NCBI GenBank assembly: GCA_018882895.1
Contig: VERF01000024.1
Span: forward strand, 1 to 35,201
From: Candidatus Kapaibacterium sp.
GTDB lineage: Bacteria > Bacteroidota > Ignavibacteria > Kapaibacteriales > Kapaibacteriaceae
Direction of reading: 5' to 3'
Length of the DNA stretch: 35,201 nt
A program made the position numbers and the translations under genes. Position 1 is the stretch's first letter, and each line of letters opens with the position of its first letter. Shown here piece by piece: positions 1-35,201 of this stretch. The notes under the pieces were generated by a model, which saw only the letters and a program-made list of their open reading frames with translations, had not been told where the DNA came from and did no database searches.

Positions 1-427
1 ACGGTACAGAAACTGTAAAGCGTGCGATGTCCTGGTTTGCTTGTACCAGAGGAACCGTCGGACCCGGGCACACGTTCGTCTGACGCTCACGGCCGTTGTA
101 CGTACCAGTCCACAACGTCACCCCAGTTGCGGACTGCGTGATCGTAAGCGTTCCACTGTTCCAACCATCTCCGAACGCATCGAAACACCGCACGATGTAC
201 GTTGCAGCCGGCACGCTTAGAGTAATGTTGTTTGGAAGTGTGCCGGAGTATGGACGCCAGCAGTGAATGACTGCGTTGGTCGACTGATTGATCAACTGCC
301 ATCCCATTTCAGATGGATAAGAGCCGTTGGTCGTGTTCAGGCGAATATCAACCTGCGAGTACGCAATGGTGACGCCCATAAGCGCGACCATCACTGCACT
401 GAAGAAACGCGGTAGGAGTTTGAGCAT
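1..427 (-). CDS. Secreted protein, N-terminal part (cut by window edge)
   Basis: The reading frame starts with ATG at 427 and is still open at base 1, giving about 142 residues of a longer protein. An AAGGAC-like ribosome binding site lies about 5 bases upstream of the start. Residues 1-25 are a clear signal peptide: MLKLL, a hydrophobic core, and a cleavage site near AYSQ. The mature part is beta-rich and carries the motif FDAFGDGWNSGTLTI at about residues 77-91. The GDGWN motif recurs in secreted and adhesin-like proteins of Bacteroidota and relatives. The missing C-terminus would show whether a T9SS sorting domain is present. Function is unknown. The neighbouring gene on the same strand is also a secreted surface protein. 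Confidence 0.75.
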   Translation of the reverse strand, partial: MLKLLPRFFSAVMVALMGVTIAYSQVDIRLNTTNGSYPSEMGWQLINQSTNAVIHCWRPYSGTLPNNITLSVPAATYIVRCFDAFGDGWNSGTLTITQSATGVTLWTGTYNGRERQTNVCPGPTVPLVQANQDIARFTVSVP

Positions 428-593
428 GACTCGTCCTTGCGAAAAAAGATGAGGTGTTACGAATCGGTGATGCGAACCGTGTGATCTGTTCGCTTCGGTA
501 AGCGACAAGGATAACACTTTCGCACCTTCCCCAATTCCCATATCCTCCCCCTAAAGTTATCCCCATTTCGTACTCATGTGTATGAAATGACAA

Positions 594-621
594 CGCCGCC
601 TCGGGTCGACCCGAGGCGGCG
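594..621 (-). terminator. Perfect 28-bp palindrome, likely terminator of the Ig-domain gene
   Basis: Two perfect 14-base arms (CGCCGCCTCGGGTC and its complement) meet at the centre with no spacer. The element lies 30 bases past the stop of the gene at 652-3321. Read on the minus strand, the stem is followed by TTGTCATTTC, a weak U-tract, so termination from the left-going gene is the likely role. The rest of 428-651 holds the presumed promoter of the leftmost gene and nothing else recognisable. Confidence 0.65.
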
Positions 622-651
622 TGTGACGTTCAACTCTGAACTGTTCCGGTC

Positions 652-3321
652 TTATCGAACCACAGTCAGCGGCATCGTGGCTGCAAACTCTCCAAAACGG
701 ACCACGAGTGTGTAGGCACCCGAGGCGATCTCCCCACCGAGGTTCATGCGTAGCGATGATCCGGCTTCGAGCGCTTCCGAGGCGGTTGACAGCGCTGTGC
801 GACCGGCAGCATTGACGATCGAAACCGTAAATGCAGGCATTGCCTTGCCGAACCGAAGTTCGACAACGTCGGTGGCCGGGTTCGGGAAGGCCACGATACC
901 GGCCTGCTCGGCGTCGATCACGCCACCAGGAGTTTCGGCCGTTCCACTGAGGTTGATCGTTGAGTTACCACCATTTGCCGAGCGCAGTGCCAGCTGAGCT
1001 GATCGCTTGCCAACAGCCGCAGGGGCAAACTTCACGCAGATCTCAGCCGAGGCACCGGCAGCGATCGTCAACGGCAACGTTGTTACGATGCTGAAATCGC
1101 CGGCGTTGCTGCCGAGGAATGACGCTTGATCAATCGTGATGTCCTGAGCGGAGGTGTTGGTCACAGAGATGCACTTCTCTACCGACTTGCCTGTTTCTGT
1201 CACCCCAAAATCTTGAGAACCCGCGGCGGTGTAGCGGAGCACATAGTTGGCGCTCAGTGCAAGCGTCGCCTGTGGATTCTGCGTGGCATTCGAGCGGACG
1301 GTGACGGTGCCATTGAGAGCCCCGAGACGCGTCGGTGTAGCAATAAACGTCATGGATTGATCAGCGCCCGGCGCAATATCAAATGGCAGTGCCGGGGCGT
1401 TGCTGATCGTGAACTCCGACGGCGCCACCGTAAGTCCCGTGATCGTCAGAGGTGCGTTACCGACATTCTTGATGAGCGCGGCAACATTGATCGTCTTGTT
1501 GTAGCCCTGAGGAATCTCACCGAATTCAACTGAAGTCTGGGAGAGTTCCATGGCTGGACGTGGGACGACCGGATCGTTCACAACCACCTTGGCTGCAGCA
1601 GAAACAACCCCACCGCATGTGTTGTTGATGCGAGCAGTGTAGAAACGGGCATCACTCTTGCGAACACTACTGACGCGATAGTTCGAAGTGGTAGCATCCT
1701 TGATGGCCACGTCGTTACGGTACCATTGAACTGTTTGGCCATCCGTGGCGACAACCGTTAGTGATAGGGCTTCGCCCGTTGTGAGGGTATCACCCAGAGG
1801 TTGGGTCGTCACCGTCGGGCGGCTCACGACCGTCAGCGTAGCCGTGTCGCTCCGCGTGGTAAGACCGCAAGTTCCGGTTGCAACGACAACGTACTTGCCG
1901 GCATCTGATGGCTTGAGTGAAGTCAAAACAAGTGTGTTGGACATTGCATTGGCAATTGCCTGGCCGTCCTTGAACCACTGATAGCTAAGCCCGGTACCTG
2001 TGTATTCTGCTACGATCGTTGAGTTTCCGCCAGCACATGCAACAGCACTCTTCGGCTGTGTATTCATGATAGGGGCGCGGAAACCTGAAACACGTACTGT
2101 GCGTGTCTGCTCGGAGATAACACAATTGTTTGGATTCGGGATCTCAGACCTGACCATGCAGTAATACTGACCATTCATTGAAAGGTCGTAGTTGTTGAAG
2201 GTCAATGTAGAGCTCGTTGCTCCATTGATGAGCTTGCCATCCTGATACCATTGGTAGGACAAATTGAGTCCTGTTGCCTGGACACTTATGGAATTACCGT
2301 TGCTGCCTGGACAGCATGTAATGGCGATCGGCTCGCGTGTGACACGGGGCTTCACCGCCACTGTCAGATCGCAGATAACACTTGTCGATGGAGGAGCACA
2401 AGTGCCCGAGACCACACAAGAATAACGGCCGGCTGTAGAAGCTCCAGCGTTGTTAATAACAAAGTTAGAGTCCGTCGCTCCGGCGATGGCTACACCGTCC
2501 TTGAACCACTGGAAACGGCGTCCGGCACCCACGGCCCGAACGATCAGTGTATCATTGGCGCTTTCGCACACAACTCGAGTGGCCGGAAGGTTGACGCTGA
2601 AAATTGGGGCCTGAATGACTGTGAGCTTGCCCGTTCCTGACTGCGTGACCATCACCGATGGATTACAGTCGTCACGCAGCGTTACGCTGTACATGCCGTC
2701 GCTCGCAAGTGAAACTGCCGGAATCGTGTACGACGTCGAGCGCGTTGGCGGACCCAGTGACACTCCGTCCTTGAACCACTCATACGTACCGTTGAGCATG
2801 TCAGACGACACAGTAAAAGTCACCGGCGACCCCACACAGATCGACTGACTGCGTGGGCTGGCCGATATCACCGGAGCCTTGCAGGCAGAAAGAACCGTGA
2901 ATGCTGCCGACGTGCCGGGGTTTGATTGGGTACACCAGCCAGCCTGGGGAACTTCGCTGATGCGAATTCTGTATGTCGTTGTCGGTACAGCATTCAATGG
3001 GATCGTCCAATTGTAGCTTTTCGTGTAACCGTCCAATGCCGACGAAACGACGGTCCACGTCGCTCCGTTGTCGGAGGAATACTCGAATCTGTACCTTCCA
3101 CCATAATTGCCAATGGTGTAATAGCCTGACGACCAGCGTGCTGTGCATACCGTACCCTGCACGAACGAGGCACCACCGGCAGGGCTGGTGACCGAGATCG
3201 TGGCCCAACCGTAATTACACTGCGCCTGCAATGAGCTCGGCGCCATGATTACGGCAGTCAGAGCAAGCGTAAGTACCCCGATGCTTCGCAGTAGCCTGGT
3301 GCAGAGAGTAGAGACATTCAT
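652..3321 (-). CDS. Secreted multi-Ig surface protein with T9SS sorting domain
   Basis: An 889-residue exported protein. Residues 1-34 are a signal peptide ending LQAQ. Residues about 40-146 resemble the Kre9/KNH-like Ser-Thr-rich domain (VTSPAGGASF, then TARW). Five Ig-like modules follow at about 150-235, 238-322, 324-411, 415-497 and 500-581. Each carries a W-[FY]-x-[DN]-[GDV]-type motif such as YEWFKDG, FQWFKDG or YQWYQDG, and most have paired cysteines. Two ASPM/HYDIN-like 'choice-of-anchor D' domains lie at about 592-692 and 695-795. Residues 806-889 (AFPNPATD, then IVNAAGR, then ASGAYTLVVR) match the type A C-terminal sorting domain of T9SS. This suggests secretion across the outer membrane and display or release as an adhesin or structural protein. 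The ligand is unknown. The start is the ATG at 3321, with only a weak AGGGA upstream. Confidence 0.88.
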   Translation of the reverse strand: MNVSTLCTRLLRSIGVLTLALTAVIMAPSSLQAQCNYGWATISVTSPAGGASFVQGTVCTARWSSGYYTIGNYGGRYRFEYSSDNGATWTVVSSALDGYTKSYNWTIPLNAVPTTTYRIRISEVPQAGWCTQSNPGTSAAFTVLSACKAPVISASPRSQSICVGSPVTFTVSSDMLNGTYEWFKDGVSLGPPTRSTSYTIPAVSLASDGMYSVTLRDDCNPSVMVTQSGTGKLTVIQAPIFSVNLPATRVVCESANDTLIVRAVGAGRRFQWFKDGVAIAGATDSNFVINNAGASTAGRYSCVVSGTCAPPSTSVICDLTVAVKPRVTREPIAITCCPGSNGNSISVQATGLNLSYQWYQDGKLINGATSSTLTFNNYDLSMNGQYYCMVRSEIPNPNNCVISEQTRTVRVSGFRAPIMNTQPKSAVACAGGNSTIVAEYTGTGLSYQWFKDGQAIANAMSNTLVLTSLKPSDAGKYVVVATGTCGLTTRSDTATLTVVSRPTVTTQPLGDTLTTGEALSLTVVATDGQTVQWYRNDVAIKDATTSNYRVSSVRKSDARFYTARINNTCGGVVSAAAKVVVNDPVVPRPAMELSQTSVEFGEIPQGYNKTINVAALIKNVGNAPLTITGLTVAPSEFTISNAPALPFDIAPGADQSMTFIATPTRLGALNGTVTVRSNATQNPQATLALSANYVLRYTAAGSQDFGVTETGKSVEKCISVTNTSAQDITIDQASFLGSNAGDFSIVTTLPLTIAAGASAEICVKFAPAAVGKRSAQLALRSANGGNSTINLSGTAETPGGVIDAEQAGIVAFPNPATDVVELRFGKAMPAFTVSIVNAAGRTALSTASEALEAGSSLRMNLGGEIASGAYTLVVRFGEFAATMPLTVVR

Positions 3322-3410
3322 GTGTCCAAATCCCTAAAATTTTCTGAAAACTGTTTGTTGCCTGATGAACACTCACAAATGCCAGTTGCGACATTTCCAA
3401 GTATGGGAGA

Positions 3411-3443
3411 GGATCGCGGGTTCTAAAATCGTCCCCACGATCC
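3411..3443. other. Intergenic hairpin upstream of the Ig-domain gene
   Basis: Arms 3411-3420 (GGATCGCGGG) and 3434-3443 (CCCACGATCC) pair over 10 bases with one mismatch, which is a G-U wobble in the minus-strand RNA. The loop is 13 bases. The element sits in the 171-base gap between the ASST gene ending at 3493 and the start at 3321. There is no U-tract on either side, so it may be a leader structure rather than a terminator. The remainder of the gap is A/T-rich and shows no gene. Confidence 0.35.
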
Positions 3444-3492
3444 CGACAAAGTAGGGAAACCTCGCACACAAAACAAAAGAAATGCCATTTGG

Positions 3493-6400
3493 TTACCAAC
3501 TGGAGAGTATCTGCCGGGTGGTGTGGTGCCCGACATCATTTTGTAACTCCACGATGAGCAATGTTGGCCACTGTGAGACCCCTGACACATCAATCATCTG
3601 TTCGCCGACGTCGACCCTTCGCAAGAAAAGCAGTCGGCCGTCAAGCGAGTACAGCTTTAGAGTCGCAGGGAAAGGGTTTGGCTCGGGTATGAATATCGCA
3701 CGGGAGCGTCTGTCAAATCGGATGGTAACTGCCGACTCATTAGCCGGCTCAGGTGTCGACGACGTCCCATCCGTTGTGAAGACAGATGTCGCCCCATAGG
3801 TCCGGAGTGTGTCCGGCCCCATCGCCACCGGTCGCCAGTAATACCTCAAATTGGGCGACAGACCATTGTAAAGCCCCGTCGAGTCTCGGAAATCAACGAC
3901 ATTCATCCCCTCATCGAAGTACGGATCTGTCCCAACCTCGGCCGTGAGCTTCGCTGAAGGCAAAACGTTCCCAACCACCAGAGAGCCGGTTGTAGGAACG
4001 CCCCTTTTTCCGAACCGTGGGGTTCGAGGAACAAGATTGGGCTGTTCGCCCCCTCTCAGAGTGACGAATGCTGTATCCGACCACGGACCAATTCCACGAT
4101 CGCTCCGCGGCTGCACTCGCCACTGAAGAAACGGGGCACCTTGGGCAAGCCGCTTTAGAACGATTGTTTCGGTCACAACAGTATCGAGGGTGAGCCGATC
4201 GAATGCCACCCAGTCTGTTGCCTGCACATGGTATGATGTGGCATCATCAACCGGCATCCACTCGAATGTGGCAACGGCCCCGATCGGAACGAAGTCACCG
4301 TCAAGAGGCTGAATGAACTCCGGCTTGGTCAGCGACGCGGCCTGCACGAGACGGATCCGTCGAAGCTTCGATTCCCTCCATCCATAGCGACCAAGCACTC
4401 GAACTCCAACAAGCAGATCCTGTTCGGGAGGAAGTCCTGAGATCCCTAGTTGCCTGCCTTCGACAGGCCAGGTCCCAATGGCACCGCCACGCGCTAACGA
4501 TACAAAGACCTCCGCAGAGTCAGTCTCCGATACCGGACGGAAGCGCACATCAACCTCTCGTGACCGGTCGAGATGGACCGACGGCTCGGGACTGATGATC
4601 CAAGGGCGGTCAGGGAGGGTACCAAAGAATGACGTGGCTGCGGACGTTGCACCGGTATCGGTTGATGCAGTGACCGACCAGACATATGGACGTGATGGTT
4701 TGAGAGTTGGCGGGATCTCCAGAACTGTGTCGCTCACCACCTGGTCTACAAACGTTTCTCCGGAATTGGCTCCTGTGATGAGAACGCGATATGTACGCGC
4801 GCCGCTGAAGGCCTGCCACCTTAGGGCATCGCCAATGGCAGCACCTGCCGTGTCGGTTTCCGATACCGGGAATACCAGCACGGGAACATTGGGACGCACC
4901 GAGAACGTAGCGGCGTTGCTCCAAAGTCCCACAACTCCGTTACGAATCCGTCTTACTCGCCAGTAATGAGTAACGCCCTCGCGCAGATCGGACACACAAA
5001 CAGAAAAAGTGTCAGTGACGACGGCGCTGTGCACAAGACGCGTAAAGGCGTTCGTTCGCGATACTTGCACCTCATAGCTGCCAGCCCCGGCCGCCGAAGA
5101 GAACACCAACTTTGGTCGACGCACGGTGATTACGGTGTCGCGAACCGGCGAAATGGTTCGCGAAAGGATGCAGTCAGCACTCACCAAAGCGTACTCGCCG
5201 CTTGTAACTCGAGGGACATTCCAGGCGCTGTCCCGAGCATCGAATGCTGCGCCGTCGACACGCGTGAACGCACCACTTGCCTCGGTAGAACGCCAGACGA
5301 GCTGCCATGGGTCAGATGGATCGGCAAAGGCAAGCCCCTTGGCATGGAACTTCATCGTTCCGGTGACCTGCTGCCCGTTTTCGCAGCGCACGATCCATCT
5401 GTACGGCGCCACCACACATGGTGTGAGCCCTGTGAAGGTCGGGACGTGCGGAGCATAGTGGTGTTTCTCTACGACAATTGCCGTTGGACGTGCGACTGCT
5501 GTGACATTGATGTCAAGATTGGTCGTACTGTCGGCTTGCATTGCGCTAAGAACTTGTGGCTTGTCTACTATTCGCCGCCAGGCGGTCATGCCAAACTGAA
5601 CTTTCGAAACGCGATAAGGCGTGATACGCGGCGCACCGTCGAAACGCATGCGCGAGTAGACGTTCCCGTTGCGGTCGATCTCCTCAAGTACACGGCCCGG
5701 CGATGTTTCATCAGTGATGCGCGAACCGTATCCGATAAGAATGTGTCCATTAGGCAATTCGCTGACGCTGCCCATGGTGGTGGTGAAGATCGATGGTTCA
5801 GGATAGTACTCCCAGACTCGACGCACGGTCTTGGCAACTTCATTCACCTCGTACTCTACGATCCTGGTCGCCTGTGGAGGGGGCTTCAGGTTGCCGTTAT
5901 CGAACAGCATAAGCGTCCCACTGCTTGTTCGGAACGCCGAATGCTGGTGTGAAAAGCCTCTGAATCCGGAGGTCGAGTCGTCAATGAATGTGAAATCATT
6001 GATCCTGGATGCGGTACCGCCCATGGCCCAGAGCAGCTTGCCTGTTATGCGATCGATCTTCAATACGGCGTCGATATGTCGGCATGATACCAGGAGGTTG
6101 CCATCTGTATCGCGCTCTACAGAGTTGATGTGAATGTAGTCAACCACATCAAGACCAAAGTCCATATCCTCCATTGTGGCTGAAGGATCAATGTGATCCA
6201 GCGATCTCCACTCGAATAGTACCTTGCCGTCTTTGGATATCTCCTGGATGATGCCCTCTACAACAAGTGCGTCCCGGTTTCCGCCGGCACGATACTTTGA
6301 GAGGTCTACCGGAACCCATCGCTGTGACAACACCAGGAAGGATGTATCACTCCAAATGCGTCCCTCATGAAAGTCAGCCGTCATCTGCCCGACGGGATAG

Positions 6401-6777
6401 ATCGTGTCGAGCACCTCGTTGTTGCCATTTCGAACGACATATCCGTACACCAGCCCGGCAGCATTGCGCAGGATGGCAAAATGAGAGATCAGACCCGGTA
6501 CATCTGAGCGTGGGTTGGCATGTGGTCCAACTTCGTAGCGAATGACCACTCGCCCGGAGTGATCCATAAGTCCAAGCGAATCGGCCGAATTGGGGGCAAA
6601 GAGGTAGTAACCTGGATAGGGGTCGTTGAGACTCTCAACGACAAGCGATCCGAACTGGCGCTGCGCCTGTGTCGAAACGATGGTTGTCAGCAGGGCAACT
6701 GCGGTGACCGATAATTGCAGTATCCGACACCATATTTGCCTGATGAAGAACCTGTTGTGGTGCATTTTGGTATTCAT
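3493..6777 (-). CDS. Secreted arylsulfotransferase-family protein, paralog 1 (ASST + FnIII + T9SS-like tail)
   Basis: A 1094-residue protein counted from ATG 6777 (ATG 6765 is equally possible). The frame extends upstream to a TTG at 6864, but that stretch does not look like a signal peptide. The signal peptide ends at VSTQA (about residue 38). Residues about 40-480 match the Arylsulfotran_2 group of the ASST family: DFHEGRIWSD (135-144), DYIHINS (213-219), SCRH (231-234), FSHQHSA (275-281) and LFDNGN (291-296). The His and Arg of these motifs correspond to the family's active site, where a histidine carries sulfate from an aryl-sulfate donor to a phenolic acceptor. That correspondence is inferred from motif order. 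About five fibronectin III-like repeats follow, then a degenerate T9SS-like tail (LKLYSLDGRLLF). Real substrates are unknown, and related propellers of this family may not be sulfotransferases. The 5' end overlaps the divergent gene at 6743. Confidence 0.85.
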   Translation of the reverse strand: MNTKMHHNRFFIRQIWCRILQLSVTAVALLTTIVSTQAQRQFGSLVVESLNDPYPGYYLFAPNSADSLGLMDHSGRVVIRYEVGPHANPRSDVPGLISHFAILRNAAGLVYGYVVRNGNNEVLDTIYPVGQMTADFHEGRIWSDTSFLVLSQRWVPVDLSKYRAGGNRDALVVEGIIQEISKDGKVLFEWRSLDHIDPSATMEDMDFGLDVVDYIHINSVERDTDGNLLVSCRHIDAVLKIDRITGKLLWAMGGTASRINDFTFIDDSTSGFRGFSHQHSAFRTSSGTLMLFDNGNLKPPPQATRIVEYEVNEVAKTVRRVWEYYPEPSIFTTTMGSVSELPNGHILIGYGSRITDETSPGRVLEEIDRNGNVYSRMRFDGAPRITPYRVSKVQFGMTAWRRIVDKPQVLSAMQADSTTNLDINVTAVARPTAIVVEKHHYAPHVPTFTGLTPCVVAPYRWIVRCENGQQVTGTMKFHAKGLAFADPSDPWQLVWRSTEASGAFTRVDGAAFDARDSAWNVPRVTSGEYALVSADCILSRTISPVRDTVITVRRPKLVFSSAAGAGSYEVQVSRTNAFTRLVHSAVVTDTFSVCVSDLREGVTHYWRVRRIRNGVVGLWSNAATFSVRPNVPVLVFPVSETDTAGAAIGDALRWQAFSGARTYRVLITGANSGETFVDQVVSDTVLEIPPTLKPSRPYVWSVTASTDTGATSAATSFFGTLPDRPWIISPEPSVHLDRSREVDVRFRPVSETDSAEVFVSLARGGAIGTWPVEGRQLGISGLPPEQDLLVGVRVLGRYGWRESKLRRIRLVQAASLTKPEFIQPLDGDFVPIGAVATFEWMPVDDATSYHVQATDWVAFDRLTLDTVVTETIVLKRLAQGAPFLQWRVQPRSDRGIGPWSDTAFVTLRGGEQPNLVPRTPRFGKRGVPTTGSLVVGNVLPSAKLTAEVGTDPYFDEGMNVVDFRDSTGLYNGLSPNLRYYWRPVAMGPDTLRTYGATSVFTTDGTSSTPEPANESAVTIRFDRRSRAIFIPEPNPFPATLKLYSLDGRLLFLRRVDVGEQMIDVSGVSQWPTLLIVELQNDVGHHTTRQILSSW

Positions 6778-8392
6778 GGCGGCGTCAATTTCGTCATTTT
6801 CACAAGACGAAATGCAGCGGCGACAACTGCACGGACTGGATACGCTGCTGAAGATGACGTCCAAATACCGTCACCCGAATGTGACAGCATTGCACTACCG
6901 CGACGGTAAGCTCTTTGCGCTGGGAGTCGACGATGTGATGGTCTCAGCCGACTCCGGGAAAACGTGGAAGCCCCTTGGCGAAGAGCTCAAACAGTCGACT
7001 GTAATCGACATCGCCACATCCGGCGATAGCGTCATCACCCTGTCTCCATCCGGAGCAATGAGTGTTTCGACGAACCGCGGACTATCATGGTCGCGCCTCT
7101 CTGCAAGCGCCGGGAAGTCCGTGAACACTATCAAGCGAGACTCCTCAGGTTGGAGTTCCGTCATGGTTCAGAATCGTGAACTCACGTGCTCAGCATTCAG
7201 TGAACAGATATCCATCAACGATAGCCTCATCATCGCTGAACGCCCCGCCGGTTGCCGGATAGTATACTCGAGCGCTGCATTTAAGGGTGCCAGCTGCATA
7301 GCGGCATCTTACCGCCACGTCTTCATTGGAATGGGGCGACAGGGCATTCTGACTTTCGACCGCGAATCCGGCCAAGTCACAAAGAGTGAGTTTGATGTTC
7401 TAAACGGCGAGTACGTTCGATCTCTCTGTGTGAGTCAGGACATGTTGTATGCAGCGATCTCCACGGGTTCAGCCGGTGTGTATCGCAGACCCGAGTATGG
7501 CAACAACTGGAGCATAATTCCCATTGATCAGCCAATGTCAGAATTGGAAGTGCTTTGTATGCACGCAACGCAAGACGGTGTTTTCTTCGGCATGCGGGAA
7601 AGTGGATTAGCATTCATTCCTCATGCATCCAAGAACGCCATTGCCATCCATCTTGGACTTCGCGACGCAATGGTCAATGGGGTTCAGAACTTTGGCGACG
7701 GGATTCTGATCAGCACCCAGCTTCGCGGCCCCTTAATGGTTGATGTTGGCTCGTTGGCCCTCACCGAACTGATCAGCCCAGATGTCTCGTGCTTTGCTCC
7801 CTCAGCGTGCGCAGTCGGCTCGGTACTCCTGACAGCCTGCCAGAATGGTGCGGTGATGTTTTCTTCTGATTCCGGACGATCTTGGACGGTGCGGTCAACG
7901 CCATCACAAGCCGGTGCGATCGTGCTGATCAAGAGCTTCGGCCCGGACCTAATGCTGCTGACAACGGCCGGCGTGCTGACGTCGCGTGATACCGGACGAA
8001 CCTGGCAACGAATACACGATGATCTTCGACAGCTGGAAACGTCGAACATGTTTCGCATGGACTCAGTCGACATTGTCATGACGAACCTCGGCGCGTACCG
8101 GGCCGTGGTAAGCGGTAGCGCACAGAAATTGGACGTGAAGACCAAGTTCGACCAGGAGCCGTTCGTAAACGCCATCTCATCGGACGGCAAGACAATCTAT
8201 GCGTCCGGTTTTCCGGCGGTTATCGTGAGCATCGATGATGGAATCACATGGCATGCCTATAACTCACCGGAGCTGATGGCTACGCGCTGCCTAACCGTTG
8301 CCGGAGACCTACTCTTTGTGGCCTCTGCCGATGGCTTTATCTATCGCGTCCTTCGCAGCGACCTTCATCAGTCGGTGCTTGGTTCACACTGA
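6743..8392 (+). CDS. Secreted BNR/Asp-box beta-propeller protein
   Basis: A 549-residue exported protein. The chosen ATG at 6743 opens a good signal peptide (MKNLLWCILVFMAASISSFS). The frame runs back to a TTG at 6626, but that part lies inside the opposite ASST gene and looks unlike a secretory N-terminus. Asp-box motifs of the S-x-D-x-G-x-[TS]-W type occur at about residues 68-75 (SADSGKTW), 109-116 (STNRGLSW), 373-380 (SSDSGRSW), 413-420 (SRDTGRTW) and 496-503 (SIDDGITW). These mark a sortilin/sialidase-like beta-propeller. No catalytic sialidase set is recognisable, so a binding or scaffolding role is more likely than hydrolysis. The protein ends SVLGSH with no clear T9SS sorting domain, unlike its neighbours. 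It lies between two ASST paralogs and ends 3 bases before the stop of the convergent one. Confidence 0.8.
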   Translation: MKNLLWCILVFMAASISSFSQDEMQRRQLHGLDTLLKMTSKYRHPNVTALHYRDGKLFALGVDDVMVSADSGKTWKPLGEELKQSTVIDIATSGDSVITLSPSGAMSVSTNRGLSWSRLSASAGKSVNTIKRDSSGWSSVMVQNRELTCSAFSEQISINDSLIIAERPAGCRIVYSSAAFKGASCIAASYRHVFIGMGRQGILTFDRESGQVTKSEFDVLNGEYVRSLCVSQDMLYAAISTGSAGVYRRPEYGNNWSIIPIDQPMSELEVLCMHATQDGVFFGMRESGLAFIPHASKNAIAIHLGLRDAMVNGVQNFGDGILISTQLRGPLMVDVGSLALTELISPDVSCFAPSACAVGSVLLTACQNGAVMFSSDSGRSWTVRSTPSQAGAIVLIKSFGPDLMLLTTAGVLTSRDTGRTWQRIHDDLRQLETSNMFRMDSVDIVMTNLGAYRAVVSGSAQKLDVKTKFDQEPFVNAISSDGKTIYASGFPAVIVSIDDGITWHAYNSPELMATRCLTVAGDLLFVASADGFIYRVLRSDLHQSVLGSH

Positions 8393-8395
8393 TCC

Positions 8396-11098
8396 TTATC
8401 TGCAGGGTGGCACGGCCACTCGTATACTGCCATCAGCAAGCACGAGTCTAACAGCAAACCATCCGAGTGTGCTCGGTGGTGGGTCACAGGAGATCGCTTG
8501 TCCATCCCATAAATATGTTGCCGACAGCATTCGACCTCGCATGTCGAAGTAGTCGACATGCGATGGTGGTTCAGTGCAGTGAATTCGGAGTTGGCCATCA
8601 ATGCACTCCATTGTCAGGCCCTCAGCAGTAGGGTCGGTTCGGGTGCGCGCCGAGGTTGACCTTTGAACCCGAAACATGGCCACATGCCCGGTGTCCAAAT
8701 CGGACCCCTTGCCTATCACCCTCCAGAAATACGTAGCGCCATCGGTGAGGTCATCGAAAAGGATCTCACCCGGATCGGCAACCGGTACCGAGATCGGCGA
8801 TGTGATCACTCGCCCCATTATCAGCTGGCTAAGCTGCACTTCATAGTCGATGATGTCGGGCGATGTTGTGAAGGCCAGCCTAACCGGCAACTCCGTGATC
8901 GTTCGCCCGTTGATAGGCCCCATGGGCATGAGCGCCTGACCATCTGAAGGGGGCGTTGCAAAGCCCATCAGTGGCGACCATGGACTTGAACTCGCCGTGT
9001 CGAGATATAACACTCGCCAGAAGTAGGTCATCCCCTGCTCGAGCGGACCATAGTCATACCCCTCAATTGCGGCGTCGACAGTGTCGAGTCGCACCTGAGT
9101 AAAGTCAACACCGTTGATGGGCCCCCTGACCGAAGGTGTCACCTGCACAAGGATCTTTCCGAGGGGGCGCGGCGCCTTCCATGAAAGTCGAATACTGTCC
9201 CCTTGGATGAACACGTCAGCCTCAGGTTCAAGCTCACCGGGCAAGGCCTCTTCTCTGCGGAGGGTGCGCGTGTGCCATGAGAGAGAATCGGCGCCGGCAC
9301 CGGTGCTTCCGACCAATCGGGCAGCCCACGCATAGGTGCGCTCAGGAAGAAGATCGTTTGCCACAAATGCAGCAGTTGCGTCGGGCCGCTGTCTAAGTAC
9401 CCTGCGGTTGACGGAATCCGGCGCATCGAGCGGCCAGTAGCTGACCTCGGCGTGAACATCGGCGGCTGGCATCGACAGCACCACCTCGGCTGCATCTGGC
9501 GAGACCCGCACCGTCGGCTCAGTGTTACCGAGGCGCAAAGGCGCCGGCAAGGAATCAACGGCTGCGATGATCTCGCCGCGCATCACGCGCGCAAGCGTGA
9601 ACCGACGCGTGGCCGAGTCATAGGCGGCGTTCAACCGAACAAACGGGCCGCCCCCTACACTGTCACGCCCATACAGGCTCACGCCGCCAGACGGGGCGCG
9701 AGGCAGAACACCGGCGTCGAACTGCGTTGTACCTTCAATGGATGCGGCCGACCCCGATGGTGCATATCGAAGCACCCATCGCATCGGCAGAACATGCTCG
9801 GGTGTGCGTCCCGAGAATGTCAGCACTGGAGGCCGCGTGTGGTGGCGCTCGGCAGCGACGATCACATTCGAAGTGTGCTTGCTTACCAATATGCTCACCC
9901 CGGTTGAGCTATCGGCATCGACAAAATTGTAGCTGCCAGTTGCGGTGATCGTGTCGATCACGGCCGTCATGCCAACGCGTGCCTTGACCACCCGATACGG
10001 GTCGATCGGTGCCGCTGTGATGTTTCGCACCGTTGCCACGATACGACCATCACGATCGATCTCGTGGGCAAGGATCCGGCCTGATTCGCTGCCGTAGCCA
10101 ACAATGATGTTACCACCCGGAAGCTCCTCGACATTGCCCATTGATGGGACAAAGCCGACACTGTCGGGGATGATCGAACGAATGGCCCTGACGGTGCGGG
10201 CAACTTCATTGATCTCATACTCGACCACTCTTGAGAGCCGCGGCTCGGGCTTGAGGTTCCCGTTGTCAAACATCATGATCGTGCCGCGAGGCGTTCGAAG
10301 CGCCGTGTGCTGATGCGAAAAACCAGTAAAGCCGCCGATCGTGTCATTCAGGAATCGGAAGTCATTGCGCTTTGCCGCGCCGCCCCCCAAGCGCCAGAGC
10401 ACCTGTCCGCTGGTGCGGTCGATGCGGATCACCTGGTCCGTGTGCCTGCAGGAAACAAGCAGATCGCCGTTCGTGTCACGCCAGATCGAGTTGATATGGA
10501 TGTAGTCGATGTAGTTCTGAGTAAGATCGATGTCCGAGGTCGACTCGGTCAGCGCGATGTGATCGATCGACTTCCAGCGGAAGACCACCCGGCCATCGAA
10601 GGTCTGCTCCTCGATCACGCCAACCAGAACGGTCGCATTGGGCTGTCCTCCCGGAACAACTCCCGTCAGATCCATCGTCACCTCTTCGAAACCCAGCAGG
10701 ATCATGGACGTATCAGTCCAGACCTTCCCCTCGTGGAAGTCCGCAATGGCAGGCGGCGCGAGTCTGAACGTATCAATGGCCCTTAGGTTGCCATCCCGGC
10801 GCACGAAGTAGCGCTCACGGCGCGATCCGCCAAAGTGGGTCACGTAGCGTCCGGATGCCGACGCGACATTCGTGTGCAAACCCACACGCGAGTGCATGAG
10901 GGGGCGGGCATACTCGTCAATCACCACCAAGGTATCCTGCTGTAAAGGGGCTGCAATGAAGTATCCAGGCTCGACAAATCCACGTATTTCAACCCCGACG
11001 GGAGCAACCGGACGTTGTGCAAGCCCCCTGACGCAGAGACCCGCCAGCAAGAGGAAAACAATGGCACCGAACCTGACATTTGATCGCGAAATCATCAT
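8396..11098 (-). CDS. Secreted arylsulfotransferase-family protein, paralog 2
   Basis: 900 residues from ATG 11098 (a second ATG follows directly at 11095). The frame is open further upstream, but only this start gives a signal peptide (SNVRFGAIVFLLLAGLCVRGLAQ). ASST-family motifs, in the same order as its paralogs, are DFHEGKVWTD (120-129), DYIHINS (198-204, His201), SCRH (216-219), FSHQHTA (260-266) and MFDNGN (276-281). About three fibronectin III-like repeats follow at roughly 520-820. The last 75 residues (YFDMRGRMLSATYL, ending VAVPPCR) form a weak T9SS-like tail. It is the shortest of the three paralogs because it has fewer FnIII repeats. The 73-base gap to the divergent paralog 3 carries the promoters. 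Predicted location is periplasmic or cell surface. The donor and acceptor cannot be read from sequence. Confidence 0.85.
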   Translation of the reverse strand: MMISRSNVRFGAIVFLLLAGLCVRGLAQRPVAPVGVEIRGFVEPGYFIAAPLQQDTLVVIDEYARPLMHSRVGLHTNVASASGRYVTHFGGSRRERYFVRRDGNLRAIDTFRLAPPAIADFHEGKVWTDTSMILLGFEEVTMDLTGVVPGGQPNATVLVGVIEEQTFDGRVVFRWKSIDHIALTESTSDIDLTQNYIDYIHINSIWRDTNGDLLVSCRHTDQVIRIDRTSGQVLWRLGGGAAKRNDFRFLNDTIGGFTGFSHQHTALRTPRGTIMMFDNGNLKPEPRLSRVVEYEINEVARTVRAIRSIIPDSVGFVPSMGNVEELPGGNIIVGYGSESGRILAHEIDRDGRIVATVRNITAAPIDPYRVVKARVGMTAVIDTITATGSYNFVDADSSTGVSILVSKHTSNVIVAAERHHTRPPVLTFSGRTPEHVLPMRWVLRYAPSGSAASIEGTTQFDAGVLPRAPSGGVSLYGRDSVGGGPFVRLNAAYDSATRRFTLARVMRGEIIAAVDSLPAPLRLGNTEPTVRVSPDAAEVVLSMPAADVHAEVSYWPLDAPDSVNRRVLRQRPDATAAFVANDLLPERTYAWAARLVGSTGAGADSLSWHTRTLRREEALPGELEPEADVFIQGDSIRLSWKAPRPLGKILVQVTPSVRGPINGVDFTQVRLDTVDAAIEGYDYGPLEQGMTYFWRVLYLDTASSSPWSPLMGFATPPSDGQALMPMGPINGRTITELPVRLAFTTSPDIIDYEVQLSQLIMGRVITSPISVPVADPGEILFDDLTDGATYFWRVIGKGSDLDTGHVAMFRVQRSTSARTRTDPTAEGLTMECIDGQLRIHCTEPPSHVDYFDMRGRMLSATYLWDGQAISCDPPPSTLGWFAVRLVLADGSIRVAVPPCR

Positions 11099-11136
11099 GC
11101 AAACTACGCCGACCAGTAAATTGCAGCTACTACGAT

Positions 11137-11155
11137 GAAACGAATCCAACGTTTC
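11137..11155. promoter_or_regulatory. Inverted repeat between divergent ASST paralogs 2 and 3
   Basis: GAAACG (11137-11142) and CGTTTC (11150-11155) are separated by 7 bases. The repeat is almost centred in the 73-base gap between the two divergent starts, where a shared operator would be expected. The arms are short, so chance cannot be excluded. Confidence 0.25.
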
Positions 11156-11171
11156 GTGGTTCTTTGTTCCG

Positions 11172-14100
11172 ATGAATTCTATTTTCTCTCGACATAGCAT
11201 CTGCACCATGCTGGTCGCCTTCTTCGTTGCCCTGGGCATCGTGCAGGCGCAACAGGGGTTTCGCGAGGTTCGTATCGAACGTCTCGGTTTCGCAGCGCCC
11301 GGCTATTTCCTTCTCGCCCCGGACGCCTATGATTCTCTGGGTTTCATCGATCACACCGGGCACCGAATTCGAAAGATCTACTCCGGTATCCTCTCAACGC
11401 TCCAGTCGTATGGAGATACCTCGCTCACCCACTTCCTGGTAACAGGGACGAAGACGCAGTTTGTACGTCGCAACAAGTCACTGGAGGTAACTGACACCAT
11501 GCGTCTAAATGGGGCTTACGGTGTTGACTTCCATGAAGGGAAGATTTGGACAGACTCATCGTATGTGGTCCTCGGCTTTGACGATCGCGTGGTTGACATG
11601 TCGAAGCTGGTGCCGGGCGGTAAATCCGATGCCGTAGTGCGCGGGGCGATCATCCAGGAGCGCACGTTTGACGGACGCGTGCTGTTCGAATGGCGATCGT
11701 TGGAGCATATACCCGTGACTGATGCCACGGAGGACGTTGATCTGCGACAGCAGCGAATCGACTACATACACGTCAACTCTATCAATCGCGATGCTAACGG
11801 CGACTTCATCATCTCCTGCCGCCACCTCGATGAGGTCATTTGCGTTAGTAAGGGCAATGGGGCGGTTCTGTGGCGTCTGGGCGGAGCCAAGTCCAATGGC
11901 AATCAGTTTACTATCATCGGAGACTCCGTCGCCGGGTTCAGCGGGTTTTCCCATCAGCATACGGCCATCATCACATCACGCGGAACGTTGATGATGTACG
12001 ATAACGGGAATTTGAAGCCCGCACCGCGAAGCTCCCGTGTGGTCGAATATTCGCTTGACATACCGAACCGCAAGGCAACACGCGTTTGGCAGTATCTGCC
12101 GATTCCACGAGTGTATTCCTCGTCAATGGGAAGCGTTCAGGAGTTGGAAAATGACAACATCCTGATTGGATATGGGCTTGTCGATGAGCCTGCAGGGTCG
12201 GCCCTCATGGCCCAGGAGGTCACACGTTCCGGTACGGTCGTGGCAGAGATTTACGACAATTCAGGTTCGACTCTCGCATCCTACCGGGTAATGAAGACTA
12301 CGATGGGCATGTTCGGCCGATATGTACAAGCGTCGGGTCCGGGCGAGATCAGATTTTCCACGCCCGACAGCACCACGTACGTCTCCATCAACTTGAAGCG
12401 CGTTGCCAAACCCACGGGTATCGTCGTGGAGCGCCACTCGTATGCCCCAAAGCTCATAACCTTCGTTGGGAATTCGCATTGCGGAACTCTACCTCTACGA
12501 TGGGTGGTGCGGCTGGAGGATTCTGACGCGGTCTCCGGAACGATGACATTTGACGTAGGCTCCATGGCTAACGTTGAGGATCCTACCAAGATCCGCCTGC
12601 TGTACCGGCCGGCCGAAGGGCAGGCAGGATTCGCCCCGTTGGAAGGGGCCTATGTGCCAAATCTGCGCGCCTTCGTTCTTCCAACGATCCTAAAGGGCGA
12701 GTTCATGCTCGCCTACCTTGACTGCTTTGATCCGATTCCCGTTGCTCCAGCCAATGGCGCGGTGGAAGTGTCGGTTACGCCGACATTGTCATGGAAGGTC
12801 GCTGCTCTGGCCGATTCGTATGACGTGCAGCTGTCGACAACCAGTGATTTCGCCAGTCCGGTCATGACGCTCACGACGCGCAAAGTCGACACAACACTTC
12901 CGGCTCTTGTCAATTCCCAGCGCTACTTCTGGCGCGTTCGGAAACGATACACCAATGGCCCCGGCCCGTGGTCAGCCCCCTTCAACTTCACAACACAGAT
13001 CGGACTTTGCACTGCGATCTCACCTGTGATCAAGGGCAAGGATACTTTGGCCATTCTCCCCAATCACGTCTTCAAATGGACTCGGGCTCAAGGGGCGACA
13101 ACCTATCGGCTGACAGTCAGTGACTTTGCGCTTGAGCAGCCGATCGTTGATGTGACAACCACCGCCGACAGCTTCAACATCGGAACGCGGCTGGCTCCGA
13201 ATGCTCGATACGTATGGACCGTTCGCGGTATCAATGGAGCCATTCAGGGCCGGCTGACACCGAAGGCATTCTTGGTGACGGCTCCGGACGTGGTTCGCCT
13301 GAAGCTGCCTGACAATGATGCGTTCTTGCCGTACGCGCCGTCGACGCAATTCACCTGGGAGCCGGCAGCAGGAGCCGTGCGCTATGCAATGCTGGTAAGG
13401 TCGGCAAAGGACTCCTCCATCCTTTACAGAGACACCGTCGTCTCAACATGGGTGCGCGTCAACTCACTGCCGAAGAATCTACCAATGCTCTGGCAATGCC
13501 GAGCAATTGGCCGATATGGTGCCGGACCTCAGTCGCAAGAGTATCATTTCACCCTGTTCTACGATGCTCCGCTTGGGCGGCCCGTTGCGATAGCACCTCG
13601 TGGAAACGACGTACCATATGGCCAAGGCGAAGTGGACTTTAAATGGTCGTCTGTTCTAGACGCCAACCGATACCGCCTGCAGGTGTTTGACCGAAAGAAC
13701 ATCTCAGGGGCAATAATCGATACTATTGTTGATGGCTTGAAGTTCATGACCGCAGGTTTCCTTCCCTCCACCAGCTATGACTGGCGCGTGATGGCCATGA
13801 ATGATCGTACCCTCGGCCCGTGGTCGGATACGGCACGCTTCATCACCATGGCCGACACCAGCTCATTCGGCTTGCTTCCAACCTATCCGGAGACCGAAGC
13901 CGTAGATGTGCCGACTGAAGGCGAGCTTCGATTCACAACTTCTGAACGCTATCGTCGATACGAAGTTCAGTTGAGCTGGGACGAGAGTTTTAAGCCCATC
14001 CTGGCAACATATCCGTCTACCGGTGGAACCGCTACTTACTCCGGCCTGCTCAAGAATGCCCGCTATTTCTGGCGCGCCGTCGGCATCGCCGAAGATGAAT

Positions 14101-14402
14101 CCAAGACCATCGGTGCCTATTCGATGTTCACAACACAAAGTCCCACGGTTCATGTGACGGATCGCGGAGAGTCGGCAATCACCGTTGGTAGCAATGCCGA
14201 TGAGATCATCATCGCCGGAGACGTTCCTGCTTCTTCACGATGCAGGATCTACGACCTTCTTGGCAGGGAGATTGGAACGTATGAGCTCGAATCGAGTTCT
14301 TCTCTGCAGAAGCTGCAGCCCCCTTTCAGAGGCGTCGTTGTTGTGGTCATCACCACACCACAAGATGAGCCCCTTTGGAAGGGGGCTCTGCACATCCGCT
14401 GA
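11172..14402 (+). CDS. Secreted arylsulfotransferase-family protein, paralog 3
   Basis: 1076 residues. ATG 11172 starts a signal peptide (MLVAFFVALGIVQAQ core, cleavage near residue 26) with no ribosome binding site visible. ASST-family motifs: DFHEGKIWTD (119-128), DYIHVNS (197-203, His200), SCRH (215-218), VLWRLGG (232-238), FSHQHTA (259-265) and MYDNGN (275-280). From about residue 515 there are five fibronectin III-like repeats, several with the pattern YxVQLS...YFWRVR...GPWS. The tail SRCRIYDLLGREIGTYEL to HIR (about 1015-1076) is the best T9SS type A-like sorting domain among the three paralogs. The predicted activity is sulfate transfer between phenolic compounds on the outer surface, but this is family-based inference. 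It is transcribed away from paralog 2 and ends at a strong bidirectional terminator. Confidence 0.87.
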   Translation: MNSIFSRHSICTMLVAFFVALGIVQAQQGFREVRIERLGFAAPGYFLLAPDAYDSLGFIDHTGHRIRKIYSGILSTLQSYGDTSLTHFLVTGTKTQFVRRNKSLEVTDTMRLNGAYGVDFHEGKIWTDSSYVVLGFDDRVVDMSKLVPGGKSDAVVRGAIIQERTFDGRVLFEWRSLEHIPVTDATEDVDLRQQRIDYIHVNSINRDANGDFIISCRHLDEVICVSKGNGAVLWRLGGAKSNGNQFTIIGDSVAGFSGFSHQHTAIITSRGTLMMYDNGNLKPAPRSSRVVEYSLDIPNRKATRVWQYLPIPRVYSSSMGSVQELENDNILIGYGLVDEPAGSALMAQEVTRSGTVVAEIYDNSGSTLASYRVMKTTMGMFGRYVQASGPGEIRFSTPDSTTYVSINLKRVAKPTGIVVERHSYAPKLITFVGNSHCGTLPLRWVVRLEDSDAVSGTMTFDVGSMANVEDPTKIRLLYRPAEGQAGFAPLEGAYVPNLRAFVLPTILKGEFMLAYLDCFDPIPVAPANGAVEVSVTPTLSWKVAALADSYDVQLSTTSDFASPVMTLTTRKVDTTLPALVNSQRYFWRVRKRYTNGPGPWSAPFNFTTQIGLCTAISPVIKGKDTLAILPNHVFKWTRAQGATTYRLTVSDFALEQPIVDVTTTADSFNIGTRLAPNARYVWTVRGINGAIQGRLTPKAFLVTAPDVVRLKLPDNDAFLPYAPSTQFTWEPAAGAVRYAMLVRSAKDSSILYRDTVVSTWVRVNSLPKNLPMLWQCRAIGRYGAGPQSQEYHFTLFYDAPLGRPVAIAPRGNDVPYGQGEVDFKWSSVLDANRYRLQVFDRKNISGAIIDTIVDGLKFMTAGFLPSTSYDWRVMAMNDRTLGPWSDTARFITMADTSSFGLLPTYPETEAVDVPTEGELRFTTSERYRRYEVQLSWDESFKPILATYPSTGGTATYSGLLKNARYFWRAVGIAEDESKTIGAYSMFTTQSPTVHVTDRGESAITVGSNADEIIIAGDVPASSRCRIYDLLGREIGTYELESSSSLQKLQPPFRGVVVVVITTPQDEPLWKGALHIR
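14367..14388. repeat. Convergent pair of the AGGGGCT motif
   Basis: GAGCCCC (14367-14373) and GGGGCTC (14382-14388) form a 7-bp-stem hairpin with an 8-base loop inside the last codons of ASST paralog 3. It is an inverted pair of the dispersed ARGGGGCT motif described in the findings. Confidence 0.5.
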
Positions 14403-14425
14403 TCCCCTGGCGTAGCCGCATAAGA

Positions 14426-14467
14426 AAAGAGGCCATCCCCGTCGCATCGGACGAGGATGGCCTCTTT
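14426..14467. terminator. Bidirectional rho-independent terminator
   Basis: Perfect 13-base arms AAAGAGGCCATCC (14426-14438) and GGATGGCCTCTTT (14455-14467). The stem is extended inward by CGTC/GACG after one mismatch, leaving a 6-base loop. It is flanked by an A-rich stretch on the left and a T-rich one (CTCTTTGATTT) on the right. It lies between the convergent stops at 14402 (+) and 14491 (-), so it can serve both genes. Confidence 0.92.
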
Positions 14468-14490
14468 GATTTCTACCGGTACGTTCGGAC

Positions 14491-17259
14491 TTAGAACGTA
14501 TACGTCAGACGTCCCTGGATGAGTCGACCAATGGCCGCCGCACCGATGAACTGCTGGACACGATGGTCGAGAAGGTTGGTGGCCGTCAGGTTCAGACTCA
14601 AACCATCAACACCCGGGATCGCATACTGCGCCGTGAGGTCAAGCATGTGGTAGGCGTTCACGTCACCCACATACACACCCGAATTCATCTTGAAGCCGTC
14701 AACCCAGCGCCATTGCAAACCAATGTTCAGACCAAGGTCAGCATTGCGGTGCATGATGCCGAGCGCCGACTTGTACTTCGGAGCATTCAGTGCGATCTCG
14801 GCGGTGCTGTCAGCATCGTTCAGATCGGCACCGGTGAAGACGTTTTGGCTCATCCATGTTGCCGAACCCGTAACCGCCCACTCTGGTGAAAGCTCATACG
14901 TGAAAGCAACGTCGCTTCCGTAGTACGAGAGCTTGCCGTAATTGCGATAGGCAAGAAGCACGTCACCCTTGTGCGGAGTTTCGTTTGGAGAGGCCGTTCC
15001 AACCGGTACCTGTCCGTAGGCACCGCCGATGAGGCCGGAATACTGCGAGGCAATGGCTTCTGCCTGAGCTTCGGGAATGCCTTGACCTAGCAGCGCACCC
15101 TTGAGAAGGGGCTTGAGATACGCCGTGACAGAGGCGCCATCGAGGAAGACGTTCGGGGTGACGACCTTGAGCGGCGACACGAAATCCGTCACAGTTGACT
15201 GATAGAGATCGACAGCCACACGAAGCTTGTCGGTCAGCTTGCCCTGATAACCGATCTCGATGGTCTGCGTGCTGGTTTGACGCAGCTTGCTGACATCCTG
15301 AAGATCCTCCGGACGCATCGGGATGAATCGCTCGGCCGCAGAACGTGCGTTTGGATTAAGCATCGCGAGATTGCCCTTCATGCCCGAGGGGGCAGGAACT
15401 GCCGTGAGGAATGGACGCAGAAGCGGCTTGAGATTGTCCGGCGCTGCGGCCTCGAGCTGGGGAAGGATGATCTGCGTGACAACTTGCCAGACACCGCCGG
15501 CAGCGGCATTGTTCACGCCAAGCCATCCTGCGCGGGTAGGATCGAACTGAGAGATGAAGTTCACCACACCACCTGTGCGGTTGAACGTATAGCCGTTGCG
15601 TCCAGCTGATGCACCCCAGATGCCTACTGACCAAGCAGGGTTGACACGGCCCAGGCCAAAGCCATCGCGCACGCTCAGAAGGTCCAGGAATAGGTCGTTC
15701 GTACCTGGATTGCTGAACGCAGTATTGAACGTTGCACGGATCGAAGAATTCTCGTCGAGCTTGTAGAGCAGAGCCACACGGGGCGACATGACCATTTCGC
15801 CAATGACCGAGTGCTGGTCAACACGCACGGCAGCAAGAGCCGACAGGTCCGATGTGATCTTCCAGTCGCCCTGAAGGTATCCACCGATCTCGGTGTAGTT
15901 GTCATTCTCTTCGTTCACACCGTTGATGGTACCGTCAGTGACCGGATTGGTGGAAAAGAAGTCAGCGCCGTATGTCAGACGAATGTCATCGTTGACCTTA
16001 TACGCATGCTGAAGACGTCCGCCGAGCAGCGTCGAGCGGTCCACGATCGGATTGCCCGTACGCAGGAAGTACGTGTTACCGGCGTCACTCATGTTGGTGA
16101 ACACTTGAGCGAACAGATCCCCCGAGGTGAGTTGAGCATTGGCGTACGTATATCGCCAATCGCTACCGACGGCGGCACCAAGACCCGTCATTTCGATGGT
16201 ATTGACGGCTTGCGAGATACCGCCGTTGATCTGCACCATCGTGTTTTCGCCGAGCATGTAATAGGCCCCGGCATCGACATTGAATCGCTCGTGCTTGCTG
16301 CCCTTACGATCGCCGATCTTCACGGTGTCAGGATTTACACCCGGAACGGCAAGTGCGGCTACTCGTGCACTGGCTTCAGTGCTATCTTCAAACACCCAGT
16401 CATCGGCAGAGAAATACTGACCGGTGATCTTATAACCGAAGTCGTCTCCCAACGTGCCTGCATGACGCAGGCCGGCGTTCAGAAGCCCACGCTCACCACC
16501 GGCGAGGAACACTGTCGTGCCCTGAGATGAGAATGGCGAGCGGGTGATGATGTTCAGCACACCCTGAGAGGCATTCGGACCGTACAGAGCCGATGCCGGA
16601 CCGCGCACAAGTTCCATGCGCTCGATGTCTTCGTTCGATGCCGGCACAAAGTATCCGACGTTCACGCGAAGACTCGGCACACCGGCCGGACGGTAGTCGG
16701 TAAGCGTCAGAAGCGAGCCGCTGAACACGTTATTGAAGCCACGGACGCTTACGTTCTGCTGCGCGATACCAGTTTGCGAGTAGTCGATGCCGGCAAGACC
16801 GCGGATGTGTTCCACCGGTGTGGCCTTCGGGGCTTCGCGAATGGAACGGGGCTCTACAACCGTTACCGATGCCGGTGCCTCGGAAGCCTTCTGCTGAACG
16901 CGTGAGGCCGTAACAACGGTAACGTCCATGTCGATCGCCGTTTCCACCAGTGAAACGTCACGTGTCGTGGCACCGCTGATCTCAACGTTTTCCGCGACAT
17001 TCTTCTGGTAGCCGACGCATGTGACGACCATCGTATAGCTTCCGTCCGGAAGCCCCTTGATCGTGTACCGTCCGCGTGAGTCCGAATAACCGCCCCGTGT
17101 GAAGGAGCCATTCGGAACGCTGACCTTGATCGAAGCACCGGGTACGGCTTGGCCGCTTGGACCGGTGACTCGTCCGCTGAGTACTCCCTGCGCATACGCC
17201 GCCACCGTTGCGATGGCGATCATCGACGCTAGAGTTAAAGAACGTAAGAGAAATGTCAT
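14491..17259 (-). CDS. TonB-dependent outer-membrane receptor
   Basis: 922 residues. The signal peptide ends AAYAQ (about 24). Residues about 25-110 form a carboxypeptidase-regulatory-like beta-sandwich (LSGRVTGPSGQAVPGASIKV, then GYQKNV), common in Bacteroidota receptors. A plug domain follows (VVTASRVQQKASEAPASVTVV, then NVSVRGFNN, then MELVRGPASALYGPNASQGVLNIITR, about 115-245). A 22-strand-type barrel ends in the aromatic residue of TYTF, the usual outer-membrane assembly signal. The protein would import a ligand using TonB-ExbBD energy. The ligand (siderophore, vitamin, peptide or sugar) cannot be told from sequence, and no SusD partner is adjacent. ATG 17259 overlaps the TGA of the upstream GNAT-like gene (ATGA), with GGAG at a good distance, so the two are translationally coupled. 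Confidence 0.93.
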   Translation of the reverse strand: MTFLLRSLTLASMIAIATVAAYAQGVLSGRVTGPSGQAVPGASIKVSVPNGSFTRGGYSDSRGRYTIKGLPDGSYTMVVTCVGYQKNVAENVEISGATTRDVSLVETAIDMDVTVVTASRVQQKASEAPASVTVVEPRSIREAPKATPVEHIRGLAGIDYSQTGIAQQNVSVRGFNNVFSGSLLTLTDYRPAGVPSLRVNVGYFVPASNEDIERMELVRGPASALYGPNASQGVLNIITRSPFSSQGTTVFLAGGERGLLNAGLRHAGTLGDDFGYKITGQYFSADDWVFEDSTEASARVAALAVPGVNPDTVKIGDRKGSKHERFNVDAGAYYMLGENTMVQINGGISQAVNTIEMTGLGAAVGSDWRYTYANAQLTSGDLFAQVFTNMSDAGNTYFLRTGNPIVDRSTLLGGRLQHAYKVNDDIRLTYGADFFSTNPVTDGTINGVNEENDNYTEIGGYLQGDWKITSDLSALAAVRVDQHSVIGEMVMSPRVALLYKLDENSSIRATFNTAFSNPGTNDLFLDLLSVRDGFGLGRVNPAWSVGIWGASAGRNGYTFNRTGGVVNFISQFDPTRAGWLGVNNAAAGGVWQVVTQIILPQLEAAAPDNLKPLLRPFLTAVPAPSGMKGNLAMLNPNARSAAERFIPMRPEDLQDVSKLRQTSTQTIEIGYQGKLTDKLRVAVDLYQSTVTDFVSPLKVVTPNVFLDGASVTAYLKPLLKGALLGQGIPEAQAEAIASQYSGLIGGAYGQVPVGTASPNETPHKGDVLLAYRNYGKLSYYGSDVAFTYELSPEWAVTGSATWMSQNVFTGADLNDADSTAEIALNAPKYKSALGIMHRNADLGLNIGLQWRWVDGFKMNSGVYVGDVNAYHMLDLTAQYAIPGVDGLSLNLTATNLLDHRVQQFIGAAAIGRLIQGRLTYTF

Positions 17260-18449
17260 TCTCGTTCTCCGTTAGTGAATGGATTGAATGGAAGTTCTTT
17301 GGTGAATACGGTTCGTCGCTCAAGTGGGAGGAGTCCGGCGCGACGTGCCATCATGCCAGAGGCCTTGTTATCGTCGCGAATCCATGAGGTTGTGACGCTA
17401 TCAGCAGCGGCCATCACCGAAGCTGCAGCGTCAAACAGGGCCAGGCTGAGGCGTGAATTCCTGAACTCCGGTACGATGCCGATCACGCTCACATGCACGG
17501 CGCGCGATATTCGCGAGGAGATAAACAGCCAGATGTCACGCAACAGTACCGGCCATCGCCGCACCATGCCGGGCACGTTCGGAAGATCACGGTACATCAG
17601 CACGGCACCTGCGGGCCGGCCATTGGCCGTTCCGGTGAGCATTAGCTTGGGTTCTCCCACGAGCATGTATCGGCGGGCCAGGGACGAGAGCTCGGCGCCG
17701 CTCCCACGATGCCATGGCAGCGAGGAAAATGAGGTCGAGAGCACATGCTCGATCACTCGCACGGTTGAGAGAAGATTCATCCACGTCCCCCGACGGACAT
17801 TTGGCGAGCGCTCGTGTTTGCTACGAGAGAATGACTCGTCAGCTCCGATGCGACCCCAGATCGTCCCAGACCAGGCGTGAACATACCCACGGCGACGGAA
17901 ACTGTCAACAATTGTACTAGGATACCGGGCGATGTGGATACTTTCTCCTGCGTATGCTTCGGCCGAAACGCCGTCGGTTATGAAGGCAAAAGCGCCGACC
18001 GGACCCGTCATTGCGCGTGCCTGGCGCTGCTGAGCACGCTGGTGCCAGTGGTCGAACATGAGCTCGACCCATGCCGCATGAGCCCCCTCATCAGCCCGAA
18101 CATCGATAAGGCAGCAGTCGCTATCACGCATCGCAAGCACAAAGGCGGCAATGACACGGTCCTGCTGCATAATGAGGCAATGATCAAGGTCACGTCCAAC
18201 CTCGAACCCTGAGCTGTCTCGGTAGAGTATCTCGGGTGGGAACATCACGTCCCAGGGTCGCCTCAACCCGGATGTGCGAACACGGCGGCACCACGTTCGC
18301 GGAGCGACGTGTTCAATGGTAATGTTCGGCATCTCCCCAGCTGCTGCACTCACGGGGCGGAACATACGCAATTCGCGATGGCGCGCTTGATCGGCAAGCA
18401 AATGAGGAAGATTATCGGCAGCTCGCCTGAGGTAGTTTGCAGTGCCCAT
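17256..18449 (-). CDS. GNAT-fold N-acetyltransferase-like protein
   Basis: 397 residues, cytoplasmic, no signal peptide. The C-terminal third carries a GNAT core: a beta strand followed by VIGIVPEFRNSRLSLALFD (the acetyl-CoA-binding V-x-P-x-x-R region, about 315-333). After it comes SWIRDDNKASGMMARRAGLLPL, typical of the family's last motif. The first two thirds (WDVMFPPEILY, MQQDRVIAAFVLAM, GPVGAFAFITDG) look like a second, diverged GNAT-like half, as in double-GNAT YghO-like proteins. The acceptor is unknown. The gene is the first of a two-gene unit with the TonB-dependent receptor (4-base overlap), which hints at a role linked to what the receptor takes up. The start used (ATG 18449) overlaps the divergent ATPase start. 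ATG 18365 or 18332 would remove the overlap but have no well-placed ribosome binding site. Confidence 0.7.
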   Translation of the reverse strand: MGTANYLRRAADNLPHLLADQARHRELRMFRPVSAAAGEMPNITIEHVAPRTWCRRVRTSGLRRPWDVMFPPEILYRDSSGFEVGRDLDHCLIMQQDRVIAAFVLAMRDSDCCLIDVRADEGAHAAWVELMFDHWHQRAQQRQARAMTGPVGAFAFITDGVSAEAYAGESIHIARYPSTIVDSFRRRGYVHAWSGTIWGRIGADESFSRSKHERSPNVRRGTWMNLLSTVRVIEHVLSTSFSSLPWHRGSGAELSSLARRYMLVGEPKLMLTGTANGRPAGAVLMYRDLPNVPGMVRRWPVLLRDIWLFISSRISRAVHVSVIGIVPEFRNSRLSLALFDAAASVMAAADSVTTSWIRDDNKASGMMARRAGLLPLERRTVFTKELPFNPFTNGERE

Positions 18450-20970
18450 GAGCCATCAACCACGACAATTCGCAGCCAGTGCGCCAGCACCAGATGTGGC
18501 AGTCGTCCTGCAGGACATGCAGACCTCTCGCACTGGTCTGGATGGCGCCGAAGCAGTGCGCCGGCTTGCAGATATGCGCACGCGCGCCGGCAAACGCACG
18601 CACGTGTCGGACAAGGTGACGTTCTTACTCGATACCGTTCGCAATCCGCTAACGCTTCTGCTGCTGTGTGTGCTGGCCGTGTCGACCGTGATGGGAGATG
18701 TTGTCTCCTCTTCGATGATCATGGCAATGATCGTCATCGGCGCCATCATGCGCTATGTTCAGGAGGTACGTTCGAGTCGCGCCGTCGAGGCGCTCCGCCG
18801 TCTGGTTCGATCAACAGCCACCGTCATCCGTCAGGGGGCTGAAGAGCGCATCCCGGCAGAGGATCTTGTTCCGGGCGACATTGTCAGGCTCTCGGCCGGT
18901 GATCTCGTTCCGGCCGATGTGCATCTGATCGATTCCGATGATCTGCATGTGGATCAGCACATCCTCACCGGTGAAGCCATGCCGATCGAAAAGTCCGCAT
19001 CGGCCACCCCCGTGAGCGAACCTCTTGATGACCCGCGATTGTGCTTCCGTGGGTCGACCATACAAGCCGGCTATGCCACTGCAGTGGTGACACGTGTGGG
19101 TGGCGATACATTTTTCGGCAGCATCGCTCGGTCGGTGGCCGCACCCCGATCGCCGACGGCGTTCGATGTCGGCATCCGCTCGTTCACACTGCTGATGGTG
19201 CGCATCATCGTCATCCTCGTTCCGTTCGTCTTTCTGGCCAACGGTCTTCTTCGTGGTGACTGGATGGAGGCACTTCTGTTTGCCACGGCCGTCGCCGTTG
19301 GTATCACGCCGGAAATGCTGCCGATGATCATCACGGTGAACCTCTCCAAGGGCGCTATCGCCATGGCGCGGCGCAAGGTGATCGTCAAGCACCTCGACTC
19401 GATCCAGAACCTGGGCGCCATGGACGTGCTCTGCACTGACAAGACAGGTACGCTCACACAGGGTCGCATCGTGCTGATGCACCACGTCAGACCCGATGGA
19501 TCCGAGAGCGAGGATGTTCTGCTGCTCGGATACCTGAACAGCTCTTTCGAATCAGGTCTTCGCAACATCATGGACGAGGCCGTGCTCGAGCATGCACATC
19601 TCGAAGACGAGGTGCGACGTCAGCAATGGCAGAAGCTCGATGAGCAGCCGTTTGATTTTGTGCGACGCAGACTCTCGGTGCTGGTCAAGCAGCCGGGCAA
19701 GCCCCCTGTCATCATCTGCAAAGGGGCTTTGGAGGAAGTCCTGGCCTGCTGCACAAACGTACCCGATGGTGCGCTGGCCGTTGCCGACGAACTCAGCGCA
19801 AAGGGATTCCGCATCGTGGCCGTTGCCCGGCGCGAATTGCCGGACGGATGCACCAGCATCAGTGAGCAGGACGAGTCGAACCTTACGCTTGAGGGATTCC
19901 TCGCCTTCTTCGATCCGCCCAAGGAATCATCTACCGAAGCACTTCGCCAGATCGCAGCGGCCAACATTGACGTAAAGATCCTTACCGGTGACCGGCTTGC
20001 CGTTACGCAGTACATTTCCAACATCGTCGGCCTGAACGTCCGCGGTCAGCTTACCGGCGCAGAGATCGATGTGATGTCTGACGCGGAACTGTCGGCCGCC
20101 GTTGAATCGACAACGATCTTCGCAAAGCTTACCCCGATGCACAAGGAGCGCGTGATCGACCGACTGCGCTCAAATGGGCATGTGGTGGGATTTATGGGTG
20201 ACGGGATCAATGATGCCCCGGCATTGCGCAAAGCCGATGTCGGCATCAGCGTCGACGAAGCGGTCGACATCGCCAAAGAGTCGTCCGATCTGGTCCTGCT
20301 TGAGCACAACCTTGCCGTTCTCCACGACGGCGTGCTCGAGGGCCGGCGCATCTTCGGCAACATCGTCAAGTACCTTCGCATGGCGGCCAGTTCAAACGTC
20401 GGCAACATGCTGAGCGTTACCGGCGCGAGCCTGCTTCTGCCGTTTCTGCCGATGCTGCCGGTGCAGATCATGCTGAACAACTTACTCTACGACCTGTCGC
20501 AGACCACCTTGCCGAGCGACTCCGTCGAAGAGTCGTGGCTGCTGCGCCCAAGACACTGGTCGCTCTCCGACATACGCCGGGCGATCATCGTGTTTGGCCC
20601 CTTGAGTTCACTCTTCGACTATGCGACATTTGCCATCCTGCTCTGGCCCTTGCATGCCTTGAACAATCCTTCGCTGTTCCATACCGGCTGGTTTGTTGAG
20701 TCTCTTTGCTCACAACTGCTGATCGTGTTCCTGCTACGGTCACATCTGCCGCCATGGCGAGCCGCCAGACCCGGCAGAGCATTGATCATTGCGTCGCTTC
20801 TCGTGCTCGCAACGGCCGTCATACTTCCCTACTCGGCCCTGGCAGGCGATCTCGGACTTGTCCCGCTTCCGTTTGAATTCTGGGGATGGCTTGTAGTCAT
20901 CCTGGTGAGCTACATGCTTTGTAGCTTGCCTGCCCGCAGATTCCTGCAGGAGACTCATACCGAAGTGTAG
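18442..20970 (+). CDS. mgtA: Mg2+-transporting P-type ATPase (MgtA/MgtB type)
   Basis: 842 residues from GTG 18442, which has GAGGT 8 bases upstream; ATG 18448 is the alternative. It has the full P3B ATPase layout. The actuator motif TGEAMP is at 176-181. The phosphorylation motif CTDKTGTLT has Asp333. LTGDR lies at about 514-518, the hinge GDGINDAP at 586-593, and a six-helix C-terminal membrane domain follows. The stretch EALLFATAVAVGITPEMLP then KVIVKHLDSIQNLGAMD is diagnostic for MgtA/MgtB rather than Ca2+ or heavy-metal pumps. The protein sits in the inner membrane and imports Mg2+ at the cost of ATP. Length is slightly below that of enterobacterial MgtA (about 900) because of a shorter N-terminus. 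No MgtL-like leader or Mg2+ riboswitch is possible upstream, because the divergent gene begins there. The glycosidase gene follows after 26 bases. Confidence 0.93.
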   Translation: MPMSHQPRQFAASAPAPDVAVVLQDMQTSRTGLDGAEAVRRLADMRTRAGKRTHVSDKVTFLLDTVRNPLTLLLLCVLAVSTVMGDVVSSSMIMAMIVIGAIMRYVQEVRSSRAVEALRRLVRSTATVIRQGAEERIPAEDLVPGDIVRLSAGDLVPADVHLIDSDDLHVDQHILTGEAMPIEKSASATPVSEPLDDPRLCFRGSTIQAGYATAVVTRVGGDTFFGSIARSVAAPRSPTAFDVGIRSFTLLMVRIIVILVPFVFLANGLLRGDWMEALLFATAVAVGITPEMLPMIITVNLSKGAIAMARRKVIVKHLDSIQNLGAMDVLCTDKTGTLTQGRIVLMHHVRPDGSESEDVLLLGYLNSSFESGLRNIMDEAVLEHAHLEDEVRRQQWQKLDEQPFDFVRRRLSVLVKQPGKPPVIICKGALEEVLACCTNVPDGALAVADELSAKGFRIVAVARRELPDGCTSISEQDESNLTLEGFLAFFDPPKESSTEALRQIAAANIDVKILTGDRLAVTQYISNIVGLNVRGQLTGAEIDVMSDAELSAAVESTTIFAKLTPMHKERVIDRLRSNGHVVGFMGDGINDAPALRKADVGISVDEAVDIAKESSDLVLLEHNLAVLHDGVLEGRRIFGNIVKYLRMAASSNVGNMLSVTGASLLLPFLPMLPVQIMLNNLLYDLSQTTLPSDSVEESWLLRPRHWSLSDIRRAIIVFGPLSSLFDYATFAILLWPLHALNNPSLFHTGWFVESLCSQLLIVFLLRSHLPPWRAARPGRALIIASLLVLATAVILPYSALAGDLGLVPLPFEFWGWLVVILVSYMLCSLPARRFLQETHTEV
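19699..19729. repeat. Convergent pair of the AGGGGCT motif
   Basis: AAGCCCC (19699-19705) and GGGGCTT (19723-19729) form a 7-base inverted repeat with a 17-base loop inside the ATPase coding sequence. It is another facing pair of the dispersed motif. Confidence 0.4.
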
Positions 20971-20996
20971 TTCCTCCATCCTACGAGGTCAACATC

Positions 20997-22355
20997 ATGG
21001 TGCCTATGCAGCGCCTCTTCACGCCCATCGCGACGTCTGCTCTGGCGATGCTTCTTTGCTCGGCTGAAACCCCGGCGCAGGATCGGCCGATGGAGATGCC
21101 CCATGCAGAAGCTGCTCGGTTGCACCCGCGGGAATTGTATCGGGATGTGCAAAACGAGCCGCTTCCCGAGGAAAGTGCATCCACGCCGGTGCACGTCATG
21201 GGAGCTCCCTTCAACGTTGTCTATGGATGGTTCCCTTACTGGACCAGTGCTTCGGCAACAGCCGGGATGCGTGCGGACCTGCTTACCCATATCGCTTGGT
21301 TCAGCATCGGAGTTGATACAGCCACGGGAGCTCTTGGTTCTGTGGACCAGTGGAAATCCACCAGCGCCGTAACGTGGGCAAAGGGCAAGGGGCTGAAGGT
21401 TCACCTGACCATTACATGCTTCGGCTCGGCCGAGCTGCGCGCCCTGCTGTCGTCACCCAATAAACGCGCCCGTTGCGTGGCCGATATCGTCAGCGCGCTT
21501 GACCTGCGTCAAGCTGACGGAGTGAACATCGACTTTGAGAGTCTTCCGGCTTCCCAGCGTGCCAACATGGTGTCCTTCATCCAGGCATTGCGTGCCGCGC
21601 TGCCTCAAAAGGAGATCACCATCGCCACACCGTCGGTTGATTGGAACTCCTCGTGGGACTACGCGACGCTTGCGCGCATCGCTGACTTCCTGGTGGTAAT
21701 GGGCTACGACTACTACTGGTCGGGCAGCACAACGGCCGGCCCCGTTGCGCCGCTCAAGGGCGAGACCTATAACCTGACGCGATCGATCGATGCGCATCTC
21801 AATGCCGGGGTCGACCCCGAGCGCCTCGTCGCTGCCGTGCCGTTGTACGGACGCACGTGGACCGTTTCGACCACGGCACGCAAGGCAAGTGTTGTAAGCG
21901 GTACCAGTTCGGCGACGCCCACCTACAGCAGCGCTCAGAATCTTGTCGGAATGAGCTCTCGTCTGCACGACGAGCTCACACGCGTCTCGTGGTTCAACGA
22001 CGCATCGTCGGGCGTGATCAAACAGACGTGGATCGATGACTCGCTTTCACTGGACGCCAAGTACCGACACATCAAGAGCAAGGGGCTTCGAGGTGTTGGT
22101 TTTTGGGCACTCGGTTACGACGGTGGACGTAGCTCCATGTGGCAGGGTCTCGGCGCGATGGCGACCACCAGCTCGATTGCCGAAGATCAGGGGCATGATG
22201 GCATCGAGCAAACAGATGATGGCGACGTGGATCTCTACACCTTGCTGGGTCAGCACGTGTTCCACGGGCCAGCGCATACACTAGCACAAAGCCCCCTACC
22301 GGCCGGTGTGTATGTGCGCGTTAGCGGACGTCGGAGCCGGTTGATCATCCGGTAG
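20997..22355 (+). CDS. Secreted GH18-like glycoside hydrolase with short T9SS-like tail
   Basis: 452 residues from ATG 20997, with GAGGT 8 bases upstream. The signal peptide is in the first 28 residues (ALAMLLCSAETPAQ). Residues about 72-390 form a GH18 barrel: VVYGWFPYW, then DGVNIDFE (174-181) matching DGxDxDxE with Asn for the first inner Asp, catalytic Glu181 kept, and VVMGYDYYW (233-241). GKGLRGVGFWALGYD late in the barrel is also typical of the family. Members cleave GlcNAc-containing polymers such as chitin, peptidoglycan or N-glycans; which one is not decidable here. The last 40 residues (DLYTLLGQHVF, then LPAGVYVRV) look like a compact T9SS sorting domain, so export to the surface is likely. 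It lies 26 bases after the Mg2+ ATPase gene and could be cotranscribed. Its stop is 15 bases from the convergent gene. Confidence 0.87.
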   Translation: MVPMQRLFTPIATSALAMLLCSAETPAQDRPMEMPHAEAARLHPRELYRDVQNEPLPEESASTPVHVMGAPFNVVYGWFPYWTSASATAGMRADLLTHIAWFSIGVDTATGALGSVDQWKSTSAVTWAKGKGLKVHLTITCFGSAELRALLSSPNKRARCVADIVSALDLRQADGVNIDFESLPASQRANMVSFIQALRAALPQKEITIATPSVDWNSSWDYATLARIADFLVVMGYDYYWSGSTTAGPVAPLKGETYNLTRSIDAHLNAGVDPERLVAAVPLYGRTWTVSTTARKASVVSGTSSATPTYSSAQNLVGMSSRLHDELTRVSWFNDASSGVIKQTWIDDSLSLDAKYRHIKSKGLRGVGFWALGYDGGRSSMWQGLGAMATTSSIAEDQGHDGIEQTDDGDVDLYTLLGQHVFHGPAHTLAQSPLPAGVYVRVSGRRSRLIIR

Positions 22356-22370
22356 CGCGCTGCCGGTCAA

Positions 22371-23240
22371 TTACAGTTCGATCTCGACAATTCGCATGCG
22401 GAAGGGGCCGACGTCGGTACGGCACCGCAGGCGGGCGCGCACCTGAAGCGAGAGCTTGACCGACGTGAGCTCGATGACCTTTGCGCCCGGCCTCGCACCG
22501 GGAGATGTCACCACGCCGCGTATGGTGATGCCGGTGGACGCATCGTAGGATGTCGTCAGACGGACGCTGCGAAGACTATCATGTTCCGGGTCCGACGTCA
22601 GAAGCGATCCATCGTCGAACTGCGCCGTCACGTTGTCCACCTCATACGACCGCACGTCGACCTGGCCTCCGACGCTATCGGGCTTTGGCATGTTCAGACC
22701 GATGCCGCTGATCTCGAACTCCAGCGCACGAGGCGTGCTTCGCACTCGCTTAGCGGACATCTGTCCTATGCCAATGATCGGACGTGGTATCTCGAGATTC
22801 GCGATCGGTACTTCCAGCTCTTCGCTAGAGGTTGACGCCCAGTCTGTACCGGTCCATGCCGCGGCGGCCACGGTGAGCCTGACCACGCCGCGCACGCCCC
22901 GTGAGGGAAGGGGCAGGCGCTGCCCGCTCAGGCGAAGTCGAATGAACATTTCGTGACGTTGTTCCGAGATCGGAACCAGCCACACCGAGTCGATGACGGG
23001 TTTGTACCGTGCATAGCCGCCTACCGTGGTGCGAATGGTGGAGGTCTTCAGGGCAGCCCGCACGGTATCGACGTGTCCATCAATGAACACGCCACGGATC
23101 ACACACTTGGGTCGCGTGTTGCTGCCGATGAACTCGGCCACGATCGAGTCCGTGCTCAGCACGGGCGCGCTCTGCGCAGCAAGGCCGGCAGTAAGAAGAA
23201 CAAAGCATGCCGCTATCAGCAGCGGCCAACGAAGGATCAC
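22371..23240 (-). CDS. Secreted protein of unknown function, coupled to a TPR gene
   Basis: 289 residues from GTG 23240, which overlaps the TGA of the upstream TPR gene (GTGA). A second GTG six bases upstream is also possible. The same frame is open further upstream, but there it is only a shadow of the TPR gene. The N-terminus ILRWPLLIAACFVLLTAGLAAQ is a signal peptide. The mature part is rich in Val, Arg and Thr, looks all-beta, and has no motif recognised here. It contains only two cysteines (in the CVIRG and LRCRT stretches). The C-terminus RMRIVEIEL is not a clear T9SS domain. A periplasmic or outer-membrane-associated role with the TPR protein is inferred from the coupling only. Confidence 0.7.
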   Translation of the reverse strand: MILRWPLLIAACFVLLTAGLAAQSAPVLSTDSIVAEFIGSNTRPKCVIRGVFIDGHVDTVRAALKTSTIRTTVGGYARYKPVIDSVWLVPISEQRHEMFIRLRLSGQRLPLPSRGVRGVVRLTVAAAAWTGTDWASTSSEELEVPIANLEIPRPIIGIGQMSAKRVRSTPRALEFEISGIGLNMPKPDSVGGQVDVRSYEVDNVTAQFDDGSLLTSDPEHDSLRSVRLTTSYDASTGITIRGVVTSPGARPGAKVIELTSVKLSLQVRARLRCRTDVGPFRMRIVEIEL

Positions 23241-23746
23241 CGGCACGCCCCCTGCAGATAGCGAAGAGCCGCACTGTCTCCAAGCGCCAGTGTTGCCCGA
23301 AAGTCTGCACAGGCGCGCACCGTGTCTTTGTAGATGGCCAGCAGGATGCGACCGCGAAGCAGCCGGGCCTTGGGAAAGCTCGTATCGCCCCGGATGACGG
23401 TGTTGACATCGTCGAGCGCCTCGGCGTATCGACCAAGTTCCGAGCGGACGATTGCGCGTTGCATCTTGACGTTGGTGGCACCGGGAAAGATCCTCAGACA
23501 TCGGTCGAGATCGCTGTGGGCTTCCGGATACTGTTTCAGCCGCATGTGAGCCGCAGCCCTGTTGTACCATGCCGGCGCCGCCGCACTGTCGAGCTCTATG
23601 GCCTTGGTATACAGCTTCACCGCCTCGGCATACTGTCCACCATTGAATGCATTCAGCCCCCTGCCAAACCATTCGCTTGCCTGCTGCGCAAAGGCCAGGC
23701 AAACCAGGCCAACAAGCAGACCAATGGCAGTCGTAGTGATTTTCAT
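23237..23746 (-). CDS. Exported TPR-repeat protein
   Basis: 169 residues from ATG 23746. The signal peptide is MKITTTAIGLLVGLVCLAFAQ. The rest is about four tetratricopeptide repeats. Two clear ones are EWFGRGLNAFNGGQYAEAVKLYTKAIELD and AWYNRAAAHMRLKQYPEAHSDLDRCLRIFP; two weaker ones follow. TPRs form a helical scaffold for protein-protein contact. The gene is first in a two-gene unit with the unknown secreted protein (stop and start share bases). It is divergent from RNase R, with 61 bases between the starts and no ribosome binding site apparent. The partner is probably periplasmic. Confidence 0.85.
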   Translation of the reverse strand: MKITTTAIGLLVGLVCLAFAQQASEWFGRGLNAFNGGQYAEAVKLYTKAIELDSAAAPAWYNRAAAHMRLKQYPEAHSDLDRCLRIFPGATNVKMQRAIVRSELGRYAEALDDVNTVIRGDTSFPKARLLRGRILLAIYKDTVRACADFRATLALGDSAALRYLQGACR

Positions 23747-23807
23747 GGTGCGATTCTACGGGATTTGGGCGTACCATCGAACGGCTGACACTTCCGCATA
23801 TTGCGTG

Positions 23808-26036
23808 ATGAAAAGAATGACAGAGATCCGCGACCTGCGCTCCGATGTTCTCGAAGCTCTCGGCAAGGCCATGGTGCCGCTACAACTACTCGACCTGTCG
23901 AAACAGCTGCGCGTGCGGGCCGGATCCGAAGACTATGAACATTTGCGTTCGCTTCTTGAGCAGATGGCTCAGGAGGGGGCGATCACACGCATGAGCCGTC
24001 GGCGCTACGGCCTGCCTCATCGTGCCGAAGGAACCCTGCAAGGCGTGTTTGCGATGCATCACGACAATGGCATGGTTCGCACCGACGATCCGGCAGTGCC
24101 CGTGGTGCATGTGCGCCGGCACGACATGGATACGGCACTCGACGGTGATACGGTGTGCGTGCGACTTCATGCGCAGGCCCCCGGACGCAAGCCTCGCGGC
24201 GAGATCGTTGAGATCATCAGCCGTGCCGAACATGTTATTACGGGGTCGCTCGACATCGACGGAAGTTTTGCCTACCTGATCCCGGATGATGCCCGCTACC
24301 ACGTCGACTTCCTCGTCTCCGAGGTCAATCTCAAGGGGGCTCGCCCGGGCGACAAGGTGGTGGGAACACTCGCTCGGTGGACGCATGATCATGCCGCACC
24401 GGAGGCGGTCATCACCGAGGTGATCGGCACATCCGGTTCGGCGGCCGTGGAATTCGCAGCGATTCTGAAAGAGTTTCGCCTTCCCACGTCCTTCCCGCCG
24501 GAGGTCGAAGCAGAAGCCCACCAACACGACGAACCATCGGGGGATCCGCCGAAGGGTCGAACGGACCTGCGTGATGTAACGATCATTACGATCGATCCGG
24601 AAGATGCACGCGACTTCGATGATGCGCTCTCGCTGACTGTGCTCGACAACGGCAACGTCGAACTCGGCGTCCACATCGCAGATGTCTCGCACTATGTACC
24701 GGAAGGTTCGGCGCTCGACAAGCAGGCGCTCGAGCGCGGCAACAGCACCTACCTGGTTGACTGCGTGGTGCCGATGCTTCCCGAGCACCTGTCAAACAAT
24801 ATCTGCTCGCTTGTACCCGACAGGCCACGCAATGCCTTCTCCGTGTTCATGGAGTTCACTCCGGCCGGAGAACGCACCAAGTACCGCATTGAAGAGACAC
24901 TCATCAGAAGTACGCGGCGCTTCACCTATGACGAGGCGCAGCGCATCATCCTCGGAGAGCCGGGCGACCACGAGGATCTGCTCCGGCAGCTTCGGCAACT
25001 GGCAGAGGTGCTCTTTGCACGGAGAGTCAATGCAGGGGGCATCGACTTCGAAACCGAGGAAGTGAAGTTCCTGCTTGACGAGTCAAAGATGCCCACACGG
25101 GCCGTGATCAAGCGTCGCACCGAGTCGACCTCTCTCGTGGAGGAATGCATGCTGGCGGCCAACCGATGCGTGGCCGAGCACATGCACCAGCTTCGCAAGA
25201 AGTGGAAGCTGCGGGATCTGCCGCCCTATCTCTACAGAGTGCACGACAAGCCGGATGCCGAGAAGATCAGCAACGCCGTGGGCATCATTCGGACGCTGGG
25301 CTTTGACGTGCCGAGCGGGCAGCTCGCCCCCTCCAACATCAACGCCATCCTGCGTCAGGCCCAAGGCAAAGTAGAACAGCCCGTCGTCAACACTCTGCTG
25401 CTGCGGTCGATGGCCAAGGCCGTCTATGCCGATTACAACATCGGACACTTTGGTCTGGGCTTTGACGACTACGCGCACTTTACCTCTCCCATTCGGCGCT
25501 ATCCGGACCTTGTTGTGCACCGCCTCCTGAAGGAGTATGCCAAGGGGCAACCGGATGCCCGCCGACTGCGTCAGCTGGAGAATATCGTCAGCTACGCCGG
25601 AGACCAGTGCTCGGCCACCGAACGGTCGTCGATCGAAGCCGAACGGGCATCGGTAAAGCTGGCGCAAACCATCCTCGCACGCGAACACGTCGGCTCCGAC
25701 CACGTCGGTTACGTTACGGGCGTAGCTACGTTCGGTGTGTTCATCACGATCAAGGATCTGATGATCGAGGGACTCCTGCACATTCGCGATATCGATGACG
25801 ACTATTACGTGTTCGATGAACAACGCATGCGCATCTATGGACGTCGCACCAGGCGCGTCTTCCGATACGGATCACTGGTACGCGTCCGCATCGCAAAGGC
25901 AAATACCGAAAAACGCATGATCGACCTCGTCATGTCGGCCGACCAGCAAGACCTCATCGAAACACTCGAGGCCGTCGAAGTGACACGAACCGAACTCCGC
26001 AATCGCGGCGCACGACGACGGTCAAAGGAAAGCTAG
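23808..26036 (+). CDS. rnr: Ribonuclease R (3'-5' exoribonuclease)
   Basis: 742 residues from ATG 23808 (ATG 23817 is an alternative). The longer upstream frame overlaps the divergent TPR gene and has no RNase R-like sequence. An N-terminal winged-helix-like region (VLEALGKAMVPLQLLDLSKQL, then RMSRRRYGLP) is followed by cold-shock domains to about residue 230. The RNB catalytic domain carries TIDPEDARDFDDAL (261-274), whose Asp263, 269, 271 and 272 match the metal-binding aspartates of the family. GHFGLGFDDYAHFTSPIRRYPDLVVHRLL is the conserved late RNB motif. A C-terminal S1 RNA-binding domain follows (VGYVTGVATFGVFITIKDLMIEGLLHI). The enzyme degrades structured RNA and takes part in rRNA and mRNA turnover. 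The lysine-rich tail of the E. coli enzyme is short here (RNRGARRRSKES). A terminator candidate lies at 26146. Confidence 0.95.
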   Translation: MKRMTEIRDLRSDVLEALGKAMVPLQLLDLSKQLRVRAGSEDYEHLRSLLEQMAQEGAITRMSRRRYGLPHRAEGTLQGVFAMHHDNGMVRTDDPAVPVVHVRRHDMDTALDGDTVCVRLHAQAPGRKPRGEIVEIISRAEHVITGSLDIDGSFAYLIPDDARYHVDFLVSEVNLKGARPGDKVVGTLARWTHDHAAPEAVITEVIGTSGSAAVEFAAILKEFRLPTSFPPEVEAEAHQHDEPSGDPPKGRTDLRDVTIITIDPEDARDFDDALSLTVLDNGNVELGVHIADVSHYVPEGSALDKQALERGNSTYLVDCVVPMLPEHLSNNICSLVPDRPRNAFSVFMEFTPAGERTKYRIEETLIRSTRRFTYDEAQRIILGEPGDHEDLLRQLRQLAEVLFARRVNAGGIDFETEEVKFLLDESKMPTRAVIKRRTESTSLVEECMLAANRCVAEHMHQLRKKWKLRDLPPYLYRVHDKPDAEKISNAVGIIRTLGFDVPSGQLAPSNINAILRQAQGKVEQPVVNTLLLRSMAKAVYADYNIGHFGLGFDDYAHFTSPIRRYPDLVVHRLLKEYAKGQPDARRLRQLENIVSYAGDQCSATERSSIEAERASVKLAQTILAREHVGSDHVGYVTGVATFGVFITIKDLMIEGLLHIRDIDDDYYVFDEQRMRIYGRRTRRVFRYGSLVRVRIAKANTEKRMIDLVMSADQQDLIETLEAVEVTRTELRNRGARRRSKES

Positions 26037-26060
26037 AGTCAGGGTACAAGGCCATCGGTC

Positions 26061-26080
26061 ATTGCCGCGAAAACGGGAAT
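26061..26080. repeat. dRS3-like palindromic repeat element
   Basis: ATTGCCG (26061-26067) and CGGGAAT (26074-26080) face each other over a 6-base spacer with one mismatch. Read on the minus strand, the element runs ATTCCCG, spacer, CGGCAAT, preceded by GG and followed by GACC. This is the form of the dispersed ATTCCC-N8-GGGAAT repeat known as dRS3 in Neisseria and found as look-alikes in many genomes. It lies in the gap between RNase R and the NlpC/P60 gene. Confidence 0.5.
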
Positions 26081-26145
26081 CCAATGACAAAAAGCATCTT
26101 TGCTTCTGGATGAAGCATCTCGCGCTAACATTAGGCCCTTGACGA

Positions 26146-26187
26146 AACGAGCGCCGTACACATCGCGCGCTGCGCTCGTTCGTTTTT
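26146..26187 (+). terminator. Rho-independent terminator candidate for RNase R gene
   Basis: Perfect 9-base arms AACGAGCGC (26146-26154) and GCGCTCGTT (26172-26180) enclose a 17-base GC-rich loop and are followed by CGTTTTT on the plus strand. The distance to the RNase R stop is about 110 bases, with the dRS3-like element in between. The long loop lowers confidence. Confidence 0.55.
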
Positions 26188-26192
26188 CGTTC

Positions 26193-26234
26193 AACCTGTA
26201 ACCTGTAACCTGTAACCTGTAACCTGCAACCTGT
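26193..26234. repeat. Heptamer tandem repeat, 6 x AACCTGT
   Basis: Six contiguous 7-base units on the plus strand (26193-26234). Five are AACCTGT and one, at 26221-26227, is AACCTGC. The array ends 2 bases from the stop codon of the NlpC/P60 gene, so on that gene's strand it reads as GGTTACA-type units directly in the 3' untranslated region. Confidence 0.95.
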
Positions 26235-26236
26235 CA

Positions 26237-27148
26237 TCAGTTCACATTCGACGTCTGCGCCGAGCCGGCCAGACGAGCGATGTCTTCTTCGCCGATACGG
26301 CGGGCGGCCACGAGGCGCTTCGAGTAGTAGGTCGACTCAAGGGACGAGATCGTAACGCCGTAGCGCGATGAGGAGTGGGCAAACAGATTGTCGCCCAGAT
26401 ACATGCCAACGTGCGAGATGCCGCGACGTGAGCGTGTGCGGAAGAATACCAGATCTCCGAACTGGAGCTCTGAACGACGTCCCACCGACTTACCGAGGGT
26501 TGCCTGCGCAACCGACGTACGAGGCAGTGTGACGTTCATGGAAGATGCGAAGAGCATTTGCGTGAAAGCCGAGCAATCGATGCCGGTGCGGGCCATACCA
26601 CCAAAGTGGTAGCGTGTGCCCAACCATTCCATCACGACATCGGCCAGCTTCTGCTTCGGTAGAATGCCTTGTGTGGCAGCTCCGCCATCCTTCTCATCGA
26701 TCATCGACAACCACAGTGTTCGGAATGCCTCAAGGTCGGGCGTTACGTCGTCCTCCTGCTCAAGCTCGGCAATGATCTCCCCTTCTTCATAAGGGAGTTC
26801 GGCGCCGGCTGTTGCATCGCTGAGTTCGCCGTCACTGTTAAGAATTTCCGTGGTGTTGATGATCGAGTCACCCGAAGCCATCTTGATGCCGGTAAGGCGG
26901 CACAGCTCCGGACTTTGTGTACGTATCAGGTCGATCGCCTGACGCTTTCCGGCCGCACGAGCGGCGGGAGAGCACTTGGACCGACGTGAGCGCTTCTTAC
27001 GCGAAACCTTGCGCGATGCCTTCGATACCTTGGCGGCCGTCGGCATGGGGCTGGCCGAGGCGATCTCGGGCAGCACGCTGGAGAGCGCGAACACAAACGT
27101 GAGAAGGATTGAAAGGAGCGTCGCGCCAGGCAGCTTAATCGTCATCAT
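26237..27148 (-). CDS. Secreted NlpC/P60 cysteine peptidase
   Basis: 303 residues from ATG 27148. This start and the adjoining ATG 27145 follow a near-perfect AAGGAGG, so they are preferred over ATG 27169, which overlaps the upstream stop. The signal peptide (ATLLSILLTFVFALSSVLPEIASA) is followed by a very basic stretch (SRKVSRKKRSRRSK) and an acidic linker (about 105-150). The C-terminal NlpC/P60 domain has GIDCSAF (catalytic Cys192), ISHVGMYLGDNLFAH (catalytic His246) and His258 as the likely third residue. Enzymes of this family cut D-Glu/mDAP-type bonds in murein peptides. The upstream gene encodes a peptide-type solute-binding lipoprotein, which fits cell-wall peptide processing. The heptamer array begins right after the stop. 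Confidence 0.9.
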   Translation of the reverse strand: MMTIKLPGATLLSILLTFVFALSSVLPEIASASPMPTAAKVSKASRKVSRKKRSRRSKCSPAARAAGKRQAIDLIRTQSPELCRLTGIKMASGDSIINTTEILNSDGELSDATAGAELPYEEGEIIAELEQEDDVTPDLEAFRTLWLSMIDEKDGGAATQGILPKQKLADVVMEWLGTRYHFGGMARTGIDCSAFTQMLFASSMNVTLPRTSVAQATLGKSVGRRSELQFGDLVFFRTRSRRGISHVGMYLGDNLFAHSSSRYGVTISSLESTYYSKRLVAARRIGEEDIARLAGSAQTSNVN

Positions 27149-27165
27149 TACGCCTCCTTCAAACT

Positions 27166-28884
27166 TCATGGTGAAAAATCCTCGTGGTACGGCACTTTGC
27201 TGACCCGTTCAAGGATCAGACGGTCCGAACCATCGAGCGTGAGCCCCTTGACATGGGGCTGAAAAACGCGAAGAACTACGTGATAATAGAGAAACACCCA
27301 GGGTGCTTCATCCACCACGATCCGTTCCATGCGTGTGTACAGGGCATTGCGCGACGCGTCGTCCAGGCGCGGCGAAAGGGCCGCCTCGTAGAGCGAATCA
27401 AGATCGCTCCGGTTGATACGCGTCGTGTTGGGACCCTTCGGGGCGATCGTCGACGAAATGAACAGCGCCAGGAAGTTCTCGGGATCGGGATAGTCTCCGA
27501 TCCAACTTGTCCTCCAGAGCGCCAGCTCACCGGCGCGAACCATCGAAAGGTGCTGCGGAAAGTCGACCTGACGCAGTTCGACGTCGATGCCGACATCTTT
27601 CCACTGCGCCTGCACGGCCTCGGCGATCGAGGCGGTGCGCTGACTGTTCCCGAGCTGCAACAGGAGCTTTGGAAGCCCCTTCCCATTGGGATACCCTGCT
27701 TGGGCAAGAAGTCGACGGGCACGATCGGGATCGTAGCGATACCCCTGAACGGAGTCGTTGAATCCCGGCATGGTTGGCGGCAATGCGCCATGGTAGGCCG
27801 GAATGCCACGACCACTCAATAGGTACGTGACGATCCTGTGCCGGTCGATCGCATAATTCAATGCCTGACGAAGAGCCTTCGACCGCGCAAGGGGCGATGT
27901 GCGCCCCGCGGGCAAGGTCGTGTCGAGAAGTATGCCGTAATACTCGATGGTGTTGGCGGCAGTGCGCAACACCCGAAAACGGTCATACGGCTCGCGCAGA
28001 CCGCCCTTGGCATCAAAGACACTCGGCGAAAAGGACTCGTCCACCGACGAGATCACGTCGAATGCACCCTTGGTGAATTCGAGGAACTCGCTCTTGGGGT
28101 CCCGCACAAAGGTGATACGGACTCGCTCAAGGTACGGCAAACGCCGCCCTGTAGAGTCGACCTTGAAATACTGCGGGTTTCGGCTCAACAAGAGCTCTCG
28201 GTCCTGGTTCCAGAGTCCGAACATGAACGGGCCCGTACCAACGGGATGTCGTCCATACTCGGCTCCATACGCTTCGATCGCTTCCCTCGGAATAATCGAG
28301 CCGTATGGCATGGTGAGAACGGCCAGAAACGGAGCAAATGGTTTTGTGAGCCGGATGGTGATGACGGAGTCATTCACGACCGTGATGCCTTCGACTGATC
28401 CGGAACGCCCGGCGCGCGTCTCCCGATGAAATTCATCGGCACCGGCGATGGTCGTCCGAAATGCCCAAAGGCCTGTCGATTTCGTCCGCGCGTCAAGGAT
28501 GCGCTCGAGACTATACTTGACGTCCCGCGCTACCACACGTCGCGTTCGAACAGATCCGAAACATGCATCGGGATGAAACATTACGTCGGTCCGAAGACGA
28601 AACGTCCATTCCATACCACTCTTGTCGACACTCCAACTGCTTGCTATGCAAGGGGCTATGCGGAGCGCCGAATCGAGTTCCACCAGGCCGTTGAAGAGGT
28701 GCGAAGACGTCCACAACGCGCTACGGTAGGATGCTTGTGCCGGGTCAAGGCTTAGGATTCCGTCAGGTTCATTGTATATGAACTCTGACAAACTTTCTAC
28801 TGGTGCCGGCTTGTGGCCGACACACGAACTGCACAAAAAACTGCAAATGGCTAGTCCAACTGTCAAAGAACTGACGAATCTCAT
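27166..28884 (-). CDS. Solute-binding lipoprotein, family 5 (peptide/nickel ABC transporter type)
   Basis: 572 residues from ATG 28884. Alternative starts are ATG 28926 (GGAG close upstream) and GTG 28941. The N-terminus RFVSSLTVGLAICSFLCSSC looks like a lipoprotein signal with Cys at about residue 21, though the lipobox (CSSC) is imperfect. SBP_bac_5 hallmarks are GTGPFMFGLWNQDRELLLSRNPQYF, LRQALNYAIDRHRIV, YDPDRARRLLAQAGYP and SWIGDYPDPENFLALF. The protein should bind oligopeptides or similar ligands in the periplasm for an inner-membrane ABC permease. No permease or ATPase genes adjoin, so it must use a distant transporter or act as a sensor. The stop overlaps the first possible ATG of the NlpC/P60 gene, indicating cotranscription. 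Confidence 0.9.
   Translation of the reverse strand: MRFVSSLTVGLAICSFLCSSCVGHKPAPVESLSEFIYNEPDGILSLDPAQASYRSALWTSSHLFNGLVELDSALRIAPCIASSWSVDKSGMEWTFRLRTDVMFHPDACFGSVRTRRVVARDVKYSLERILDARTKSTGLWAFRTTIAGADEFHRETRAGRSGSVEGITVVNDSVITIRLTKPFAPFLAVLTMPYGSIIPREAIEAYGAEYGRHPVGTGPFMFGLWNQDRELLLSRNPQYFKVDSTGRRLPYLERVRITFVRDPKSEFLEFTKGAFDVISSVDESFSPSVFDAKGGLREPYDRFRVLRTAANTIEYYGILLDTTLPAGRTSPLARSKALRQALNYAIDRHRIVTYLLSGRGIPAYHGALPPTMPGFNDSVQGYRYDPDRARRLLAQAGYPNGKGLPKLLLQLGNSQRTASIAEAVQAQWKDVGIDVELRQVDFPQHLSMVRAGELALWRTSWIGDYPDPENFLALFISSTIAPKGPNTTRINRSDLDSLYEAALSPRLDDASRNALYTRMERIVVDEAPWVFLYYHVVLRVFQPHVKGLTLDGSDRLILERVSKVPYHEDFSP
27242..27260. repeat. Convergent pair of the AGGGGCT motif
   Basis: AGCCCC (27242-27247) and GGGGCT (27255-27260) are separated by 7 bases and could form a hairpin within the 3' part of the solute-binding protein gene. 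Confidence 0.45.
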
Positions 28885-28970
28885 GGCATTTACGCCAACC
28901 AGTATGTAGGTTTGCGCTCGCTCCATGGCTCCGGTGGGCACAAAGTTCGTAACTCACCCTCCGCGAACCA

Positions 28971-28986
28971 ATGAATTCAGATTCAT
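28971..28986. promoter_or_regulatory. Candidate ArsR/SmtB-type operator of the metal-efflux operon
   Basis: ATGAAT (28971-28976), spacer TCAG, ATTCAT (28981-28986) is a perfect inverted repeat. It contains TGAA-N6-TTCA, the core pattern of ArsR/SmtB/CzrA-family metal-sensor operators. It lies 46 bases before the ATG of the first efflux gene and within the 148-base gap to the divergent solute-binding protein gene. No regulator gene is in the window. The match to the family is by pattern only. Confidence 0.45.
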
Positions 28987-29032
28987 ATTTCGTGAAGTTA
29001 TCCACACTGTGGGAAGCTTTGACGTTGAGACG

Positions 29033-29416
29033 ATGAAGATAATTGTCAGCATCCTTCTTCTGCCCGTGCTCCTTGCCGGTTCCCTTCTGGGCTCGTATGA
29101 CGCCCCGGAGCTTGCAAAGATGGGCAATCTGGTGCGCCACTACGTGCATCATGTGCAGGATCATGGCCAGTCGACGCTGACGTTTCTCGACTTCCTGCAC
29201 GACCATTTCGACGGCTCGGCCGGCAGCGACGAGGAACACGATTCCCTCCCGCTGCTGGGCGGCAGCTCACCCATGACCACGTCGGTGGAACTTCCGACGT
29301 GCTCGACGAACCTCACGGTTGCGGTTGCCGATGCCCCGTACCCGGCCCTGGCCGACCACGTCGGTGTTCCGCACCTGCGCACACCGGATGTGTTTCAGCC
29401 CCCTCGACAGATCTGA
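29033..29416 (+). CDS. Small exported His-rich protein of a metal-efflux operon
   Basis: 127 residues from ATG 29033, where a signal peptide begins (MKIIVSILLLPVLLAGSLLGSYD). The frame is open upstream, but that part covers the promoter region. The mature protein starts with a His-rich amphipathic stretch, LVRHYVHHVQDHGQSTLTFLDFLHDHF (about 33-59), followed by an acidic segment GSDEEHDSLPL. Small proteins with a similar H-x-x-x-H...FLxFLxxH pattern sit in front of CzcA-type pump genes in Bacteroidota. The role is probably periplasmic metal handling, but this is inferred from context and histidines. It is 60 bases upstream of the pump gene, same strand. Confidence 0.75.
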   Translation: MKIIVSILLLPVLLAGSLLGSYDAPELAKMGNLVRHYVHHVQDHGQSTLTFLDFLHDHFDGSAGSDEEHDSLPLLGGSSPMTTSVELPTCSTNLTVAVADAPYPALADHVGVPHLRTPDVFQPPRQI

Positions 29417-29428
29417 TGACCTCGGTCG

Positions 29429-29446
29429 TCCGGCCATCATGCCGGA
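29429..29446 (+). other. Intercistronic hairpin in the efflux operon
   Basis: TCCGGC (29429-29434) and GCCGGA (29441-29446) pair perfectly over a 6-base loop in the gap between the small His-rich gene and the pump gene. No U-tract follows. It may be an mRNA processing or stability element. Confidence 0.35.
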
Positions 29447-29476
29447 GACGTCATCGTGTCTATCTGTGAGGAATTC

Positions 29477-32400
29477 ATGTTTCGAAGGATCATTTCCTTT
29501 TCGATCAGCAATCCGCTGATCGTGGGTCTGGGCGTTATAGGCCTGATCATCTGGGGTATGGTTTCGCTGCGATCGCTGCCGATCGACGCCGTGCCCGACA
29601 TCACCAACAACCAGGTTCAGATCGTCACCCGGTCACCGGCACTGGCCCCGCAAGAGGTCGAGAAGCTCATCACCACGCCGGTGGAGCTGACGATGGCCTC
29701 CATCCCGGGGATCCGTGAGCTGCGCTCGATCTCACGATTCGGCCTGTCGGTGGTCACGATCGTCTTTGATGACGACGTCGACGTCTACTGGGCCCGCGCC
29801 CAGGTCGACCAGCGTCTGATCGAGGTCCAGCGCGAGATCCCCTCCGGTGCCGGGACTCCCCTGCTGGCTCCGGTGACGACGGGGCTTGGCGAGATCTACC
29901 AGTACGTGGTCAAGACCGCCCCCGGCTACGAGTCACGCTACACGCTGGCCGAACTGCGCACACTGCAGGACTGGATCGTGCGGCGACGTCTTATCGGCAC
30001 GCCGGGCATTGCCGACGTCTCTAGCTTTGGCGGATTCCTGCGTCAGACCGAGATCGCCCTCGATCCGGCGCGTCTGCGGTCGACCGAAGTGGGCATCGGC
30101 GAAGTCATTGCCGCCATCAACGCCAACAACGCCAACAGCGGCGGTGCCTACATAGAGCGCCGCTCGGGCGTGCAGTACATCCGCACCGATGGCCTTGTAC
30201 GGTCGGCCGAAGACATTGCCGAGATTGTCGTTCGTCATCGCGCCGACCAAGCGCCGGTGCGCGTTCGAGACGTGGCCACTGTGCGCGATGGTCATGCCAT
30301 CCGCTACGGAGCCATGACGTATAACGACTCCTCGGAAGCCGTCGGAGGAATCGTCCTCATGTTGAAGGGGGCGAACTCGTCCGAGGTGATCACATCGGTC
30401 AAGCAACGCATCGACGAGATCTCTCGATCTCTGCCCGAAGGCGTCGTGATCGAGCCCTTCCTTGATCGTACGCGCCTGGTGAACAAGGCCATCGGTACGG
30501 TGAGCAAGAATCTGATCGAAGGTGCCCTGATCGTGATCTTCGTTCTGGTCCTGCTGCTGGGAAATCTCAGAGCCGGACTGATCGTGGCCAGCGTCATTCC
30601 GCTGTCGATGCTCTTTGCCGTCTCCATGATGCGCCTCTTCGGCGTCAGCGGAAACCTGATGTCGCTGGGCGCGCTCGACTTCGGTCTGATCGTCGACGGG
30701 GCCGTGATCATCGTCGAGGCCGTGATCCATGCGCTGACCTCGCGCCACGCCCCCTCCGGCAACGGCATCGAAACGGTCAAAGAAGCCAGCATCGGCATCC
30801 GTCGCTCGGCGGCATTCGGCGAGGTGATCATCATGATGGTGTACGTTCCGATCCTGGCGCTTGTGGGCATCGAAGGCAAGATGTTCCGCCCCATGGCCGA
30901 AACGGTGATCTTCGCCGTGGCCGGTGCGTTTCTGCTCAGCACCACATACGTGCCGATGATGTCATCGCTGCTGCTCAAGCCCGGACTGCGCACGTGGTCG
31001 ATCGCCGACCGAATCATGGGGCTGATCGAGCGGCTGTATCGCCCCGTTCAGCGATTCTCGCTGCGCAATGCCACACTCACCATCGGGGCAACGCTCGGAG
31101 CATTTGCCTTTGCCATCGGGGTCTTTCTGGCCATGGGCGGAGAGTTCATTCCTCAGCTTGATGAGGGTGACTTCGCCGTTGAAATGCGGCTGGCCACAGG
31201 CCAGTCCCTTGCCGCGTCGATCGATCGCGCCAAGCGGGCCGCAGCGATCCTCGAAGAGCGCTTCCCCGAAGTCGAGCGCGTTGTCGGCAAGATCGGCACC
31301 TCGGAGATCCCGCTTGATCCGATGCCTATGGAGTCGGGCGACCTGATCATTGTTCTCAAGGACAAGCATGAGTGGACCTCTGCGGCCTCACGCGAAGAGC
31401 TGGCGGCAAAGATGCAGAAGGCACTCGAAGACATACCGGGCGTGGAGTTCTCGTTCCAGCAGCCGATCCAGATGCGCTTCAATGAGCTCATGACCGGCGC
31501 CCGGCAGGATGTGGTGGTGAAGATCTTTGGTGACGAGCTCGACTCGCTGGCCTCGATCGCCGCGCGCATCGGACATCTGACAAGCGGCGTGCAGGGGGCC
31601 AAGGACGTCTATGTGGAACCTGTCAGCGGTCTGCCGCAGATCACCGTGGCGATCGATCGCGCGGCCTGCGCCCGGCTTGGCGCTAGCGTTGATGACGTCA
31701 ACACCGCCGTGCGAACGGCCTTCGCCGGTGAACTTGTCGGCCAGGTCTTCGAAGGGGACCGCCGATTTGACATTGCCGTGCGGCTCGACTCGGCATGGCG
31801 CGGCTCGGTGGACGATCTGTCGTCGCTCCTTGTCACCACCCCGGCCGGCATGCACGTACCGATAACGCAGCTGGCCCGCATCGAAACGATCATCGGCCCC
31901 AATCAGATCCAGCGCGAGGATGCGCAGCGCCGCATCAGCGTGGGCTTCAACGTGCGTGGACGCGACGTGCAGAGCATCGTCTCCGAGCTTCAATCGCGCA
32001 TCGCCTCAGATCTGCGCCTGCCCCCTGGCTACCGAATCACCTACGGAGGTCAGTTCGAGAACCTTGCCGCCGCCACCGAGCGTCTCAGCATCGCCGTGCC
32101 GGTGGCGATGATGCTGATCCTGTTCCTGCTGTACGTGACGTTCTCGAACGCACGTCATGCCCTCATGATCTTCACGGCCGTGCCGCTTGCCTCCATCGGC
32201 GGCATCATTGCGCTTGCGCTGCGGGGCATGCCGTTCAGCATTTCGGCAGGCGTGGGCTTCATCGCACTCTTCGGCGTGGCTGTTCTGAACGGCATCGTTC
32301 TGCTGGCCGCCTTCCGATCACTGCATGCGCGGGGCATGCATCGCCCCTTGAGAATCATCATCACGGGAACCTTGGAGCGACTCCGCCCCGTGACGATGAC

Positions 32401-33814
32401 GGCGCTGGTGGCCTCGCTGGGATTCCTGCCGATGGCACTATCGACGGGCGACGGGGCCGAAGTGCAACGTCCGCTTGCCACCGTGGTGATAGGGGGCTTG
32501 GTAACATCCACTCTGCTGACGATGATCCTTCTGCCGATCCTCTACCTGGTGGTTGAAAAGCGCCGTGCCGCCCGGCACGCACGACTTCATGTTGCTGCCG
32601 TGCTTGTTCTGATGGTTGGCACGTCGGTTTCGATTCAGGCGCAGCCCCAGGTGGTGGATCTCGACGAAGCATTGCGACTTGCGCGGGCGAACCATCCGTC
32701 GATGCGCATCGCCGCTCTGAACCTCGAACGCAGCTCACTGGAGCGCACCGCCGCAGTGGATGTTCCGTCGACGCAGCTGACGTATATGGGTGGACAGTAC
32801 AACTCGACGTCGAGCGACAATAACATCACGCTCTCGCAGACGATCCCGTTTCCGGCCAAGCTCATGGCGGCAGCGGATCTGGCCGAGGAGCAGTATCGCG
32901 AGTCGACCCTGCGTCAGACCGTCACCACCCGCGAGGTCGACCACGCGGTGCGCCGCGCCTACCTGCGGGCATGTCTGCATCGAGAGCGCCTGCATCGTCT
33001 GAGCATGATGATCTCGGTTGCCTCTCGAACCGCCGAAGCAGCCTCCCGACGCGTCGACGTTGGTGATGCTCAGCCCCTTGACCGGCTCACTGCCGAAACA
33101 TATCGCACGGAACTGCTTGCTCGCAGGCAGCAGGAACAGACCAGACTTCAGATCGCCTACGGAGAGCTTGGTGTTGCCTGCGGGATCAGTCGCGAACTGA
33201 TCACGGCCGACACGGTGGTGACTCCGCGCATCATACCGGCACTGGCCGACTCGGTATCGAGTCCGCTCATCGACGTACTCGAGCAGCAGCTTCGTGTGGC
33301 CGAGCAGGCCTCATCGGCGGCCTCTGCGCAGTTCTGGCCCGACATCACGCTTGGCTATTTCAATCAAACGCTCATCGGCACTCCCCTGCCACAGTCGAAT
33401 GCACCGCCGCTGGTTGCCGGATCTTCTGACAGGTTCGAGGGCTTCATGGTGGGGCTGAGCATGCCGCTGTGGTTCATGCCAACCGATGCCCGGAGCCGTC
33501 AGGCAACGATCGACCGACGCATCGCCGAGCAGCGGCTACGTCAGGGTGCGCAGACCATCACGCACGAGCTGCGCATGCTGCGCTCATCGATCACCGCGCA
33601 GCGTCAGCTGCTCGAAGTTTATTCGAAGGGGGCTCTGCGCGATGCCACGCTGCTGCTGGAGCAGACGCAGCGCGCCTATGAGCTGGGACAAGCCTCGTGG
33701 ACGGAGGTGAGCATGGCCTTTCGTCAGGTCCTGGACGTCCAACTGGCCGAGATCGACGCGCGGATGGGTCTGGCCGAACTTCTTTCCGATTACGAATTCC
33801 TGAGCGGACAATGA
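29477..33814 (+). CDS. czcA: Heavy-metal RND efflux pump fused to outer-membrane factor (CzcA-CzcC fusion)
   Basis: 1445 residues from ATG 29477, with GAGGA 5 bases upstream. Residues 1 to about 1027 are a complete RND inner-membrane pump. It has the two large periplasmic loops, twelve membrane segments and, in TM4, DFGLIVDGAVIIVEAV with Asp401, Asp407 and Glu414. This is the proton-relay signature of CzcA/CnrA-type (divalent cation) pumps rather than CusA. About 1034-1056 is a second signal-peptide-like stretch (VAAVLVLMVGTSVSIQAQ). From about 1057 to the end is a TolC/CzcC-like outer-membrane factor (LDEALRLARANHPSM; long coiled coils; QTQRAYELGQASWTEV). Such fusions are seen in Bacteroidota and relatives. 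The likely substrates are Zn, Co or Cd, by family only. The stop overlaps the start of the adaptor gene (ATGA). Confidence 0.93.
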   Translation: MFRRIISFSISNPLIVGLGVIGLIIWGMVSLRSLPIDAVPDITNNQVQIVTRSPALAPQEVEKLITTPVELTMASIPGIRELRSISRFGLSVVTIVFDDDVDVYWARAQVDQRLIEVQREIPSGAGTPLLAPVTTGLGEIYQYVVKTAPGYESRYTLAELRTLQDWIVRRRLIGTPGIADVSSFGGFLRQTEIALDPARLRSTEVGIGEVIAAINANNANSGGAYIERRSGVQYIRTDGLVRSAEDIAEIVVRHRADQAPVRVRDVATVRDGHAIRYGAMTYNDSSEAVGGIVLMLKGANSSEVITSVKQRIDEISRSLPEGVVIEPFLDRTRLVNKAIGTVSKNLIEGALIVIFVLVLLLGNLRAGLIVASVIPLSMLFAVSMMRLFGVSGNLMSLGALDFGLIVDGAVIIVEAVIHALTSRHAPSGNGIETVKEASIGIRRSAAFGEVIIMMVYVPILALVGIEGKMFRPMAETVIFAVAGAFLLSTTYVPMMSSLLLKPGLRTWSIADRIMGLIERLYRPVQRFSLRNATLTIGATLGAFAFAIGVFLAMGGEFIPQLDEGDFAVEMRLATGQSLAASIDRAKRAAAILEERFPEVERVVGKIGTSEIPLDPMPMESGDLIIVLKDKHEWTSAASREELAAKMQKALEDIPGVEFSFQQPIQMRFNELMTGARQDVVVKIFGDELDSLASIAARIGHLTSGVQGAKDVYVEPVSGLPQITVAIDRAACARLGASVDDVNTAVRTAFAGELVGQVFEGDRRFDIAVRLDSAWRGSVDDLSSLLVTTPAGMHVPITQLARIETIIGPNQIQREDAQRRISVGFNVRGRDVQSIVSELQSRIASDLRLPPGYRITYGGQFENLAAATERLSIAVPVAMMLILFLLYVTFSNARHALMIFTAVPLASIGGIIALALRGMPFSISAGVGFIALFGVAVLNGIVLLAAFRSLHARGMHRPLRIIITGTLERLRPVTMTALVASLGFLPMALSTGDGAEVQRPLATVVIGGLVTSTLLTMILLPILYLVVEKRRAARHARLHVAAVLVLMVGTSVSIQAQPQVVDLDEALRLARANHPSMRIAALNLERSSLERTAAVDVPSTQLTYMGGQYNSTSSDNNITLSQTIPFPAKLMAAADLAEEQYRESTLRQTVTTREVDHAVRRAYLRACLHRERLHRLSMMISVASRTAEAASRRVDVGDAQPLDRLTAETYRTELLARRQQEQTRLQIAYGELGVACGISRELITADTVVTPRIIPALADSVSSPLIDVLEQQLRVAEQASSAASAQFWPDITLGYFNQTLIGTPLPQSNAPPLVAGSSDRFEGFMVGLSMPLWFMPTDARSRQATIDRRIAEQRLRQGAQTITHELRMLRSSITAQRQLLEVYSKGALRDATLLLEQTQRAYELGQASWTEVSMAFRQVLDVQLAEIDARMGLAELLSDYEFLSGQ

Positions 33815-34980
33815 TCATGAAACACACAACTGAAACAACTCGCCCCCTGAATCAACGTGGATTCGTCATCCTGATGATGTCGATCATAACGATCAGTATC
33901 ATCGCCAGCGGCTGCGGCGCCGAAACTTCGAAGGCAACTGACGAAGCGCCGAGCACCTCGAGCGACACGATCCGTCTGCGTCCGGAGCAGATCAAGAACT
34001 CCCGACTGGAGTTCGGGGTCGCGGTGCAGGGCACAATTGCCACGAACATTCTGACCTATGGCAGCGTGCATGTTCCCCCGCAGTATGCCTACAGCATCAC
34101 GGCACCATTCGGTGGCATCGTGCGTTCGGTGCGCGTGCTCGAGGGCAGCCATGTACACGCCGGTCAGGCACTGGTGGCGCTTGAGCACCAGGACTTCGTA
34201 ACGATGCAGCAGGATTATTTGGTGGCATCTGCGCAGCTGGAGCTGGCCGAGCAGGAGCTCCGACGACAGACGCTTCTGGCGCGCGACAGTATCAGCGCAC
34301 GCAAGTCGCTTGAGCGGGCACAGAGTGAGGTGCAGATGCTGCGCATCCAAAGAAAGGGTCTGGCCGAAAAGCTTGCGCTGCTCAACATCAAGGCAACGTC
34401 GCTCACCGAGGCGAATCTCTCGCGGGTTGTCACGCTATCGGCACCGATCAACGGCTACGTCACAACCATCAATGTAAATGTCGGCACCTACATCCAGCCA
34501 AACACTCCGGTTCTTGAAGTGGTCGACACCGATCATATGCACATGGAGCTTGCCGTGTTCGAGCGTGACGTCTATGGCATCCGCATTGGTGACCGGGTGA
34601 TGGTGAGCCTGACGAATGCATCCGACTCAGCCCGCGCCGCACATGTACACCTCATCGGCAAAGAGGTCCGCTCCGACCGCACGGTCCCGGTACACGTCCA
34701 CCTCGATAAACCCGACGCCTCCCTCACACCCGGCACCTCTGTCAAGGCCACCATCAGCGCCCAGCCCCGTCCGGCCACCACCGTCCCGGAATCGGCCATC
34801 GTGCGCTCCGGCTCGGCTACGTTCCTCTACACGGGCTCACCCACTCTCCTTGTGCGGCGTCAAGTCCGCACCGGCACCACGGCCAACGGCCGCACCGAGA
34901 TCCTGGATCCCCAACCCTGGCTCAGCACAGAACAGATCCTTGTTCAAGGGGCGAACCAGGTCAGGATGACGGAGGACTGA
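33811..34980 (+). CDS. czcB: Periplasmic adaptor lipoprotein of the metal RND pump (CzcB type)
   Basis: 389 residues from ATG 33811 (ATG 33817 also possible), overlapping the pump gene's stop by 4 bases. The N-terminus has a membrane segment and lipobox (IITISIIASGC, lipidated Cys35). A membrane-fusion-protein layout follows: first lipoyl half (SITAPFGGIVRSVRVLEGSHVHAGQALVAL, about 90-120), a helical hairpin (about 130-200), second lipoyl half (LSAPINGYVTTINVNVGTYIQPNTPVLEVVD) and beta-barrel domains. It bridges the RND pump and outer-membrane factor. The last three residues (TED) and the stop codon are encoded within the heptamer array that starts at 34971. Confidence 0.92.
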   Translation: MIMKHTTETTRPLNQRGFVILMMSIITISIIASGCGAETSKATDEAPSTSSDTIRLRPEQIKNSRLEFGVAVQGTIATNILTYGSVHVPPQYAYSITAPFGGIVRSVRVLEGSHVHAGQALVALEHQDFVTMQQDYLVASAQLELAEQELRRQTLLARDSISARKSLERAQSEVQMLRIQRKGLAEKLALLNIKATSLTEANLSRVVTLSAPINGYVTTINVNVGTYIQPNTPVLEVVDTDHMHMELAVFERDVYGIRIGDRVMVSLTNASDSARAAHVHLIGKEVRSDRTVPVHVHLDKPDASLTPGTSVKATISAQPRPATTVPESAIVRSGSATFLYTGSPTLLVRRQVRTGTTANGRTEILDPQPWLSTEQILVQGANQVRMTED

Positions 34981-35201
34981 TTACGGATTACGGAGGACGG
35001 AGGACGGAGGACGGATTACGGAGGACGGATTACGGAGGACGGAGGACGGATTACGGAGGACGGATTACGGAGGACGGAGGACTGATTACGGATTACGGAG
35101 GACGGATTACGGAGGACGGATTACGGAGGACGGATTACGGAGGACGGATTACGGAGGACGGATTACGGAGGACGGATTACGGAGGACGGAGGACGGATTA
35201 C
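34971..35201. repeat. Heptamer tandem array of two unit types, running off the window
   Basis: From 34971 to the last base the sequence divides exactly into 33 units of 7 bases. The units are GGAGGAC (17), GGATTAC (14) and the variant TGATTAC (2, at 34978-34984 and 35083-35089). GGATTAC and GGAGGAC mostly alternate, with occasional doubled or tripled GGAGGAC. The order GGAGGAC-TGATTAC-GGATTAC-GGAGGAC recurs after exactly 105 bases, suggesting internal duplication. The array probably continues past the window. No gene is seen in it after the adaptor's stop. Confidence 0.97.

Follow-up and report, generated by a model that had tools for sequence, protein, structure and literature searches.

Which donors and acceptors bacterial arylsulfotransferases (ASSTs) use in nature, and what roles they play, is described as an open question (PMC13426309). 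For Cpz4 and LipB, the reported site of sulfation is the sugar moiety of nucleoside derivatives (PMC13426309, PMC11576661). Cpz4, the caprazamycin sulfotransferase of Streptomyces (PDB 9kf6 and 9kf4), is a protein of 472 residues encoded by a biosynthetic gene, and has neither FnIII modules nor a tail for the type IX secretion system (T9SS). In its pathway, the donor is loaded by a PAPS enzyme. The propeller enzyme AssT of E. coli CFT073 (PDB 3elq, 3ets and 4p04–4p07) is described as a periplasmic protein of 571 residues with one disulfide, with DsbL/DsbI in its operon (PMC13426309). The AST of Bacteroides vulgatus (BvAST), an ASST from the Bacteroidota, is described as sulfated on a histidine, and no T9SS or FnIII architecture is mentioned for it in the available part of that account (PMC13426309). 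T9SS type A cargo proteins (TIGR04183/PF18962) carry a signal peptide and a C-terminal sorting domain, often together with FnIII or Ig modules.

We analysed a window of 35,201 nucleotides from the uncultured bacterium Candidatus Kapaibacterium sp., which contains three ASST genes at the positions claimed in an earlier note on this DNA: paralog A at 3493–6777 on the minus strand (1094 residues from its ATG), paralog B at 8396–11098 on the minus strand (900 residues) and paralog C at 11172–14402 on the plus strand (1076 residues). In each protein, a hydrophobic N-terminus that ends in a QAQ- or LAQ-type site precedes the ASST region, which is followed by a long C-terminal half, and the three are about 34–40% identical to one another over their matched parts. 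The layout of A is a signal peptide, an ASST propeller, FnIII-like modules and a degenerate T9SS tail; in B, the C-terminal half is shorter and the tail is the most degenerate. In C, all on the plus strand, a predicted signal peptide read by eye from the sequence (MNSIFSRHSICTMLVAFFVALGIVQAQ; 11172–11252) is followed by the ASST propeller with the next domain (11253–12749), five FnIII-like domains (12732–14141, residues 521–990) and a degenerate T9SS type A sorting domain (14166–14399, residues 999–1076). The proteins are Bacteroidota ASSTs like BvAST, which was compared by its description, and they share the general plan of T9SS type A cargo; unlike in the AssT operon, no Dsb pair was found beside A, B or C among the window ORFs examined.

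Membership of A, B and C in the ASST family, as claimed earlier, was borne out by Pfam searches, in which all three lay past the curated cut-offs. PF05935 matched A, B and C far past its cut-off, with E-values of 1.1e-33, 1.7e-25 and 2.3e-26, and PF14269 with 1.7e-29, 1.1e-25 and 3.2e-23, respectively. The motifs DFHEG, IHxNS, SCRH, SHQH and DNGN, which the earlier note had listed as shared, were all found and aligned in the three proteins, and the correspondence with the AssT active site that it had proposed to check likewise held by alignment for the columns of H252, H356, N358, R374 and H436. Sequence alignment of C with the solved chains placed His200 and Asn202 (codons 11769–11777, with Val between them) on AssT His356 and Asn358, Arg217 (11820–11822) on Arg374, and His263 (11958–11960) on the nucleophile His436. 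When the H436N mutant chain 4p04 was aligned with paralog A, its Asn fell exactly in the His263 column, confirming the nucleophile column. His121 of C, in DFHEG (11532–11534), aligned with the DLHD motif of Cpz4, and its equivalence to AssT His252 follows from motif order and via Cpz4. In an alignment of 78 relatives over the active-site columns, His121, His200 and His263 were invariant (78/78), while Asn202 was kept in 76 and Arg217 in 73. The position of AssT Thr501 is occupied by Gly in A, B and C; since Cpz4 also has Gly there, the Thr is no requirement of the wider ASST family.

Cpz4 shares the order of the active-site motifs with A–C and was their best match both in sequence and in fold. 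Searches against PDB sequences matched Cpz4 with E-values of 6.7e-32 for A (9kf6) and 2e-19 for C. The AlphaFold2 model of the ASST region of C (pLDDT 94.2, 40 sequences) returned Cpz4 (9kf6 and 9kf4) first in Foldseek (E 2e-22) and E. coli AssT next (about 1e-13), both ahead of all other propellers, with moderate TM-scores of 0.5–0.67 to the solved enzymes. Between sister species, the catalytic part was the best conserved part of the proteins, with few amino-acid changes and silent sites near saturation, so that ratios of amino-acid to silent change are rough. Collectively, sequence, modelled fold and aligned active site identify A, B and C as members of the ASST family, and they are predicted, and likely, to be active sulfotransferases. 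A compact divergent ASST paralog with a frame of 530 residues and a good T9SS tail score was also seen at positions 4661–6253 of locus L047 (contig C84); His replaces the Arg374 equivalent in this protein. In six genomes, only the domain behind the propeller (about positions 350–490 of the ASST profile) was matched, and this accessory domain seems, from such matches, to be common to other large proteins.

The C-terminal halves differ in length and in how readily their modules are recognized. The earlier note had counted about five, three and five FnIII copies in A, B and C. The AlphaFold2 model of the C-terminal half of C (pLDDT 85) contained five FnIII-like sandwiches and a separate seven-strand end domain, and its Foldseek search returned fibronectin and other FnIII proteins; B has 372 residues beyond the ASST region, room for about three FnIII-like units. 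Thus five copies were modelled in C and the space in B fits three, whereas with Pfam fn3 C alone passed the cut-off (E 2.6e-10), A and B scoring 23.6 and 18 bits against a cut-off of 25.

The T9SS-like tails proposed for the three proteins were supported for the group and not for each member. Neither Pfam (PF18962) nor NCBIfam TIGR04183 detected a T9SS tail in A, B or C, with TIGR04183 reaching no more than E 0.11 for C, and a profile built from the genome's own tails gave marginal matches to the single sequences of C (E 0.006) and A (E 0.015) and none to B. In contrast, a profile of 27 weak tails of long ASSTs matched the profile derived from this genome's T9SS tails with a probability of 96.4% (E 1.4e-9), compared with 0.0–0.3% for the controls, which were the preceding FnIII pieces and column-shuffled profiles. 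B-type tails alone reached a probability of only 11.6% against the T9SS tail profile; the pooled weak tails include those of B, and a comparison of B tails with this pool is circular and was set aside. The tails of A, B and C retain a core resembling YDxxGR, yet unlike standard type A cargo they score under the curated cut-offs, and the PNP with which such tails usually begin is absent from those of B and C. By profile comparison, the end domains of the long ASSTs, taken as a group, are degenerate T9SS type A tails, and since the tails match and the controls do not, the comparison supports T9SS routing of this group. The genome encodes type IX machinery, including SprA and PorV, and has 97 TIGR04183 matches; two further ASST paralogs of the same genome (D and E, on contig C63) bear standard T9SS tails.

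A hairpin of 71 nt is embedded in the coding sequence of the tail of C (14317–14387, plus strand). It is conserved at the DNA level among C orthologs (L076 9243–9313, L077 8569–8639 and L078 7444–7514), being 93–97% identical between species, compared with near-saturated silent sites elsewhere in the C gene. Its minimum free energy lies between about −37 and −41.5 kcal/mol, with z-scores of −5 to −7; in L078, one stem pair has switched jointly from C-G to U-A. The hairpin belongs to no Rfam family, and no further copy was found among the loci compared. Within the window, no Rfam match reached the gathering score; sub-threshold matches at 14420–14520 fall on a strong terminator-like hairpin (14426–14467) in the gap where the C gene and a TonB receptor gene converge.

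The three genes form part of a conserved block. On one side lies a gene for an Ig-like/choice-of-anchor-D protein with a T9SS tail (652–3321, minus strand), and on the other one for a TonB-dependent receptor with a carboxypeptidase-regulatory-like domain (14491–17259, minus strand), which has 81–86% amino-acid identity in sister species. Between A and B, a BNR/Sortilin-VPS10-type propeller protein with a signal peptide is encoded at 6743–8392 on the plus strand, a genus-wide neighbour of ASST genes. The order Ig-like protein, ASST A, BNR propeller, ASST B, ASST C, TonB receptor and GNAT-like gene is conserved, in whole or in part, in three sister genomes, and the ASST–BNR pair recurs in most remaining genomes of the genus. 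The divergent arrangements described earlier were found as such: B and C are separated by 73 bp (11099–11171), with TTTG directly ahead of both start codons, and the 5′ ends of A and the BNR gene overlap by about 20–35 bp. Divergent overlapping BNR/ASST starts were compared at 6743–6777 of the window and at orthologous sites in seven other loci. An ATATTTG motif lies a few nucleotides upstream of the BNR start, inside the signal-peptide codons of the ASST gene, and is kept in eight of nine loci. From their sequence, the TTTG and ATATTTG motifs are perhaps Bacteroidota-type −7 boxes of nearly leaderless transcripts. Elsewhere in the window, a single ORF at 29456–33814 on the plus strand joins a complete RND pump (ACR_tran) to an OEP domain for outer-membrane efflux, and is followed by a membrane-fusion protein gene.

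One contig of the same assembly (C111, locus L045) shares its starting base with the window, and the two remain collinear as far as about window position 9747. DNA identity between the two is 91–96% over the first 400 bases, 42–65% across A and the BNR gene and 90–99% inside B, and the proteins of the intervening cassette are only 45% (ASST A) and 39% (BNR) identical. Sister-species genes in the place of A are 61–75% identical to the C111 gene, F, over N-terminal or whole-length matches, compared with 46–54% to A, and A falls outside the F clade in the tree. This pattern looks like two haplotypes with a swapped ASST–BNR cassette, or a second copy with homogenized flanks.

The cluster had been presented as a triplicate; several paralogs are indeed present, but the number is understated. 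The genome has eight PF14269 matches and, in addition, a partial second B-type copy on C111, giving at least eight copies, and ASST copies number 5–8 in all ten other genomes of the genus, mostly with frames of 700–1170 residues. The local triplicate is therefore part of a lineage-wide expansion. In the tree, A, B and C each grouped with their own sister-species orthologs (support 0.99–1.0), and the duplications are older than the sister species because each paralog clusters in this way; other ASST pairs (L086, L124, L096 and L125) appear, from the same tree, to have been duplicated separately. Those relatives that bear a name are Candidatus Kapaibacterium and further MAGs of the Ignavibacteria. 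Outside the family, ASST enzymes are patchy. In a sample of the phylum, the ASST-region profile matched 44 of 247 genomes, and several genera belonging to the same class had more than one copy or an array. Searches of a partial collection of open papers returned none that links ASSTs to the T9SS or to FnIII modules. ASST proteins with T9SS tails are, however, already annotated in databases. Neither the fold nor the active site is new; the uncommon features are the combination of FnIII modules with T9SS tails, the arrays throughout the lineage and the apparent lack of PAPS machinery.

This apparent lack emerged from a search of the genome, rated 100% complete, for three families: APS kinase (PF01583), Sulfotransfer_3 (PF13469) and Sulfatase (PF00884) gave no match at E 0.001. 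Within the limits of these three families, we infer a cell without the usual PAPS route; in the genus, APS kinase was detected in only two of 11 genomes. Because none of the three was found, the donor is most likely an arylsulfate encountered outside the cell.

Taking these observations together, we propose that A–C, as members of the AssT/Cpz4 superfamily, catalyse sulfate transfer independently of PAPS, are exported by the T9SS and use an external donor with glycan or phenolic acceptors, a proposal we regard as evenly balanced. A, B and C would be synthesized with a signal peptide, as read from the sequence, and would cross the outer membrane through the type IX system by means of the C-terminal sorting domain, as tail homology and the presence of SprA and PorV suggest. 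The modelled FnIII units would act as spacers separating the catalytic part from the tail. With His121, His200, Asn202 and Arg217 holding an arylsulfate in place, the invariant His (His263 in C) would, by analogy with AssT, accept its sulfuryl group and then pass this group to a second hydroxyl in a ping-pong transfer. The acceptor would most likely be a surface or environmental glycan, or a phenolic compound; by analogy, a glycan is no less likely than a phenolic, because the nearest characterized relative, Cpz4, sulfates a sugar hydroxyl. Several paralogs with differing numbers of FnIII modules may provide different acceptor or position specificities.

A scavenging or detoxifying role, in which the ASSTs strip sulfate off environmental arylsulfates with an incidental acceptor, either freeing phenolics or protecting the cell and replacing missing sulfatases, seems rather unlikely to us. 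An external substrate would fit secretion, the genome has no detected Sulfatase-family protein, and BvAST and EcAST are described as acting on small phenolic sulfates (PMC13426309). However, transfer requires an acceptor, 5–8 diversified copies with FnIII modules exceed the simple need, and no aromatic-degradation gene was recognized among the window ORFs examined. It is more doubtful still that the propellers are non-enzymatic binding or adhesion domains of a surface protein: FnIII arrays, a cassette that varies between strains and adjoining proteins of the Ig and BNR types are typical of adhesins, but the invariant active-site histidines, the near-complete retention of Asn and Arg and the stronger conservation of the catalytic half argue against it. 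The least probable alternative is a caprazamycin-like pathway in which a phenolic or pyrone lipid, produced by a type III PKS of the cell itself, serves as ASST donor or acceptor, for although Cpz4 is the closest fold and a type III PKS occurs in this genome (one copy) and, across the genus, in 10 of 11 genomes, neither a Sulfotransfer_3 PAPS-dependent donor-loading enzyme nor an APS kinase was found, and large ASSTs and the type III PKS occur apart (ASSTs without the PKS in three genomes, the PKS without large ASSTs in five). A link to the type III PKS was dropped, as its distribution beyond the family does not follow that of the ASST arrays.

The preferred reading of A–C as exported sulfotransferases can be extended, tentatively and with less confidence than the proposal itself, to a bacterium that lacks the usual PAPS enzymes and sulfates its own or its neighbours' surface glycans through a T9SS-exported ASST array, drawing on waterborne arylsulfates, with strain-variable enzymes setting the pattern. 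Genomes that encode 5–8 putatively exported ASSTs, and in which neither APS kinase nor sulfatase was detected, provide an uncluttered case where the search for donor and acceptor has to turn to the outside of the cell. Large modular ASSTs are unexplored as sulfation catalysts and, given their similarity to Cpz4, may possibly serve for sugars.
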